Shown in pieces: positions 1-64,000 of a stretch of DNA of 64,000 bases (positions are counted from its first letter, which is position 1; each line of letters starts with the position of its first letter). The notes beneath the pieces were generated by a model. It was not told the DNA's origin. It saw only the letters and a program-made list of their open reading frames with translations, and did no database searches. The position numbers and the translations under genes were made by a program. The stretch covers positions 1 through 64,000 of the forward strand of contig JAFGRY010000010.1 of assembly GCA_016934955.1 (NCBI GenBank). The letters are read 5' to 3'. Origin of the DNA: a bacterium. Lineage in GTDB: Bacteria > Zhuqueibacterota > QNDG01 > JAGLOF01.

Positions 1-1777
1 GCGGGCCGCCGAGAACAGCGTCGATCTCGGTGCCGGCTTCCTGGCTGTACTCGACATCCAGAACGGGACGTGAGGGAACGACTTCGATGCCGACCTTGGA
101 GTTCTCATAGATCTTGGGTAACTCATCAGGGTTGTAGGCGTAGGCGGTGACTGCGAAATAGTAGGCCTTGCCGTTGATCAGCGGGCCCTTGGTGAATGCG
201 TCTTCGGTGATTGTGTAGGTGTTGGCCAGGCCTTCATCAGCGCCTTTGATCACCGGAATCTCGATCAGGGCGCCCAGATCGGTGCTGTACTGGAAGTCCC
301 AGATCTCGGTGATGCCGTTGACTACGTCGAAGGTCTGGAGCTTTTTCCAGGGACCGGAAACCGACTGGCCCTGCCATACGTTGTAGCCTTCAAACTCATA
401 CCCGTCTTTTTCATAGCTGGCGGCGGTAACATCCCAGTCGAGGACGATCTTGCCGTCCAGCGGATGACCGGTAACGATCGGCTGCGGGGGAGCGGGCAGC
501 GCGGTGAAGTTCGCATCGTACAGCTTCTGAGCGAACTGATCGTAATACCGCATCACCGTAATGGAGCTCAGGTTGTCGGCGCCCATACCACAGACGAGGG
601 CGAGCACGATGTCCTGGGTGTCGCCGGGAGCGATATTGAAGGGACCCGTGGCGTTACCGAAACGCACGTCCATGGGAGACATCAGATCGGAATAGATCCA
701 GCCTTCGCCGGTGACCGGGTCGCCGGCCAGCCAGAATTTCGTCGCTGTACCCGTGCCGGGATCGATCATCGGCTGCCCGTTGCTGAGCAGACCCTGGCAG
801 AAGTAGTACTGCTCTTCCGCGGTATTCGGATCCTGCATTGCGGGGATGGGGCCGCCGTTGATGAAGTGGAACACGGCCGTCTGGTCCATGATCCGTTTGT
901 CGGTAAGCACGGTGCCGTCGTTGAGCACAGCGGTTTCACCGGGAGCGTCCACAATGGGGCCCTGGAAGAAGTCGCTGGCCATGGCCGGAACCTGCACGCC
1001 GTAGTTGTCATCGTAGCCGTCGCCGTTGTAGACGAAACCGAAGCCGTTGACCGAGTCGGCGCCGGAGGCGTCATCGTTGGAATCCCCGAGATCGGGATCG
1101 TAGAAAATGGCGCAGTAGGCGTTGTTGATCTGGTTGCCGCCCTTGTTGATCACGCGGAACCGGATGAAGGCGACGTTGTTCAGGGCGCCTTCGGCGCTGT
1201 AGCCCCAGGTGGTCTGCTGCACTTCCACGCCCAGGGGGTTGGTGTCGTTGAGATATTCATGGGTTCCCAGATCGTTCATGACCGCGTACAGCATCTGGTC
1301 GCCCAGCACTTCCGCGGGACATCCCTGGGCGATCGCTTCCGCGGTCGGGGGATTGTTCGCGTCGAACTTGAACACTTCATACGCATCGGAAGTGTAGTCG
1401 TCGGCAACGCCGCTGGGAAGTATCATACCGGGCTGGAACTCGGTGGAGTACTGACAGGAGGCCGAGCGGATGTCGCCGTTGACATCACCGACCAGCCAGA
1501 GACCGCCCGTATAGAGAACCGATCCCCAGCGCTGTCCATTGGGGTAGTACAGACCCTGATACCCGCCGGCGTCGGGGTCGTACGCCAGGTTGCCAAAGTT
1601 GCTGATTCCTAATTCAACGAGGTTGATATCCAAAAACTTGGCATCATTCCCCAGTGATTTAGATACTCTCTGCTTTCTCCCTGCTGTCACGTCCTCTTTC
1701 GCGAACACCGAACCAGTCAGCATCGTCAAAAGTAACACGCAGCTAATGAGGAGAAGCAATGATCTATTCAATTTCAT
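1..1777 (-). CDS. Secreted protein with C-terminal fibronectin-like domain, 3' end beyond window
   Basis: An open frame runs from an ATG at 1777 to the left window edge (592 codons, no stop seen), so the C-terminus is missing. The start is MKLNRSLLLLISCVLLLTM followed by a small-residue region ending GSVFA, a Sec signal peptide. Residues about 50-430 are rich in Gly, Asp, Asn and Tyr with no family I recognise. From about residue 440 the pattern 'GKIVLDWD...YEFEGYNVWQG' resembles a fibronectin type III domain, common in exported proteins of FCB bacteria that carry a C-terminal sorting domain; such a domain would lie outside the window. It starts 60 bases after the stop of the TonB receptor gene and is probably co-transcribed with it. 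Function unknown. Confidence 0.75.
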   Translation of the reverse strand, partial: MKLNRSLLLLISCVLLLTMLTGSVFAKEDVTAGRKQRVSKSLGNDAKFLDINLVELGISNFGNLAYDPDAGGYQGLYYPNGQRWGSVLYTGGLWLVGDVNGDIRSASCQYSTEFQPGMILPSGVADDYTSDAYEVFKFDANNPPTAEAIAQGCPAEVLGDQMLYAVMNDLGTHEYLNDTNPLGVEVQQTTWGYSAEGALNNVAFIRFRVINKGGNQINNAYCAIFYDPDLGDSNDDASGADSVNGFGFVYNGDGYDDNYGVQVPAMASDFFQGPIVDAPGETAVLNDGTVLTDKRIMDQTAVFHFINGGPIPAMQDPNTAEEQYYFCQGLLSNGQPMIDPGTGTATKFWLAGDPVTGEGWIYSDLMSPMDVRFGNATGPFNIAPGDTQDIVLALVCGMGADNLSSITVMRYYDQFAQKLYDANFTALPAPPQPIVTGHPLDGKIVLDWDVTAASYEKDGYEFEGYNVWQGQSVSGPWKKLQTFDVVNGITEIWDFQYSTDLGALIEIPVIKGADEGLANTYTITEDAFTKGPLINGKAYYFAVTAYAYNPDELPKIYENSKVGIEVVPSRPVLDVEYSQEAGTEIDAVLGGP

Positions 1778-1837
1778 AACTCACTCCTTGCTAATAACAT
1801 TCAATAACCAATCTTGCGCGATCAGGCGTGCGAAAGA

Positions 1838-4800
1838 TCAGAGTTCAAGACGCAGACCGAAACGGATCTCGCGGGGAGCCTGCCACCGTCCGGTTGCACC
1901 GCAGTTGTTCAGAAGAGCGTAGTACCATTTTTCGTAATCAGCAGCATATTCGCCCATGGTGTCGAGATAGGCCTTTCCTGCGGTGGTGTTGAGCCAGCCG
2001 TCGGTATCGGGCCGTCCCGTCTGACGGAAAACACCGTCGTAGGACTTCAGGTTGAGGACGTTGATTCCGCGCAGGAACGCAACCATCTTCAGTGAACCGA
2101 GCGTAAAGGTTTTCTCGAGTTTCATGTCGAGCTGGTAGACCCAGGGCAGTCTCGAAGAGTTCGGTGATTCGACCGGCGGAGGCGCGTTGAAGCCCTGAAG
2201 GCTGCTGAACGCATCGCCGAGAGGAATACGTGTGTAGGGGCTGCCGCTGTGGAAATTGAACAGCATGTTCAGGCCCAGGTTCTCGAGGGGATGTACGCCG
2301 AAGATCTCGGGACCGTCGCCTTCGATGGAACGGATATCGATAACCGCGGTTCCGGAATGACGCTGATCGAAGTCAAGCGGGAAGATGATCCGCGGGAAAT
2401 AGGGATCCGCTTCCTGCCATGCGATGGTGCCATGGGATCCGGCAGCCGAACCCGTACCTTCGGCAATCTGGTAGGTATAGTTCAGACGGGCCGAGATCCT
2501 GCTTGTCCGGCGCAGATCGAACGTTGCCGTGAAACCCTTGATCGTGGCGAAATCGCCGTTCTGATAGATCGTCTGGGTCTTGTAGTCGCTGATCACGGGA
2601 ATGAGATGACGCAGCGTGATCAGATCCTGCTGGTTACGGTAGAACGCGGAGAGTTTCAGGGCCGCGTTGGCACCGAACTTCATCTTGAACCCGAAGTTGT
2701 ACTCGGTGGTGCGCTCGGGTTTCAGGTTCACGTTGTTCAGCGGATCGTAGTAGAGGCCGCCGTAGAGCTGGAAGAGGTAGGTCTGGTAAGTCTCGTCGGT
2801 CAGCGTCTGGGTCAGGCTGGGACGCTGAATGTATTTGCCGTAGTGCGCCGTGAAGATGGCCTGGTCCGTGATCGGGAACGAGAAGCCGAGACGGGGCAGG
2901 ACATACTGGTACACTTTCGGATCCCGGAAGTGCTCGTCGGCAATGACACCGCCCGTCTGCTTGGTCAGCGAGTCCATATTGGCCAGAGAGTAGTGGCCGT
3001 AGTTCATGTATTCGTAGCGCAGACCGGCGTTGATGATCAGGTCTTTCATTTCGATCTTGTCATTGAGGTAGAACGAAGCGTTCTGGGGTGTTGCAGGTTT
3101 GTTGTGAATGTTGACATCAACCGCGTTCTCCAGACCCTGCTTGGTGCTCACGATCTGGTCGTCATCGACCTTCTCGCCGTAGACGTCATAGCCGCGGTAG
3201 GTCGTGAGGTTGTTCCAGAAATCGAACTCGGTCTGACGGGTCGGGTCGATGTCGAAGGCCCGTTTCTGCCAGTAGTAGCCGCCGATGTCCAGCGTGTACT
3301 GACGGAACACGGAGCGGGAGTACTCGCCGCCGAGGCTGAGTTCGTGAACCGTGCCGAACTGTTTCTGCAGGTCGAGTTTCACCGTCAGCTTGTCTTCGTT
3401 GTTCCGGCCGTAGCTATTCCAGGGGATCGATCTCCCTCCGGGCAGCTCGTCGTCGATGATGTAGTGCGGGTACGACCAGTCCGCGGTATAGGGCAGGTAG
3501 AAATTGCCGTAGCCGATGTCGCGGTCCAGCATGCCGTTGAAGTTGGCCGGATCACTCCAGGAGGCGAACATCTCGTCGTAGTAGCCGCTGTCGCCCATCA
3601 TGAAGTTGTCTGTATCGAAGGCCCAGTCCAGTCCCCTGGGGCCCCATTCGTTCTGGGTCCGTCCCCAGCTTCCCTGAAGAGTGTAGAACAGGGTGGGATC
3701 TACGGTATGGGTCAGTTTCAGGTAAGCCAGGTACGTCTTGGGCTGGGTCCGCTGGGTGTAGGCGTCATTGACCGTGGCGATACCGTTGGGAGTAGTCGAG
3801 CGCGGTCTGCCGTTGGTCTCGTTGTAGTTGAAGCCGGCCTGCACGCGAATCGGCTGGAAGTCGAACACGATGTTGGAGTTGATCGTGTTTCTTGAGTTCC
3901 ATCCGCCCGGCTGACGTCCCGGGGGAAATTCATAGGCAATCCAGGTGGTGTCGAGCAGCCGTGTCGGGAGACCGTCGGCAATCCGCTGGTTGTACAGCTG
4001 CGAATTGACCCGGTAGTTCGACACGGAGGTCGCCATGATGGAATCCTGGGAGAACCCTTCGAACCAGGAGGCCGGGCTGTCCGTCCAGTTCCGCTCCGCC
4101 GCTACGAAGAAACGGATCTTGTCGTTATTGGGAATGATCGGTCCGGAGGCGGTGATGGCGTAGTTGTTGTAGCCCCAGGAGTAGAGTTTGTCGATTCCCA
4201 GTATTTCGTAGGAGCCGGCATCGTCTTTGATCGCCCAGAAATCGTCACTGATCGCTTCAGCGGTGAAGTGGTATTTTCTGCCGCCGGTTTTCGTCTGGGT
4301 CATGGCGACGCCTGACATTCTACCGCCGTACTGAGCGCCGTAGCCGCCGGTCTGCATCTGCACCTCTTCGATGGCGCTGTGGATGACCGTGGTCATGCTG
4401 CCGCCGCCGAAGGTATTGGATGTGTTGATACCGTCAACCATCCACATGGTCTGATCGGAACGGCCGCCCATCACGTACAGGGTGCCGTTGTCATCGACCA
4501 CACCAGCCATGGTGGCAACAGCCGCCGCCACGCCGCGGACGGGCATATGCTCGAGATCTTCGCCGCGCATAACCTGCACTTCGTTGGTCTTTCCCTTCTC
4601 GATCAACGGTCTTTCCGCGGTAATGACCACCTCCTGCCCTTCCAGTACTTCCGGTATCATTTCGATATCGGTAAAGTTGGTCAGACCGGTCGTGACGATC
4701 ACGTCGTTGATGGTCATTTTCTGATAGCCCATGTAGCTGACGATCAGCGTGTATTTTCCGGCGGGCACGTTGAGAATGATATACTCGCCGTTGACGTTTG

Positions 4801-4978
4801 TGGCTGATCCCTTGGCGGTGTTCTGAATGCTTACGTTGGCACCGTAAAGCGGATCACCTGTTTCCTTATCCACAACCGTTCCTCTTATCTTTCCATTCTG
4901 GGCCAGGAGCATTCCTGGTATTACCAGAGCCACAACCAGAAGACAGAGTAACAATCTGGATAGCTTTCCAAATCTCAT
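1838..4978 (-). CDS. TonB-dependent outer-membrane receptor with carboxypeptidase-regulatory domain
   Basis: Protein of 1046 residues. The start at 4978 is chosen because GGAGG lies 7 bases upstream and the protein then opens with a signal peptide (MRFGKLSRLL... ending near LLAQ). Residues about 25-110 form a carboxypeptidase-regulatory-like beta-sandwich ('GKIRGTVVDKETGDPLYGANV', 'YTLIVSYMGYQ'). A plug domain follows ('VVITAERPLIEKGK', 'YVMGGRSDQTMWMVDGI', 'GGYGAQYGGRMSG'), then a long beta-barrel with many aromatic strand ends. This is the SusC/CirA-like architecture of FCB bacteria: energised uptake of a large or scarce ligand across the outer membrane. The ligand cannot be read from sequence. 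It is followed by the secreted protein at 1-1777. Confidence 0.9.
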   Translation of the reverse strand: MRFGKLSRLLLCLLVVALVIPGMLLAQNGKIRGTVVDKETGDPLYGANVSIQNTAKGSATNVNGEYIILNVPAGKYTLIVSYMGYQKMTINDVIVTTGLTNFTDIEMIPEVLEGQEVVITAERPLIEKGKTNEVQVMRGEDLEHMPVRGVAAAVATMAGVVDDNGTLYVMGGRSDQTMWMVDGINTSNTFGGGSMTTVIHSAIEEVQMQTGGYGAQYGGRMSGVAMTQTKTGGRKYHFTAEAISDDFWAIKDDAGSYEILGIDKLYSWGYNNYAITASGPIIPNNDKIRFFVAAERNWTDSPASWFEGFSQDSIMATSVSNYRVNSQLYNQRIADGLPTRLLDTTWIAYEFPPGRQPGGWNSRNTINSNIVFDFQPIRVQAGFNYNETNGRPRSTTPNGIATVNDAYTQRTQPKTYLAYLKLTHTVDPTLFYTLQGSWGRTQNEWGPRGLDWAFDTDNFMMGDSGYYDEMFASWSDPANFNGMLDRDIGYGNFYLPYTADWSYPHYIIDDELPGGRSIPWNSYGRNNEDKLTVKLDLQKQFGTVHELSLGGEYSRSVFRQYTLDIGGYYWQKRAFDIDPTRQTEFDFWNNLTTYRGYDVYGEKVDDDQIVSTKQGLENAVDVNIHNKPATPQNASFYLNDKIEMKDLIINAGLRYEYMNYGHYSLANMDSLTKQTGGVIADEHFRDPKVYQYVLPRLGFSFPITDQAIFTAHYGKYIQRPSLTQTLTDETYQTYLFQLYGGLYYDPLNNVNLKPERTTEYNFGFKMKFGANAALKLSAFYRNQQDLITLRHLIPVISDYKTQTIYQNGDFATIKGFTATFDLRRTSRISARLNYTYQIAEGTGSAAGSHGTIAWQEADPYFPRIIFPLDFDQRHSGTAVIDIRSIEGDGPEIFGVHPLENLGLNMLFNFHSGSPYTRIPLGDAFSSLQGFNAPPPVESPNSSRLPWVYQLDMKLEKTFTLGSLKMVAFLRGINVLNLKSYDGVFRQTGRPDTDGWLNTTAGKAYLDTMGEYAADYEKWYYALLNNCGATGRWQAPREIRFGLRLEL

Positions 4979-5115
4979 AGAGATGCCTCCTTCGCTAAAT
5001 TGGCACATCAAACCTTGTCACTACAAACATGACAGATAATTCCTCCCGCTTCCCTTCCTCCCGACTGCATCTTCGTTTCCAGAACCACCTCCCTTCATTC
5101 AGATTTTTTACGGTA

Positions 5116-5143
5116 TGTATATTGATCGTATGTATGTCTGCAA
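5116..5143 (-). promoter_or_regulatory. Possible sigma-70 promoter of the TonB receptor gene
   Basis: On the minus strand TTGCAG (5138-5143) and TATACA (5116-5121) are separated by 16 bases. The match is moderate. It begins immediately downstream of the hairpin/T-tract at 5148-5205, which would give the receptor gene its own start of transcription with a leader of about 130 bases. Confidence 0.35.
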
Positions 5144-5147
5144 ACGT

Positions 5148-5205
5148 AAAAAGCCATCATGCACGAATAGACGGAACCTGCGTTCCATGCGATCGTTTGA
5201 TGGCT
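5148..5205 (-). terminator. Hairpin with T-tract ending the candidate small RNA
   Basis: AGCCATCA (minus strand, 5198-5205) pairs with TGATGGCT (5152-5159). Inside are a second helix ACGA/TCGT (5163-5166 with 5193-5196) and a third GGAAC/GTTCC (5173-5177 with 5182-5186). The outer stem runs into a T stretch at 5148-5152. This is a typical intrinsic-terminator layout with an unusually long arm. Confidence 0.55.
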
Positions 5206-5390
5206 GCAAGAAGTAAGACCCCTCCGTTTCCTGTTTTCCGCAACTGATGAACACTCTCGAACTGACAAAACAGCGTCGGATAATCCGGCACGGCTGTCCG
5301 ATCAATACCGCTAAATCAAAGACAGGCTACCTCCCAGCTGTTTCTCTGGGGTTTTGTATTTTGTAATATGGTTGAAATTGATATTTCTTA
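5148..5390 (-). ncRNA. Candidate small RNA (about 240 nt) between clpX and the TonB receptor
   Basis: The unit is bounded by a near-perfect promoter (5397-5425) and a terminator-like hairpin with T-tract (5148-5205). It contains further possible hairpins, for example CCCAG/CTGGG near 5330-5345 and CTGTC/GACAG around 5293-5326. No ORF inside has a ribosome binding site; the 65-codon frame at 5108-5305 starts without one and runs through the hairpin. I see no tmRNA, RNase P, SRP or cobalamin-riboswitch motifs. The alternative is that this is the long attenuated 5' leader of the receptor mRNA. Confidence 0.4.
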
Positions 5391-5396
5391 AGCCAT

Positions 5397-5425
5397 AGTA
5401 TAGGGAAATTTATCGAAATTGTCAA
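5397..5425 (-). promoter_or_regulatory. Near-consensus sigma-70 promoter upstream of candidate small RNA
   Basis: TTGACA (5420-5425) and TATACT (5397-5402) on the minus strand, exactly 17 bases apart, in an AT-rich stretch. Transcription would begin near 5390, more than 400 bases before the receptor start codon at 4978. Confidence 0.75.
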
Positions 5426-5430
5426 GTGAT

Positions 5431-5470
5431 TTTAAAAGAAACTGAGGCTGATCCGGCTTTTACCGGCCTC
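5431..5470 (-). terminator. Terminator after clpX
   Basis: On the minus strand GAGGC and GCCTC (5444-5448 with 5466-5470) enclose a CCGG-based inner helix and are followed by a T-rich run (AGTTTCTTTT). It lies 12 bases after the clpX stop and closes the tig-clpP-clpX operon. Confidence 0.55.
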
Positions 5471-5481
5471 CGGCGCCGGAA

Positions 5482-6720
5482 TCAGGCGCTGGCCCGCCGG
5501 TCATTCCGGTACTCGAGCAGCGGTTTCTTGCCGTCGGTAACCGTTTTGTCCGTGACGACACAGGAGGTGACATTTTCCAGTGAAGGGAGCTCGTACATGA
5601 TGTCGAGCATGATCTCTTCCATGAGCGACCGCAGCGCCCTGGCCCCTGTTTTCTTGGCGGCGGCTCTTTTAACCAGTGCTTTCAGTGCCTCTTCCCGGAA
5701 TTCGAGTTCCACACCGTCCATGTCGAACAGTTTCTGATACTGTTTGATGAGCGCGTTTCTCGGTTCTTTCAAAATACGCAGAAGCGCGTGCTCGTCGAGG
5801 GCTTCCAGCGTCGTGGTGACCGGCAGCCGTCCGACCAGTTCCGGAATGAGTCCGAATCGCAGCAGGTCGTCCGGCTCCACATGCCTGAGCGCATCATTGA
5901 GGTCGATCTGCCGGTTCTCCGATGTTTCGGCGCCGAATCCCATCACTTTTTTCCCCGTACGGGCGGAGATGATGCGCTCGATGCCCTCGAAGGCGCCGCC
6001 GCAGATAAAGAGAATATTCTTTGTGTTCACCTGGATCAGGCTCTGCTCCGGATGCTTCCGTCCGCCCTTCGGCGGCACCGAGACAACGGCTCCTTCCAGG
6101 AGCTTGAGCAGCCCCTGCTGCACCCCTTCCCCCGACACATCTCTGGTAATGGAGGAGCTCTCCGTCTTGCGGGCGATTTTGTCTATTTCATCGATGTAGA
6201 TGATCCCCTGCTCGGCATGCTCCAGCTTGTAATCGGATGCCTGCAGCAATCTCACAAGCACGTTTTCCACATCTTCACCGACATATCCGGCTTCGGTCAG
6301 CGTGGTGGCATCGGCGATGGCGAACGGCACCTGGAGAAATGTAGCCAGTGTCTGCGCCAGAAGGGTCTTTCCCACACCGGTCGGCCCCAGCATGAGAATA
6401 TTGCTTTTCGAGAGCTCGACATCGTTCTTGCCCTGGTGGTGGTTGATCCGCTTGTAATGGTTGTACACGGCGACGGCGATGGTTTTCTTCGCCGCTTCCT
6501 GGCCGATCACATAGAGATCGAGCTGCCGTTTGATCTCCTGGGGCGACGGGATAGGATGCACCAGCTGAAGCGACCGGTGGGCCATATCGGAACGAATGAT
6601 CTCTTCGGCGTAGCGCACGCATTCGTTGCAGATATTGACGCTGGGACCGGTCACCATGGCGTCCACCTCATCGGAGGACCGGCCGCAGAAACTGCAGAGA
6701 TACTGATGGTCGTCGCTCAC
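5482..6720 (-). CDS. clpX: ATP-dependent Clp protease ATP-binding subunit ClpX
   Basis: Protein of 412 residues, normal for the AAA+ unfoldase that recognises substrates and threads them into ClpP. The N-terminal zinc-binding domain has C-x2-C...C-x2-C ('[12 protein letters not shown]...[13 protein letters not shown]'). Walker A is GPTGVGKT, Walker B is [11 protein letters not shown], and the pore loop is near GYVGEDVE. The LGF/IGF loop that docks ClpP is not obvious to me; 'VMGFGAE' lies in the right region. The start codon is GTG at 6720, forming a GTGA overlap with the clpP stop, so the two are translationally coupled. It is the last gene of tig-clpP-clpX. Confidence 0.97.
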
Positions 6721-7349
6721 GCGCTTCCCTTCTTCTTGATTTTCGGCTTTACGGTGGCGGAATGGTCCGTATTACGTATCATCACTTCATCGATGATGCC
6801 GTAGGCTTTCGCTTCTTCGGCCGACATGAAAAAATTCCGGTCCGTGTCTTTTTCGACCTTTTTCAGATTCTGGCCGGTATGGTCCGCCAGAATCGTATTG
6901 AGCCGCTCACGCAGGGTGAGGATTTCCCTGGTCGCGATCTCAATATCCGCGGCCTGCCCCTGGGCGCCGCCCAGCGGCTGGTGAATCATGACCCGGGCGT
7001 GCGGCAGGGCCGACCGTTTTCCCTTCGTCCCGGCAGCCAGCAGCAGGGCGGCCATGCTCGACGCCTGGCCCATACAGATAGTGGCGACATCGGGTCGCAC
7101 GTACTGCATCGTGTCATAGATGGCCAGTCCCGAAGAGACCAGGCCTCCCGGAGAATTAATATAGACGAAGATATCTTTCTCCGGCTCTTCGGCCTCGAGA
7201 AAAAGCAGCTGGGCGATCACCAGACTGGCGACCGTATCATCGATGGCGGTGCCGATAAAGATGATCCGCTCTTTCAGCAGCCGGGAAAATATGTCATAGG
7301 CCCGTTCGCCCCTGCCGGTCTGTTCTACAACAATCGGTATCAAACTCAT
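6717..7349 (-). CDS. clpP: ATP-dependent Clp protease proteolytic subunit ClpP
   Basis: Protein of 210 residues, the serine peptidase that forms the tetradecameric chamber. Catalytic Ser98 (GQASSMAAL) and His123 ([12 protein letters not shown]) are at the canonical positions. The third triad residue, Asp172 in Staphylococcus aureus and Bacillus (DTDRDNF), is Asn here (DTDRNFFMS); the DNA reads AAT. The start is well supported: GGGAGG lies 6 bases upstream and the ATG overlaps the tig stop (ATGA). The downstream clpX overlaps by 4 bases, giving a coupled chaperone-protease operon. Confidence 0.97.
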
Positions 7350-8653
7350 CGTCTGCCTCCCGGAGTCTGGGTGTCTCTGCGCTTTTTCGGCGTCACCTCT
7401 TTGATTTTAACCCGTTCCCGAAGAAACGCCATCAGTTTGTCGTCACGCATACTGTCCCGCAGACGCCTGGCGTTCTCGGGATTCTTAAACCATGCCTTCA
7501 GCTTTTTGTCTTCCGCGCCGTCCCGGACGATGAGTTTGCTTATCTCTGCCTCCAGCTCTTCATCGCTCACGCTGATCCCTTCCTGCTCGGCGATCTTGTC
7601 GCCGATCAGATGCCATTTGAGATTCCACCGTACCTGCGGCGCCTGATAGCCATCGAATTGACTTCTCTCCAGCGGCTTCCTTGACTGCTGCCCGGACTGC
7701 TGCAGGTGCTCTTCGTACATGGAATCGAGGACGTTTTTCACCATCGATTCCGGAAGGGTAACATCATTCCGTTTGATGATCTCGTCCGATATTCTGAATC
7801 GAAGCGCCCGCTCCGACTCTTCTTCGCGCTGGGAGGTGATGCGCTGCCTGATGTTCTCTTTAAGGTCGGCCAGTGACGCGTACCCGCCCAGGGAAGCGGC
7901 GAAGGCATCATCGAGGGCGGGGAGAATTTTCTCCTCTACTTTGGACACCGAGATTGAATAGTGGTCAATCTGTGCCGCGCCGCCCTCTTCGTCAGGGGGC
8001 TGCGTGATACTGAACCGCCGTTCGTCACCGCTTCTCAGGCCGTCGAACTGGCCCGCGAGCATATCACCCACGGGCGGTTTCCCGATCTCAAAGCTCCTGG
8101 CTTCCCATTTCTGGCCGATAACAGGGACGCCGGAACCGTCAAGCGCCTGCACGTCACCGGTGACGATATCACCGGTTTTGGCTCCGTCATCGGTTTCCCG
8201 CGCTTCCGCTTTCTCCTCCCTGATCAGATCGAGGGTATGGTCGACCTCCTCCCTGGACACGGTGATCTTGTCCTTCTCGACCGTAAATCCGGTGTAGTCG
8301 CTCACAGCGACATCGGGCTCCACCTCCACTTCGGCGGTGATGCGGAACGGCCTGTTCTCTTCGAACTGCACGTCTTTTACCGATCCGGGAGCGACGATCG
8401 GCAGTTCCTTCTCTTTCACCGCCTCGCTGAAATAGTGCTGCACCAGGTCCTCGACCACTTCCGCTCTGATGGCGTCGCCGAACTGCTTTTTCAATAATGA
8501 TATGGGGATTTTCCCTTTTCGGAATCCCGCGATGCTGACTTTCTTCTGGTAGCGTGCATAGGCCTTGTCGATATGAGGCTGTATATCGTGAAACGGAACT
8601 TCTATATCTATTTGACGTGTGCAGTCGCCGGTAGCGGTGACGGTAATTTCCAC
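7346..8653 (-). CDS. tig: Trigger factor, ribosome-associated chaperone and prolyl isomerase
   Basis: Protein of 435 residues, the usual length. The N-terminal ribosome-binding domain contains the signature loop as '[12 protein letters not shown]' (residues about 44-55; canonical GFRxGKxP). A FKBP-type domain follows at about 150-235 ('[15 protein letters not shown]', '[13 protein letters not shown]'), then the alpha-helical C-terminal domain. GGGAG precedes the ATG. It sits 34 bases after tRNA-Leu and overlaps clpP by 4 bases; tig-clpP-clpX is a widespread gene order. Confidence 0.95.
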
Positions 8654-8687
8654 ATGATCTCCCTGTGTCTAAATGGTTCCGGTTTCG

Positions 8688-8770
8688 TGCGAGAGGAGGG
8701 ACTCGAACCCACACGTCCTGAGGACACTAGATCCTAAATCTAGCGCGTCTGCCAATTTCGCCACTCTCGC
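8688..8770 (-). tRNA. tRNA-Leu (anticodon UAG)
   Basis: An 83-nt type II tRNA on the minus strand. The acceptor stem is GCGAGAG (8764-8770) with CTCTCGC (8689-8695), discriminator A. The anticodon stem is CTAGA/TCTAG with loop TTTAGGA, giving anticodon TAG, which reads CUN leucine codons. A long variable arm and a T-arm with GGTTCGAGTCC are present. The 3' CCA is not encoded. It has its own promoter upstream and is the first element before tig. Confidence 0.96.
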
Positions 8771-8783
8771 AAAATCAGGTCAG

Positions 8784-8812
8784 AAGATACAACAATATGG
8801 CAAAAAAATCAA
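8784..8812 (-). promoter_or_regulatory. Promoter of tRNA-Leu and the tig-clpP-clpX operon
   Basis: TTGATT (8807-8812) and TATCTT (8784-8789) on the minus strand with 17 bases between. The predicted start near 8777 is about 7 bases before the tRNA 5' end. The T-run at 8802-8808 also follows a 4-bp GGGT/ACCC hairpin at the corC-like stop, which may act as a weak terminator for that gene. Confidence 0.6.
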
Positions 8813-8819
8813 AGGGTTT

Positions 8820-10133
8820 TTACCCTGCCTTCTCCGGCGCGCCCATACCATCCGGCGCCTGTGCGGCCGTCCCCCTCTTCTCGATCCGCACTTTCTCGAT
8901 CCGCTGCTTTTGTATCTGCTCGACCGTCATGACGACATTGGCGTGGATGACGGTCTCGCCGACCTCCGGAATATGCTCGAGCATATGAAGAATGAATCCG
9001 CCCAGACTTTCAAATTCCTCCTCCTCCGGCAGGAGCAGTCCCAGGGTATCATTCAACTCTTCAATGCTGATCTTGCCGTCAGCCAGCCACTCCTTCTCAC
9101 CGGTCTGGGTGATGAGCGGCTGTTCCACATCATATTCATCCTGTATCTCGCCGACGATCTCTTCGAGTACGTCCTCAAGGGTAACGATGCCGGCCGTGCC
9201 GCCGTATTCATCGACGACGATCGCCATATGGTTTCGTTCCTGCTGAAAATCTCTCAGCAGTTCGTCGATTCCCTTGCTTTCCGGAATGAAATAGGCTTCC
9301 CGCACCAGTTCCCGCAGCGGCGGCACCGGCTGACCGGTCCCGGTCCAGTAGAGAATGTCTTTTACGTGCAGGATGCCCAGAATATTGTCGACCGTCCCGT
9401 CATAGACCGGTATCCGGGAATGTCCCTGCTCCTGCACCAGTTCGAGAAATGCCTCAAGAGGCGTGTCCTTTTCAACGCTGACAACATCCGTTCTCGGCAC
9501 CATGACCTCTCTCACCGTGGTCTCCCTGAACTCGAAGATTGAGTGGATCATACGGCGCTCGCTGGCTTTCAGAGCGCCTGTTTCCTCGCTGACCTCAAAC
9601 AGCGCCTTGAATTCTTCTTCATTGATAAAGGCCCTGTCTTTTCTCAATTTGAGAAACAGTGCGGCTCCCCGTGTCAGCGTTTCGAAGAAAAGCGAGATCG
9701 GCGTCAGCAGCAGCACGATACCGGTGAGCGGCATCGATACGGCCCGGGCGAACGGTATCGCCCGTTTCACCGCGATAATTTTCGGTGTGATCTCACTGAA
9801 AATGAGCAGCACCAGCGTGACCACAACAACCTCGATTACAAACAGGAGCAGCGGCGAACCGGCATCGTGCAGCAGGCGGCTGGTAAAGAGAGCGGCCACC
9901 GTGGCCGCGGCGACATTCACCAGCGTATTTCCGACAAGAATCGCGTTGAGCAGTCTCTGGGGACGGTTGAGCAGCGCAAGCACCCGTTTCGCGGCATGTC
10001 CGGCCCCGGTCTTTTTCAGACGGCGCACGTCCATGTCCGAAAGGGAGAAGAATGCGGATTCAGATCCCGAGAAAAAACCGGAAATCAGCACCAGGATAAC
10101 GAACTCCGCCAGATACCAGATCGTATGGTCCAT
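8820..10133 (-). CDS. CNNM/CorC-HlyC family membrane protein with CBS domains
   Basis: Protein of 437 residues with the order DUF21/CNNM transmembrane domain (about 1-190, opening '[19 protein letters not shown]'), paired CBS domains (about 205-330, '[14 protein letters not shown]' and '[20 protein letters not shown]') and a C-terminal CorC/HlyC domain (about 345-420). Family members are linked to Mg2+/Co2+ efflux or Mg2+ homeostasis; the hemolysin name is historical. It starts 1 base after the ybeY stop and is the last gene of the phoH-pgpH-ybeY-corC-like unit, a frequent bacterial arrangement. Substrate not shown by sequence. Confidence 0.92.
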
Positions 10134-10134
10134 A

Positions 10135-10566
10135 TCAGATTATTCCATCCGTTTTCAAACGGTCAAGGTAGTGATTTTCCTTCACGGTCATGCGTTCCCG
10201 GGAGCGGTCGTCCTTATCATCGTATCCGTGAAGATGCAGCACTCCGTGTATCAGCAGACGGGCCGTCTCTTCGAAAAGGGAAACACCGTACTCCCCGGCC
10301 TGATCCGCCGCTCTCTCGGTGCTCACATACAGTTCACCCCAGATATCGTCGTCCTCGTCATCCAGGGGAAACGCGATCACATCCGTGGGCCGGTCCTTGC
10401 CGAAAAAATCGCGGTTCAATGCCTGAATACAGGCGTCATTGGTCATGACAATGGACAGTGTTCCGGAAAAGGGTGTCTCTTCGCCCGTCAGCACCGCCTT
10501 GACAACGGCCGTAATCCAGCGTTTTTCCGGAACGTCCTCGATATCCTGATAACTGATATCAATCAT
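10135..10566 (-). CDS. ybeY: Endoribonuclease YbeY, rRNA maturation factor
   Basis: Protein of 143 residues, the family length. The metal-binding motif is IHGVLHLHGYDDKDD: His107 and His111 match the canonical H-x3-H-x5-H pattern, but the third ligand (position 117) is Asp instead of His. From memory, Bacteroidetes-type YbeY proteins also carry Asp there, so this is likely a lineage trait and not loss of function. YbeY acts in 16S rRNA 3'-end processing and 70S quality control. It overlaps pgpH by 4 bases and lies next to phoH, its usual partner. Confidence 0.94.
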   Translation of the reverse strand: MIDISYQDIEDVPEKRWITAVVKAVLTGEETPFSGTLSIVMTNDACIQALNRDFFGKDRPTDVIAFPLDDEDDDIWGELYVSTERAADQAGEYGVSLFEETARLLIHGVLHLHGYDDKDDRSRERMTVKENHYLDRLKTDGII

Positions 10567-12785
10567 TTTTCTTCCTTCTCCGGGTACTCGATGCGCGCGT
10601 GGAAAATGCCCGCGAGAATCGTGAGGAAACTCTCCTTGATTTTTTCCAGGTCCCGCAGCGTGAGCGGCGATTGATCCAGCTGGCGTTCCTGAAATCTGCC
10701 GTCGATAATATCATCCACCAGCCCCTTGAGACGGGCATGCGTCGGTTTTTTCAGCGCCCGGCTGGCGGCCTCGACCGCGTCCGCGAGCATAACGATGGCC
10801 GTCTCCTTGGTCTGGGGCCTCGGCCCCGCGTACCGGTAATCTTCCTCATGCACATCACCCGCGTTTTCCGTGTTCAGGGCCTTGTTATAGAAAAATGAAA
10901 TCAGTGTTGTTCCGTGATGCTGTGCGATGGTGTCAATGATCGCCTTTGGAAGTTTATATTTTTTGGCAAACTCGACGCCCTTTTTCACATGATTCATCAG
11001 CACGAGGGCGCTCATGCTGGGATTTAGCCTCGCATGGGGCTGTTCTCCGGGCAGCTGGTTCTCGATGAAATACTCCTCCTTTTCCAGCTTCCCGATATCG
11101 TGGTAATAGGACCCCACCCTGGCTACCAGCGAATTGGCGGATGTGGCCTGAGCCCCCGCTTCCGCGAGACTGCCCACGATAATCGAGTGATGGTAGGTAC
11201 CCGGAGCCGTGGTTGACAGCTGCTTTAAAAGAGGATGATTGAGATTGCTCAGTTCCAGCAGGGAAAAATCTGTGGTGAACCCGAAGGCGGATTCGACCAG
11301 GGGGATCAGCCCGTAGGTCACCACCGGAATGAGAAGTCCGCTGAGGGCGCCGAACACCCAGTCACCGGCGATCTGACTGAAGGGAGTCATCTGCATGAAT
11401 CCCGTCACCGTGATGATGAACAGATAGGCGCCGACCAGGGCGATCACCATGCGCACCAGCTGTCCCCTGCTTCTGATCTGCCTGGTCGTCACCACCCCGG
11501 CGACACCGGTAAGGAAAGCGGCAACGGTAACGCCGAATTCACCGCCCCAGAGCCCGCCGCAGAGAACGGCCAGCACCGCCGCAGCGATATACCCGAGCTT
11601 CGTGTCATAGAGGATCGAGAGCAGCATCGCTCCCATGGCAACGGGAATGAAATACTCGGAGCCCCCGATCTCCCGCAGAACAAAGGTGAGGATGCTGATG
11701 AGCAGGATGACCAGGCCGATTAAAATCAGCGATTTATTGTCTTTTAGAATCTCGGGATCGTCGAGGTTGATGAACACGGAAAAAATATAGAGAATAAAGA
11801 GCACGAACCCCAGCCGGCCCGCAATCGGCAGGATCCGGTGAATGCCGCCTGCGTCACTGCCCTTTTCGGACATTTTACTGGCGAGCGAATCGAGCTTCTT
11901 TCTGATGTCCAGAGTGATGCGTTCATTCTCGTCGACGATCAGTTCCTTTTCAAAAATAAGCCCGCTGCTGCTGGGAACCCGCGCCTTGATTTGCTGCCGG
12001 CGCTGTTCAGTTATTTCATCATCCGGCCTGATGTTCGGGCGCAGCACCATGTCGATTACACTGTAACCGAGCACCAGCAGTTCCTCGGGCAGATCGGCGT
12101 CGCTTTTCAGCAGGTTAAACGCCTGCTTCCTGGCATCTGAAATATGAAAAAAATCGTCGTATTCATAAATATTTTCCACCCCGTCCACGTTCACGGCCAT
12201 CTTGCTGTTCTGCCCCGGCCCCGGTTTCTCGACGTCGTAGACACCGACGGTGAGATGGTCGCGTACAACGTTCTTCAGTTTTTCTCTGAGCCTTGTCAGC
12301 AGCGATCCCGGAATGCGGGATCCGGTCCTGAGCAGCGCATCCTTTACCGAGGTGTCAAGCGTCAGGGAATAGGCGGAAAACAGCGTGTCCGCAATCGCTC
12401 TCCTGGTTTCCGGACTGCGGCGCACCTGTTCGCGACAGCGTCTGATCTCCTCGAAAAGCGTGTCGATGCGGGCCGTGGCGGTCTCGGCCTGATGATCCAT
12501 GCGGTTGAAGACGCGGCTGACCTTTCGCGCCGCCTCCTCCTGGTCATGACGGTACTCTTCTTCGGTTTTGAGGATCTCAAAATCATAGGGAGCAAGGATC
12601 CGGCGGGTGCTGATGCTGCCCTCTTTCAGATCGGCGAACTGCATCGCTCTTCCGCCCGGGAACATCAGACTGATGGAGACGAGCAGCACCGTAATCGTGG
12701 AGATCAGGGTGAACCTGCGGCTGAACTCCTTGTCCCGCTTGAATTTTGCTTCCGTTGAACGCAGAAAGTGCAGCACTATGTTCAT
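10563..12785 (-). CDS. 7TM-HD phosphohydrolase, PgpH-like c-di-AMP phosphodiesterase
   Basis: Protein of 740 residues: an N-terminal membrane segment (about 25-45), a large extracytoplasmic 7TMR-HDED domain (about 60-310), a cluster of seven transmembrane helices (about 325-515, beginning 'GRLGFVLFILYIFSVFINL') and a C-terminal HD domain ('TYHHSIIVGSLAEAGA', 'VGSYYHDIGKLEK', 'HHGTTLISFFY'). The HD histidines and aspartate are present. Characterised relatives (Listeria PgpH, Bacillus YqfF) hydrolyse c-di-AMP; activity here is inferred from family. No diadenylate cyclase gene is in this window, but a CdaR-like ybbR gene is at 41421. It overlaps phoH and ybeY by 4 bases each. Confidence 0.92.
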   Translation of the reverse strand: MNIVLHFLRSTEAKFKRDKEFSRRFTLISTITVLLVSISLMFPGGRAMQFADLKEGSISTRRILAPYDFEILKTEEEYRHDQEEAARKVSRVFNRMDHQAETATARIDTLFEEIRRCREQVRRSPETRRAIADTLFSAYSLTLDTSVKDALLRTGSRIPGSLLTRLREKLKNVVRDHLTVGVYDVEKPGPGQNSKMAVNVDGVENIYEYDDFFHISDARKQAFNLLKSDADLPEELLVLGYSVIDMVLRPNIRPDDEITEQRRQQIKARVPSSSGLIFEKELIVDENERITLDIRKKLDSLASKMSEKGSDAGGIHRILPIAGRLGFVLFILYIFSVFINLDDPEILKDNKSLILIGLVILLISILTFVLREIGGSEYFIPVAMGAMLLSILYDTKLGYIAAAVLAVLCGGLWGGEFGVTVAAFLTGVAGVVTTRQIRSRGQLVRMVIALVGAYLFIITVTGFMQMTPFSQIAGDWVFGALSGLLIPVVTYGLIPLVESAFGFTTDFSLLELSNLNHPLLKQLSTTAPGTYHHSIIVGSLAEAGAQATSANSLVARVGSYYHDIGKLEKEEYFIENQLPGEQPHARLNPSMSALVLMNHVKKGVEFAKKYKLPKAIIDTIAQHHGTTLISFFYNKALNTENAGDVHEEDYRYAGPRPQTKETAIVMLADAVEAASRALKKPTHARLKGLVDDIIDGRFQERQLDQSPLTLRDLEKIKESFLTILAGIFHARIEYPEKEEK

Positions 12786-13759
12786 GATGACTCTCCGCCG
12801 CCGTTTTGCGCGGCCTGATAGGTTTCGTAGGCCTGAATGATCTCCTTGACCAGCCGATGCCGGACCACATCTTTTCGATCCAGCCTGATAAAAGCGACCC
12901 CCTCGATATTGACCAGAATGTCCTGTATCTGAACGAGACCAGAGGTGACATCACGGGCCAGATCGATCTGGGTCACATCACCGGTAATGATCGCCTTTGA
13001 ATTGACGCCGAGACGGGTCAGAAACATCTTCATCTGCATGGTGGTCGTATTCTGCGCCTCATCCAGAATGACGAACGCGTTGTTCAGCGTCCTGCCCCGC
13101 ATATAGGCCAGCGGTATGATCTCGATTGTCTTCTTTTCCACATACCGCTGCAGCTGATCGGCGGGCAGCATGCTGAATATGGCGTCGGTGAGCGGCTTGA
13201 GATAGGGATCCACCTTGTCCATCAGATCGCCGGGAAGATATCCCAGGCTCTCTCCCGCTTCAATAGCCGGGCGGGCCAGAACGATGCGGGAAATCTGCCG
13301 TTTCTGAAACGCGGCCAGCGCCATGGCTACGGCAAGAAATGTTTTCCCGGTACCCGCCGGACCGATGACGAATACGATATCGTTTTTAATCACCGCCTGC
13401 CGGTAGCGCTCCTGCCCCGCCGTCTTCGCCCGGATCACGCTTTTTTTTGCCGTGAGAATGACCGACGAGTCCTCCTCGTCAGCAGCGGAAGAGCGGCCCT
13501 CACCGGCTTTGATCATGTCGATGGCGATATCGATCTCCGACCTGTCGAGCCTCCCGTTGCGGTTGAGCAGAAACATCAGCTCCTTGAAGAGCCGCTCCGC
13601 GAGGGCGACATGTTCGGGTTCTCCCTTGAGGATAAGCATGTCGTCCCTGATGATCGCTTTCACCCCCACCGCCTCTTCAATCATCCGCATGTGGGCATCG
13701 TGGGTTCCGAGCAGGGAGAGCTGATCGACGCCGCTGAGAGATATGTTGATTGTTTCCAT
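12782..13759 (-). CDS. phoH: PhoH-like ATPase
   Basis: Protein of 325 residues with an N-terminal KH-like region (about 1-110) and a PhoH P-loop domain: Walker A GPAGTGKT, Walker B 'NAFVILDEAQNTT'. The DEAQN motif and 'ITGDVTQIDL' are family hallmarks. PhoH proteins are RNA-linked ATPases/helicases that co-occur with ybeY, as here. The N-terminus aligns with the family, so the ATG at 13759 is credible although no Shine-Dalgarno sequence precedes it: only 15 bases separate it from the T-tract of the upstream terminator. A promoter inside or before that terminator, or read-through, must drive the operon. Confidence 0.94.
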   Translation of the reverse strand: METINISLSGVDQLSLLGTHDAHMRMIEEAVGVKAIIRDDMLILKGEPEHVALAERLFKELMFLLNRNGRLDRSEIDIAIDMIKAGEGRSSAADEEDSSVILTAKKSVIRAKTAGQERYRQAVIKNDIVFVIGPAGTGKTFLAVAMALAAFQKRQISRIVLARPAIEAGESLGYLPGDLMDKVDPYLKPLTDAIFSMLPADQLQRYVEKKTIEIIPLAYMRGRTLNNAFVILDEAQNTTTMQMKMFLTRLGVNSKAIITGDVTQIDLARDVTSGLVQIQDILVNIEGVAFIRLDRKDVVRHRLVKEIIQAYETYQAAQNGGGESS

Positions 13760-13774
13760 AGCTGTTGACCGTAG

Positions 13775-13813
13775 AAAAAAACTCTCCCTTTCATGGTACC
13801 ATGAAAGGGAGAG
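13775..13813 (-). terminator. Strong intrinsic terminator after the LysM gene
   Basis: A perfect 32-base palindrome (13782-13813, arms CTCTCCCTTTCATGGT and its complement) followed on the minus strand by seven Ts (13775-13781). It ends the lipoprotein-LysM transcript 73 bases after the LysM stop. Confidence 0.9.
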
Positions 13814-13885
13814 CTATAACAATCGGATTACTTCATCATCTGCTTTTTCATCGCCCGTGCAGGGCAGAGCGATCCCTGATTCTTG

Positions 13886-14740
13886 CTACTGTTTCGGAAT
13901 CGTCAGCACCTGGTAGGGATAGATGAGATTCTGATCCTGGATGATGTCTTTATTGGCTTCGTACAATTTCGTCCACTTGGTGGGATCATTGAATACTTTT
14001 GCCATACCGGCGATCTTGTAGAGGAATTCGCCTTTTTCAACGAGGTGCTCGTTCTTGGCGACGCCGCGGGCGATATTGAAGATCTGATCCGAATAAATGA
14101 GATCGGGATTCTTGATCTGATCCTTGTTGACGTTGTAGATACGAATCCACTGAAGGGGATTATCGTAAATATCGGGTTTCTTCGCGATTTTCCAGAGATT
14201 GTCGTTCGCGACAACCGTGTACTGGTCAAAAATATTCGCAGGCATGTTTGCTTCCAGAGCGGCGACCTTGCCTTCCAGCTCGGCAATTTTGTTTTCCATC
14301 TCCGTCAGCAGTGCGATCTTGCTCTCTTTTGCTGTTGCAATCCGGTCTTTCAGGGCACAAAGTTCTTCCTGTCTGCGGAAAAGATCTTCAGCCGAAATGC
14401 TGCTCAAGCCGTCGAGTCCGGCATCGATGTCGTTCAGATCCGTGCCAAAGGCCTCTACACCGGCTTTGTCCGTGCCGAGCATCTCATAGATTTCCGTCCA
14501 GGTTGCATCGATCTCGCCCTGGGTGTCGGTAATCTGGCCGTTCAGGCCTTCGATGTCGGTATTCAGTGCGTTAATTTTCTCTTGTGCAGCAGTTTCCCGG
14601 CCCTGCCATTCCGCAAGCTGAACCTTGTACTCATCCATTTTAATCTTGCGTTCTTCCTGGGCGAATAACGAACCGCTCAGCAGCAGGGACACGATACAGA
14701 TCACCGAGAAAAGCTGTATCAGGGTACCGTATTTTTTCAT
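13886..14740 (-). CDS. Exported coiled-coil protein with LysM-like repeats
   Basis: Protein of 284 residues with a Sec signal peptide (residues 1-27, cleavage near GSLFAQ). A long coiled coil spans about 30-165 ('RETAAQEKINALNTDIEGL', 'LLTEMENKIAELEGKVAAL'). Two LysM-like modules follow at about 172-222 ('YTVVANDNLWKIAKKPDIY') and 228-283 ('HLVEKGEFLYKIAGMAKVF'), both ending in a 'DLIYxxQ(I/V)' element. LysM modules bind peptidoglycan glycans, so this likely connects the cell wall with another envelope component through the coiled coil. Partner is probably the lipoprotein encoded 41 bases upstream, which also has a coiled coil; they share a promoter and terminator. Confidence 0.85.
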   Translation of the reverse strand: MKKYGTLIQLFSVICIVSLLLSGSLFAQEERKIKMDEYKVQLAEWQGRETAAQEKINALNTDIEGLNGQITDTQGEIDATWTEIYEMLGTDKAGVEAFGTDLNDIDAGLDGLSSISAEDLFRRQEELCALKDRIATAKESKIALLTEMENKIAELEGKVAALEANMPANIFDQYTVVANDNLWKIAKKPDIYDNPLQWIRIYNVNKDQIKNPDLIYSDQIFNIARGVAKNEHLVEKGEFLYKIAGMAKVFNDPTKWTKLYEANKDIIQDQNLIYPYQVLTIPKQ

Positions 14741-14781
14741 CCTTCTCTCCTCCTTGTTACCTCAGTCCTGGCGCAATCGAT

Positions 14782-15045
14782 CTACAGTTTGGACTGAACA
14801 GTCTTTTTCTCTTCACCAACTTTTTTCAGTTCGTCCTGCTTGTCAGCGAGTTTCGCCTCCAAAGCGGCTTTCTCTTTTTCCAGCTCTGTCACTTTCTCTT
14901 CTGCGGAAAGTGCGGCTGCCTTGGTTTCATCCAGTGCCTGCAGCTGTTCTTCATTTGCGTACCGAGTACATCCCGTCGCCATGAAGGCTGCCAGCAGGAG
15001 CACAGAACAAAACACCAGAACAGTTTTCCGAACGCCTTCTCTCAT
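14782..15045 (-). CDS. Small coiled-coil lipoprotein
   Basis: Protein of 87 residues. The ATG at 15045 is preferred over a GTG three codons upstream because AGGAGG lies 8 bases before it. A lipobox (LLLAAFMATGC) gives a lipidated cysteine at about residue 23, followed by a heptad-like coiled coil rich in Glu, Lys, Ala and Leu to the C-terminus. Architecture resembles Lpp-type or Pal-associated lipoproteins, but no specific family is recognised. It is the first gene of a two-gene unit with the LysM protein, and a role in tethering outer membrane to the wall is inference. Confidence 0.8.
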   Translation of the reverse strand: MREGVRKTVLVFCSVLLLAAFMATGCTRYANEEQLQALDETKAAALSAEEKVTELEKEKAALEAKLADKQDELKKVGEEKKTVQSKL

Positions 15046-15096
15046 TCCCAACACCTCCTTTTACGTTGAATTACAACAGCTTAATTCCTGCTCAGA

Positions 15097-15125
15097 AGTA
15101 TAACAAAAATTCCCCTTATTGTCAA
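15097..15125 (-). promoter_or_regulatory. Near-consensus sigma-70 promoter of the lipoprotein-LysM unit
   Basis: TTGACA (15120-15125), 17 bases, TATACT (15097-15102) on the minus strand; the same hexamers and spacing as the promoter at 5397-5425. The start would be near 15090, giving a leader of about 45 bases. Such strength fits an abundant envelope protein. Confidence 0.8.
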
Positions 15126-15174
15126 GAGAAAAAACATAACGCCAGATTAATCATTCGTGCCAGGCTTATCTCTT

Positions 15175-16959
15175 TTATTCCTCTGTTTTTAGGATGGTTA
15201 TCCCCAACTCATCCAGCTGCTTTTCATCGACTTTCGAGGGGGATTCATCCATGAGCGAAAACGCGCTGGTCGTTTTCGGAAACGCGATGACCTCACGTAT
15301 GGAAGTTTCACCCGCAATCAAGGTGACCAGCCGGTCGAGACCGAAAGCGATGCCGCCGTGGGGCGGCGCGCCGAATTCCAGGGCCCGCATGAGAAATCCG
15401 AATTTTCGTTCGGCCGTCTCCGCGTCGATTCCCAGAGTGCTGAACAGCAGCTGCTGTACATCACGCCGGTAGTTTCTGATGCTGCCGCCCGCTACCTCGG
15501 AACCGTTCAGCACCAGGTCGTAGGCCCGGGCCCTGACACTGCCGGGATCGGTCGCAAGCCGGGAAATATCTTCGGGTTTCGGCGAGGTGAACGGGTGATG
15601 CATCGCCGTATACCGCTGTTCCGCCTCATCCCAGTCGAGCAGCGGAAAATCGAGCACCCACACCGGCGCGAATGTCCCGTCGGGAATACGGCCGAATGCG
15701 GCCGCGAGGTGTCTGCGCAGATTTCCCAGCGCGGCCGCGGTCACGGCCGGCCTGTCGGCGACGATGAACAGGGCGTCCCCGGGTCGCATGCTGAAACGGT
15801 CCGTGAGCGCTTCAGCCACGCCCGGCTGGAGAAATTTAAGGATCGGTGACGACGCACCCTCCTCTTTCATCTGAATGACCACCAGCCCCTTCGCTCCGAA
15901 TCCGCGTATATACTCGGTGAGATCGTCCACCTGTTTTCGCGAAAGCGGACCGCACTGTTCCAGCGTGAACCCCCGGACCGCGCCGTTTCCGGACACGGTG
16001 TCGTCGAAAACCTTGAAGCCCGAACGGCCGACCAGCTCGTTCAGCGGCTCGATTTCCATACCGTACCGGATGTCCGGGCTGTCGTTCCCATATCTGAGGA
16101 GGGCTTCGTCGTATCCCATTCTGGGGAAGGGCACGGGAAGGTCGATGCCGGCCGCCTCCCTGAATACGGCGGCCATCAGGCCCTCCACGACCTGGATGAT
16201 CCCGTCCTCATCGATGAAGGACATCTCGACATCGATCTGGGTGAATTCGGGCTGGCGGTCGGCGCGGAGATCCTCGTCCCGGAAACACTTCACGATCTGG
16301 AAATAACGGTCGAAGCCGGCGACCATCAGCAGCTGTTTATAGGTCTGCGGCGACTGGGGCAGGGCGTAAAAACATCCCTTGTGAATACGGCTGGGCACCA
16401 GGTAGTCTCTCGCTCCTTCAGGGGTGCTCTTCATCAGCATGGGAGTCTCGATCTCCACAAACCGCTGATGATCGAAATAGCGCCGCACGGTCTGGCTGAC
16501 ACGATGGCGAAGCAGGATATTTTTCTGCATGACCGGGCGGCGGAGATCGAGGTAGCGGTATTTCAGCCGCGTTTCGTCGGACGCATCGTTGTCGTCCCTG
16601 ATCATAAACGGCAGTTCCCGGCAGTCGTTAAGCAGTTCCAGATCCGTCGCCACCACTTCAATCTCCCCGGTGGCGAGATCTCCCCGCACCATGTCCGCCG
16701 GCCGCAGCCCCACTGTTCCTTTCACGGCGACGACCGATTCCATACGCAGTCTGGCCGCCCGTTCAGCGAGTTCCCTGTTCTCCTCCGGGCGGAACACCAC
16801 CTGGGTAATCCCGTACCTGTCCCGCAAATCGATGAATATCACGCCTCCGAGGTCACGGTGATTCATCACCCAGCCCGCGAGGACGACCGACGCGCCGCTG
16901 TCATCCCTGCGCGCATCTCCGCAGGTATGGCTGCGGATCCAGCTCTGATTATTCGCCAC
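15175..16959 (-). CDS. aspS: Aspartyl-tRNA synthetase
   Basis: Protein of 594 residues from a GTG start at 16959, selected because CAGGAG lies 6 bases upstream and the length then fits bacterial AspRS; an upstream in-frame ATG at 17022 would add 21 residues without homology. The domains are an N-terminal OB fold ('VVLAGWVMNHRDLGGVIFIDLRD'), the class II catalytic core split by the bacterial GAD insertion (about 310-420), motif 2 'FRDEDLRADRQPEFTQID' and motif 3 'GIAFGLDRLV'. It charges tRNA-Asp; whether it also misacylates tRNA-Asn cannot be told because gatCAB is not in the window. The tandem repeats at 17051-17243 lie just upstream. Confidence 0.96.
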   Translation of the reverse strand: MANNQSWIRSHTCGDARRDDSGASVVLAGWVMNHRDLGGVIFIDLRDRYGITQVVFRPEENRELAERAARLRMESVVAVKGTVGLRPADMVRGDLATGEIEVVATDLELLNDCRELPFMIRDDNDASDETRLKYRYLDLRRPVMQKNILLRHRVSQTVRRYFDHQRFVEIETPMLMKSTPEGARDYLVPSRIHKGCFYALPQSPQTYKQLLMVAGFDRYFQIVKCFRDEDLRADRQPEFTQIDVEMSFIDEDGIIQVVEGLMAAVFREAAGIDLPVPFPRMGYDEALLRYGNDSPDIRYGMEIEPLNELVGRSGFKVFDDTVSGNGAVRGFTLEQCGPLSRKQVDDLTEYIRGFGAKGLVVIQMKEEGASSPILKFLQPGVAEALTDRFSMRPGDALFIVADRPAVTAAALGNLRRHLAAAFGRIPDGTFAPVWVLDFPLLDWDEAEQRYTAMHHPFTSPKPEDISRLATDPGSVRARAYDLVLNGSEVAGGSIRNYRRDVQQLLFSTLGIDAETAERKFGFLMRALEFGAPPHGGIAFGLDRLVTLIAGETSIREVIAFPKTTSAFSLMDESPSKVDEKQLDELGITILKTEE

Positions 16960-17050
16960 TCGATGCTCCTGTTCGTTACTGTCTCTGGATTGGAAAAAAT
17001 AAGATAGCACTTTCCGCGGCAATATGCAAGAGTGAATAGGGAAAAAGGCG

Positions 17051-17243
<193 letters not shown>

Positions 17244-17247
17244 TAAA

Positions 17248-17273
17248 AGTATATTCTAATATTTTACAGTCAA
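17248..17273 (-). promoter_or_regulatory. Possible aspS promoter with short spacer
   Basis: TTGACT (17268-17273) and TATACT (17248-17253) on the minus strand, but only 14 bases apart, which is suboptimal for sigma-70. If used, the 35-base and 7-base arrays would be transcribed in the aspS leader. Confidence 0.3.
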
Positions 17274-17292
17274 GTGTTTTCTTCGCCCCCTG

Positions 17293-17364
17293 AACTCATC
17301 AACTCATCAACTCATCAACTCATCAACCCATGAACCCTTTAACCCTTGAACCCTTGAACACCTT
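17293..17364. repeat. Degenerate 8-base tandem repeat
   Basis: Nine octamers in register: AACTCATC four times, then AACCCATG, AACCCTTT, AACCCTTG twice and AACACCTT. It is separated from the GGAGACC array by an AT-rich 50-base segment. Non-coding; it sits between the terminator of the AgmX-like gene and aspS. Confidence 0.9.
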
Positions 17365-17433
17365 CCCGCTCTCACGATCTTCTTGCAGAGAACGGAGCAG
17401 CCGGGTCCTGCCTCCAGCCTCTAGTCTCCCATG

Positions 17434-17461
17434 AAAAAAGACCGTCCCTCCCGGAACGGTC
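17434..17461 (-). terminator. Terminator of the TPR-ExbBD-AgmX operon
   Basis: GACCGT (minus strand, 17456-17461) pairs with ACGGTC (17440-17445) around a 10-base loop and is followed by six Ts (17434-17439). It lies 33 bases after the stop of the AgmX-like gene. Confidence 0.85.
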
Positions 17462-17494
17462 CTCCTGTCAATGTCTGATCATGTCCTGCGGTGA

Positions 17495-18571
17495 TCAATA
17501 CCCGAAATTGAACACCTGGGTGAAGGTGACATCTCCCTCGCTGCGATCGATGGGTTTGAAATCGTTCCAGCGCTTGATCCGGGTGATGATGCACCGTTCC
17601 ACCCGCTCGTTGTTAAGGGTGGAATTGACGATTTCCGCATCGGCAACCTCACCGTCGGCGTTAACGGTGATTCTGACCGTGACCTTGCCCTTGAGAGTCG
17701 GATGCCGCTTCAGCTCCCGCTCGTAGCAGTATTTTATGGCGCTGTAGTGGTCATAGATAACGCGCTGCAGTTCCTGGCCGCTGCGGTACACGCTGCCGTG
17801 GCCCCGTCCCGCCACGTCGGCGGGAGTTTCAACCTGCAGTTCACCTGAACGCGACAGTGACTGAGAGCCGGCGCTGCCTCGTTCCGTCACCAGATCATCG
17901 ATGGTGGCTCCCTGCTGGCCCGTACGGCCTCCCCGCGCGCCCGTACCGGTGCCGTCACCGCCTGCCAGCGTTGACCTTCCGGTCGTTTTCAGCCCGTCAG
18001 AGGATGCGAGCACTTCGTCGAGATCGGATCCGCCGCCCCGGCCCACGCTGCCCAGCACATCGGTCACGGAGCCGCTCCCCTGGCTGCCGCCGCTGGCGGT
18101 CAGAAGACCGAGCAGTCCTTTGCTGCTCACCTGTCTCGACATTTCGGCTCGCCTGGCGGAGGCGTCGGCCCGCCGGTTTGCATGCCGCACTTCGGCGACC
18201 GCGGTGCGGGATTCGCCGTTGTCCTCACCGCCGCTGCCGCCGCTCGTCTCCTCGGCAGCCACCGCTTCCTCGGCCGTCTCTTCCTCACCGCCCTGCGCCT
18301 CTCCGGAAGCGAACGTATTCCGGCTGTCGTCTGCGGTCCGTTCTTCCTTGAGAATGAACTGTGCGAACCGCTCCTGTATCCGCGAAATCTCTTTGTCGCT
18401 GAATTCACTTACCGGCCGGCGGGAGAGCGAATAGACGACAACACCCTCCAGGACCAGGCAGCAGAGAAAGAGGATCAGGAAGTGAAAATCGAAATCGCCG
18501 AAAAACGGCTTTTCGAATGATGTCGGTGCTAACGTAACCGCCCTGTTTTTAAGCGAACCGGTACTCATCAT
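17495..18571 (-). CDS. AgmX/PglI C-terminal (TonB-like) domain protein
   Basis: Protein of 358 residues; the ATG at 18571 overlaps the upstream ExbD stop (ATGA). One N-terminal membrane anchor lies at about residues 30-50 ('FHFLILFLCCLVLEGVVVY'), then a long low-complexity periplasmic linker rich in Gly, Glu, Ser and Ala (about 60-260). A C-terminal TonB-like fold spans about 270-358 ('KYCYERELKRHPTLKGKVTV', 'NADGEVADAEIV', 'RIKRWNDF'). This anchor-linker-TonB layout is seen in AgmX/GltJ of the Myxococcus Agl-Glt machinery and in TonB proteins: it transmits force from an ExbBD motor across the periplasm. It closes the seven-gene operon. Confidence 0.85.
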   Translation of the reverse strand: MMSTGSLKNRAVTLAPTSFEKPFFGDFDFHFLILFLCCLVLEGVVVYSLSRRPVSEFSDKEISRIQERFAQFILKEERTADDSRNTFASGEAQGGEEETAEEAVAAEETSGGSGGEDNGESRTAVAEVRHANRRADASARRAEMSRQVSSKGLLGLLTASGGSQGSGSVTDVLGSVGRGGGSDLDEVLASSDGLKTTGRSTLAGGDGTGTGARGGRTGQQGATIDDLVTERGSAGSQSLSRSGELQVETPADVAGRGHGSVYRSGQELQRVIYDHYSAIKYCYERELKRHPTLKGKVTVRITVNADGEVADAEIVNSTLNNERVERCIITRIKRWNDFKPIDRSEGDVTFTQVFNFGY

Positions 18572-19083
18572 GCCTCTTCTCTGTAAACAACAAGCCGCAT
18601 ATTTGGATAGCTGGACTGCCCGCATGTGTACATGACCCGTATCAGCAGCTTGTAGGGAATGTCCCTGTTGCCCTGAATCGTCACTTTACCGGAAAATGGG
18701 GCGCCGTACATCTCTTCCATCTTCACCGCTTCCGAGCCATACCGGTCAAGCACGGTTTTCAGAGCGGGAATGATGTACTCCTCCTGCTCGAGGATGGTGG
18801 AGACTTTTTCAACGGCCTGATTATTGACGAGGATCCAGTCATTCGAAACAGTCACATCGAGTCCCATTTCCGGTTCGTGCTGTATGGTGGAAGAGGGCAG
18901 CGTCAGATCCTGGGAGGGGCTGATGAGCTGCCCGTGGGTCGAATATGTTTTCAGCAGAAAGACCAGAATGATGGTAAACATATCCATCATCGATGTGAGC
19001 TGCAGCTTGACATCACGGTTTTGTGTTCTGTGTTTTTTGCGTTTTGAGGGAATTGCAGTCATGGTGTTCCTGTCATCGTGCAT
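18568..19083 (-). CDS. ExbD/TolR-family protein with the conserved Asp
   Basis: Protein of 171 residues. A basic N-terminus (KRKKHRTQNR) precedes one transmembrane helix at about residues 28-45 ('LTSMMDMFTIILVFLLKTYS'). Asp34 occupies the position of the proton-carrying Asp25 of E. coli ExbD, although the usual TP before it is TS. The periplasmic domain continues to residue 171. It shares one base with the stop of the preceding ExbD (TAATG) and overlaps the AgmX-like gene by 4 bases. It is predicted to form the plug of an ExbB ring that uses proton or sodium motive force. Its pairing with a second ExbD lacking the Asp is notable. Confidence 0.88.
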   Translation of the reverse strand: MHDDRNTMTAIPSKRKKHRTQNRDVKLQLTSMMDMFTIILVFLLKTYSTHGQLISPSQDLTLPSSTIQHEPEMGLDVTVSNDWILVNNQAVEKVSTILEQEEYIIPALKTVLDRYGSEAVKMEEMYGAPFSGKVTIQGNRDIPYKLLIRVMYTCGQSSYPNMRLVVYREEA

Positions 19084-19637
19084 TAAAATACTCCCGCGCT
19101 CAGGGAAACATCGGGAAACAGACTTTCCCGTTTGCCCTCTTTCATCACCGATCTTGACGCGTCCATGGTGCTGATAAGCGTCTGATAATCGATCTCGGGT
19201 TCTGCGAGAATGATGATCTGCTCCGTATCGGGATAGCTGGACGCCGCCCGGGATTTGATCTCGTAGAGTTTATCGGAAAGCGTGGCATAGTCATAGGCCC
19301 GGGAACCGGTCTCTCCCGGAAAACGGGGAATGGTCGGTTCGCCTTGAAGATTCCCGCTCAGCACGGCCAGAGAACTGGAGATGAAAAATCCGCGATCGGT
19401 AATCGTCACCGTGAGATCGAGCTTCTGTATATCCTCGCTGGGCATCGCCTCCAGCTGCTGACCCGCGGGACCTTTGGCCGCCGGCGGCAGATTCAGTTCA
19501 ATGACGCCGAGTTTAACGAATTCCGCTGACGTCAGCAGCAGGGGGATGAGCACGACCATCAGATTCATCATCGGCGTGATGTTGGCTTCTCCCTCTTCAT
19601 GCGGATGGCGGCCCCTTTTCGACGGTCGATAGGCCAT
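19083..19637 (-). CDS. ExbD-like protein with Asn in place of the key Asp
   Basis: Protein of 184 residues. The single transmembrane helix at about 20-38 reads 'ITPMMNLMVVLIPLLLTSA'. It keeps the TP of ExbD/TolR, but Asn25 occupies the site of the catalytic Asp25 of E. coli ExbD. The remainder is a periplasmic domain of about 140 residues. By analogy with charge-neutral ExbD mutants, this subunit should not carry protons by itself, suggesting a structural or asymmetric role beside the Asp-bearing ExbD encoded next. It begins one base after the ExbB stop. Confidence 0.88.
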   Translation of the reverse strand: MAYRPSKRGRHPHEEGEANITPMMNLMVVLIPLLLTSAEFVKLGVIELNLPPAAKGPAGQQLEAMPSEDIQKLDLTVTITDRGFFISSSLAVLSGNLQGEPTIPRFPGETGSRAYDYATLSDKLYEIKSRAASSYPDTEQIIILAEPEIDYQTLISTMDASRSVMKEGKRESLFPDVSLSAGVF

Positions 19638-19638
19638 C

Positions 19639-20295
19639 CTATTCCTCGCCGGTGATCAGGTTGATCAGTTTCACCGTATGTTCATCTATTTCATCAATGA
19701 TCCGGGTGGTTTTATTATTGAGAATCGTGTAGATGAGAATCGCCGGAATCGCCACCGCCAGACCGGTGAGCGTCGTGTTCATGGACACGGAAATACCCTG
19801 GGCAAGCAATCTCGATTTCTCGGCTGCATCGATCCCCGGCGCGGATACGGAACGGAACGAAAGGATAAGCCCGTATATGGTTCCCATCAGTCCGACCAGG
19901 GTGGCGATGTTTCCGATCATCGCCAGATAATTGGTGCGCGCCTGCAGTTTCGGAATCACCTCCAGGGTGCCTTCATCGACGGCATTCTGAATCGCCGAGG
20001 CACTGGGTGTCTTCTGCCGGGACGCCCGCATCAGGCCGGACAGCACGATCTGGGGCAGCGCTTTGCCGTTGGCGCTGCGGCAGAGCTGAATCGCCTTTTT
20101 ATAATTGTTTTCGCTGATAAGCTTGCGTATATAGGCCATGAATTTCGCCGCATCGATATTTGATTTAATATAAATATAGTGGGTGCGCTCGATTGCGATG
20201 GTAATCATAAACCCCGCGATGATCAGCAGCGCCCACATAAAGAGCCATCCGCTGCCGGCTCCGGGAATAAAACTGTGCCAGAATTCAGCCATCAA
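19639..20295 (-). CDS. MotA/TolQ/ExbB proton-channel family protein
   Basis: Protein of 218 residues with three transmembrane helices: about 16-36 ('GWLFMWALLIIAGFMITIAI'), about 123-146 ('GNIATLVGLMGTIYGLILSF') and about 165-192 ('NTTLTGLAVAIPAILIYTIL'). The second and third carry the family's conserved Thr residues and small-residue packing. The Glu after the first helix (AIERTHY) matches other ExbB proteins. It should form the pentameric stator-like motor with the two downstream ExbDs. It starts 18 bases after the small exported protein gene. Confidence 0.92.
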   Translation of the reverse strand: MMAEFWHSFIPGAGSGWLFMWALLIIAGFMITIAIERTHYIYIKSNIDAAKFMAYIRKLISENNYKKAIQLCRSANGKALPQIVLSGLMRASRQKTPSASAIQNAVDEGTLEVIPKLQARTNYLAMIGNIATLVGLMGTIYGLILSFRSVSAPGIDAAEKSRLLAQGISVSMNTTLTGLAVAIPAILIYTILNNKTTRIIDEIDEHTVKLINLITGEE

Positions 20296-20313
20296 TTACC
20301 TCCAACGTAGGAT

Positions 20314-20718
20314 TCAGTCAGTCTCTTTTTTCCGTTCTTTTTCAAGTGCCTGTTTTATACTCTGCACCCGTTCAACCTGATGCAATTCCTGTTTCGGCTT
20401 GTATAGTCCGCTTTCCTTGTCGTTCAGTTCGTTCTGGAAACTTCGCTCCAGCTGCCGCTCTTTCAGCTTGGGTTCGAGCCGCTTCGGCACGATCATGACA
20501 CCGGGCTTGCTGACCCTGCCCTCGATAAAGATCTCATCGAGCACGATCTCACCCTTGCTGTTCATCGAATCGGCCTTCGCCGTCGTCTCACCGCTCGTAT
20601 GTTTCACCTTCATTGTATCGACTTTCACATCCTGGCTCCACACCGGTGCGGCGGCCAGGCATGCAGCGACACACAGCAGCGGCAGAATGTGTGTGTTCAT
20701 TGACGTTTTCACGGTCAT
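20314..20718 (-). CDS. Small exported protein of the TPR-ExbBD operon
   Basis: Protein of 134 residues with a signal peptide (residues about 1-28, 'LLCVAACLAAAPVWSQ'). The mature part has a short beta-type segment ('GEIVLDEIFIEGRVSKPGVM', about 54-73) and then a highly charged helical tail rich in Glu, Lys, Arg and Gln. No family recognised. It overlaps the large TPR gene by 4 bases and precedes ExbB by 18, so it is almost certainly part of the same complex, perhaps an adaptor between TPR protein and motor (inference). Confidence 0.75.
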   Translation of the reverse strand: MTVKTSMNTHILPLLCVAACLAAAPVWSQDVKVDTMKVKHTSGETTAKADSMNSKGEIVLDEIFIEGRVSKPGVMIVPKRLEPKLKERQLERSFQNELNDKESGLYKPKQELHQVERVQSIKQALEKERKKETD

Positions 20719-23700
20719 TTCTCCCTTCCGGTTTGCGGGGGCAGGGGTATATAACGGATGGTCACATCAGCGTAGAATGAAAACCCCGTGTCCCTCCGGT
20801 GTAAAAACACGACCAGGTTGTCCCCCTGTCTGAGTTTCTCACCGGACAGTGCACAAACCATGCCATTTTCGGCTTCGATGAGCGTATTGTTGACGACGAT
20901 ATGCTCCGGAATGGTTGTCTGGAACGAGATCGTTCCCGACATCGGATACCCCGGAACATAGATGCTCTTCCTGATGATAATCGTGTCGGGCACGGCCTGT
21001 TCGGCATCATCTACCCGTACCCTGCCCCAGATCAGGGCGCTGGGGGACTGGATCGGATGCTTCCAGCCCTGCACCGTCGTCAGGGCGGACACGCCCCCTT
21101 CAGTGAGCCCTTCATGATAGTACCAGGACGAATCCGTGCGCACGCTTATCCGATAGATCGAATCGGTATACTCCGCTTCGAACCGTTCCGGATCGGACTG
21201 CATCAGACGCACCAGCAGCGTGTTGCCGTAGGCTCCTGAACCGGGGAGCTCCCTGTAGGCGTTATAGGCTGTTTCAAGCAGTTCCAGACGACATTCCTGA
21301 AGGAAAAAGATATTGTCTTCAAAAACAGTTAACGCGTCTTCAAACAAGAGGTTATCATCTGCCTGAAACAGGTCGTCCGCCCGCTTGCGATACCCCTCAC
21401 CGATAGCCAGTAATATATCTATTGTATCAACGGTTGTCAAGGCAAAATCCACAAGACGGGTATTCACCGCTTCGACCGATCCGCCGTTTTCTCCGGCATC
21501 AGCCACATGCTGCGCACCTTCGAGGAAGAAATGGACCGCGGCTTTCCCATACGTTTTCGCGAGTTCGGTGAGGTTGATCATGGAGGTGGGAAGACTTTCC
21601 GCCGGAGCCATTTTTCGATCGAGAGCCGCGTATGCGTAGCGCCGGCTCAATGTTCTCAGGGACTCGTACGCGTCAAGCGTCAGATCACCGTACTCACGGA
21701 AAAGCATGAGGCTGTAGCTGTTGATCTTCGCCTGGGAATCGCGGCGCCACTGATTGTCAATGCCGAGGCTGTCCGAGACGTGCACGGTGCGTTCATGGGC
21801 GGCCACGATGTTGTCTGCCAGCGGCTTTGCAATTTTAAACAGCACCTGGTTCCGGTACTCCAGTTTGGCGACATCGTCGAGGTCGGCGGGAACCGGCGTA
21901 TCCAGGAAACGCTGCAGCGATTCACTGTTCATTTCAGCGATGGTGTAGAGTATTTCCGATATCTTCTCTTCCGTGCGCGCCTGCCATTCACCGGTGCCGG
22001 CACCGGATTCCGCGGCCGCCGCGGAACCGCCGAACGTATGAATGGCGTCCAGAGCGTCGATGAAGGCGGAAATGGCCCGCTCGTAAATATCGATGGCTCG
22101 TTCGTTGACCTCTTTCTGCTTCAGCACCAGCTCTTCCTCACTCAGCAGCGGCAGCTGCTGCCGCCGCCAGGTGAGCGCGTAATCCTCAAAAATCTGTCCA
22201 AGACAGAAGACCGACTCCGGCAGTCTTGACGTCTTGTAGGCGGCGATCCTGGTATACTGGTCGGTGAGCTGGCCCAGAAGGCGCTGCTTTTCGCGCAGTG
22301 ACTGGTCGAATCTCGACCGGGGCAGCAGAAGCTGGATGGTGTTGAATCTGCGATGGATCAGTTTCGTCTGCAGGAACAGAGCTTCGGAAACATAGTACCC
22401 GTCGAGCTCTTTTCCCTGCTCTATCCAGCGGATACCTGTTTCATGGGCGGTCGCGAACTGCTGCTCGGCCTTGTCGTATTCACCCCTGGCCTGGTAGTAG
22501 ACGCCGAGCTTGAAATGGACCTCCACATTCAGCGGTGATTCCGGGAACCGCTCCGCAAAGCTGGTGAAGGTGCGCATCCCGCTTGCCGTGTCTCCCAGAG
22601 CCAGGTAGCACTCCCCGGTGCGGTAAAAAATCACTTCGGCATCCCCTGAATCCGGATAGGTCTCGGCATAGGTCTGCCCGGCGGTGATCGCCTTCCGGTA
22701 CTCCCCCGCTTTCTCAAAGAAAATAAAGGAGTTATAGAGGGCGTCCCGTTTCCTCATGCCGTCCTCCGCCCGCTCAGCCAGCAGGGCGTAATAGGTGGCG
22801 GCCTTCAGGTAATTGCCGGTCTCGGCATAGTCGAGGGCAAGGTTGTTATAGGCATCATACAGCAGCGGCGATGCCGGATAGACGCTGATGATATTTTCAT
22901 AGGCGCTGATGGCCGACTTGAAATCAGCGTCTTTCTCATAGTAAAGCGCGGCATTGAAGAGCGCCCGGTCCGCGAATTCCATTGTCGGCGCTTCCAGGGC
23001 CATTCTGTGAAATTCCCTGGCGGCCAGGCTGCTGCTCTGATGTTCGGCAAAGGTCTGAGCGTTCAGAAAAATCGCCTCTCCGAGCCGTTTTTTCGCCCGC
23101 TCTTCAATCTCTTTTACTGGCTTGGCGCTGAGAATTCGTTTTGCCAGCTGTTCCGCGCTCTTGTAATCCTTTTTCCCGAAGTAACTGTCAAGGATCGACA
23201 GTTTGACGGTGTTGATCTGATCGCTCTCCGGGAAGTACTGCACGAGCGTGTTGAAGTACTTGATCGCCTCCGAGAACTGATTGTGGATGTAGTAAAGGGC
23301 GCCGGCATTGGCCAGGATCAGCGGTGTGTTCTCTTCATCGAAGGGAAACAGCTTGATATAGTTGTCGTAGGCCATCGCCTGCCAGCTCTCGGCGGTGCTC
23401 AACGGCCGGGGGGCATCGATGTCCGCCCCGCCCGCGGGCGCAGGGGTGCCGGTGCTCCGCTGCTCGATGGCCACCAGCGAATCACTGACGACAATCGCGT
23501 TGGCCGCGGCGTCGCGAATCGAGGAGAGCCCCTTGTTCCGCGCGAATGTCTCGTATTTACGGGTATTGTAGACCATGCAGATAGTGAGGTATTCCTGCAG
23601 GGCGTCCTTGTAGAGGGCGAGACGGGTATCCAGGATGAGGGCGATATTCCAGCGGATCATATAGGCATATTCATCTTCAGGGAAATTATCGAGATAGGTC

Positions 23701-25001
23701 CTGCCCATCTCCACCGCCTGCTCATAGATGGCTCTGCTGCCGTGTGCACCGGCCTGTTCGATCAGCGTATTGATATTTTCCCGCAGCGCCTGTTCCGTAA
23801 GCCGATAGGCGGTGAGTTTCGCATTCTCATCATCGATCTGCTCCCACCAGACGCTTCCTTTTTTGTAGGTGAGAAACAGTTTGTACCGTTCCTCAAAGGC
23901 GCTGTCGTCGTCATCCACCAGCAGGTAGCAATCGACAATCTTCCGCATGGTGATGGGCGCATCCGCAGCATCGGGTGCGAATTCCAGGAAATAACTGTAG
24001 GCCGTTATCGCATTGGTGTATTCCTCTTTCTGCTCCATGTACACATCACCCAGGTTGCGCATGACGGCCCTGCTCCAGTCCGGGCGCCCGATACCGTTGA
24101 GATACTCGACGGCTTTCTGCGGGCCGCCGTAATCGTGAAAACTGATGGCAATGTATTCCAGCGCCTCTTCCATCAGGTCCACGCCCGCCGACTCACCCTC
24201 CGGATCGTACTTTCTGGTCAGGGTCACATCCTCAACCAGGGCGGTGAAATAGCTGATGGCCTGTACATACTCACTCAGCCGGTAATAGGACCAGCCGAGC
24301 TTGTAAAGCGATTCGCCGTACCGGGCGTTGGTTTTATAGGGTCCGATCGCCTTGTAATACTCGATGGCCGTCTCCAGGTCATTGACCGGCGGATTGAAAT
24401 AGTATTCACCCAGGCGCATATAGGCTTCCGGAACGTAGGGGCTGTTGGGATAGGTCTCCGTCAGATACCGGTATATGTCGTTCGCCCGTTCATGATCCCC
24501 CATCTCCTCATAGAGAAATGCCTTGTTATAAACGGCATCATCCACAAGGTCACTTTCGGGCAGCTCATCGAGAATACGCTCATACAGCCCCAGCGGCTTT
24601 GAAAGATCGAGCACCGGTTCATTCCCGCTGAATGGTTCACCGGACTGTTCCGCGGCGATTATCGCCTGTTCATACTCGTCCATGGCCGAGATATAGTCGT
24701 CTTTGGCCTGGTAGTAGTAGAGATCAGCGAGCCTGATGAGCATTTCATCAAGCATTTTCGCATCGGGATTGACCGCAAGCAGCTTCTCCCCGTCATCTAT
24801 GCCCTTCTGGATAAGATCCTGCTTCTCCTGCTGAAGGGACTGCAGCTCCAGCACATAGTAGCGGCGGTAGCTCTGCAGTTCAGGCAGCGAAAGCACGTGA
24901 AATGTTGAATCCAGACTCTCGGTCGCGAGCTGTCCCCTGAGAACCTGCGGCTGTACAAGCAGCCACACCGGCAGCAGATAGGTGAAAAGGAGCCGTCTCA
25001 T
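20715..25001 (-). CDS. Very large periplasmic tetratricopeptide-repeat protein
   Basis: Protein of 1428 residues with a signal peptide (about 1-23). Many TPR units are visible from about residue 150 to 900, for example 'AIEYYKAIGPYKTNARYGES', 'AISYFTALVEDVTLTRKYDP', 'AIKYFNTLVQYFPESDQINT' and 'AEQQFATAHETGIRWIEQGK'. A helical region follows, and the last 180 residues look beta-rich ('SALIWGRVRVDDAEQAVPDT', 'SFYADVTIRYIPL'). Long TPR proteins of this sort form periplasmic scaffolds, as with AglT/PglI and Glt proteins of Myxococcus gliding. Position between another TPR gene and ExbB/ExbD genes, with 4-base overlaps on both sides, makes it a likely structural component of that machine. Confidence 0.85.
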   Translation of the reverse strand: MRRLLFTYLLPVWLLVQPQVLRGQLATESLDSTFHVLSLPELQSYRRYYVLELQSLQQEKQDLIQKGIDDGEKLLAVNPDAKMLDEMLIRLADLYYYQAKDDYISAMDEYEQAIIAAEQSGEPFSGNEPVLDLSKPLGLYERILDELPESDLVDDAVYNKAFLYEEMGDHERANDIYRYLTETYPNSPYVPEAYMRLGEYYFNPPVNDLETAIEYYKAIGPYKTNARYGESLYKLGWSYYRLSEYVQAISYFTALVEDVTLTRKYDPEGESAGVDLMEEALEYIAISFHDYGGPQKAVEYLNGIGRPDWSRAVMRNLGDVYMEQKEEYTNAITAYSYFLEFAPDAADAPITMRKIVDCYLLVDDDDSAFEERYKLFLTYKKGSVWWEQIDDENAKLTAYRLTEQALRENINTLIEQAGAHGSRAIYEQAVEMGRTYLDNFPEDEYAYMIRWNIALILDTRLALYKDALQEYLTICMVYNTRKYETFARNKGLSSIRDAAANAIVVSDSLVAIEQRSTGTPAPAGGADIDAPRPLSTAESWQAMAYDNYIKLFPFDEENTPLILANAGALYYIHNQFSEAIKYFNTLVQYFPESDQINTVKLSILDSYFGKKDYKSAEQLAKRILSAKPVKEIEERAKKRLGEAIFLNAQTFAEHQSSSLAAREFHRMALEAPTMEFADRALFNAALYYEKDADFKSAISAYENIISVYPASPLLYDAYNNLALDYAETGNYLKAATYYALLAERAEDGMRKRDALYNSFIFFEKAGEYRKAITAGQTYAETYPDSGDAEVIFYRTGECYLALGDTASGMRTFTSFAERFPESPLNVEVHFKLGVYYQARGEYDKAEQQFATAHETGIRWIEQGKELDGYYVSEALFLQTKLIHRRFNTIQLLLPRSRFDQSLREKQRLLGQLTDQYTRIAAYKTSRLPESVFCLGQIFEDYALTWRRQQLPLLSEEELVLKQKEVNERAIDIYERAISAFIDALDAIHTFGGSAAAAESGAGTGEWQARTEEKISEILYTIAEMNSESLQRFLDTPVPADLDDVAKLEYRNQVLFKIAKPLADNIVAAHERTVHVSDSLGIDNQWRRDSQAKINSYSLMLFREYGDLTLDAYESLRTLSRRYAYAALDRKMAPAESLPTSMINLTELAKTYGKAAVHFFLEGAQHVADAGENGGSVEAVNTRLVDFALTTVDTIDILLAIGEGYRKRADDLFQADDNLLFEDALTVFEDNIFFLQECRLELLETAYNAYRELPGSGAYGNTLLVRLMQSDPERFEAEYTDSIYRISVRTDSSWYYHEGLTEGGVSALTTVQGWKHPIQSPSALIWGRVRVDDAEQAVPDTIIIRKSIYVPGYPMSGTISFQTTIPEHIVVNNTLIEAENGMVCALSGEKLRQGDNLVVFLHRRDTGFSFYADVTIRYIPLPPQTGREK

Positions 25002-27562
25002 TTTTCACCACCCGCTTCCTCGGTCTGCTTCCGGACGATTTCGTCAATATTGTTGATCACCGATTCACGCCTGCGTTTGTTGAAGTAATCAACCCTGAAA
25101 AACCGCTCTTTCTCGTTCAGGGACCGCTGATCGGCCTCCTTGCGCATCTGTTCCTCTATTTTGGCCACATCCAGCAGCAGCCCTTTGATGCGATTATCCA
25201 TATTCCTTCGCTTGTCGGTAAAAATGTAATCGATATTCTCGATAATGCTGGATATCTGCTCGATGTTCCGTTCACATTCCTTTATCCTGGCGAAATTGAT
25301 GGAGCTGATGCCGTAGCCGCTGAAACTGGCCCAGCGGTCGACTTCGATATTGACATCACCGGGCATGTTTTCCCGCAGCCAGATTTCATACCGGTTAAGC
25401 CGCCCGTAATAGTCATTCAGTTCTTCCTCCCTGATCTCGCCCTCGACGATCGAGGTGAAGTTCTCCCGGGAGCGGGCATCCTCCAGCCGGGCGGCCACCT
25501 GCCCGAGCTCGGCTTCGACCTCCTGCTTCCTGCCGACGGTCTCACTGAGCAGTGTCTGGTAGGAGTACCGCAGGAATTCAGAGGTCCCCATCCGTTTGAT
25601 GAGCGGATCTTCGGCGGGATTTTCCGAGCCGGCGGAAAACCGTTTCGTGTGATCGGCAAGCAGGTTGATCAGATGGCTTCTGATTTTACGAATTTCCGAG
25701 AGCGCCCCGGCGTCGTTTTTTTGTTCGGCCTCTTTCTCAAGCTGATCGAGGCTGGCGATTTTGTGTCTGATCTCGGCGGTCTCTTCGGCGAACACATCAT
25801 CACTGCCTGCGGGAAGCGCGGGATCGGAATCGGGCTGAACGTTCTCCAGAAAGATCCGTATTTCATCGAGATTCCGGAACTGCTCCCGGTCCCGGGCATC
25901 GGCCAGCTCCCGCTGGGTCATCTCGAACTCGTTGAGCCGGGTTCTGAACCTGACTTCATCTTCATCCTCTCTGATCCCGGCCACATAGCCCGCGGCATAT
26001 ACCGACTCCAGGTCGGTGATCGCCTCTTCGGACTTGCCGAGAAGATCCTTGGAGCTTGCCGCCAGCACCCGCGCTTCATAGGTGTAATTGGAAAGCAGCG
26101 AAGAGTGCAGCACCTCCTCGACATTCTTGAGCGCTTCACCCGGCCTGCCGCTTCGATAAGCGCTCCAGGCCTTGCCCATGAGACTGAGATCATAATTCTG
26201 GAAATTTTCCGTCACCTGGCTGAAAAAGTGGGTCGCCAGGGCATCATTACCCTGTTCATAATAAAGCATGCCCATTTTCAGCAGGGCGTTGTTCCGTATC
26301 TGGCCGAGAACCGGATCGCGGTTGCCCTTGTTCGGAGTATCGATGATCCGCTGGTAAATCGGCATGGCGAGGCTGTCATTGCCCATGCTCGTGTGACAGG
26401 AGGCGGTGAGATAGACGCCGGGATAGTAGAAGCGGGTGCCTGCCCTGACATGCCTGAGGGATGACAGCGCCTTACCCGATTCGCCGTTTATATAGTGGAC
26501 AAATCCGACGAGATAGGAAACCACCCCGAGCTGCTCATCGTCGAGCAGCGAGGCTCTGGCAAGCACGCGGGTGTATGTATCCACCAGCTTTTCATAATCG
26601 CCGTAAATATAATAGATGAAGGTTTGCTTCAGGAGCGCCCGGGCCGCGTATGGTGAATCGGGATAGAGGCGTATAAGATCGGTATAATAGCTGAGGCTTT
26701 CATCGAGCAGATTCAATCCGTAACAGGATTCCCCGGTATAGAAATAGAGATCGTCGAGGACTCTCTCTCCGCTGTATGTTCCGATGATGTCCTGCAGCAG
26801 CAGCCGGGCCAGGGGGAAATCACGATTATTATAACTCTCCAGCGCCGATTTCAGAGCGCGCCTGAACATCCGTTCCTCCTGCCTGGGCGTCGCCGTTTTC
26901 AGCAGCCGCGTGCGTAATATCTCATATCCGGTCTGTTCCACCTTGTAGGTGAGCAGGCGGTTGAGCTGCCACTCTTCATAGATGGTGCGAATTGTCTCTT
27001 TCCTCATCGCCGAGGCGCTGTCCGGAGCCGTATTCGCGCCGTTCTCACCCCCGGAAAGTGAATCAGCCGCGCCGCCGCTCAGGCGGCGTTCGGTCATATC
27101 GATGTTCCGGGTCTCCAGAATCGTTCGCAGCCGCTTCTTGAGCTTCTCGAGGGCATCAAGCACTTCCAGGTCGGCTTTCCGCTTCGCCTGGATCTCCAGG
27201 GTTTGAATGTCATCCATGAGCCTGACCAGCAGTTCAAGCTCCTGCTCATACTGGGACCGGATTTTCTCTTCGGGGGTCGTCAGCTCGTCGATGCCCAGTT
27301 CAGCGAGGTCGGCCCCTTCGGCCCGTCTGCGCTCCAGTTCACTGGTGATGTTCCTGACCAGTTCAAACAGATACTTCTCCTTGGGCACGAACAGGGTGAG
27401 AAAATCCTGCTTCGCCAGTTCCGCGTAGTAACGGAACCGCAGTTCCGCCGGCGCTGCGGAACCGGCTGTATCGTCAGCAGCGGCCGCGGTTCCGGCAGAC
27501 AACCATCCGGAAACAATCAGCGTCGCATATACAGCGATTCGTTTTAAGCTGTTCCCGCTCAT
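24998..27562 (-). CDS. Large periplasmic TPR and coiled-coil protein
   Basis: Protein of 854 residues from the ATG at 27562, chosen because it directly precedes a clean signal peptide (ending GTAAAAD); GGAGG is 13 bases upstream, longer than ideal, and an in-frame ATG at 27598 would add 12 residues. A coiled coil lies at about 60-165 ('LERRRAEGADLAELGIDELT'), TPR units at about 220-540 ('ARLLLQDIIGTYSGERVLDD', 'SLSYYTDLIRLYPDSPYAAR') and a long C-terminal coiled-coil part at about 560-854. First gene of the seven-gene operon, overlapping the next by 4 bases. The 267 bases upstream hold the V-ATPase terminator; no clear promoter was identified. Confidence 0.83.
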   Translation of the reverse strand: MSGNSLKRIAVYATLIVSGWLSAGTAAAADDTAGSAAPAELRFRYYAELAKQDFLTLFVPKEKYLFELVRNITSELERRRAEGADLAELGIDELTTPEEKIRSQYEQELELLVRLMDDIQTLEIQAKRKADLEVLDALEKLKKRLRTILETRNIDMTERRLSGGAADSLSGGENGANTAPDSASAMRKETIRTIYEEWQLNRLLTYKVEQTGYEILRTRLLKTATPRQEERMFRRALKSALESYNNRDFPLARLLLQDIIGTYSGERVLDDLYFYTGESCYGLNLLDESLSYYTDLIRLYPDSPYAARALLKQTFIYYIYGDYEKLVDTYTRVLARASLLDDEQLGVVSYLVGFVHYINGESGKALSSLRHVRAGTRFYYPGVYLTASCHTSMGNDSLAMPIYQRIIDTPNKGNRDPVLGQIRNNALLKMGMLYYEQGNDALATHFFSQVTENFQNYDLSLMGKAWSAYRSGRPGEALKNVEEVLHSSLLSNYTYEARVLAASSKDLLGKSEEAITDLESVYAAGYVAGIREDEDEVRFRTRLNEFEMTQRELADARDREQFRNLDEIRIFLENVQPDSDPALPAGSDDVFAEETAEIRHKIASLDQLEKEAEQKNDAGALSEIRKIRSHLINLLADHTKRFSAGSENPAEDPLIKRMGTSEFLRYSYQTLLSETVGRKQEVEAELGQVAARLEDARSRENFTSIVEGEIREEELNDYYGRLNRYEIWLRENMPGDVNIEVDRWASFSGYGISSINFARIKECERNIEQISSIIENIDYIFTDKRRNMDNRIKGLLLDVAKIEEQMRKEADQRSLNEKERFFRVDYFNKRRRESVINNIDEIVRKQTEEAGGEK

Positions 27563-27731
27563 CGTGACGACGGGTCCTCCTTTGGAAAACAGAAACATGA
27601 CCGGGAGAGTGCCGTTCCCTTTCCTGAACAGGGAAAAATTGTCTGAAAAACGGCCGATATCCCTTAATATACCTATCTTTGCAAAAATGATACCGAATAA
27701 TTTGATTTTGGCCTCAAAACCGTAAATTTCC

Positions 27732-27772
27732 AAAAAAAACGGCCCGCGCGAATCCATTCGCACGCAGGCCGT
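27732..27772 (-). terminator. Terminator of the V-type ATPase operon
   Basis: ACGGCC (minus strand, 27767-27772) pairs with GGCCGT (27739-27744), extended by an inner CGTGCGAA/TTCGCGCG helix with one G-U pair. Eight Ts follow (27732-27739). It lies 57 bases after the atpK stop. Confidence 0.9.
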
Positions 27773-27829
27773 GATCATAGTGACTGCCGCCGCCCCGTTC
27801 ACGGGACGGTGCGGACGGAGATACAGCTG

Positions 27830-28264
27830 TTATTTCGGCAGCGCCGTCATGGCGAATACCATCACGAACAGGGCTACTGTTTCAATAACACCGACCACCA
27901 TGATATAGTTCCCGAACCCCTTGCCGGTTTCCGTAAGCGCGTCACAGGCCTTCGCGCCCGCTTTGCCCTGCATATAGGCCGAGAGCCCCATGGCGGCACC
28001 GGCCAGGGCGCCGATCAGTATCTGCCATCCGTATGTGCCCGCTGCCCAGGGTGCGGCCTGAATCGCATTCCGCAGAATCATGCCGTAAATCGTCTGGGAA
28101 AGAGGAGCGCCGACAAACGCCACCAGAATGAAAGGGGCCGCTTTATTGTCATTGAACGCTTTTTTCCAGGCGCCGACCGCGGCCATCCCCGCCACTCCGG
28201 TGCCGAAGGCCGATCCGATGGCGGCCAGAACGAGCGAAATATTCATGTCACCTAAACCAGTCAT
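27830..28264 (-). CDS. atpK: V-type ATPase subunit K (rotor proteolipid)
   Basis: Protein of 144 residues with four transmembrane helices, a tandem two-hairpin proteolipid. The ion-binding Glu is only in helix 4 (Glu128, 'VVGVIETVALF'). Helix 2 has 'APLSQTIYG' (Ser56, Gln57, Tyr60) and helix 3 'YMQGK' (Gln99). These correspond to Thr64, Gln65, Tyr68, Gln110 and Glu139 of the Na+-binding Enterococcus hirae K ring, so a sodium-binding rotor is plausible. AGGA precedes the ATG by 7 bases. Last gene of the operon, followed by a strong terminator. Confidence 0.93.
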   Translation of the reverse strand: MTGLGDMNISLVLAAIGSAFGTGVAGMAAVGAWKKAFNDNKAAPFILVAFVGAPLSQTIYGMILRNAIQAAPWAAGTYGWQILIGALAGAAMGLSAYMQGKAGAKACDALTETGKGFGNYIMVVGVIETVALFVMVFAMTALPK

Positions 28265-28298
28265 TGCATGTTCCTTTCAGTTAACGATACACTGTCTG

Positions 28299-30065
28299 TT
28301 ACTCTGTAAACGGTTTATACGGTTTGCCCGCCCACTGCATATCGAGCTGGCCCGAAAACTCCAGCATATTGAGCCGGACACCATGAACCACCACCGCCAT
28401 CAATCCGAGAACAATGTTGAGCCCGTGTCCCAGAAAGAGCACGAGCGCGGCCGCGACTCCGGCCGTAACGCTGGGGACACCGCCGCCGACCGCCATGTCG
28501 TTGAAACTGGCGGCCACCGTTACCGAGGCGTATCCAACCGCAAAAAGCCGCAGGTAGGAAACCACATCAGAAAACGAACTGATGATCGAAAGCGGCAGAT
28601 CACCCAGTGTCGCCCCGATTCCCTTGAGTATATTTTTCTGGAAATTGGAAAAAACCAGGGTCAGCCCGATGCTTGCCAGCAGCAGCGGCATCATGAACGG
28701 CGGCAGCGGTTTCCCGATCACCAGATTCCCGGCCACGAAAAAGAGCGACCAGAGGATACCGATCCACCCGATCTCTGACAGCGCCCTGGGTGACCTGACC
28801 GCCCTGAACGCCTTCAGTCCATGGGCGATGGAAAGATGAACGACCCCGATGACAAAACAGAGATACATGAGAAATGTGCTGTTGTCGCCGGCAAAACTGT
28901 CGATCCGGTCAATGACCAGGGAGTTGAAAAAGGGCAGTCTCCCGATGGGAGCGTAGCCGAACCAGTTGCCCGTGATGACCCCCCAGATAATGGTCGCTCC
29001 GCTCAGGGTCGCCATAAGCGCGAATACTCCCCGGGGAGCGTGTTTGAATTTCGCCGTTCCCCAGATCGTAAGACCGAGAAAGACGATGCCGTAGCCGGCG
29101 TCGCCGATGAGCATGGCGAAAAACAGGCTGAAAAAGAGGAGAAACCAGAAACTGATGTCGTGTTCGGCATACCCCGGCACCGTTCCCATGAACGCGAAGA
29201 GCGGATCGATCATGCCGAGCCATCCGGGCTTCCGGATCAGGGTCGGGACCTCTTCAGGATGCTCGGGATCATCAAGTACGTACGCCCAGCCCTGTTTGTC
29301 GGCCGCTGCCCGTATGCTATCCGTACTCTCTTCCGGGCAGTATCCCTGGAGAAAAAAGAATCCCTCACCGTCTCCCATGCCGTTCAGTGCTTCCTGAAAT
29401 TCGATCTCCTTCGCCAGATCGCTGCGCCGGTCCTCCACTGACTGTCGCATCCCTGCGGCGGCGGCGATTTCCTTTCCGACCCGTTTGTGCTCTTTCTCCG
29501 CGTCGGCTATCTCCCGCATCAGGTCGCGGTATTCCCGCTCGGGCATGGGAACCGGCTTGAGATCCAGAGAGGAACCATCACGGGAGAGATGCACAAAGTA
29601 GACAGTACCGTGCTGTTCCCGGGCCGTGAATATATCGAGATCGGGTGAAAGGGCTGCAAATGTCTTTTTATCGAGCGCGTAAAAGCGGGCGGCAACGCCC
29701 GTTTCCCCGAGCAGGTCGATGCTCTCCCTGGATACGGGTCCGAAGAGATCGAACCAGGAGGCCGTCTGCCTGAGATCAGCGATCCTGCGCGTCAGCTCGG
29801 TTTCCTGCGTGTGCAGGTCCAGCACCAAATCCACGACCTTGTCGGCATCGGGATCGGCGGACCGGCTCTCTGCGGAGAGCGATTCCAGAATCCGCAGCAC
29901 CCGCTCGTACCGTCCCATGCGCTCACGAAGCGCATCGAGGTCCTCCGATTCCGGCGGCTGCACCGGTTCAATGTGGACAACGCCCAGCTTACGCAGCCGT
30001 TTCAGGGCCTTGTCAGGCGCGGACGCGCTGATCAGGAGCGTTATCTGTTTCATCGGAACGATCAT
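28299..30065 (-). CDS. atpI: V-type ATPase subunit I (a-type stator)
   Basis: Protein of 588 residues, the membrane subunit that forms the ion half-channels and the link to the peripheral stalks. The cytoplasmic N-terminal half (about 1-310) includes coiled-coil segments. The C-terminal half has about seven transmembrane helices ('FWFLLFFSLFFAMLIGDAGYG', 'VVSYLRLFAVGYASVTVAA', 'LVLFLGHGLNIVLGLMAVVV'). The essential Arg is in 'SYLRLFAVG'. The N-terminal 'MIVPMK' is typical of the family. Overlaps atpD by 4 bases. Confidence 0.95.
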   Translation of the reverse strand: MIVPMKQITLLISASAPDKALKRLRKLGVVHIEPVQPPESEDLDALRERMGRYERVLRILESLSAESRSADPDADKVVDLVLDLHTQETELTRRIADLRQTASWFDLFGPVSRESIDLLGETGVAARFYALDKKTFAALSPDLDIFTAREQHGTVYFVHLSRDGSSLDLKPVPMPEREYRDLMREIADAEKEHKRVGKEIAAAAGMRQSVEDRRSDLAKEIEFQEALNGMGDGEGFFFLQGYCPEESTDSIRAAADKQGWAYVLDDPEHPEEVPTLIRKPGWLGMIDPLFAFMGTVPGYAEHDISFWFLLFFSLFFAMLIGDAGYGIVFLGLTIWGTAKFKHAPRGVFALMATLSGATIIWGVITGNWFGYAPIGRLPFFNSLVIDRIDSFAGDNSTFLMYLCFVIGVVHLSIAHGLKAFRAVRSPRALSEIGWIGILWSLFFVAGNLVIGKPLPPFMMPLLLASIGLTLVFSNFQKNILKGIGATLGDLPLSIISSFSDVVSYLRLFAVGYASVTVAASFNDMAVGGGVPSVTAGVAAALVLFLGHGLNIVLGLMAVVVHGVRLNMLEFSGQLDMQWAGKPYKPFTE

Positions 30066-30679
30066 TCAGCCGTCACCTTCTCTTTCTTCTTCAAAATTTT
30101 CGTTTTGGCGATCTTGCCGCGGACAACCTCGGCTGTCTGCATATCACCGAGGAAGATCCTGATCATGCGGATCGCCTCCCTGGCGCCGGGTATCTTCACT
30201 TCCTCAAAGAGTTTCATTCGCTGTATGGTCACCCTGAGCTCCCGGGAAACGACATCCTCCTGCTGCCTCAGGACCGCCATCTCCGCGGCCCGCGCGATCT
30301 GTTTTCTGCAGACATCGAGGGCCGTGTCGATCCAGAGGGGCGTCTCCGCGTAATCGTATACCGCATCCTCGAAGGTGATCTTCCTGAACAGCGGTATGTC
30401 GATACCGGCGATATTGCCGCTGTCCAGCGAGACCTCGGCGATCCGGATCAGCGGCTGCAGATCGACTCCCTTTTCCGCGAACACCCCGGCCCAGGCTTCC
30501 ACGGCTCTGTCCTGCTTCTCCGACTCTTCTGTAAGATCCCGTATGTCCGACTGTATTTTCCGCAGTTCCACGAGAAGCTGCTGCTTTTTCAGTTCCAGCG
30601 TCGGGAGGTAGCGGGTAAAACGCTTGAGATCGTCTTTCTGTTTCTTGAGTTCGTTTTTCGTCAGTCGAATTTTCGCCAT
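30062..30679 (-). CDS. atpD: V-type ATPase subunit D (central stalk)
   Basis: Protein of 205 residues, the coiled-coil rotor shaft inside the A3B3 head. The N-terminal 'KIRLTKNELKKQKDDLKRF' and the helical character throughout are family features. It starts 25 bases after the B-subunit stop and overlaps atpI by 4 bases. Subunit F, found in archaeal operons, is not in this cluster, as in Chlamydia- and spirochaete-type V-ATPase operons. Confidence 0.93.
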   Translation of the reverse strand: MAKIRLTKNELKKQKDDLKRFTRYLPTLELKKQQLLVELRKIQSDIRDLTEESEKQDRAVEAWAGVFAEKGVDLQPLIRIAEVSLDSGNIAGIDIPLFRKITFEDAVYDYAETPLWIDTALDVCRKQIARAAEMAVLRQQEDVVSRELRVTIQRMKLFEEVKIPGAREAIRMIRIFLGDMQTAEVVRGKIAKTKILKKKEKVTAE

Positions 30680-30704
30680 GGTTCGCCTTTATCCGTCAGG
30701 ACAT

Positions 30705-32132
30705 CTATTTCTTTTTCTTCGTCTTTTTCTCTTTTTTCTTTTCCCCGGCGTCCCCTTTCCGGCCGCCTTCCTTTTCGGACGGCGCCGCTTCACCCTGTTC
30801 CGTCTTCGGGGCGGGCTTTCCCTCTGTCGTCTCCTGCCGCTCAGCCGGCCAGAACGCTTTCACCAGCTCGCTTCTGAGACCGGTTTCACCCGGCTCGAAA
30901 CATTCAGCGAGGATCTCCCATCCCCGGTCCAGCGCTTCTTCAAGAGGAATGTTCACGGAGAGATCCATCATCTGTCCTTCAAAGAGTTTCCCGTATTTCA
31001 GCAGTTTGTTGTCCCAGCCGCTCATGCGGAATCCCATGGCGCGCTTTTCCTCGCTCTCCTGATACTGGGCGTAGAGCTGGATCATGCCGTCCATGATGGC
31101 CCGGTGGTCCTCTCTGGTATCGCTGTTGACCTGCTGTTTGAGCCGGGAAAGCGACCCGAAGGGTTCGATGCGCCCGTTCCTCAGATAGAACTGGCCTTCG
31201 GTGATATATCCGGTGTTGTCCGGCACCGGATGAGTGACGTCGTCACCGGGCATGGTGGTCACGGCCAGCACGGTAATGGCGCCGGCGCCTTCGAAATCAA
31301 CGGCCTTTTCGTACCGGGAGGCCAGCTGGCTGTAGAGGTCTCCGGGATAGCCCCGGTTCGAGGGCACCTGTTCCATGGTAATGGCGATTTCCTTGAGCGC
31401 GTCGGAGAAATTCGTCATGTCGGTGAGCAGCACCAGCACCTCCCTGCCCGCCATGGCGAATTTCTCGGCAACGGCCAGAGCGAGATCGGGCACCATAAGC
31501 CCTTCCACGATCGGTTCGGAAGCGGTGTGAATGAAAAATATGGAACGGGAGAGGGCCCCCCCGTCTTCAAGCACGTTCTTGAAGTACATGTACTGGTCGA
31601 ACTTCAAGCCAATGCCGCCGAGGATGATCATGTCCACTTCGGCCTGCATGGCGATGCGGGCGAGCAGTTCGTTGTATGGTTCACCCGACACTGAAAATAT
31701 GGGCAGTTTCTGGGAGGCCACCAGCGAATTGAACACATCGATCATGGGTATGTTCGTGCGGATCATTCGCTTGGGGATGATCCTCTTGGCCGGGTTCACC
31801 GATGGCCCCGCGATCGGAATGACCTCATCGGCGATGGAGGGACCTCCGTCCCGGGGGACGCCGCTGCCGTTGAAGATCCGTCCCAGCATGGTGTCGGAAA
31901 AAGACACCTGCATGGGATGTCCGAGAAACCGCACTTCGTCATTGGTGGCGATTCCCCGGCTGCCGGCGAAGACCTGCAGCGAGACGATATCATCCTCGAT
32001 CTTGATAACCTGGGCCAGAGATCTGCCCCGTCTGGTCGTTATCTCGGCGAGTTCTTCATACGCGACGTCCTCGGCCTTTACGGTGATGACATTTCCTGCG
32101 ATACTGAGAATTTTATTGTAGATTTTCTTCAT
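30705..32132 (-). CDS. atpB: V-type ATPase subunit B (non-catalytic)
   Basis: Protein of 475 residues from the ATG at 32132; GAAGGG lies 10 bases upstream, and an in-frame TTG six codons earlier is less likely. It has the degenerate nucleotide-binding fold of B subunits ('[17 protein letters not shown]' at the P-loop site without GKT; '[19 protein letters not shown]'). The last 40 residues form an extra Lys/Glu-rich tail (ending [11 protein letters not shown]) beyond the usual length. The 5' end overlaps atpA by 20 bases. Confidence 0.95.
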
Positions 32133-33858
32133 CGTCTGCAATCCCTTCAATCATTGCGCGTATCTTTTTCTCGGCGGCGGCAAACGCATCCGATTCGAAC
32201 TCGAGCACGTTCCAGTCCAGAAACTGCTGCCTGAGGTCGGTGAAAAATTTTCTGGCTTCGTCCTTGCCCGCGAATCCCAGCGATGTACCGAGCACGGTGG
32301 CAATCAGGTCGAATACATATTTCTGACGTTCCGGAGAGGTGGCCGCGTCCACATCGTTGAACGCGTTCTGCTGCAGGTAGACGCTGTCGAGAAACTCCGA
32401 TTTGAGATAGACCACGAAATCTTCGATCGACGTCCCCTCTTCACCCACCACCATCATCATCTGGTGCACCTCTGCGCCGGTACGGAGAAACTTCCGCGCC
32501 CGGGAGATCGCGGCGGAATCGATGAAACTCTCATACTTGGACCAGCTCTCAAGGGGATCGATGGCAGGGAACCGCCGCGCGTTGGAGCGTTCCCGGGAAA
32601 GCCCGTGAAACGCACCCACCACTTTCAGTGTCGACTGGGTCACCGGTTCTTCGAAGTTGCCTCCCGCCGGGCTCACGGTGCCGCCGATGGTCAGGCTGCC
32701 CCGGTCGCCGCTGTGCAGTTCAACCAGTCCGGCGCGTTCATAAAACTCGGCTATCCTGGATTCAAGGTACGCGGGAAAGGCCTCCTCTCCCGGAATCTCC
32801 TCGAGACGGCCCGAGAGTTCCCGCATGGCCTGGGCCCAGCGGGAGGTCGAGTCGGCGAGCAGCAGCACGTTGAGCCCCATCTGCCGGTAGTACTCACCCA
32901 GCGTGGTCGCCGTATACACCGACGCCTCCCTGGCCGCCACCGGCATGGAGCTGGTATTGGCGATGATAATCGTCCGCTCCATCAGAGACTTGCCGGTGCG
33001 GGGATCGATCAGCTCCGGGAATTCCCGCATGGTCTCCACAATCTCACCCGCCCGTTCACCGCAGGCGGCGATGATCACGATGTCGACTTCCGCGTTTCTG
33101 CTGGTAATCTGCTGCAGCACCGTCTTGCCGGCGCCGAACGGCCCGGGAATACAGTAGGTGCCCCCCAAGGCCACCGGGAAAAACGTGTCGATGATCCTGG
33201 ATTTTGTAGTCAGCGGTTCCGTGGGCAGAATTTTTTCCCGATAGGCGTCGATCGGCAATTTCACCGGCCATTCGAACGTCATGCTGACACTTATTTTCCC
33301 GCCCTTCTCGTTCTGCAGCACGGCGATCTCGTCTTCGATGGTGTAATCGCCCTCATCAGCCACGGACAGCACCGTATACTCTCCCTCGAGATAAAAGGGA
33401 ACCATGATCCGGTGACTGAACTGCGTTTCCGGAACATGCCCCAGCGGCATCGCCTTGATGACCGTGTCTCCCTTTTTCACCGCCGGGGTGAAGTGCCACC
33501 TGGTTTCCCGGCTGAGCGCTTCCAGGACCACTCCCCGGGGCAGAAAAAACCCGTGTTCTTCCGCAAGCTGGGGAAGCGGATTCTGCAGGCCGTCATAAAT
33601 CTGCCCCAGCAGTCCGGGGCCCAGGGCAACCGAAAGCAGCTCACCGGTGAACTCCACGCTGTCGCCGACCCGCAATCCCTTGGTGCTTTCAAATACCTGC
33701 AGAAACGCGCGGTCGTTTTGAATCCTGATCACTTCCGATTTCAGGCGTTCGTCCCCGATCAGCGCGAATCCCACTTCATTCTGGGTGATGCTTCCCGTAA
33801 ACCGCACGGTGAGCATGTTCCCGTTTATTCCAACAATTGTACCGACATTCTTCTTCAT
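32113..33858 (-). CDS. atpA: V-type ATPase subunit A (catalytic)
   Basis: Protein of 581 residues, normal length. Walker A is GPFGAGKT (about residue 232), Walker B lies in '[20 protein letters not shown]', and the non-homologous A-specific insertion spans about 110-200. Hydrolyses or synthesises ATP in the A3B3 head. It follows the DUF2764 gene by 30 bases and overlaps atpB. Confidence 0.97.
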
Positions 33859-33888
33859 TATCCATTCCCACCAGTTATTCAGTTACAA

Positions 33889-34434
33889 TCACGTCTGCCA
33901 GGCCTGCTCATTCACCGATACCGCGTTCACATGGTCATCCAGATCGACGGATACGGTCTCCCGGTATATCTCCATCCCCCGTTCCTGCACATATTCCGCC
34001 AGTTTCCCCAGAATCTGCAACTGCAGCAGATAGAGGACAAGAAACCCGAGGTCGAAATGGTGACCGAACATCGCCTGCTCGCAAAAATCCCAGCGGAGTT
34101 TGAGTAATTTTGTCTCTATTTCCAGCGGATTCCCCTCGCTCACCAGCGACACCGGGAACAGCGCCGGTTTGTACTCTTCACCGGATTTCCTCGCCTTCCG
34201 CCAGGAGGCGATATCGTTCCGGAGCGCCGCCTCGAACCGCCGGTAGTCACGGTATACCCGCGGACCCCGCCCGGCCGGGTCGCTGTCGAACAGACGCACA
34301 CGGCCGAGGAAACGCATCTCCCCGGGACCGAGCCATTTTTCCGCTTCTGCAAGAAACCGGTCTGCATGCATCGGCGCCTCCCGGCCGAATCGCAGCCCCG
34401 GCATCTGGGAAACAATGTAGTAGTACCTGTCCAT
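33889..34434 (-). CDS. DUF2764 family protein of V-type ATPase operon
   Basis: Protein of 181 residues from the ATG at 34434, preceded by GGAG at 5 bases; a GTG at 34440 overlapping the atpE stop is the alternative. The N-terminal 'YYYIVSQMPGLRFGREAPM' is the DUF2764 opening. This gene sits between E and A in the V-ATPase operons of Chlamydiae, Spirochaetes and Bacteroidetes, where it seems to replace the archaeal C/F genes; its exact role is not settled. Confidence 0.85.
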   Translation of the reverse strand: MDRYYYIVSQMPGLRFGREAPMHADRFLAEAEKWLGPGEMRFLGRVRLFDSDPAGRGPRVYRDYRRFEAALRNDIASWRKARKSGEEYKPALFPVSLVSEGNPLEIETKLLKLRWDFCEQAMFGHHFDLGFLVLYLLQLQILGKLAEYVQERGMEIYRETVSVDLDDHVNAVSVNEQAWQT

Positions 34435-34436
34435 GC

Positions 34437-35027
34437 TCACTCCAGAATATCGTTGAGCCGCTTGTTCAGAAATGATTTCAGGAGAGCGGCGATGCTTTCG
34501 TCGCTGAAGTCATAGTACAGATCCCTGCCTTTCAGGCCGATGTGAAATCCCTTCCCGATGGTGGCGCCGGCATCGATATCGATCCCCTTTTTCAGGTCTT
34601 TCTTCAGACCCGCCAGCAGCGCCTTCTCCATGCCCTCGGTATCCTTTTTACTGAGGGTAATCTGAAAATCGCCGTCGGCGGACCACTGTTCAATGACTTT
34701 TCGAATTATCTCCTGAAGAAAATCCTTCTCCAGCGCCTCCCCCACTTCCCGTTTGAACACCCGATCGAAGAGGATGAAAAGCTGCTCCTTCAGTTTCAGC
34801 TCGGCATCGCGTCCGGCCTGCTGAATGGCGCGTTCGCTGTTTTCCCGGAAACGGTCCGCCTCCCGCCCGGCCGCCTCTTTTATGGCTTCCGCTTCTTTCT
34901 CAGCCGCGGTCTTGATCGCCGCCGCTTCCCTGCGGGCCTTTTCGAGCACGGCATCAGCTTCCTTCCGGGCGGCTTCGACCCCTTCCTTCCTCAATTTTTC
35001 AATCAGTTTTTCCAGTTTTGCATCCAT
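34437..35027 (-). CDS. atpE: V-type ATPase subunit E (peripheral stalk)
   Basis: Protein of 196 residues with a long N-terminal coiled coil (about 1-105, Ala/Glu/Lys/Arg-rich: 'EGVEAARKEADAVLEKARRE') and a globular C-terminal domain (about 110-196). Together with a partner it forms the peripheral stalk. First gene of the operon; AGGA lies 9 bases upstream of the ATG. The 253-base interval to bactofilin shows no convincing promoter or terminator. Confidence 0.9.
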   Translation of the reverse strand: MDAKLEKLIEKLRKEGVEAARKEADAVLEKARREAAAIKTAAEKEAEAIKEAAGREADRFRENSERAIQQAGRDAELKLKEQLFILFDRVFKREVGEALEKDFLQEIIRKVIEQWSADGDFQITLSKKDTEGMEKALLAGLKKDLKKGIDIDAGATIGKGFHIGLKGRDLYYDFSDESIAALLKSFLNKRLNDILE

Positions 35028-35280
35028 CGATCTCTATCCTTTCGCTCAACGAATTGAACATGAAACATACAAACGCCCTTGACCCGCTCTCATGATAAAA
35101 CGATGTGCGGGCAGTATCCATCACACTGTAATTGTAGGGCGGGAAGCCGGCCGGCATTGCGCCTCAAGGCATCCTGATCAACGCGGACAAACAGGCGCGG
35201 CTCCGGCGCATTCGCGAATGCTGCGGGTACGAAAGGCCGTACATGGCTGACACAGGGAGAGCTGCCCGGACGTCATCTGC

Positions 35281-35664
35281 CTAGCTGTTCTTCGAGCCGG
35301 ACGCGGACTGCTCACTCATGGCGCAGGTGCCGTCAAACACCGCGCCTTCATCGATTACAAGTTTAACCGCCTGAATATCGCCGGTAACGACTGCGGTCGT
35401 TTCCAGAAACACTTTCCCTTCCGCGGATATATTTCCCCTGACTTCTCCGGCCAGCATCACATGCTTTGCCGTCACGTTTCCCTCGATCTTGCCGCCTTTT
35501 CCCAGAACGACCGTTTCCGTACAGGAAACATCCCCTTTCACTTTCCCGTCTATACGCAGGCTGTTCTCGATCTTAACATTCCCGTTGACAGTACTGCCCT
35601 TGCCGATGAACGTATTGAGTTCACCGCCCCTGCCGTAGTCAGAACTCATCTGTGCTTTCTTCAA
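35281..35664 (-). CDS. Bactofilin family cytoskeletal protein
   Basis: Protein of 127 residues. The start is a TTG at 35664 supported by AAGGAG 6 bases upstream; the next ATG (35649) is 21 bases from that site. The core is a right-handed beta-helix of short repeats ('STVNGNVKIENSLRIDGKVK', 'GKGGKIEGNVTAKHVMLAGE') flanked by disordered termini, as in bactofilins (DUF583, CcmA, BacM). Bactofilins polymerise at the membrane and recruit cell-wall enzymes. It lies 21 bases after an M23 peptidase gene, the pairing known from Helicobacter csd1-ccmA and others. Confidence 0.92.
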   Translation of the reverse strand: MKKAQMSSDYGRGGELNTFIGKGSTVNGNVKIENSLRIDGKVKGDVSCTETVVLGKGGKIEGNVTAKHVMLAGEVRGNISAEGKVFLETTAVVTGDIQAVKLVIDEGAVFDGTCAMSEQSASGSKNS

Positions 35665-35685
35665 AGGATGCTCCTTGCTCGTTAT

Positions 35686-36579
35686 TTAATCGGTTTTACT
35701 CGCCTGCTGTTTCACATAGAGGATATCCTCGGGATTGATCGCCTTCCCGTGTCTCCATACTTCAAAATGGAGGTGGGGTGCCGAGCTGATACCCGAACTT
35801 CCCAGCAGCGCGATAATGTCGCCCCGTTTTACGTCCTGCCCGGCGGTCACTTCGATACGGCTCGCGTGCCCGTAATAGGTGAAATAGCCGTTTCCGTGGG
35901 AGAGGATGACGAGGTTGCCGAAATCAGGGGTCCAGTCGGCGAAGATCACGATTCCCGACCCGGCCGCGCGAATGGGTGTGCCGGTGTCGGCGGCGATATC
36001 GATTCCCAGATGCCGTCTGCTGTAGTACCAGCTTCCCGATTGAAACCGGGTCGTGAGAAACCCGTTCACCGGCAGCAGTGTCGGCACGTTTTCCGGATTG
36101 TAGAAATCACTCTCGCCGGTCAGCAGATAGGGAAGCCGGTTTTGCACCCGCGTGTCCGGCTCGAAGGGTGCTTCGGGGACACTCTCGTTCAGGACAATGT
36201 CATCGCGCCGCCGGCTGATATCGACGCCGATATCATCGCTCTCCCGGTCGTCATCGATCACTCCGAGACTGACGCCGTATGCTTTCAGAATCCTGTTCAC
36301 CTTCGCTTTATAATCAAGATGCAGTTCCGCGATGCGTTCGATTTTGCGGTTCTGCATGCTCAGCTCACTATTCTGCTGCCGCAGCATCTTCCGTTCCGCT
36401 CTCAGCGAAAACACGGATACGTAGGCGTATATACCGACCAGGAGATGGAGAACGAGGACTGCCAGCACAGCGAGCAGCGTTTTACCGGTGCTGTAACTGA
36501 GAGATATGCTGCGAGGATTCCGTTCCTGGTCCGGAACAAAAATCAGGGAAAAAAATCTTCTGCGGTTATTGATAGCCAT
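35686..36579 (-). CDS. M23 family metallopeptidase, membrane-anchored
   Basis: Protein of 297 residues: a cytoplasmic N-terminus, one transmembrane helix at about 33-55 ('TLLAVLAVLVLHLLVGIYAYV'), a short coiled coil (about 58-90) and a C-terminal lysostaphin-type domain (about 185-290). The zinc ligands are present: H-x3-D in 'RRHLGIDIAADTG' and H-x-H in 'SAPHLHFEVW'. It cleaves peptide cross-links of peptidoglycan or acts in shape control with the adjacent bactofilin. It lies 6 bases after parB. Confidence 0.93.
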   Translation of the reverse strand: MAINNRRRFFSLIFVPDQERNPRSISLSYSTGKTLLAVLAVLVLHLLVGIYAYVSVFSLRAERKMLRQQNSELSMQNRKIERIAELHLDYKAKVNRILKAYGVSLGVIDDDRESDDIGVDISRRRDDIVLNESVPEAPFEPDTRVQNRLPYLLTGESDFYNPENVPTLLPVNGFLTTRFQSGSWYYSRRHLGIDIAADTGTPIRAAGSGIVIFADWTPDFGNLVILSHGNGYFTYYGHASRIEVTAGQDVKRGDIIALLGSSGISSAPHLHFEVWRHGKAINPEDILYVKQQASKTD

Positions 36580-36585
36580 ACCCGT

Positions 36586-37455
36586 CTAGCTCTTGCTGTT
36601 TTGAATCATTTCCACAACCCGGTCGAGCTCATCGTCGGAAAAGTAGTGGATTTCAACCCGCCCTCCCTTTCCGGAAGGAACGATTCGCACCCGTGTTCCC
36701 ATGACCGACCGCAGGGTGTCTTCCAGGTGGGCAAGCCGCGCCGGCTTTTTCGCTTTCACGGGACGGTTGTCACCGGCTTCATTTCCGAGACGGCTCCTCA
36801 CTTCCTGCTCCACCGTTCGCACGCTCCAGCCGTTGCTCACGCACTTCTGCCACAGTTTCAGCTGGGCCGACTTTGTCGGCAGGCTCAGCAGCGGTTTCGC
36901 GTGCCCGATACCGATCTCGCCGTCCCGAAGGCTCTTTCTGATCTGATCGGGAAGATTGAGCAGCCGGATGATATTGGTGACGGTCGCCCGGTCCTTCCCG
37001 ACCTTGTCCGCCACCTCTTCCTGGGTCAGGCCGTACTCTTTCTGAAGCTGGCTGTAGGCCTTTGCCAGCTCGATGGGGTTGAGGTTCTCTCTCTGAATAT
37101 TCTCGACCAGCGCCAGCTCCAGCATCCGGTCATCCGACGTGACATCCATCACGTAGACCGGCACCGTGCGGTACCCGAGTTCCCGCACGGCCCTGAGCCT
37201 CCGCTCTCCGGCGATGAGCTCGTAATCGGATCCCGATTTTCGCACGGTAAGCGGCTGGATCATACCGTTCTGCTCGATGGACCGTTTCAGTTCATCAAGC
37301 TGTGCTCTGGCGAACTCCTGTCTCGGCTGAAGCGGGTTCTCCCGTATGCTCTTCACTTCCACTTCATCAAGTGAGTGCTGACGGGAAGCGCTCTCATTCT
37401 CATCCATCTGGGGAATGAGCGCTTCAAGACCTCTGCCGAGACGTTTATTTTTCAT
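36586..37455 (-). CDS. parB: Chromosome partitioning protein ParB
   Basis: Protein of 289 residues. It has the N-terminal '[10 protein letters not shown]' opening, the CTP-binding ParB/Srx domain (about 35-125, with '[10 protein letters not shown]' and '[11 protein letters not shown]'), the parS-binding helix-turn-helix (about 135-200, '[20 protein letters not shown]') and a C-terminal dimerisation domain. Its 5' end overlaps parA by 11 bases. A parS-like palindrome lies 4.5 kb away at 42699-42714. Confidence 0.96.
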
Positions 37456-38209
37456 GAGCGATGACCTCTTGCGCCAGTTTCATGTAGGCTTCGGTACCGG
37501 CACAGACCGCATCATAGAGAATGACCGGTTTCCCGAAGCTGGGCGCCTCGCTCAACCTGACATTCCGGTAAATAATGGTGTCGAAGACTTTCTCTTCGAA
37601 AAAATTGGTCACATCTTCCCGTACCTGCTGGGAAAGGTTCAGCCTGTTGTCATACATGGTCAGCAGCACGCCTTCGATTCCCAGATCGGGATTGAGATTC
37701 TTCTGTACCATTCTGATGCTCTTGAGCAGCTGGCTCAGCCCTTCGAGAGCGTAATATTCACACTGAATCGGGATCAGCACCGTATCAGCGGCGGTAAGAC
37801 TGTTGATGGTGAGGAGCCCCAGGGACGGGGGGTTGTCGATAAAAATATAATCATATTCCCGGTCCAGCTTCTCGAACGCCCGGGAGAGGATACGTTCTCT
37901 CCCCATCTCGCTCACCAGCTCAACTTCCGCGCCGACCAGCCGCGGATTTGAGGGCAGCAGATCGAGAAACCCGATCTCCGAAGTAATGATCGCCTGGTTG
38001 ATGTCGGCTTCCCCGATGATCACCTCGTACGATCCGGTCTCTACGGTCCGGTGATCGACTCCCATACCGCTGGTGGCATTCGACTGCGGATCGATGTCGA
38101 CCAGCAGCACCCGCTTTTCCGCGACCGCGATACTGGCCGCGAGATTAACCGCCGTCGTTGTTTTGCCGACTCCGCCCTTCTGATTCGCTATCGCAATAAT
38201 TTTCGTCAC
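37445..38209 (-). CDS. parA: Chromosome partitioning ATPase ParA (Soj)
   Basis: Protein of 254 residues, start codon GTG at 38209. Deviant Walker A '[16 protein letters not shown]', switch region '[13 protein letters not shown]' and Walker B '[13 protein letters not shown]' are all present. The small size without an N-terminal regulator domain is typical of chromosomal Soj. It drives origin segregation with ParB. A promoter with 17-base spacing lies 30 bases upstream. Confidence 0.96.
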
Positions 38210-38238
38210 AGTAACACTCTCTATAATGTTAAAATTTA

Positions 38239-38267
38239 AATATACGGCTTTATCATAGAAAAAGCAA
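38239..38267 (-). promoter_or_regulatory. Promoter of the parA-parB-M23-bactofilin unit
   Basis: TTGCTT (38262-38267), 17 bases, TATATT (38239-38244) on the minus strand, filling most of the 60 bases between the upstream gene's stop and the parA start. Predicted start near 38232. Confidence 0.6.
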
Positions 38268-38269
38268 GC

Positions 38270-40429
38270 TCAGACCATACCTTTTCGTTTTCTGACCAGC
38301 CATTCGGTGAACAGCAGCAGCAGGACCAGGACAAGTATGCCGCCGTTTTCATTCAGCGCGATGCTGCCGGCGGTAGCATCGCTCACCCGCGGAAAACGAA
38401 GCGTGTCGACGAGAGCGGCTGCATCACTGAAACCGACACTGACGCCGCCCGACGCCCTGCTGATCTGTCTGAGCACTTCCGGATTCGGTTCAAGGCGCTG
38501 CAGTTCCGCCCTGAACGGCTGGATGAACAGTTCCGTGCTGTCGCCGCCCGCTGCCTGCTGCCGGGAGAAAGGGCTGAAGCGGACCGCCGCCCGCCAGCGG
38601 CCGGTACCCGGCGCAGCCAGGGAACAGCGGTATTCACCGTTTCCGGACTCGGTCATCGCCGCTCTCAGGGTGTCGGTACGGTTCCAGAGCGTCAGTGCCG
38701 CCTGCCCGCCGCTGAGGGGCCGGTAAATCGCGTCGAAGGCGGTGAATCTGAACGGAATCGCTTCTCCGGTCTCGTATACCCGCCGGGGTGAAGAGAGCCG
38801 GTAGTAGCCCCGGTTTTCAGGAGAGGTGAGCCACCTGACGGTACTGTGCAGCATCGCCGCCGGTTCCAGCCCCTCCCGCCCCGGCTGCATCGACCAGCGG
38901 AACAGGCCCGTTCCATTGAGAAGAACCGATTTCACCCCCCCGCACACGCCGGCAAGCAGCACCGGCTGCGCGGAATCCCCCGGAGCCGCATATGAAGGCG
39001 CGGCCGTCGCAAGCACCATGACCGCCGGTTTCGGCTCTCCGGCAAACAGTGACAGGGCCAGCGGCGGGGCCTGTTCCCAGGAACCGGAACCCGTCTCTCC
39101 TTCACCGAGCCCGGTAACCGGATGCGTGCGTCCCGTTTCGGTGAGACTGATCCGGTATTCGCCGGCATCGCCGTCCGCGTGCAGGCCGTCAGCGGGCAGC
39201 AGCATCTCCAGCCGCCGGGCTTTCACGGGATCGAATGCTTCCCGGACCTGAATGAACAGCGGTACACCCGCCTGCACCAGCCAGCCGCCGATGCGGTCCC
39301 AGAGCGCCGGATCCATGCGGCGGCCCGGCATATCCGCAAGCACGACACAGTCGATGCCCGCCAGGTCCGCGGCACCCGGAAAGGGGCCCTCGTAAAAATC
39401 GCCGGCATCCCTGAGAACCCGGGATGTCAGGTCGACAAAGGGATCGTTTTTCAGCGTTCTTATGAGAAACGCGGTGTCCTGATGAGGAGCCGAGGCCAGC
39501 AGCAGCACCCGAATGCTGCCGGGGGTAATATTGATATATCCCGTCTGCTCATTGTTGCGATCGGACACCTCGCCGGGCAGCACCGCCGCCCGCGCGCTCA
39601 CCGCCGTGAATCCCGGGCGGTCCGTTTCGAAATAGAGCGTTTCGGTTTTTTCGAATCCGGCAGCCGGTATGCGAATCCGGCGTTCATCCTGCACCACATC
39701 CTCGAGGCGCAGCTCGAGGCGCACGCTTTCCCCGGCATATCCGGGTCCGCGCACCGAAACCCGCACCGGGATCCGGTGTCCGGCCAGTCCGGTGGCGCTG
39801 AGCTGCACCGAAGTGACCATCACATCGGCAACCGCACCGGAGTCGCCGCTGATCACGGTGTACACCGGCAGAGAACTCGATACCGCGGCCGCCGGATCAC
39901 CGCCTCTGGTGTACGTGCCGTCTGAAACGAGCAGCAGGGCGGCCGTATTCGGTCCGGCGGCCCGACTGCCGGTCTGCAGCGCCTGTTCGATATCGGTGAC
40001 CGGACCGTTGAACAGCAGCGCTGCGGGAGACGTCTGTTGCACGGTGTCGGAAAACGCGAAAAAGCGCACGTCATGGGCGGCGGCGAAGCCCTGCCATTCA
40101 CTGCCGCTGAAAAAGGCCTTGATCGCTGCGGTATCGGCCCTGCTTCCACCGCCGATGCCCATGGAGGAAGAGGTGTCGACCAGCACGGCCACCGGAGCCT
40201 TCACTTCCCGCTCCCTGGTCAGCGAAAGAACGCCGCCGAAGAGGGCCGCTGCCAGAAGGAGGAGCGCCCCCCCTCTCAGACACGCGAGAAGCACCCGCAG
40301 CGCTGACGGCACCGGAGGAAGGGTGACCCGGTAGTAGTACCAGACGGCGGCCACGATCAGTATCAGGGTCAGAAAAACAGGCAAACGCCCGGCTGCAAAG
40401 GAGAGGCTGAAGGAGATACCGGAAAACAT
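38270..40429 (-). CDS. Membrane protein with von Willebrand-type domain
   Basis: Protein of 719 residues from an ATG at 40429; a TTG overlapping the tsaD stop at 40435 is the alternative and neither has a good Shine-Dalgarno site. Two transmembrane helices lie in the first 70 residues ('FLTLILIVAAVWYYYRV', 'GGALLLLAAALFGGVLSL'). A vWA-like domain with a MIDAS motif follows ('VLVDTSSSMG', later 'LLLVSDGTYT'). A long extracytoplasmic part with immunoglobulin-like segments and a ThuA-like stretch precedes a final transmembrane helix near the C-terminus (VLVLLLLFTEWLVRKRK). The same plan is found in BatA/YfbK-like and 'glutamine amidotransferase' membrane proteins. Function not known. Confidence 0.8.
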   Translation of the reverse strand: MFSGISFSLSFAAGRLPVFLTLILIVAAVWYYYRVTLPPVPSALRVLLACLRGGALLLLAAALFGGVLSLTREREVKAPVAVLVDTSSSMGIGGGSRADTAAIKAFFSGSEWQGFAAAHDVRFFAFSDTVQQTSPAALLFNGPVTDIEQALQTGSRAAGPNTAALLLVSDGTYTRGGDPAAAVSSSLPVYTVISGDSGAVADVMVTSVQLSATGLAGHRIPVRVSVRGPGYAGESVRLELRLEDVVQDERRIRIPAAGFEKTETLYFETDRPGFTAVSARAAVLPGEVSDRNNEQTGYINITPGSIRVLLLASAPHQDTAFLIRTLKNDPFVDLTSRVLRDAGDFYEGPFPGAADLAGIDCVVLADMPGRRMDPALWDRIGGWLVQAGVPLFIQVREAFDPVKARRLEMLLPADGLHADGDAGEYRISLTETGRTHPVTGLGEGETGSGSWEQAPPLALSLFAGEPKPAVMVLATAAPSYAAPGDSAQPVLLAGVCGGVKSVLLNGTGLFRWSMQPGREGLEPAAMLHSTVRWLTSPENRGYYRLSSPRRVYETGEAIPFRFTAFDAIYRPLSGGQAALTLWNRTDTLRAAMTESGNGEYRCSLAAPGTGRWRAAVRFSPFSRQQAAGGDSTELFIQPFRAELQRLEPNPEVLRQISRASGGVSVGFSDAAALVDTLRFPRVSDATAGSIALNENGGILVLVLLLLFTEWLVRKRKGMV

Positions 40430-40431
40430 GG

Positions 40432-41424
40432 TCAAAGATTCAGTGAAGGGTGAGGAGAGAGAGAAAAGGGCGAAACATCCCCTTTTTCGAGATAAAACGC
40501 GCCGGCGCTGGCGATCATCGCTCCGTTATCCGTACAGAGGGCGGGTGACGGCCAGTGGACCGCCATGCCCGCGGCATCGGCCGCCTCCTTCATCCGCTGC
40601 CGCAGCGCTCCGTTCACCGCCACTCCCCCGGCCAGGGCGATATCCCTGACCTTGCAGGCAACCGCGGCTTTCAGTGTCTTTTCTGTGAGAACATCGACCA
40701 CCGCATCCTGAAAGCAGCGGCAGATATCCTGCAGGTGACGCTGCACCGTCTCCTCGCTCCGGGTGCGTACGTGATTCAGTACCGCAGTTTTCAGGCCGCT
40801 GAAGCTGAATTCATAGGTATCGCCGAGATCGGCCCTGGGAAATCGTACGTATCCGCTGTCACCCCGGGCCGCCTCACGTTCGATGACCGGACCTCCGGGG
40901 TAGGTAAGCCCCAGCAATTTCGCTGTCTTGTCGAATGCTTCACCTGCTGCGTCGTCCCTGGTTCTCCCCAGGACTGTGTAGGCCCCCCAGCGTTCCACCA
41001 GGACGATCTGGGTGTGGCCCCCTGACACGATAAGAACGATGAACGGCGGTTCGGGATGGGTCGCTTCGAGCCGCGTTGCCATCAGATGCCCCTCCAGATG
41101 GTTGACCCCCCTGAAGGGGATCCCCAGCGAGAGGGCGAGCCCCTTGGCGGCGCTTAATCCCACCAGAAGCGACCCGGCCAGACCGGGACCGCAGGTCACC
41201 GCGATGCCTTCCAGATCGTGTTTTCCTATACCGGCGCGATCGAGCGCTTCTCCGATCACCTGCATGATCACCTGGATATGGGCGCGGGAAGCCAGTTCGG
41301 GGACGATACCGCCGAACTGCCGGTGAACCGCCTGGGATGAGATGACGTTAGAGAGCAGGGCGCCGTTTTTCAGGACGGCCGCGCTGGTGTCGTCACAGGA
41401 TGTCTCGATCCCCAGAACGATCAT
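40432..41424 (-). CDS. tsaD: tRNA N6-adenosine threonylcarbamoyltransferase TsaD
   Basis: Protein of 330 residues. It has the hallmark opening 'MIVLGIETSCDDTSAAVL', the metal-binding H-x3-H in 'GVNHLEGHLMA' and the ASKHA nucleotide-binding motif 'VSGGHTQIVL'. It transfers the threonylcarbamoyl group to A37 of ANN-decoding tRNAs, with TsaB/TsaE (not in the window). It overlaps ybbR by 4 bases. Confidence 0.97.
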   Translation of the reverse strand: MIVLGIETSCDDTSAAVLKNGALLSNVISSQAVHRQFGGIVPELASRAHIQVIMQVIGEALDRAGIGKHDLEGIAVTCGPGLAGSLLVGLSAAKGLALSLGIPFRGVNHLEGHLMATRLEATHPEPPFIVLIVSGGHTQIVLVERWGAYTVLGRTRDDAAGEAFDKTAKLLGLTYPGGPVIEREAARGDSGYVRFPRADLGDTYEFSFSGLKTAVLNHVRTRSEETVQRHLQDICRCFQDAVVDVLTEKTLKAAVACKVRDIALAGGVAVNGALRQRMKEAADAAGMAVHWPSPALCTDNGAMIASAGAFYLEKGDVSPFSLSPHPSLNL

Positions 41425-42362
41425 CGCTCGATCCTGAGCTTGAAAAAGGCTGGCTTGGCGGTGAAATTGAGGATATCCCTGGGAATGGTGATGACCGCCC
41501 GCGCAGTCTGACTGCGATACCGTTCCTTCTGGTAATCGATGGTGGCGCTGATATCATCGACCGTGATTTTCGAAACGACGTCGACGCCGCCGTGTATCGT
41601 GAGTGTCAGGACCGATGGATCCGCCTTGACGCCGCTCACCGAAGGCGGAATATTGATCACTTCGACCGGCACACCGTAAATATGCCGCTCGTGAATACGC
41701 TGAACATCAGCGGAAAACTGCACATCCGTGCGGGAATAGGTGATCTGTTCCCAGACCGGAGGCACAATGCGCAGGTGCCCCTCGAAATCGCGAATAAGAT
41801 GGCTGTAGGTTTCCGGCTCGGTGACCACCGAATCGATCTGATTGACGGCGGTGCTCGGACCGCTCACATCGATCGAATCGGGGAACAGCTGCACCGGACC
41901 GACGATAATGTACCCTTCCGTCGGCTCGAGCCGGATGAATTTCCGGCTTACCGGCACCCGCTTCGAAATCAGCGGCTCCATGCTCACGGTAACGGTTTCG
42001 GGCCCGATAATGTGCTCGACCTGGACATCGAGGTCCGGGGGTATTCCCCGGATCATGTCGTTGCGCATGACGAATGTCCTGGTGATATCGGCGCTGTGCA
42101 TGTCGAGCTCGATGAACTTCGGCAGACTGTGCAGCTCGATAAGATCGAATCCCTTGCCGATAAAGGTCACCTCCGCCCCGTCGGGGATCGGTTCGGAGAG
42201 GACATAGCCGGCCGGCTGGTTGATAATTTCAAAGGGGATGACGGTAAGCTGAAGGTAGCTGTTGCCCATGACGACAATCAGCCAGAGCAGTATCGCGATA
42301 ACCAGACTGGCCAGCTTGACTTTGTAATTTTTGGAAAGTCTCATGATCCGGGTATTCTTCAT
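41421..42362 (-). CDS. YbbR-like domain protein (CdaR-related)
   Basis: Protein of 313 residues with one N-terminal transmembrane helix (about 17-34, 'LASLVIAILLWLIVVMGNSY') and three to four YbbR-type beta domains outside the membrane ('IPFEIINQPAGYVLSEPIPD', 'RVPVSRKFIRLEPTEGYIIV', 'VPVEVINIPPSVSGVKADPS'). In many bacteria ybbR (cdaR) lies beside the diadenylate cyclase gene cdaA and regulates it. No cdaA is visible here, though a PgpH-like phosphodiesterase is encoded at 10563. Confidence 0.87.
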   Translation of the reverse strand: MKNTRIMRLSKNYKVKLASLVIAILLWLIVVMGNSYLQLTVIPFEIINQPAGYVLSEPIPDGAEVTFIGKGFDLIELHSLPKFIELDMHSADITRTFVMRNDMIRGIPPDLDVQVEHIIGPETVTVSMEPLISKRVPVSRKFIRLEPTEGYIIVGPVQLFPDSIDVSGPSTAVNQIDSVVTEPETYSHLIRDFEGHLRIVPPVWEQITYSRTDVQFSADVQRIHERHIYGVPVEVINIPPSVSGVKADPSVLTLTIHGGVDVVSKITVDDISATIDYQKERYRSQTARAVITIPRDILNFTAKPAFFKLRIER

Positions 42363-42379
42363 CGTCTCTACTCCCGGTC

Positions 42380-42407
42380 ACAGAGGAAGCGTTGCCGCTT
42401 CCTCTGT
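42380..42407. other. Stable 12-bp hairpin with tetraloop
   Basis: ACAGAGGAAGCG (42380-42391) and its perfect complement (42396-42407) enclose a 4-base loop (GCAA on the minus strand, a GNRA tetraloop). It sits between the zinc-ribbon gene and ybbR. No T-tract follows on the minus strand, so it is more likely an mRNA processing or stability element than an intrinsic terminator. Confidence 0.7.
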
Positions 42408-42429
42408 TGTTTGCTGATGCGGTCACTAC

Positions 42430-42621
42430 TTATTTCTGCGATTTCTGCACCGGACGTCCGAAGCTGATCTCACCGTTGTCAATGCGAATATTGAACCCGC
42501 ACTCGGGGTTGGTGCAGACCCAGGCCTTATAACGGATCGATGCGCCGTCCCGGCCGTAATCGGACATGGGGACGAGAACACCTATATTGCATTTTTGACA
42601 TTCAGGCAACTGATTTTCCAT
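42430..42621 (-). CDS. Small zinc-ribbon protein
   Basis: Protein of 63 residues with two cysteine pairs, C-x2-C ('PECQKCNIG') and C-x4-C ('WVCTNPECGFN'), arranged as a single zinc ribbon. Two adjacent ATGs are possible (42624 and 42621); the second is 7 bases from GGGAGG and is preferred. No named family recognised; similar tiny zinc-ribbon proteins are common near ribosomal genes. It lies between rplI and ybbR on the same strand. Confidence 0.7.
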   Translation of the reverse strand: MENQLPECQKCNIGVLVPMSDYGRDGASIRYKAWVCTNPECGFNIRIDNGEISFGRPVQKSQK

Positions 42622-42698
42622 CATACATCCTCCCTTTCTTTCGCCTCACCCGGTACCGCTGCCACACCTGCCGCGCCCGGCAACGGCAACACATCGCG

Positions 42699-42714
42699 CG
42701 CTTCACGTGAAGGA
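42699..42714. promoter_or_regulatory. parS-like palindrome
   Basis: The 12-base palindrome CTTCACGTGAAG (42701-42712) contains the invariant core of parS (TGTTTCACGTGAAACA); the 16-base site matches 12 of 16 positions. It lies in a non-coding gap between the zinc-ribbon gene and rplI, 4.5 kb from parAB, within the usual distance of chromosomal parS sites. Confidence 0.45.
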
Positions 42715-42736
42715 GAGCAGGAACGCGCCGGGCCGG

Positions 42737-43180
42737 CTACTCCTTCACGACCCAGATACGGACGTCGGCGGTCACGTCCTGATGGAGCTTTACCGAAACA
42801 GTGTAAATACCGAGGGCCTTGATCGGATCATTGAGCAGAATTTTCTTCTTATCGACATCAAAACCCTTTTCCTTCAGCAGATCGGCAATCGTCTGTGACG
42901 TCACCGATCCGAACAGTTTTTCATCCTCTCCCACGGCAACCGCGGCGGTCAGGGAAACCTTGGAGAGTTCGGCGGCGACGTTCTCGGCCGCATGCCGGTC
43001 TTTATCCTTTCTCCGTTCGGCCGTTTTCAATTCTTCCTCGAGAACCCGCATATTCCGGCGCGTGGCCGTAACCGCGATTCCCCGGGGAATCAGATAATTT
43101 CGGGCGTAGCCGTTCTTGACCGTCATGACCTCGCCGGCTTTTCCGAGATTTTCATAATCCTGCTTTAAAATAATTTTCAT
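42737..43180 (-). CDS. rplI: 50S ribosomal protein L9
   Basis: Protein of 147 residues, usual length. N-domain 'MKIILKQDYENLGKAGEVMT' with 'VKNGYARNYLIPRGIAVTAT', a long central helix, and a C-domain ending 'VTADVRIWVVKE'. Lies 22 bases after rpsR in the rpsF-ssb-rpsR-rplI operon. Confidence 0.97.
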   Translation of the reverse strand: MKIILKQDYENLGKAGEVMTVKNGYARNYLIPRGIAVTATRRNMRVLEEELKTAERRKDKDRHAAENVAAELSKVSLTAAVAVGEDEKLFGSVTSQTIADLLKEKGFDVDKKKILLNDPIKALGIYTVSVKLHQDVTADVRIWVVKE

Positions 43181-43202
43181 AATGACCTCATTCCTGCTTC
43201 TG

Positions 43203-43427
43203 TCAGCGGGCGAAATCAGACACGTAGGGGATGAGGGCGAGATGCCGTGCCCGCTTGATCGCCTTTACCAGCTGCCGCTGATGCTGGGCGCATGTCCCTG
43301 ATGTCCGTCTGGGTATTATCTTCCCGACATCCGTGGTAAACTTGTTGAGTTTCTTGGGATCCTTGTAATCGATATATGCGACATGACTCTCGCAAAAACG
43401 ACAGATGCGTTTCCGTCGTAATCTCAT
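43203..43427 (-). CDS. rpsR: 30S ribosomal protein S18
   Basis: Protein of 74 residues. '[20 protein letters not shown]', '[20 protein letters not shown]' and '[19 protein letters not shown]' are diagnostic. The N-terminal C-x2-C is present but only one cysteine pair, so zinc binding is uncertain. Partner of S6 on the platform. Confidence 0.97.
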
Positions 43428-43460
43428 CAGGATTTCCTCCTCTTGCCAAATAATCGCTGT

Positions 43461-44003
43461 CTACAGATCCAATTCCTGAAAACCGAAATCAAATCTGCCT
43501 CTGCGGGGATTTCCGGAATCCCCGGTCTGAAGCGGACCATCCTCGTGCTGCCGTGTATCCTCGCTGTAATGATCCTCTTCGTTTTCCTGCTCGAATTCCT
43601 CAGGATATTGCCCTTCTCCGAAATCCTGTTCAAAGCTGCCGTCGGAGTCGGCATCATCTTTTCTGTTCAGAAACTGTACTCTTCGCGCCTTGATTTCAAC
43701 GATGCTGCGCCCGCGTCCGTTCCCCGATCGAAGGCTGCGGCTCTGCAGTTCCCCCTCGACCAGCACAGCGTTCCCTTTTTTCAGGTTTCTGGCGCAGTTT
43801 TCGGCGAGTTTGTACCAGGTAACCACCCCCACGAAACAGACATTTTCACGCCACTGTCCGAGATTGTCCTTGAACCGCCTGTTTGAGGCGATCCAGAAAT
43901 TGGTGACCGATGTGCCGTTCCCGGTCTTGCGTAAAATCGGATCTTTCGTGAGGTTACCGGCGATCAAGACACTGTTTATGTCAGGCATTCTCAGCTCACT
44001 CAT
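43461..44003 (-). CDS. ssb: Single-stranded DNA-binding protein
   Basis: Protein of 180 residues. OB fold in residues about 8-110 ('NSVLIAGNLTKDPILRKTGN', 'WRENVCFVGVVTWYKLAENC', 'GNAVLVEGELQSRSL'). The C-terminal half is acidic and disordered. The extreme C-terminus reads 'RFDFGFQELDL' in place of the canonical acidic DxIPF tip that recruits partner proteins. Its place between rpsF and rpsR is conserved in bacteria. Confidence 0.95.
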   Translation of the reverse strand: MSELRMPDINSVLIAGNLTKDPILRKTGNGTSVTNFWIASNRRFKDNLGQWRENVCFVGVVTWYKLAENCARNLKKGNAVLVEGELQSRSLRSGNGRGRSIVEIKARRVQFLNRKDDADSDGSFEQDFGEGQYPEEFEQENEEDHYSEDTRQHEDGPLQTGDSGNPRRGRFDFGFQELDL

Positions 44004-44066
44004 GCCGGCTCATACCTCCTTACATACCATACTACCGCCTGACTGCCGCCGTTCGCAGGCAAACCG

Positions 44067-44576
44067 CTATTCCGTCTTCTCCTCTTCCGCGGCGGGTTCC
44101 TGCTCTTCGGCGCTCTCATCACCGGACTCCCCGGGTTCCTCGGTTTCGACGTCCCCGGCGGCCTCTTCCTTCTGTTCCTTCCCGGCACTGTCCGGACCGT
44201 CAGTGTCGGTGGAACCGGTCTCGTCGTCTTCGGCGACAGGGGATTTCCGTGCCCCTTCTCCGGGCTTCTCCTGCTCCTCCTTGAGAACGGATTTGTGCAC
44301 CAGAATCGTCAGCGAGCGCAGGATATTCTCATCCAGCTGAAACTCCCGCTCCAGACTCTGAATGAACGTACCTTCCGCTCCATACCTGACACAGACATAA
44401 AACCCGTACTGCTTCTTGCGGATTTCGTATGCAAGACGGCGTTTCCCCCAGCGATCCACCAGGCCGAGCTTACCACCGTTATTCTCGATAAATTTGAGGA
44501 ACTTGTCTACGGTCTTTTCGATGACATCATCTTGCAGGTGGGCATCAACAATAAACGTAGTTTCGTAGTCTTTCAA
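44067..44576 (-). CDS. rpsF: 30S ribosomal protein S6 with long acidic tail
   Basis: Protein of 169 residues. The S6 fold occupies about 1-95 ('MKDYETTFIVDAHLQDDVIE', 'RRLAYEIRKKQYGFYVCVRY'). The last 70 residues are an acidic, low-complexity tail rich in Glu, Asp, Gly and Ala, longer than the glutamate tail of E. coli S6. GGGAGG lies 7 bases before the ATG. A hairpin at 44602-44623 is in its leader. Confidence 0.96.
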   Translation of the reverse strand: MKDYETTFIVDAHLQDDVIEKTVDKFLKFIENNGGKLGLVDRWGKRRLAYEIRKKQYGFYVCVRYGAEGTFIQSLEREFQLDENILRSLTILVHKSVLKEEQEKPGEGARKSPVAEDDETGSTDTDGPDSAGKEQKEEAAGDVETEEPGESGDESAEEQEPAAEEEKTE

Positions 44577-44601
44577 CGTTTCACCTCCCTTCGGTCATTT
44601 G

Positions 44602-44623
44602 GCTGTTCCGGCAACGGAACAGC
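44602..44623 (-). promoter_or_regulatory. Leader hairpin upstream of rpsF
   Basis: GCTGTTCC (44616-44623, minus strand) pairs with GGAACAGC (44602-44609) around a 6-base loop GTTGCC, about 12 bases before the rpsF Shine-Dalgarno site. rpsF-rpsR operons in many bacteria are autoregulated by an S6:S18-binding leader hairpin containing CCG; this hairpin carries CCG on both sides of the loop, but the match is only suggestive. No T-tract follows. Confidence 0.35.
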
Positions 44624-44657
44624 AGGGCTTACTGTTTTATGAGTATATATGCTTCTT

Positions 44658-45308
44658 TTATTCGGTTTCGGGTTCCTCTGCGGCCCTCGCGGCTTCGCCC
44701 GCGACGCCTTCTTCACCCACTGCGCCTTCCGCCAGTTCTTCGGCGACAGGTTCGGCGACTTTCTTCGGCAGCACCACCGTGGCCAGATCCTGGTCTGGAT
44801 CGGTGATGATTTCCACTTTATCCAGTTTCAGGTCTCTGACATGAATGCTGTCGCCCACGTTCAGCTGTGACACATCGATCTCGACATGTTCCGGGATTTC
44901 CAGGGGCAGACCCTTGACTTCGATGAGGCGCTGGGAATGCTCCAGGATACCGCCCGCATCCTTGACGCCCACGGGTGTTCCATGGAGGATAACCGGAATG
45001 GTGAGAGTCACTTCCACGTCGAGCTTAACGCCCATGAAATCAATATGGACGACCTTTTCGGTCACCGGATCTTTCTGAATATCCCGAATGATGCACTTGC
45101 GGTTCTTGCTTCCTTCGAGAACGAGATCGATGACATTGACATCGTGACTGATGAGGCGCTGAAATATCAGCTGGTCCACCGTCAGCATCATTGGTTCGGC
45201 ATCGGATGCGTAATAGACGGCGGGTATCTTGCCGTGACGACGCAGCTCCTTTGTCTCCAGACGGCTGCCGCCCGCTCTCTTTTCCACTTTCAATTCTGCT
45301 ACTGCCAT
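44658..45308 (-). CDS. rplY: 50S ribosomal protein L25/general stress protein Ctc
   Basis: Protein of 216 residues from the ATG at 45308 (GAGG at 8 bases); an upstream frame extension to 45392 lacks homology. The 5S rRNA-binding L25 domain is at about 5-95 ('LKVEKRAGGSRLETKELRRH', 'NRKCIIRDIQKDPVTEKVVH'), the TL5/Ctc C-terminal beta domain at about 100-185, then an acidic Ala/Glu tail. 31 bases follow the prs stop, so prs-rplY are probably co-transcribed, a common pairing. Confidence 0.95.
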   Translation of the reverse strand: MAVAELKVEKRAGGSRLETKELRRHGKIPAVYYASDAEPMMLTVDQLIFQRLISHDVNVIDLVLEGSKNRKCIIRDIQKDPVTEKVVHIDFMGVKLDVEVTLTIPVILHGTPVGVKDAGGILEHSQRLIEVKGLPLEIPEHVEIDVSQLNVGDSIHVRDLKLDKVEIITDPDQDLATVVLPKKVAEPVAEELAEGAVGEEGVAGEAARAAEEPETE

Positions 45309-45339
45309 GCAGTATTCCTCATTTTTTATACGTAAATGA

Positions 45340-46260
45340 TCAAAACAGTGAACTGATCGACTCTTCGTTGTGGATCCGCCTGATCGCCTCACCGAAGAGC
45401 GGGGCTGAAGAAATGATTTCCAGCTTTTTAAACCGCTTCTCCTGAGGGACCTGTATCGTATCAGTTACGAAAATGCGTGATATTTTTGAATCCTGGATCC
45501 GCTGTACCGCGTCCTTTGAAAGTATTGGATGCGTACACGCGGCGAATATTTTGTTCGCGCCGGCATCGGCGATGATTTCGGCCGCCCTGCAGAGAGTGCC
45601 TGCGGTGTCGACCATGTCATCGATCATGATGACATCTCTGCCGGAAACATTGCCGATCAATGTCATGTCCGCGATTTTCCCCGGTCCCGACCGTTTCTTG
45701 TCGACGACCGCCAGGTCCGCGTTCAGTCTGGTGGCATAGGCGCCGGCCCGTTTCGAGCTGCCGATGTCGGGCGCTACCACTACCGGATCGGTGAGATCGA
45801 TTCTCTGCAGCCGGTCGACGAAAAGCGTCGATGAATACAGATGGTCGGACGGGATGTCGAAGAATCCCTGGATCGAGGCGGAGTGCAGATCCATGGTAAG
45901 CATTCTGTCCGCTCCCGCCACGGTGATCAGATTCGCCATGAGCTTTGACGAAATTGCGACCCGGGGCTGATCCTTGCGGTCCTGACGCGCGTATCCGAAA
46001 TAGGGAATTACCGCGGTGATCCGTTTCGCGGACGCGCGCCGTGACGCATCGATGAGCAGCAGCAGTTCGATCAGCCTGTCGCCGGGCGGACAGGTAGGCT
46101 GGACGATGAACACATCGGTTCCCCGAATATTTTCATCGTACTTGACGGAGATCTCACCGTCGTTGAACCTGGTGATCTTCGTTTTACCCAACGGCATTCC
46201 CAGGTAGTCCGCGATCTGCTCCGCAAGTTCAAGGTTACCAAGCCCGCTGAATATTTTCAT
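45340..46260 (-). CDS. prs: Ribose-phosphate pyrophosphokinase
   Basis: Protein of 306 residues from 'MKIFSG' at 46260; five further codons to an ATG at 46275 are possible but less usual. Key parts: 'VFIVQPTCPPGDRLIELLLL', the flexible loop 'YFGYARQDRKDQPR', 'TMDLHSASIQGFFDIPSDHL' and the PRPP loop 'VIMIDDMVDTAGTL'. Makes PRPP for nucleotide, His and Trp synthesis. The tRNA-Gln terminator lies just upstream. Confidence 0.96.
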   Translation of the reverse strand: MKIFSGLGNLELAEQIADYLGMPLGKTKITRFNDGEISVKYDENIRGTDVFIVQPTCPPGDRLIELLLLIDASRRASAKRITAVIPYFGYARQDRKDQPRVAISSKLMANLITVAGADRMLTMDLHSASIQGFFDIPSDHLYSSTLFVDRLQRIDLTDPVVVAPDIGSSKRAGAYATRLNADLAVVDKKRSGPGKIADMTLIGNVSGRDVIMIDDMVDTAGTLCRAAEIIADAGANKIFAACTHPILSKDAVQRIQDSKISRIFVTDTIQVPQEKRFKKLEIISSAPLFGEAIRRIHNEESISSLF

Positions 46261-46293
46261 GTCGTTGCCGTTCATCTGTCCATAACCATTATG

Positions 46294-46329
46294 AAAACGC
46301 CCGGAACCCTCGACAGGTACAGTTCCGGG
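46294..46329 (-). terminator. Terminator after tRNA-Gln
   Basis: CCCGGAAC (46322-46329 on the minus strand) pairs with GTTCCGGG (46300-46307); CGTTTTC follows. It lies about 36 bases after the tRNA 3' end and 34 bases before the prs start. Confidence 0.6.
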
Positions 46330-46364
46330 AGCACCATACCGAATGCATCGTCACGCTGCTTCAG

Positions 46365-46436
46365 CTGGGGCGGGAGGATTCGAACCCCCGAATGCATGGA
46401 CCAAAACCATGTGACTTACCGCTTGTCGACGCCCCA
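46365..46436 (-). tRNA. tRNA-Gln (anticodon UUG)
   Basis: A 72-nt tRNA on the minus strand. Acceptor TGGGGCG (46430-46436) with CGCCCCA (46366-46372), discriminator G. Anticodon stem CATGG/CCATG with loop TTTTGGT, anticodon TTG. T-arm GGGGGTTCGAATCCTCC. CCA is not encoded. Confidence 0.96.
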
Positions 46437-46511
46437 GAATGTCATAACAGAACCAGGGTAAATTGATAAATCCGGCCGCCGTACAGTGTTCCTGACAACC
46501 GGATTCCCTGA

Positions 46512-47363
46512 TCATCTTTCATATACCGGAGTGCAGATATGGCAGGTCAAATCATGTCCCGCCCTGATATGCGCCATCGCTTTTTCCGCGTCGTCCCTCC
46601 TGCGGTACAGCCCGAACATCGTGGACCCGCTGCCGCTCATGGACGCGTAAAATGACCCCGAACCGTACAGTCGCTCTTTGATGTCGGCGAGCAGGGGAAA
46701 CCACCCGAACACCGTTGTTTCAAAATCATTGACGCAGTGCTTCCTGAGTCCGACCTCGTCAAAGCCCGGAAAAAGCGCCCTAAATGTAGTAAATTTTTCT
46801 TCTTTTGTCAAGGCAATTCTGGCACTTCCGTAGGCCCGGGAGGTGGACACGTGAATGCCGGGACAGACCAGCAGAATGTAATAGCGGTGACGCATGGGAA
46901 CCGGCTCCAGGATCTCACCCCGCCCTCTGCCGAACTGGGTGCCTCCCTTTATGAAAAAGGGCACATCTGACCCGATTCCGGCTCCGATCTCACAAAGATC
47001 GGCCTCGGTCAGACCGGTGTCCCAGAGGCGGTTCGCGGCCGCCAGCACGGCCGCGGCGTTGCTGCTGCCGCCCCCCAGTCCCGCTCCGGAGGGAATGCGT
47101 TTCTCGAGATCGACGGCCAGGCCATCGTCCACACCCGTGCGTTTTCGGAACCGTTCAAAGGCCTGCCAGATGATATTCCGTTCATCCACGGGGATATCCG
47201 GCCGGCTGCAGGTGATGCTGATCCCGGCGGCCTGTCTGCGCAGGCGGATTGTGTCCCCCAGGCTGATCTCCTGAAAGAGGGTGGCGATGTCGTGGAATCC
47301 GTCCGTGCGTTTTCCCAGGATGAGCAGACCCAGATTAATTTTTGCATAGGAAAGGATGATCAT
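46512..47363 (-). CDS. ispE: 4-diphosphocytidyl-2-C-methyl-D-erythritol kinase
   Basis: Protein of 283 residues of the GHMP kinase family. It opens 'IILSYAKINLGLLILGKRTD', has the ATP loop 'IPSGAGLGGGSSNAAAV' (about 90-106) and the third motif 'FYASMSGSGSTMFGLY'. Phosphorylates CDP-methylerythritol in the MEP isoprenoid pathway, so this organism makes isoprenoids through MEP. Overlaps the ppx/gppA gene by 4 bases. Confidence 0.96.
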   Translation of the reverse strand: MIILSYAKINLGLLILGKRTDGFHDIATLFQEISLGDTIRLRRQAAGISITCSRPDIPVDERNIIWQAFERFRKRTGVDDGLAVDLEKRIPSGAGLGGGSSNAAAVLAAANRLWDTGLTEADLCEIGAGIGSDVPFFIKGGTQFGRGRGEILEPVPMRHRYYILLVCPGIHVSTSRAYGSARIALTKEEKFTTFRALFPGFDEVGLRKHCVNDFETTVFGWFPLLADIKERLYGSGSFYASMSGSGSTMFGLYRRRDDAEKAMAHIRAGHDLTCHICTPVYER

Positions 47364-48238
47364 ACCAGCCCTAACTCCCGCAGAACGATACCGAACCGGA
47401 GCCCCCGGTCATGCACACTGATCCATTCATGGCCGCTGCGGGCAAGCAGATGGTCGAGGATCATCGCTCCCGCCGGCAATATGTCGGCGCGGCCGGGATC
47501 GATGGCGACCCGTACCCGCCGTTCCCGGCTGTCCATGCCCGCGAGTTCCCGTTTCATGGCCGCAACGGCGGCGGCGGCAAGCATGTGGCCGTCCACAGCG
47601 TCCGCTTCGTACCGGTTGAGCCCGAGATCGAGGGCGGCCAGGGTGGTCACCGTGCCGCCGATACCGGCGAGCCGGCTGCTCCGCAGCAGGCCCTCACAGC
47701 CGGGGAAGAGCGCGGGCATATCCTGATCGGCGCACTCCGTTTCCGTGCATGTCACCGCTCCCGCTCCGTAACTCCGCCAGTCGATAATGCGGGTGCCCTC
47801 TCCCCTGATGATCTCGGTGCTGCCGCCTCCGATATCGAGTACGGTCACGGTTCCCCCGTATGACGCCGCCCAGGTTGCGCCCAGATACCCGTAGCGGGAC
47901 TCCTCCTCCTCGGAGAGCACGTCAATGTCCAGCCCGGCATGTTCCGCCACCTCCTGCACGATGCGGTCACAGTTCGATGCCGCTCTGAAAACCCTGGTGC
48001 CGACGGCAATGATTCGGGGGGATCCGGCCGCCAGAGCCTCTTTCCTGAATTCGTGCAGGACAGGCAGCAGCCGCCGAAGCGGTTCATCCCCGACCGTTCC
48101 CGTCGCGGCCAGCCCCTCTCCGAGCCTGACCGCGGCGGTGCGCTGCAGCACGGATCGTACCCGGCTGCCGCCGTCATGCTCCGCGATCAGGAGCAGTACC
48201 GACTGGGTGCCGATGTCGATGACCGCGATCCGGGTCAT
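47360..48238 (-). CDS. Ppx/GppA family exopolyphosphatase/pppGpp phosphatase
   Basis: Protein of 292 residues from an ATG at 48238 sharing one base with the previous stop (TGATG); a GTG one codon upstream is possible. ASKHA fold with 'RIAVIDIGTQSVLLLIAE', 'EEEESRYGYLGATWAASYGG' and 'TVLDIGGGSTEIIRGEG'. At under 300 residues it has only the two core domains and lacks the C-terminal HD-like domain of E. coli Ppx, like the short Ppx1/2 types. Whether polyphosphate or pppGpp is the substrate cannot be told. Confidence 0.92.
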   Translation of the reverse strand: MTRIAVIDIGTQSVLLLIAEHDGGSRVRSVLQRTAAVRLGEGLAATGTVGDEPLRRLLPVLHEFRKEALAAGSPRIIAVGTRVFRAASNCDRIVQEVAEHAGLDIDVLSEEEESRYGYLGATWAASYGGTVTVLDIGGGSTEIIRGEGTRIIDWRSYGAGAVTCTETECADQDMPALFPGCEGLLRSSRLAGIGGTVTTLAALDLGLNRYEADAVDGHMLAAAAVAAMKRELAGMDSRERRVRVAIDPGRADILPAGAMILDHLLARSGHEWISVHDRGLRFGIVLRELGLV

Positions 48239-48891
48239 CACTCCTCTTCCCGCCGGAACAGCCCGCTCTTCCCTGACATCACTCTGTCTCCGAATCCGGT
48301 TATGTTGAGAAAGAACCGCACCGCCCAGTGGCTTGCCTTGCGTCCGGGCTGGTCTTTCAGGGAGATGGAACGGGGGTCGAGCTCACGGGCTTCCCCCGAG
48401 AGCCAGCGGCGGATCTCATCGACATTTTCAACCGACATGGGATGCACCACTGCCCGGGCGGCGATGTAATAGCGGCTGTCGGCCCGAACCCCGCCCTCGG
48501 GGGCAAGCCCGATATCCTGCAGGATCGAGCAGCTCGCCCGCAAACTGTCCTCATTCATCTGGCGGGGATCATCGGATCCGGCGATAAGCTGATACTGCTT
48601 CAGCCAGGGATCATAGGAAAGCTTGATGCGGGTGTATTTTTCACAGACCAGCCGGTCGGCCCAGCCCCCGCGCTGTTCCCAGAGCTGTATCTGGTACTCC
48701 ATGGCGGCCGTCATACCCTTGCGAAGCCGCGGGACAATGTCGTCCCGGAACAGCTGCTTGAAGAGAATATCCGCGGAAACGACACTGTCGGTGACGGTTA
48801 TGTTTCTGAATTCCACCGGCTTCTCGGCCGCCCAGGCCCTGAGGCAAAAGCCGCAGCTGAGGAAGAGCAGGATACGGATGTATTTATTCAT
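48238..48891 (-). CDS. DUF4390 domain protein, exported
   Basis: Protein of 217 residues with a signal peptide (1-21, 'ILLFLSCGFCLRAWAAE'). The DUF4390 body includes 'ITVTDSVVSADILFKQLFRD', 'MEYQIQLWEQRGGWADRL' and 'YYIAARAVVHPMSVENVDEI'. DUF4390 proteins are periplasmic, small, and often near two-component or cell-division genes; function not established. Coupled to the Ppx/GppA gene by a shared base. Confidence 0.83.
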   Translation of the reverse strand: MNKYIRILLFLSCGFCLRAWAAEKPVEFRNITVTDSVVSADILFKQLFRDDIVPRLRKGMTAAMEYQIQLWEQRGGWADRLVCEKYTRIKLSYDPWLKQYQLIAGSDDPRQMNEDSLRASCSILQDIGLAPEGGVRADSRYYIAARAVVHPMSVENVDEIRRWLSGEARELDPRSISLKDQPGRKASHWAVRFFLNITGFGDRVMSGKSGLFRREEE

Positions 48892-48965
48892 GGGACATCG
48901 ATTGCGAACACATACCTGGGTGAATATACGGGAAACCGGTGACCATTGTTGCCGGAAGCGCGTTT

Positions 48966-49451
48966 CTAGCGGGCGAGATCGATCAGCCGTGACACGGCTG
49001 AGACACCCCGGGGCACGGTCAGACCCGCGGGATTGTACCAGACCGCCCCGAGACCGCAGGCCGCCGCGGCCAGCACGTCATTCTCGAGGGAATCGCCGAT
49101 CATCACCATCTCCCGGGGGAGACACCCGAGGCGGGAGGCCACGGCCAGGAAAAATTGCCGGGATGGTTTCGCGCAGCCAAGCTCCCTGAAACAGAATATC
49201 CCGCTGAAAAAACGATCGAGATCGACCCGGGCCAGCGCACCGCGAATCTCGCCGGCCGTCGAATCACGGGCATTGGTGGCGACATGGCAGTCATAGCGTC
49301 CGCGAAGCCGTTCAAGCGCGGAGACGGCACCGGGAACAGCCTCCACCCGCTTCCAGCGGTACATCGGCCCCGACTCTGCGGGGAAATCCACCATCAGGGT
49401 GTTTCCCCAGTCAAACAGCAGGCAGCGGCAGTGCGGCGGCAGTATCGGCAT
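48966..49451 (-). CDS. HAD-superfamily phosphatase
   Basis: Protein of 161 residues. Motif I is 'LLFDWGNTL', where the nucleophile Asp is present and the second Asp is replaced by Gly, a variant seen in a subfamily of HAD proteins. Motif II is 'VATNAR', motif III Lys in 'CAKPSRQFF' and motif IV 'MIGDSLENDV'. No large cap domain fits this length. Small-molecule phosphatase, substrate unknown. It begins 19 bases after the glmM-like stop. Confidence 0.88.
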   Translation of the reverse strand: MPILPPHCRCLLFDWGNTLMVDFPAESGPMYRWKRVEAVPGAVSALERLRGRYDCHVATNARDSTAGEIRGALARVDLDRFFSGIFCFRELGCAKPSRQFFLAVASRLGCLPREMVMIGDSLENDVLAAAACGLGAVWYNPAGLTVPRGVSAVSRLIDLAR

Positions 49452-49470
49452 GGGAAACGCGGGCGGCCCG

Positions 49471-50847
49471 TTACGAATGGTTCCGGTCCCCGGTCATGAG
49501 GGCGCTGATCGCGTCGATGTATTCGCCGCACGCGGCTCTGGCAGCGTTCAGGGTGCCGGCTTCGGCGATGACCCTGATAATCGGCTCGGTGTTCGATTTG
49601 CGGATGTGCACCCAGTGGTCCGGAAAATCGATCTTCAGCCCGTCGAGCGCGGACACCCGTTCGCCGCTGAACCGCTGCCTGAGTGTTTCCATAATGGCGT
49701 CGGGATCGCTGTCACCGATATGCAGCTTCTCCTTGGCCATGGCATACCCGGGAAGCGAGCCGCGGGCCGCGGAAGCGGTGCAGCGCCTCTCGGTCAGTGC
49801 CTGGAGCGTCAGCGCGATTGCCAGCGGCGCATCACGTCCGGCGTGAAGCGCCGGCAGGATCACGCCGCCATTGCCCTCTCCGCCGATCACCGCGCCTGTT
49901 TCGAGCATCTTTTTCGCGACATGAATTTCGCCCACTTTTGTCCGGTGGCAGACCGCACCGGCAGCGGCGGCGATGTCATCGACGGCCCGTGTCGTCGACA
50001 TGTTGACGACTACGGGACCCTTCATGTTCGCCAGGACGTGTGCCGCGGCAAAACTCACCGTATACTCTTCACCCCAGGGCACGCCCTCTTCATCGATAAT
50101 CGCGCACCGGTCCACATCAGGATCGACGGCGAATCCGATATCGGCTTTTTCGCTCACGGTCAGCCTGCAGAGGTCCCCGAGATGTTCCGGAACCGGTTCA
50201 GGCGTATGGCTGAAACGTCCGGTGGGCTCCCGGTTCAGGAAAAACACCGTGCATCCAAGCGCCTCGAACAGCTGCGGCAGGATGGTCCCGCCGGCGCCGT
50301 TCACACAGTCACAGGCTACTCTGAACCCCCTGCGTCTGACAGCTGCCGCATCGATAAGAGGAAGGGACAGGATCGCCTGAACGTGCTCTTCGGATGCCCC
50401 GGTCTTTTCGCTGACGCGGCCGATGCCGTCCCAGGGGGCCCAGGCGAAACCGCGCCGCTGAACAATGCCGGCGACGGCGGCGCCCTGTTCCTCGTCGAGA
50501 AACAGCCCCTCGGACGTCAGCAGCTTGAGGGCGTTCCATTCAACGGGGTTGTGGCTGGCGGTGATCACGATCCCGCCGACGGCATCCGAATGCTGCACCG
50601 CCATTTCAACCGTGGGTGTGGAACAGACGCCCAGGTCAACCGGATTGCATCCCACCGCCGTCAACCCCGCGAACACCGCTGATTGTACCATCTCACCGGT
50701 GATGCGGGAATCACGGCCCACCATGACCCGACCCGCCCCGTAGAGCGTGCCCGCGGCGGCGGCGAATTCCGTAATCAGCAGCGGGCTCAGTCCTTCCCCG
50801 ACAATGCCCCTGATCCCGGAGACACTGATCATCACCGGTTTGCTCAT
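49471..50847 (-). CDS. glmM: Phosphoglucosamine/phosphomanno-mutase
   Basis: Protein of 458 residues of the alpha-D-phosphohexomutase family. The phosphoserine loop is 'VITASHNPVEWNALK' (Ser98), the metal loop 'DPDVDRCAII', the sugar-binding loop 'GGEGNGGVI' and the phosphate-binding loop 'RKSNTEPIIRVIAEA'. 'GEGNGG' and the N-terminal 'SGIRGIVGEGL' resemble GlmM and archaeal-type mutases. Likely makes glucosamine-1-phosphate for cell wall; phosphomannomutase activity remains possible. Overlaps the S23 gene by 4 bases. Confidence 0.88.
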   Translation of the reverse strand: MSKPVMISVSGIRGIVGEGLSPLLITEFAAAAGTLYGAGRVMVGRDSRITGEMVQSAVFAGLTAVGCNPVDLGVCSTPTVEMAVQHSDAVGGIVITASHNPVEWNALKLLTSEGLFLDEEQGAAVAGIVQRRGFAWAPWDGIGRVSEKTGASEEHVQAILSLPLIDAAAVRRRGFRVACDCVNGAGGTILPQLFEALGCTVFFLNREPTGRFSHTPEPVPEHLGDLCRLTVSEKADIGFAVDPDVDRCAIIDEEGVPWGEEYTVSFAAAHVLANMKGPVVVNMSTTRAVDDIAAAAGAVCHRTKVGEIHVAKKMLETGAVIGGEGNGGVILPALHAGRDAPLAIALTLQALTERRCTASAARGSLPGYAMAKEKLHIGDSDPDAIMETLRQRFSGERVSALDGLKIDFPDHWVHIRKSNTEPIIRVIAEAGTLNAARAACGEYIDAISALMTGDRNHS

Positions 50848-51278
50848 CGGTAATCTCTGTGCTGCGGTTTCACCGATTCGGTTTTCACTGAACGCACCAG
50901 GCCGGTAAGCATGCGCCCGACCTCTTCGAGGGCTTCGATGGTGTCGGGCACCTCCCGGATGTATCCGAGCTGTTCCGAAAGGATAAAGTAATATTTGAGC
51001 GCCTCCAGCGATTCCAGCGTCTTTTTATACGGCACGGCCTTCTCCTTCGGATTTCGGCGCATGAACCCCTGCGCGATGTACACCGGAATGTCCATTGCGG
51101 CCTGCCGCATCCGGGACGCCAGCTCACCCTTCTCTTCCTTTGGAAATTTCTTTGTCACCTCATAGGTTTCGAGAACCAGCGCATGCGCCTTTTTCCAGAC
51201 ATTGAGCTGTCGAAAATCAGTGAGCTTTTCCGATAATTCCCCTTCCGGCGGTTCCGCTGCATTGAAAATTTTTGTCAT
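50844..51278 (-). CDS. Four-helix bundle protein (S23/IVP family)
   Basis: Protein of 144 residues from the ATG at 51278 (GAGG 11 bases upstream); an ATG at 51314 would add 12 residues. The family signature is clear: 'LTDFRQLNVWKKAHALVLET', 'ASRMRQAAMDIPVYIAQGFM', 'KALESLEALKYYFILSEQL'-type helices. First known as proteins within 23S rRNA intervening sequences, they are now found free-standing across many bacteria, forming pentamers of unknown role. Here it is not in rRNA but coupled to glmM by a 4-base overlap. Confidence 0.9.
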   Translation of the reverse strand: MTKIFNAAEPPEGELSEKLTDFRQLNVWKKAHALVLETYEVTKKFPKEEKGELASRMRQAAMDIPVYIAQGFMRRNPKEKAVPYKKTLESLEALKYYFILSEQLGYIREVPDTIEALEEVGRMLTGLVRSVKTESVKPQHRDYR

Positions 51279-51415
51279 GTCTACTGTTCCCTCTTGGTCA
51301 TGTGGTTGGTGCAAAGGGCTGGTCCCCGGCAGCCCTCTTCATGCGCCGCCTCCTGCACGCGAAGGCGGATTGTCCCCTGTCATTCGCTGAACAGCATGCC
51401 GCGTCGGTGCCGCGG

Positions 51416-53659
51416 TTATATCTCCCCTCTCAGCGACAGAACGAACTGGCGCACCGGTTCAATGCTCCGCTGCCGCAGGGAGTAGTGGTAATTCCTGAGA
51501 TTCTTCGTCTCAAAGCCGATCTGAAACGCTCCCAGCCGGTAGAGAATACGGGCGTCCATCACATGCATCGGCACCCGCTGATCGCTGCGGAAAATGTCGA
51601 CCACTTCCTCGGTCCTGCTGGCGTACCGGTAATCATAGGCAAGCGTTACCCTGCCCAGCTTCAGGGAAAAACCCCCGGTAAACCGGTAGCGGGAGCGGTA
51701 GTTGAGCATTTTATCCGTCTCGAGGTTCACCGGATCCATACAGGTCAATCCGCTGTTGATACTCAGCATTCCCCTGAAAAGAGCTGCGGCGACCCGCAGT
51801 TCCGCGCCCATATTCCTTGCCTTGTTGAGATTGATGAACTGAAACGCCATCAAATCCGTGTTCAGATCGACATCGATCATATTGGTGTAGCGGCTGTAGA
51901 AAAACGCCAGATCGACCATACCTTCCGGATTCAGGACCGTGCCGAGCCAGCCGCCGCTGCCGAAAGAAAACCCCTGATGCAGGCCCGTTTCAAAATTCCA
52001 GGCCCGTTCCGCTTCCCTGAGTTCCAGGTTCGGCACGACGCGAAAGCCTGATACGGTGAGGTTGGCGAACACCTCGGCGATCGAGGGAGCCCTGAATCCA
52101 TACCCTGCCGAGAGGCGAAGCGAGCCGCCTCTCCAGGGCCGGGCGGAGAGCCCCACCCGGGGGCTTATCTGACGGTCGGAACCGATCCCCTCCACGTGGT
52201 GATAATCGAAACGGCTGCCGGCGGTCACCGTGACCGTGCCGCCGACCGAAATCACATCTTCGGCGTAGAGAGCGGCATCGCCGGTCCGCTGATTACCGTA
52301 CATGGGCGATTCGACCTGATGATAAATGACCTCGCTCCCCGCGGTGATCGAGTGCGCACCCCGGATATAGTCGGTTTGCACTTCGAATCCCGCCCGGTCG
52401 GTGACCGCATAGTCGTCATTGTCGTAAAAATGGTTGTGCCACCCCACCCGGTAAAAATTCGCTTTCAGCGTATAGGCGAACAGCGCGCTGACACCGTGCT
52501 TGAACGTGGCGTTGATATTCGTTTTTTCATTGGTGACACGGTTGCCCAGCTCCGCATCGGGAACCTCCAGGGCATTCTCCTGACTCTTCCACTGGAGAAA
52601 ATCGCCGTGATCGTCGCTGGCGTAGACCGTGCTGATCACCAGTGTCTGATTGGAAGCCGGTTTGATCCTGGCTTTCGCCAGCACATTCCAGCGGGAATAG
52701 TCACCGTTCTGGTGATACCCGTCGGACACCTTGCGTCCCACATTGACCAGCAGCCCCACAGGTCCCGCCTTGCGGCTGTGCGACAGATCGATCGATTGCG
52801 CGGACAGGGCGGTGCCCAGGTTCACCGCACCGTCGGCGATCTGCGTGGTCAGAAACCGGTCCGTCCAGCGCCATTCAGGATAGGCCGGTTCGTCGAAATA
52901 ACCGAGAGATACCCGGAACCGTGTCACCGGCGTATCCGAGGGATCCCTGGTGATGACATTGACCATGCCTGCCATGGCGTTCGATCCGTAGAGTGCCGAG
53001 CCTGCGCCCTTGACCACTTCCACAGCCTCGATCTGCTCGACCGGGATCGCATCCCAGCTGATGCCTCCGGTTTCCCCGCTGATCATGGGATGTCCGTCCA
53101 CCATGAAGAGCACGCGGCTGCCCGCGGACCAGTTGAACCCGGTTGAACCGCGGATATCGAGCTGTCCGTCGATAATGCCCACTCCCGCCGTGTTGGTGAG
53201 CACCTCGTCGAGGGTCGTGACATTGCGGCTCTCGATCGCCTCCCTGTTGACGACATCAACAGAAACCGGTGTATCCTCGATGGACTGCTGCCGCTTGGAG
53301 GCCGTAACCACCATGGTCGGCATTTCAAGCGTGGTCGGCTTCAGTGCAAAGGCGATTTCGGTACTGCCGCCGCCCGTCACCCGCACATCGCGCTTCGTTT
53401 CGTTCCGGTATCCGATCATCATGGCGGTCACCGCGTAGGTGCCGGGTCTCAGCCGTGAGATCGTGAACCGTCCCCCGCTGTCCGCGGCGCCGCCCAGCAC
53501 GGTTGATTCGACGACGACATTGCAGCCGGCCAGCGGCTTGCCGGTTTCCCGGTCCGTGACGATGCCGGTGATGCGTCCCGTCACCGTCTGCTGCGCCGGG
53601 ACCGAACCCGCAGCGGCGGCCCAGAGCAGCGGTATCACGATATATAGCGAAGGCTTCAT
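51416..53659 (-). CDS. TonB-dependent receptor (BtuB/CirA-like)
   Basis: Protein of 747 residues from ATG 53659 (GGGAG at 5 bases). Signal peptide about 1-23, carboxypeptidase-regulatory domain about 28-112 ('GRITGIVTDRETGKPLAGCN'), plug domain about 118-225 ('PTMVVTASKRQQSIEDTPVS', 'VLFMVDGHPMISGETGG', 'VEVVKGAGSALYGSNAMAGM') and a 22-strand-type barrel that ends in an aromatic-containing strand. The plug resembles receptors for siderophores, haem or cobalamin; ligand unknown. It lies 14 bases after a lipoprotein gene that may be a surface partner. Confidence 0.93.
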   Translation of the reverse strand: MKPSLYIVIPLLWAAAAGSVPAQQTVTGRITGIVTDRETGKPLAGCNVVVESTVLGGAADSGGRFTISRLRPGTYAVTAMMIGYRNETKRDVRVTGGGSTEIAFALKPTTLEMPTMVVTASKRQQSIEDTPVSVDVVNREAIESRNVTTLDEVLTNTAGVGIIDGQLDIRGSTGFNWSAGSRVLFMVDGHPMISGETGGISWDAIPVEQIEAVEVVKGAGSALYGSNAMAGMVNVITRDPSDTPVTRFRVSLGYFDEPAYPEWRWTDRFLTTQIADGAVNLGTALSAQSIDLSHSRKAGPVGLLVNVGRKVSDGYHQNGDYSRWNVLAKARIKPASNQTLVISTVYASDDHGDFLQWKSQENALEVPDAELGNRVTNEKTNINATFKHGVSALFAYTLKANFYRVGWHNHFYDNDDYAVTDRAGFEVQTDYIRGAHSITAGSEVIYHQVESPMYGNQRTGDAALYAEDVISVGGTVTVTAGSRFDYHHVEGIGSDRQISPRVGLSARPWRGGSLRLSAGYGFRAPSIAEVFANLTVSGFRVVPNLELREAERAWNFETGLHQGFSFGSGGWLGTVLNPEGMVDLAFFYSRYTNMIDVDLNTDLMAFQFINLNKARNMGAELRVAAALFRGMLSINSGLTCMDPVNLETDKMLNYRSRYRFTGGFSLKLGRVTLAYDYRYASRTEEVVDIFRSDQRVPMHVMDARILYRLGAFQIGFETKNLRNYHYSLRQRSIEPVRQFVLSLRGEI

Positions 53660-53673
53660 TGTCGCTCCCAAGA

Positions 53674-54186
53674 CTAGTAAAAGATCACGTCGCCCGCTGC
53701 CCGGTCCAGATCGGCCTCCATGTCGATCTGTTCGGTGAAACTGCCCGGCATGACCCGTACCGGTGTATGGGTACGCGCGGGATCATCGGAATAGGCTCCC
53801 AGCTGTTTCACGCCGGTGAGAAAAAGGGTAATATCAGGGAACCAGGCGGCCAGAATCCATTCATATTCTCCGGGTTCCACATCGCATTCGTAATCCTGCC
53901 CGCCGATAAACCGGGTCAGCGTGTCGCTGAAAAAGAGCTGTCCCGTGTTGAGAGCCTCGATCATAAAGGCCAGCAGGGAATCCGGATCCGAGATGCCTTC
54001 AGGATAGGATTTCATCACGGCGATCCTCACCTCCCTGGTTGAATCGGGCCAGGCGCCCGTGTAGGAGATGTGTCCCCTGATACCCGCCCGGTCCTCACCG
54101 CCGCTGACCGGATCGAGTCCGTTACCCTTGTAACAGGCAAACAGCAGCAGCGCCGCCAGCAGCGCCGAACATGCGCATCGCTTCAT
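53674..54186 (-). CDS. Lipoprotein next to TonB receptor
   Basis: Protein of 170 residues with a lipobox (LLALLLFACYKG; lipidated Cys at about residue 18). The mature part begins with a Gly/Asp-rich spacer and has beta-type segments ('GIRGHISYTGAWPDSTREVR', 'VEPGEYEWILAAWFPDITLF'). No named family recognised. The 14-base gap to the receptor gene suggests the two act together, for instance as surface ligand-binding lipoprotein and channel (inference). Confidence 0.75.
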   Translation of the reverse strand: MKRCACSALLAALLLFACYKGNGLDPVSGGEDRAGIRGHISYTGAWPDSTREVRIAVMKSYPEGISDPDSLLAFMIEALNTGQLFFSDTLTRFIGGQDYECDVEPGEYEWILAAWFPDITLFLTGVKQLGAYSDDPARTHTPVRVMPGSFTEQIDMEADLDRAAGDVIFY

Positions 54187-54207
54187 GGTTCCCCTCCGCT
54201 TCCTGAT

Positions 54208-54726
54208 CTACTGTGCCGAACCCGGCTGGTTTGCGGGTCTCTTTTTCTTGAACATGGAAGCGCCGATCAGGCCGCCCAGCGTTCCGAATACGGCATTGAT
54301 GATGAGGCTGAAGAACAGCCCCGCGACCATGTATAACGGACTCAGCCGCTCCCCTTCCCGCAGACTTCTCATCAGTTCATCGACTTCCGGAGAGAGGTCA
54401 CTCCGGTCCCGCAGCACATTCTCGAAAACGCGGTTCAGGATCTCCGCATCGCCCATGGACATGAACAGATATCCGAGAATGCTCGCAAACAGGGCTCCGA
54501 ATATGCCGGCCAGCAGACCGGTTACCGCGCCGTCACCCCCGCTGATGCTGACATCGCCCGGAAGCTCCCTGCTGTACATGTAGGCGGCGAGGGCGCCCCC
54601 GGCCAGAATCCAGAGACAGCAGAGGCAGTTGCCCAGACTGATAATGGGCACTGTTGACAAAATAGCCATGACACCGCCGCCGACGAGCGCCGGTATGAGT
54701 TTTCCCGGTTGTTGCTGTTCAGTCAT
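54208..54726 (-). CDS. Integral membrane protein, unknown function
   Basis: Protein of 172 residues with four predicted transmembrane helices: about 10-30 ('IPALVGGGVMAILSTVPII'), 33-50 ('LCCLWILAGGALAAYMY'), 66-90 ('GAVTGLLAGIFGALFASILG') and 133-158 ('MVAGLFFSLIINAVFGTLGG'). Gly-rich helices and 'NCLCCLWILAGG' recall small DUF4199/DUF5518-like proteins, but I cannot assign it. It overlaps the DUF2085 gene by 8 bases. Confidence 0.75.
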   Translation of the reverse strand: MTEQQQPGKLIPALVGGGVMAILSTVPIISLGNCLCCLWILAGGALAAYMYSRELPGDVSISGGDGAVTGLLAGIFGALFASILGYLFMSMGDAEILNRVFENVLRDRSDLSPEVDELMRSLREGERLSPLYMVAGLFFSLIINAVFGTLGGLIGASMFKKKRPANQPGSAQ

Positions 54727-55222
54727 GTCGCACCTCGTTTCTCGTTACCATTTTGTTTATTTGCGGCAGAACATAGAAAAGAGCCGCCGTTCCCGGCAGC
54801 AGTCCGGTGAGGAACCGGATAAAAAGGCAGCCCTCCCATATCCCCGTTTTGGCGAGCAGAAACTCGGCCGCGGCCGGCAGTGCCGCGCAGACGAGTATGT
54901 ACCTTGGCGGTGTCCGGAAGAGAAACCGCCGGCGGAAAAAGGGGAAAAGCACTATGCCTGTCAGAAAACCCGAATAGAGCCCGCTGCAGCGTGCGCAGAC
55001 CGGGAGTGCGTGGCCGTTGACGATGAAACAGCGGCCGGGAATCTGATGACAGACCGGCGAGAAGAACAGCGTCACCGCAGCCGCTCCTTTCCGGCAGCCG
55101 GCATCGCCCTCGGCCAGCCAGGGCACGCTCAGAATTAAAAACAACCAGCCCAGCACCGCTGCCAGCAGCGCGATGTAGATGTAACTGAGCCGGTTATCGC
55201 TATATTTATAATATGGAAACAT
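54719..55222 (-). CDS. DUF2085 family membrane protein
   Basis: Protein of up to 167 residues. The signature 'VCHQIPGRCF' and 'PVCARCSGLYSGFLTG' identify DUF2085. Three or four transmembrane helices are predicted. No Shine-Dalgarno site precedes the ATG at 55222 and a promoter-like pair (55210-55238) overlaps it, so the true start may lie further in, or be leaderless. Function unknown; the conserved cysteines suggest metal binding or redox activity. Confidence 0.8.
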   Translation of the reverse strand: MFPYYKYSDNRLSYIYIALLAAVLGWLFLILSVPWLAEGDAGCRKGAAAVTLFFSPVCHQIPGRCFIVNGHALPVCARCSGLYSGFLTGIVLFPFFRRRFLFRTPPRYILVCAALPAAAEFLLAKTGIWEGCLFIRFLTGLLPGTAALFYVLPQINKMVTRNEVRHD

Positions 55223-55238
55223 AATTCTGAAAAGTCAA
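55210..55238 (-). promoter_or_regulatory. Promoter-like pair overlapping the DUF2085 start
   Basis: TTGACT (55233-55238), 17 bases, CATATT (55210-55215) on the minus strand. The spacer contains the predicted ATG at 55222. If real, transcription begins downstream of that codon. Confidence 0.4.
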
Positions 55239-55280
55239 ATCCTTTGTTATGGACGGGTTCCCGCCCATGGCGCATTCGCC

Positions 55281-55363
55281 GTAGCGGCGGCTGCCGACCG
55301 GCACTCCTTTTTATGGCGGATGCTGATCTTTCTGATTCGCGGCGGTCGCCGACCGCCGCTACT
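55281..55363. repeat. Inverted GC-rich hairpin pair (REP/BIME-like)
   Basis: Two related GC-rich elements in inverted orientation: 'GTAGCGGCGGCTGCCGACCG' at 55281-55300 and, at 55339-55361, a hairpin GCGGCGGTC-gcc-GACCGCCGC followed by TAC. The outer ends GTAGCGGCGG and CCGCCGCTAC are inverted copies about 60 bases apart. It sits between uvrA-like and DUF2085 genes, the typical place of REP-type elements. Confidence 0.6.
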
Positions 55364-55425
55364 TTTGTAAACGTACGCAAATCACCGGACATTGCAAAGA
55401 GATTTCTTCCCTTCACCCGCACAGA

Positions 55426-58400
55426 CTACAGGCAGACTTCCTCGTTCGCGGCCGCGATCAGGTACCGGTTGTGTTCGATGAAAAGGATGGTGTGCCCCGC
55501 CGTTGCGAGCCGGTTGAACACCGCGATCAGATGATCGATGTCCCGGTAATGGAGGCCGGCGGTTGGCTCGTCCAGAAGGAAGAGCGTGCGTTCGCCGCGC
55601 TGACGCAGCAGATGGACGGCCAGCCGCAGCCGCTGCCGTTCACCCCCGGAAAGGGTGGTGATTGCCTGACCGGGGGGAAGATGTCCGAGCCCGAGTTCCG
55701 TACAGGTGCGAATACGCGCCAGCGCCTCTCCGGCCGCCCGGGATCGGGGCCGATCCCTGAAAAACGGAGCGGTCTCGGCCAGCGGCGTTGTCATCAGCCG
55801 GGGGAGGGACCAGCCGTCCGCGGTCAGCGCCGCGATCCCGGGCCGGTACCGGCTGCCGCCGCAGGCGTCACAGATATTGTCCACATCATCCATGAAATCC
55901 ATGCTCACGGTAATCCGGCCCGCTCCCCCGCAGAGACTGCACCGGCCCCCGGCGCTGGTATAGGAACAGTCCGCTTTCGTCACCTCCGGATGGGCGGGAC
56001 GCACCGCTTCCCAGAACACCGTCTGCAGCAGCGGCAGCAGGCCGCTCTCCTCGGCAACGGCCCGTCCGCCCGGCCCGCCGGTCTGCCGCTGATCGATGAA
56101 CAGCACGCTGTCAAAGGAGACATGGTCATAATAGTCACGGCAGGACACCGGCTGCCGCTGCTGCAGCGTCGGAGCCAGCACATGCCTGACCAGGGTCGAT
56201 TTGCCCGCACCGGACACGCCGGTCACCGCGATCAGGCCGCCGGCGCTGAAATCGAAATCGCGTTCGACAAGCGTGTGCTTGCTCACGCCCCGCAGACCGA
56301 AGGCGCCGGGAACCAGCGTATGTCCGGCAGGTTCGGGAAGCGCCGTCTTTCCCAGATAGCGCGGCGTAAGTGCCTTCCGGTTTTTCCGGAACTCGGCGAC
56401 CGATCCATCGGCCACGATCCTGCCGCCGCCGGATCCGGACCCCGGTCCCATTTCGATGATATAATCGGCGTGCCTGATGACCTGTTCGTCGTGCTCGACG
56501 ATGACCACGGTATTCCCATTCCGTTTCAGAGCATCGATGATCCCGAGCAGTGATGAGACATTGAGCGGATGGAGACCGATCGTCGGCTCGTCCAGTACAT
56601 AGGTAAGTCCGGTGAGGCCGCTGTGCAGCTGACCGGCGAGCCGCAGACGCTGCCCCTCTCCGCCGGAAAGCGTCGCCGCCCCGCGGGTGAGGCTGAGATG
56701 TCCGAGACCGAGACTGAGCAGCGTCCCCAGCAGCGGCCGGATGTGATCATACACGGTCCGCACCAGCCGGCCGGCCGGCCCCTCGCCGCGGAACGCATCG
56801 AACCACGCGACCGTATCCCGGATGCTCAGGGAGCTGAGATCGTGGATGGTTTTCCCCTGAATGGCGATGGAGAGGGCCTCGGGATTTAGCCGCGCGCCCC
56901 GGCAGACTCCGCACTCCCGCTCATGCAGCATCGCCGTCAGTGTCTCCAGCCGTTTGTTGTGGAGCCGGCGAAGATACTCTTCATTCAGCAGCGTGCAGAA
57001 TCCCTTCCAGGGCATCGATATCCGTTTTATGCCGGTGCCGCTGCGGGTTTTATAGTGCCAGTCTGTTTCCCAGACGCGGTCTCCCGTGCCGTAGAAGACG
57101 AGCTCGAGTGCGGCGCGGTCCAGATCTTTCAGGGGCAGACCCAGGTCGACCCCGGCGTGGGCAGCGGCCGCTTTCAGCACAGCGGAAAACTGGGAGTCCG
57201 GATCACCGTAATACCGGATAACCGGGTTGTGGGTGAACGCGCCCTCCGCAAACGAGAGGGTGCGGTCGGGCGCCACTTTGGCCGGGTCCGCCACAAGCCC
57301 GCTTCCCAGGCCCGAACACGCCGGACAGGCGCCGGCTTCATGGTTAAATGAGAAGGCGGACGCGTTCATCCGTTTCCCCTGCAGTCCGGCGGCCCGGGAA
57401 TAGAGATACCGGTAGGATTCGCTGATACCGGTCAGGGTGCCCACGGTCGAGCGGGGCGTCACCGGAATCGAACCCCGGTCAACGGCGATCACCGGTGTCA
57501 GGCCGGTGAACGCATCGGCTTCGGCCGGGTTCGCCTGGCGTATGAACGTGCGGGCATAGGCCGACAGGCTCTCGGCAAAGCGGGACTGGGATTCCGCGAA
57601 AAGCGTATCGAACGCCAGCGATGATTTGCCGCTTCCCGAGAGCCCGGTGAGCACGGTGATCATGTTCCGGGGAAACGAGACGGACACTCCCTTGAGATTG
57701 TTGGTGACCGCGCGCTCTATCTGAATGGTATCGGGTATGGCCGCCGGTTCGGCGGAAAAGCGCGGTACCGCCTGAAGCGACCGGGCTGTGACGGACCCGC
57801 GCCACCCGGGGAACCGTCGTGCGCTCCCCTGATAAACGACCCTTCCTCCCGCCTGTCCGCTTTCCGGTCCCATATCGATGATATGGTCCGCCGCTTCGAT
57901 CAGCTGTTTCTGATGCTCGATGCAGACGATGGTACTGCCTCCATCGGTCAGGTCCCTGAGCGCCCTGACGAGAAATTCCGTGTCGCGATAGTGCAGCCCG
58001 GTTGTCGGCTCATCGAGAATGTACCAGGTGCCGCGCCGCTTTTTTTTCACCAGCGATGCGGCAAGCTTAATTCGCTGGGCCTCCCCGCCCGAGAGCGTGG
58101 TCGAAGGCTGACCGAGCCGCAGATATCCCAGGTCAAGGGACTGCATCACGGTCAGGTAGCGCATAACAGGAGCATCATCACTGAAAAAAGCTGCGGCTCC
58201 ATCGATGCTGAGATCGTACACATCGGCGATGGAGAGACCCCGCAGCAGCACCTCCAGTGTTCCGGCGTTGAACCGCCTGCCGTCACATTCGGGACAGCGT
58301 ACGTCCACCTGGCCGATATAGTGCATCCGGATCTGAATGCGGCCCGCGCCTTCACAGGTGTCGCACCGTCCTCCCCGGTTGTTGAATGAGAACCGGCTTC

Positions 58401-60135
58401 TGGTGTAGCCCCGCTTCTTTGCCTCCGGCAGGGCCGCGAACCGGTCCCTGATATTGTCGGCAAGACCGACGTAGGTCGCGGGATTGCTCCGGGGAGTTCT
58501 TCCGATGGGAGACTGATCCACCCGCACCGCATCGCCCAGGGCCGGCAGCAGGCAGCCGTAGACCAGGCTCGCCTTGCCCGCGCCTGACACGCCGGTGACC
58601 ACATTGAGCGCCCCGGTCATAAACGCGGCGTCGCACCCCTTGAGATTGTTCACGCGGCAGTCTTTCAGCCAAAACAGATCGCCGTTCCGTTCCGGCGCCG
58701 CGGCCGGCACCGCGGTCAGGGCCGCCCGGGTTGGCGTCGGCGCCGCTCCCCGCGGCGGCCGCAGGAAATCGGCGGCCGGCCCGTTGAACAGGATATCCCC
58801 TCCCTCGTCTCCCGCCCCGGGCCCGGTCTCGATGACCCAGTCCGCCTGCCTGATGATATCAGGATCGTGCTCGATGATGATCACGGTATTACCGCCCCGC
58901 ACCAGTTCCCGCAGCATCTCCGTCAAACGCAGCGTATCCCGGGGATGCAGCCCGATGGACGGTTCGTCGAACACGTAGAGCACATTGGACAGCGCCGATC
59001 CCAGCTGGTTCACGAGGCGGATGCGCTGGATCTCTCCGTTCGTCAGGGTCGATGCCGGCCGGGAGAGACTGAGATGGCCGAGTCCCAGCGATTCCAGCCG
59101 CCCGGCCTGCGCGCATATGCGGGCGATGATTGCCGCTTCAGCCGGCCCGGGGTCGGGACAGGCCTGCAGAAATTCCCTCAGTTCTCTCAGCTCCATATCG
59201 GCAAGCCCGGCAATGGTCCTGCCGTGCCAGGTGACCCGGAGAGCCTCGGTATTGAGTCGGGCGCCGCCGCACTCACTGCACCGCACCGATTCGGCGTACC
59301 TGAGAATATTCCTGTTCCTGTCCCGCCGCAGAATATCCTCCATCACGGCAAGCATGCCCTTGTAGTACTGCATTTCCCGCGGTTTCGCCTTCAATCCGGT
59401 CCATTTCAGCCTGCTTTCCAGGCTGTGCTTGCCGTGCAGCACCCTGATCCTGTCGCTGCCCCGCAGCACGACCCGGCGCTGATCCTCGCTCAGCTCGTTC
59501 CAGGGAATATCCACGGAAAAACCGTGGGCGCGGCAGACCTCGTCCAGCGCGTCCACCGTTACCTGGGAATACATAACGTATCCGTTGGGGAGTGTGGGGG
59601 CAAGGGCCCCCTGACGCAGGGTCAGCGCGGGATCGGCAACCAGTTTTTCCAGGGAAATCCGGTCTTCTACACCGAGTCCGCGGCAGCGGGGGCAGGCTCC
59701 CAGGGGACTGTTGAAACTGAACAGGCTGCGTGAAAGGGCCGCGTTCCCATCGGACCTGCCGAACCGGGCGAAGAGCAGCCGCAGCAGGTCGTACAGTTCG
59801 GAAAGCGTACCCGCGGTGGAGCGGGAAGAGTACCCGGATGTCCTCTGGCTGATGGTAATCACCGGGAAAAGCCCCGACAGCCCGTCAGCAGCAGGCCGGT
59901 TCACCCTGCCTGCGAATCTCCTGGCGAAGGATGGGATCGACTCCAGGTACAGCCTTCTTCCCTCCATGGCGATGGTGTCGAAGGCCAGCGATGATTTGCC
60001 CGAGCCGGAAACGCCGGTTACCGCGATGAGCTGATAATGGGGAATCTCGAGTGAGACGTTCCTGAGGTTGTTTTCGCGCGCGCCGGTAACGCGAATGCAC
60101 GGGGCATCCGGTCCGGAACGTGAGTGTTCGTTCAT
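55426..60135 (-). CDS. Double-length UvrA-like protein: two UvrA2-type units in tandem
   Basis: Protein of 1569 residues, against about 940 for UvrA. It is two tandem UvrA copies (about 1-800 and 805-1569) with four ABC ATPase modules. Walker A sites lie near residues 43 (GVSGSGKSS), 519 (GVSGAGKAS), 832 (GLSGSGKSS) and 1310 (GVSGAGKST). Each half has DNA-binding zinc fingers (CDTCEGAG...CPECDG; CSLCGGAG...CDACGG). In both halves the sequence passes directly from the 'LLFARFG' or 'YRYLYSR' region to 'FSFN', so the first zinc module and UvrB-binding domain are absent, as in class II UvrA (UvrA2). Half 1 is degenerate: signature LTNGE for LSGGE at about 364, and Ala for the Mg-binding Ser/Thr at the second Walker A. 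Half 2 looks intact. It probably senses or tolerates DNA damage or intercalators, not standard UvrB loading. Confidence 0.9.
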   Translation of the reverse strand: MNEHSRSGPDAPCIRVTGARENNLRNVSLEIPHYQLIAVTGVSGSGKSSLAFDTIAMEGRRLYLESIPSFARRFAGRVNRPAADGLSGLFPVITISQRTSGYSSRSTAGTLSELYDLLRLLFARFGRSDGNAALSRSLFSFNSPLGACPRCRGLGVEDRISLEKLVADPALTLRQGALAPTLPNGYVMYSQVTVDALDEVCRAHGFSVDIPWNELSEDQRRVVLRGSDRIRVLHGKHSLESRLKWTGLKAKPREMQYYKGMLAVMEDILRRDRNRNILRYAESVRCSECGGARLNTEALRVTWHGRTIAGLADMELRELREFLQACPDPGPAEAAIIARICAQAGRLESLGLGHLSLSRPASTLTNGEIQRIRLVNQLGSALSNVLYVFDEPSIGLHPRDTLRLTEMLRELVRGGNTVIIIEHDPDIIRQADWVIETGPGAGDEGGDILFNGPAADFLRPPRGAAPTPTRAALTAVPAAAPERNGDLFWLKDCRVNNLKGCDAAFMTGALNVVTGVSGAGKASLVYGCLLPALGDAVRVDQSPIGRTPRSNPATYVGLADNIRDRFAALPEAKKRGYTRSRFSFNNRGGRCDTCEGAGRIQIRMHYIGQVDVRCPECDGRRFNAGTLEVLLRGLSIADVYDLSIDGAAAFFSDDAPVMRYLTVMQSLDLGYLRLGQPSTTLSGGEAQRIKLAASLVKKKRRGTWYILDEPTTGLHYRDTEFLVRALRDLTDGGSTIVCIEHQKQLIEAADHIIDMGPESGQAGGRVVYQGSARRFPGWRGSVTARSLQAVPRFSAEPAAIPDTIQIERAVTNNLKGVSVSFPRNMITVLTGLSGSGKSSLAFDTLFAESQSRFAESLSAYARTFIRQANPAEADAFTGLTPVIAVDRGSIPVTPRSTVGTLTGISESYRYLYSRAAGLQGKRMNASAFSFNHEAGACPACSGLGSGLVADPAKVAPDRTLSFAEGAFTHNPVIRYYGDPDSQFSAVLKAAAAHAGVDLGLPLKDLDRAALELVFYGTGDRVWETDWHYKTRSGTGIKRISMPWKGFCTLLNEEYLRRLHNKRLETLTAMLHERECGVCRGARLNPEALSIAIQGKTIHDLSSLSIRDTVAWFDAFRGEGPAGRLVRTVYDHIRPLLGTLLSLGLGHLSLTRGAATLSGGEGQRLRLAGQLHSGLTGLTYVLDEPTIGLHPLNVSSLLGIIDALKRNGNTVVIVEHDEQVIRHADYIIEMGPGSGSGGGRIVADGSVAEFRKNRKALTPRYLGKTALPEPAGHTLVPGAFGLRGVSKHTLVERDFDFSAGGLIAVTGVSGAGKSTLVRHVLAPTLQQRQPVSCRDYYDHVSFDSVLFIDQRQTGGPGGRAVAEESGLLPLLQTVFWEAVRPAHPEVTKADCSYTSAGGRCSLCGGAGRITVSMDFMDDVDNICDACGGSRYRPGIAALTADGWSLPRLMTTPLAETAPFFRDRPRSRAAGEALARIRTCTELGLGHLPPGQAITTLSGGERQRLRLAVHLLRQRGERTLFLLDEPTAGLHYRDIDHLIAVFNRLATAGHTILFIEHNRYLIAAANEEVCL

Positions 60136-60557
60136 AGCCGGTATCGGTGGCAGTACATGCGCCGTTGCGGGATACCCCCTGCAGCGGGAGTGATTGCCCG
60201 ATTATGCAGTACATGAAAATACCGGCTCCGATCGGAAAGCCGGTACCGTCCGCATTGTATGTGTGTCGTCGCAGCCGGGTTATCCGGGACGTACCGTCCG
60301 GCAGCGGACCTCGTCGGGCACCTGGGCCAGGTCGGCACGTGCCGGAGCCCGGGCCGGCCCCCTTTTTGTAAGGACCGGCGGTCCGGACGGAGCAGGCTTA
60401 GAGGGTGTGTATTCCCGCCTTATGAACCGCACATCACCGCTGCCCGTGTCCGCCTGATCCATCAGGTGCGTCCCCTGCCAGTGTGGCAGCATAAGGATGC
60501 AATATACACAACCCCGGCAAAAAAATCAACCGTGGAAATTGCGCGCGGGCATTCCGC
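60136..60557. other. 422-base non-coding interval upstream of uvrA-like gene
   Basis: The right end carries a promoter (60501-60529) pointing to the uvrA-like gene. The remainder is GC-rich, with small inverted repeats (for example GGACCG/CGGTCC around 60371-60385) but no ORF with a ribosome binding site. It would form a leader of about 360 bases. No repeat family or known RNA motif was recognised. Confidence 0.5.
60501..60529 (-). promoter_or_regulatory. Promoter of the uvrA-like gene
   Basis: TTGATT (60524-60529), 17 bases, TATATT (60501-60506) on the minus strand. The T-run within the spacer follows the stop of the metallo-hydrolase gene closely. Confidence 0.55.
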
Positions 60558-61346
60558 TCAGGGTGCGGACTCTCCCGGATAGGACGCTCGCTCGAGAACG
60601 GTCACGCGCACCGTGTCATCAGCTGCGGCGGGGACCAGATCGAACACCGACCGGCCCTCGCGGACAATCCGGCATTCCGCTCTCCCCGCCTGCTGCAGGA
60701 AACGCTCCAGATAGGCTTGCGACCAGAAATGCGCCGGGATCATCACCCGGGGGTGAAGCAGCTTCAGAAAGGACACCGCCTCGGGGATAAACTGCTTTTT
60801 CCCTTCCACGGGCATGATCAGGAGATCGAAGGCATGGGGAAATTTCCCGGTGAGCGCCCTTTGTACCGATGGCGTATCGACATTCATGATGTACGCCTGG
60901 GCGTCACCCAGATGGCAGATACTGACGCCTTTATAGAAAAACAGAAAGCTGGTATTGCTTTCACCGGCGGGATCGTCCTCATCGGTCAGGACCGGAACGA
61001 TACGGAGGCCGTCGATCTCGAGACTGTCGCTGCCGCTGAGAATATACCGCGCGGAGGAGGGAATGCGGTCCGGATCATAATGGTCGTCATGCTTGTGGGA
61101 AAAGGTCATCACATCCGGTTGCAGGTCTCCGATGCTCAGGATGGGGCTGTCCCATCCCCACTCCTTCCAGATGTTTTCATGCCCGTAATCGGTTACGACC
61201 GTGATGCCGTTATCGAATCGCAGCACAAAAGCGGAATGGCCGAGATAGTGCACCCGTACAAGAGGGAGTGACGATTGAGCCGATACTCCGCCGGCGGTCA
61301 GAGCCAGCAGCATGCTGCCGGCGATGCAGCGTCGCAGATATCTCAT
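60558..61346 (-). CDS. Exported MBL-fold metallo-hydrolase (UlaG-like)
   Basis: Protein of 262 residues with a signal peptide (about 1-23, 'IAGSMLLALTAGGVSAQ'). Metallo-beta-lactamase fold: 'HYLGHSAFVLRFDNGITVV', the metal motif 'SHKHDDHYD' and 'IMPVEGKKQFIPEAVSFL', with later ligands in 'VMIPAHFW'. It resembles UlaG-like lactonases/phosphodiesterases; substrate unknown. AGGAG lies 6 bases before the ATG. It is divergent from the ECF sigma gene, sharing a 100-base intergenic region. Confidence 0.88.
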   Translation of the reverse strand: MRYLRRCIAGSMLLALTAGGVSAQSSLPLVRVHYLGHSAFVLRFDNGITVVTDYGHENIWKEWGWDSPILSIGDLQPDVMTFSHKHDDHYDPDRIPSSARYILSGSDSLEIDGLRIVPVLTDEDDPAGESNTSFLFFYKGVSICHLGDAQAYIMNVDTPSVQRALTGKFPHAFDLLIMPVEGKKQFIPEAVSFLKLLHPRVMIPAHFWSQAYLERFLQQAGRAECRIVREGRSVFDLVPAAADDTVRVTVLERASYPGESAP

Positions 61347-61446
61347 GGTGATCTCCTGGTTGATTGATATACAATTAATACGGAATGGTTGTAACTTTCC
61401 CCCGGTTTGCGCATATTACATGCAGAAGCGCACACACGAGGAAAAA

Positions 61447-61935
61447 ATGCTGGATTTCGAAACCATGTACACGCACTACGCGGATGATGTCCATTCCTAT
61501 GCCCTGGGACTCTCCGGCAGCCGGGAGACGGCGCAGGACATCACATCTGAAACCTTCATCAGAGCCTGGAGCCGCAGGGAGAGTATTCGCACTGAAACGC
61601 TGAAGGCCTATCTCTTCCGCATCGCGCGTAATTTGTTTCTGGAAGGATACCGGAAAAAAAGACGTGAGACGGTTCTCCTGGACACGATTCCCGACCGCGA
61701 ACCGTCGCCCGACAAAACGGCCCACATCCGGATGCAGCTCGAACGCGCCGAATCGCTGCTCCTCACGCTGCCGGAAGAGGAACGGTCGGTGTTTTTACTC
61801 CGGATTCGGCAGGGGTTATCATACGCGGAAATAGCCAGGGTAACCGATCTCAGCCTCTCGGCGGTAAAAGTGACCATTCACCGTATCAGAAAAAAACTGA
61901 TCAAAGCGATACTCGATATGGAGACAGCGATATGA
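61447..61935 (+). CDS. RNA polymerase ECF sigma factor
   Basis: Protein of 162 residues. The ATG at 61447 has GAGG 5 bases upstream; an in-frame extension to 61312 has no homology. Sigma region 2 is 'FETMYTHYADDVHSYALGLS' to 'FIRAWSRRESIRTETLKAYL', and region 4 is 'LPEEERSVFLLRIRQGLSYA' with 'VTDLSLSAVKVTIHRIRKKL'. No region 3, so group 4. The stop overlaps the next gene (ATGA), which encodes its likely anti-sigma factor. One of only two plus-strand genes in the window. Confidence 0.95.
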   Translation: MLDFETMYTHYADDVHSYALGLSGSRETAQDITSETFIRAWSRRESIRTETLKAYLFRIARNLFLEGYRKKRRETVLLDTIPDREPSPDKTAHIRMQLERAESLLLTLPEEERSVFLLRIRQGLSYAEIARVTDLSLSAVKVTIHRIRKKLIKAILDMETAI

Positions 61936-62243
61936 AATCCGTAACCAAGAACGTCATTCTCGATCTTCTGCCGCTCTACCTGGCCGGCGATGTGAGCGAC
62001 GACACCCGGGCTCTTGTACAGGACTACCTGAGCCGTAATCCCGAACTGGAACGGGCCGCGCGCGCCGCGGAAGCGTTTGGCGAAGCCGGCGCCGTCCCCC
62101 CACCCGAAAGAAAGGAGGCCGCAATGAAAGCGTTCACGGAGGCAAAGCACCGCCTGTGGATGAGAGCCCTCACACTCGCGATAGTGATCACGTCACTGTT
62201 CGCAGTGGCGCTGTTCGGCGCTCTCTACCTGTTTCTCAAATAG
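61932..62243 (+). CDS. Putative transmembrane anti-sigma factor
   Basis: Protein of 103 residues. An N-terminal helical part with 'VILDLLPLYLAGDVSDDTRA' and 'VQDYLSRNPELERA', matching the anti-sigma domain of the zf-HC2 group, is followed by one transmembrane helix near the C-terminus (about 79-101). The H-x3-C-x2-C zinc site of ZAS anti-sigma factors is missing. Assignment rests on the ATGA coupling with the sigma gene and on this layout. Confidence 0.75.
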   Translation: MKSVTKNVILDLLPLYLAGDVSDDTRALVQDYLSRNPELERAARAAEAFGEAGAVPPPERKEAAMKAFTEAKHRLWMRALTLAIVITSLFAVALFGALYLFLK

Positions 62244-62259
62244 GAAAAGAATCGGAGAT

Positions 62260-62300
62260 AAAAAAAAGGGCGGTGTCACCGGTGACCGGTGTGCCGCCCT
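62260..62300 (-). terminator. Terminator after batE
   Basis: AGGGCGG and CCGCCCT arms (62294-62300 with 62267-62273), with inner ACCGGT pairs, run into eight Ts on the minus strand (62260-62267). It lies 46 bases after the batE stop. On the plus strand it may also stop sigma/anti-sigma transcripts, although no T-tract follows there. Confidence 0.85.
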
Positions 62301-62346
62301 TGCTGACGCTCCCTGGATTCTTCCCTGCCGGCGGCATCGGGCCGGC

Positions 62347-63102
62347 TCATATGATACCGGCATCCTCCTCCCGCATCCATCCGACTTTGCCGTCGGCGAG
62401 CACGATTTCCAGCCACCCCCCGGTCTGCTGATCCACCCGCACCCGGGTCCCTTCATGGAGAGTGAATAGATCCATTGCGGCGCTCTCATCGGGAGCGCTT
62501 TTCACCTGGACCGCATCCGTCAGGATCACGGCCTCGACACGGCTGCGGGCCCGGTGGATCTGCCCTGCCAGCATTGCCCCCAGCAGCACCAGGGCAATTC
62601 CCATGACAACTGCCGAACGAACCGCCGCCGTCCGTACCGCGGGCTTTCGGCTGATGACGGCGGTAATTACCAGCAGCATACCCGCCAGATAGAGAGCGGT
62701 CAGCACTCCTGTCAGGGTATGACGCGGCAGGGCTCCGATAAAACCGTCGGCGATGGTATATAAAAGATGCTTTTCCAGGGGGGTAATGCGGTCCACGACG
62801 GCGAGATTGGCGATTGCCAGGTTTGCGAGAACGTCCTCATCACCCGGCGACAGCTTCAACGCTTTTTCATAATAGAGTACCGCATGCCCGATATCCTGGA
62901 GTTTATAACAGCAGTTCCCCATGTTGAAATAGAGGCTGCCGCTCTCCAGGCCGGACTCGACAATCGATGCATAGGTGTCGAGGGCCTGCTGGTACCGGCC
63001 CTGCCTGTATAACGTATTGCCCTGGTCGAACAGCTCCCGCTCCTGCGCCGCTGCGGAAACGCACACGGCCGCCAGGACCGCGACAAATAGACTTTTTTTC
63101 AT
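62347..63102 (-). CDS. batE: BatE-like TPR and SH3 protein
   Basis: Protein of 251 residues: a signal peptide (1-19), TPR units at about 20-100 ('LFDQGNTLYRQGRYQQALDT', 'SGSLYFNMGNCCYKLQDIGH', 'YYEKALKLSPGDEDVLANLA'), two transmembrane helices at about 130-185 and a C-terminal bacterial SH3 domain ('VQVKSAPDESAAMDLFTLHE' to 'VGWMREEDAGII'). This is the BatE layout of the Bacteroides aerotolerance (bat) operon, a periplasmic membrane complex. It overlaps batD by 4 bases. Confidence 0.88.
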   Translation of the reverse strand: MKKSLFVAVLAAVCVSAAAQERELFDQGNTLYRQGRYQQALDTYASIVESGLESGSLYFNMGNCCYKLQDIGHAVLYYEKALKLSPGDEDVLANLAIANLAVVDRITPLEKHLLYTIADGFIGALPRHTLTGVLTALYLAGMLLVITAVISRKPAVRTAAVRSAVVMGIALVLLGAMLAGQIHRARSRVEAVILTDAVQVKSAPDESAAMDLFTLHEGTRVRVDQQTGGWLEIVLADGKVGWMREEDAGII

Positions 63103-64000
63103 GATAACACCCTGTCAAGCAGGTTGATGGCTTCACTGCATTCCCTGAAAAACGCTTCCATTCGCTCCCGGTCAAGTGACGATGGGGAAAACCGCTGACG
63201 GTCACCTATGTCCAGGCAGCGGACCACCCCTTCGATCGCATCATCGGGCACGCTGCGGGCTTTCAGCAGCTCTCTCACCTCTTCGGTCATGATCGAAGCG
63301 GCCGGAATGTTCAGCTTGTCACCGAGAAAATTGACGATCGCTTTCCCGGTTTCCGAGAAGAACTGGTTCTGGTCGCCGCTTTTCAGCACCCGTTCCGCCG
63401 CTGCCAGGCGCCGGCGCGCGGCTTTCCCGGCCCTCCTGTTACGGGCATAGGCGACATCGGTTTCCAGCTTGCCCCGGAACCTGCTGTAGGTCAGCGCCCC
63501 TCCCAGCGCCAGTTGAGGCAGCACCAGAACGATCCAGAAAAGCGGGGGCACCGCCTGGCCGCTTCCGCTCCTGACAAAGACCGGCGCGTCGGTGTGAATG
63601 AACCGAATGTCCTGCCCCAGTAGCTGCACCTCTTCCTTTGACAATCCGCTGGGGGTCGCGGTCAGTGAGCCGCTCCCCTTCTTCACCGATATGCTCACCG
63701 GGTCGGTGGCAAGCAGCGTATAGGACGCAGTCGCCGGATCGAATACCGGGAAGGTGACCGACGGGATCGTATGCGTGCCCGTGGCCCGGGGAATGATCAC
63801 CCACTCGAATGTCTTTTTCCCGGAGACCGACTCTCCCTGTCTGTCAATATCCTCGTTCAGTGAGGGAGGATAGACCTCGAATGCCGGCGGGAATGCAACC
63901 GCCGGCTCGGGAATCGTCTTTATGTTGCCTTTTCCCTGAATGGTCAGACGGTAGGTAACCGCGTCGTCGGTGGTCACATTCCTCTTGTCCACGCTCGCCG
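63099..64000 (-). CDS. batD: BatD family protein, 5' end beyond window
   Basis: The open frame continues past the right window edge (300 codons visible), so the N-terminus is missing; the GTG at 63992 is internal. The visible beginning 'ASVDKRNVTTDDAVTYRLT' is a BatD beta-sandwich domain. Extracytoplasmic beta-domains run to about 200 codons, then a transmembrane helix ('PLFWIVLVLPQLALGGALTY') and a cytoplasmic helical domain. BatD (oxygen tolerance) works with BatA/B/C/E. Confidence 0.88.
   Translation of the reverse strand, partial: ASVDKRNVTTDDAVTYRLTIQGKGNIKTIPEPAVAFPPAFEVYPPSLNEDIDRQGESVSGKKTFEWVIIPRATGTHTIPSVTFPVFDPATASYTLLATDPVSISVKKGSGSLTATPSGLSKEEVQLLGQDIRFIHTDAPVFVRSGSGQAVPPLFWIVLVLPQLALGGALTYSRFRGKLETDVAYARNRRAGKAARRRLAAAERVLKSGDQNQFFSETGKAIVNFLGDKLNIPAASIMTEEVRELLKARSVPDDAIEGVVRCLDIGDRQRFSPSSLDRERMEAFFRECSEAINLLDRVLS

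Follow-up and report, generated by a model that had tools for sequence, protein, structure and literature searches.

The window, that is, the whole 64,000-nucleotide stretch of DNA analysed here, carries seven tightly packed, co-directional open reading frames on its minus strand, from 27562 to 17495, in the order gltC-gltD-gltF-aglR-aglQ-aglS-gltG (Table 1). Successive junctions measure -4, -4, +18, +1, and -1 bases, followed by a 4-base ATGA overlap, with overlaps and gaps of at most 18 bases throughout. The last junction assumes that gltG begins at 18571, most likely the correct start, rather than at 18625, the start of its longest open reading frame, which would give an overlap of 58 with the preceding ExbD gene. 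A GGAGGA site is located upstream of the first gene (854 aa), and the hairpin that closes the operon (17470-17430), which a simple terminator scan did not list, is called from folding and its T-run. Together, the open reading frame coordinates and the hairpin with its T6 confirm what a reading of the sequence without database searches (hereafter the sequence-only reading) had described as seven packed genes running in one direction to a single terminator. Searches with Pfam models found TPRs in both large proteins, as well as MotA_ExbB and two ExbDs.

Table 1. Predicted features of the seven-gene block, listed in the direction of transcription.
Feature	Position	Strand	Basis
Probable GltC-like periplasmic protein of 854 aa with a signal peptide and, on either side of its TPR solenoid, long coiled coils	24998..27562	-	Pfam TPR, profile match to myxococcal GltC, AF2
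Predicted GltD orthologue of 1428 aa with a signal peptide, a TPR solenoid of about 1000 residues and a C-terminal extension	20715..25001	-	Profile-profile comparison; conserved in 20/20 loci
Carbohydrate-binding-type jelly roll, GltD residues about 1283-1419	20745..21155	-	Profiles, AF2, Foldseek
Putative GltF/CglF-type small exported protein, 134 aa	20314..20718	-	Signal peptide, motif, place directly after GltD, weak profile match
AglR-type ExbB/TolQ motor subunit, 217-218 aa; start TTG 20295 or ATG 20292	19639..20295	-	PF01618 (2.8e-24), tree
ExbD1, AglQ position, 184 aa; Asn25 (codon 19565-19563) replaces the proton-binding Asp	19083..19637	-	PF02472
ExbD2, AglS position, 171 aa; Asp34 (codon 18984-18982) kept	18568..19083	-	PF02472
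GltG-like transducer with a TM helix, a linker rich in Gly/Ser/Glu and a TonB-like C-terminus of the AgmX/PglI kind; lacks an FHA domain	17495..18571	-	NF033760, NF033768, alignment
Intrinsic terminator closing the operon	17430..17470	-	Hairpin of -22.1 kcal/mol, z -4.6, T6 at end

On its 5' side the block is preceded by a V-type ATPase operon, and on its 3' side it is followed by aspS, a small lipoprotein, a LysM protein, phoH, an HD-domain membrane protein, and ybeY. The V-type ATPase (27830-35027) is found in the taxonomic order to which the window belongs; the same place in other families (L055, L057, L059, L062) is occupied by F-type ATP synthase genes with an alpha-gamma-beta layout, so that one type of ATPase seems to have replaced the other at this conserved locus upstream of the block. 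The small coiled-coil lipoprotein and the LysM protein beside aspS (13886-15054) are conserved in many families, independently of the block. The intergenic region between the block terminator and aspS (17060-17300) harbours a series of GGTCTCC repeats along with inexact copies of AAGCAAACATCGCTGCGCGGCTTTCCGGTCTC. Elsewhere in the window (55426-60135), a UvrA protein of 1569 aa, compared with 924-943 aa for the models, shows five matched stretches of the UvrA model and is possibly a duplicated form like chlamydial UvrA.

Glt-like proteins and the C-terminal domain of GltD

We refer to the block and its orthologues as block A, as distinguished from a paralogous block B described below. Plain Pfam and NCBIfam scans were insufficient to identify the two TPR proteins, which required profile-profile comparison with a myxococcal Glt locus. 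The comparison locus (L137) was reached via distant matches; its own genes score as an OMP_myx_plus barrel, GltC (226 bits), GltE (167 bits), CglF/GltF (55 bits), and GltG (347 bits), and the TPR protein encoded between those for GltC and GltE was assigned as GltD by position. Both this locus and a second one (L184) are called myxococcal since sister loci are labelled Myxococcales, Deltaproteobacteria, or proteobacterium, and since they contain Glt-family genes of their own. The family of the 1428-aa protein aligned with myxococcal GltD over 970 columns with an E-value of 2e-133 (hhalign), and on this profile match we identify the protein as GltD. For the 854-aa family, values were 5.5e-23 with GltC, 3.5e-15 with GltD, and 1.7e-7 with GltE; the match is confined to the TPRs, so part of the score is generic, and the protein is probably GltC. 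An AF2 model of the 854-aa protein (pLDDT 79) places the TPR solenoid at about residues 190-510, with long helices on either side. The NCBIfam GltC match alone (28.8 bits) was not relied on, as it is outscored by generic TPR models. In about 60 block-A clusters, no gene for GltE was found in the interval separating GltD from the small protein.

The 134-aa protein always directly follows GltD, and its family carries the motif E-x2-I-x-G-x-V-x-K-P-x5-P-x-R. Its profile-profile match to myxococcal GltF is weak (1e-4, 57% probability), and the two have in common a signal peptide, the motif I-x-G-x-V-x-K-P-x5-R, and a gene position following GltD. Judged by the short motif, its position, and the weak profile match, it looks like a GltF/CglF-type protein. 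The last protein of the block scored 116 bits with the GltG model NF033760, below the 650-bit equivalog cut-off of that model, with the FHA half missing; 89 bits with NF033768, which describes the AgmX/PglI tail and has a cut-off of 40; and weakly with TonB_C (Pfam). A profile of this family had no match among solved structures. These similarities identify the protein as GltG, with a predicted orthology less strong than that of GltD.

Used as a family profile, the last ~130 residues of GltD matched the CBM67 rhamnosidase SaRha78A (3w5m, 2.3e-14) and two lectins (6t0q and 6kbj, 3e-13). The AF2 model of this domain has a mean pLDDT of 88, and Foldseek related it with a probability of 1.0 to CBM35 (2w1w) and to GH2 sugar-binding domains; when the whole GltD C-terminus was submitted, the top E-values were meaningless (long helical proteins, TMq 0.14), and the jelly-roll matches with a probability of 1.0 were used. 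The jelly roll is present in 80 of 82 block-A GltDs and hence in every complete one, as the remaining two come from truncated copies of a single contig; it is also present in the two diverged forms (genomes G020 and G034). It is absent from all the GltDs of block B and of myxococcal loci that were examined, and a sugar-binding-type end on block-A GltD appears to be a new feature. The motif AD(D/N), at the usual sugar/Ca site, is clear in Calditrichota and many KSB1 members and degenerate in the window's own order; in the window's GltD it is lost and reads TTIPEHIVVNN. Glycan binding by this particular copy is therefore doubtful and can be suggested only weakly. The sequence-only reading, which described the 1428-residue protein as a periplasmic TPR scaffold, had missed the sugar-binding-type domain at its C-terminus.

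Motor subunits and the Asn/Asp ExbD pair

In a tree of ExbB proteins, those of block A, block B, and the core-type and Agl-like clusters split from the TolQ/ExbB of the same genomes (100/99); several branches are long, and only this split of core plus Agl versus Exb/Tol is used here. An ExbB motor with two ExbDs had been proposed from the sequence alone and is borne out by PF01618 and PF02472, but an exchange in the first ExbD had gone unnoticed. At the Asp position of P-x-x-D, ExbD1 has Asn in 90 of 90 sequences covering the site, and ExbD2 has Asp in 90 of 90; these counts include duplicate fetches of the same genome, so that the number of independent genomes is lower. Among comparison loci, Asp occupies this position of the first ExbD in five Agl-like triplets of myxococcal origin (L199, L200, L203, L206, L213), and Asn does so in two core-type clusters (L184/L216, L187). 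In Myxococcus xanthus, AglQ and AglS have both been reported with the proton-binding Asp (PMC9389320), and the substitution D28N in AglQ abolishes function and paralyses the motor (PMC3858216). No report of the Asn form of an AglQ-position ExbD was found in the literature searched, and the exchange appears to be a new feature.

A 2022 review describes it as not known whether AglQ and AglS form homo- or heterodimers (PMC9389320). With the usual proton site of ExbD1 disabled by Asn, the two ExbDs of the block may form a heterodimeric axle in which a single proton site works. A homodimeric ExbD1 motor should be dead, and the strict conservation of ExbD1 therefore argues for a mixed axle. Going by these sequences, we regard the heterodimer as a serious possibility at slightly less than even odds. 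A fixed Asn at the AglQ position of a natural motor makes the homo- versus heterodimer question directly testable. The window's genome also contains a second paired-ExbD system on contig C15 (L232:5743-7871), with the order ExbB-ExbD-ExbD-TonB and Asp in both ExbDs.

Conservation and distribution of the block

A whole-genome search found full-length orthologues of the 1428-aa protein, with 30-48% identity, in most of the 59 relatives. Block A as a whole is present in 48-49 of the 59, two of them (G020, G034) having it in a diverged form. At the aspS-ATP synthase locus of these two genomes (L034, L235), the TPR proteins and GltG are strongly diverged, while ExbB retains 62-66% identity and GltD its sugar-binding-type domain. 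Nine relatives, which fall into three families, lack the block with no assembly defect that would obviously account for it, and the block is therefore not essential across the phylum; one further genome is only 76% complete.

All 20 orthologous stretches that were fetched contain the same genes in the same order, except for ends cut by the contig and for the small protein, which tblastn missed in some. Profiles built from the block recovered the order TPR1-TPR2-p134-ExbB-ExbD1-ExbD2-AgmX in about 60 named contigs, which belong to candidate division KSB1, Caldithrix, and other Calditrichota. Since the same order recurs in nearly all relatives and named contigs examined, the seven-gene grouping is far beyond chance. 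Conservation of the block in related genomes, the check suggested by the sequence-only reading, was thus found in both sets, with the genes adjacent and their order fixed. By these sequence comparisons the block is not a peculiarity of one lineage, and it runs through two poorly known phyla, KSB1 and Calditrichota.

Block B was identified in phylum mates outside the window's order and not found in the window's genome. It comprises a GltC-like protein of 460-490 aa, a GltD-like protein of about 1000 aa, a small protein, an ExbB, two ExbDs, and a GltG-like protein. In two genomes (G037 and G051; L225, L226), block B has lost aglR, aglQ, and aglS and kept gltC, gltD, the small protein, and gltG; its transducer must therefore borrow a motor or be dead.

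Interpretation and comparison with known systems

We interpret the block as a stand-alone core complex of the Agl-Glt type, in a variant that lacks GltE, with a probability of roughly 0.75. This assignment is based on the profile matches of GltD and GltC, the GltG match, the split in the ExbB tree, the fixed gene order, and the same plan in the myxococcal core-type cluster L184, where C-D-E-F-R-Q-S-G in one run corresponds to the block plus GltE. The core complex was defined as GltC, D, E, and G with AglR, Q, and S and one extra gene, and was reported in Fibrobacter succinogenes and in gamma-, beta-, and deltaproteobacteria as a complex of unknown function, from which the gliding and Nfs sporulation machines were argued to have grown (Luciano et al., 2011; PMC3169522). 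In the literature searched, no function assigned to it since 2011 was found. The matches to GltD, GltC, GltG, and AglR-type proteins uphold the earlier proposal of a trans-envelope, pmf-type machine resembling pieces of Agl-Glt. The accompanying statement that the gene content matches no known system does not stand, as the published core complex fits except for GltE (PMC3169522).

By analogy with Myxococcus, the block probably encodes a pmf-driven, non-gliding machine that exerts force across the envelope. AglR and the two ExbDs would form a pmf-driven 5:2 motor in the inner membrane, to which GltG would be coupled by its TM helix (an AglR-GltG contact is indicated by two-hybrid data; PMC3169522), with its TonB-like tail reaching into the periplasm. 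The tail would then pull or turn the TPR arm made of GltD and GltC, to which GltF would be attached; in M. xanthus, GltC binds GltA/GltB (PMC4488436). Less surely, the lectin-like end of the arm might engage envelope glycan, such that peptidoglycan or an outer-membrane or surface polysaccharide would be moved or strained relative to the inner membrane. A sugar-binding-type end on the largest arm, found across two phyla, offers a concrete clue that the original function had to do with envelope glycan, which would agree with the transport of slime by Agl-Glt and of the Exo spore-coat polymer by Agl-Nfs (PMC3169522, PMC3858216). We consider glycan as the load of the machine a tentative proposal, with the odds about two to one against it. 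More doubtful still is a broader scenario in which the ancestral, non-gliding Agl motor had a 5:2 stator with an obligate ExbD1:ExbD2 heterodimer, in which the power stroke was one-sided because only one of the two proton sites was active, and moved a GltD arm with a lectin-like tip along or against the glycan of the envelope, the gliding motors with Asp in both axle subunits being derived from it.

Other functions can be envisaged for an ExbB/ExbD motor combined with a TonB/TolA-like transducer and CpoB(YbgF)-type TPRs, which are also the ingredients of a Tol-Pal-like machine for outer-membrane constriction or integrity. A role as a stand-in for Tol-Pal would suit the near-universal presence of the block beside housekeeping genes, and TolB exceeded its curated cut-off in only 19 of 59 relatives, versus about 48 with the block. 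However, a locus on contig C45 of the window's genome combines TolQ, TolR, TolB, and Pal with a YbgF-like gene, and the block is therefore not a reduced Tol system; its ExbB also groups with the AglR type and not with TolQ. The absence of Pal and TolB that had been noted from the sequence is thus true of the block, but not of the genome, where the Tol-Pal locus looks complete, and we consider a Tol-Pal substitute unlikely. A dedicated TonB system, powering a subset of the TonB-dependent receptors, is the least probable of the alternatives. Such receptors are encoded in the window and GltG has a TonB-like C-terminus, but that tail belongs to the AgmX/PglI class, standard TonB systems have neither giant TPR proteins nor paired ExbDs, and the genome has separate loci for this purpose (TonB-ExbB on C19 and ExbB-ExbD-ExbD-TonB on C15).

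Orthology to six of the seven Agl-Glt core genes could also mean that the block is a complete gliding motor for surface motility. Only one NF033768 match in the genome exceeds the cut-off, leaving no second protein with an AgmX/PglI tail (GltJ-like), and the GltA/B barrel family TIGR04565 has no match in the window's genome and exceeds the cut-off in only 5 of 59 relatives, although divergent barrels could escape this model. Furthermore, the core set alone was judged unlikely to drive gliding (PMC3169522), and the genome paper for C. abyssi reports flagellum genes, tumbling motility, and no gliding machinery of the Bacteroidetes type (PMC5317091). The block by itself is probably not a gliding machine, and we give this reading a very low probability. 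Marginally less probable again is that the block energises the T9SS translocon in phyla that have SprA and no recognised GldL/GldM motor. SprA exceeds the cut-off in 57 of 59 relatives, including the window's genome (C29, 33417-38612), and lies about 17-23 kb from the block in two families; the GldM model had 0 matches in 59, in a search without a positive control, from which absence is not established. Most families and the window's genome show no linkage (SprA on C29, the block on C30), and SprA homologues persist in all nine genomes that lack block A, exceeding the cut-off in eight, though a paralogous block B could cover these nine. As SprA is nearly universal, its co-occurrence with the block carries no information, and tracking the block with T9SS genes, which the sequence-only reading had recommended, proved not to be discriminating. 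The near-universality of SprA in the phylum is itself of note, as a T9SS review calls the system specific to Bacteroidetes (PMC7463736).

The Agl-Glt-type core complex, our preferred reading, can be placed among known systems as follows. The GltD C-terminus resembles CBM67 and galactose-binding-like lectin domains (3w5m, 6t0q) in profile and fold, but is fused to a periplasmic TPR motor arm, and its ligand residues are degenerate in the window's order. Tol-Pal and TonB-ExbB-ExbD systems share with the block a motor of the ExbB/ExbD family and a TonB-like tail; they are separate loci in the same genome, have ExbD/TolR proteins with Asp, and lack a TPR arm of the block's kind. The Agl-Nfs sporulation machinery is likewise driven by AglRQS through a Glt-like transducer and is associated with a glycan polymer, but includes NfsE and the barrels NfsA/B in the outer membrane, and uses a motor borrowed from Agl (PMC3858216).

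Compared with the Agl-Glt gliding machinery of M. xanthus, the block has a homologous motor, GltC, GltD, GltG, and probably GltF, colinear as C-D-F-G. It differs in that its motor genes are inside the cluster, that genes for GltE, GltJ-like, and GltA/B-type proteins were not found, and that the essential Asp of AglQ is Asn. Relative to the published core complex, the block differs in having no GltE in the cluster, a sugar-binding-type domain on GltD, a phylum-wide rather than sporadic distribution in KSB1 and Calditrichota, and perhaps Asn in the first ExbD (with AglQ/AglS of M. xanthus as the Asp reference; PMC9389320). The two are alike in clustering six of the seven core genes and in combining two ExbDs, large periplasmic TPR proteins, a GltG transducer, and perhaps a small extra exported protein.
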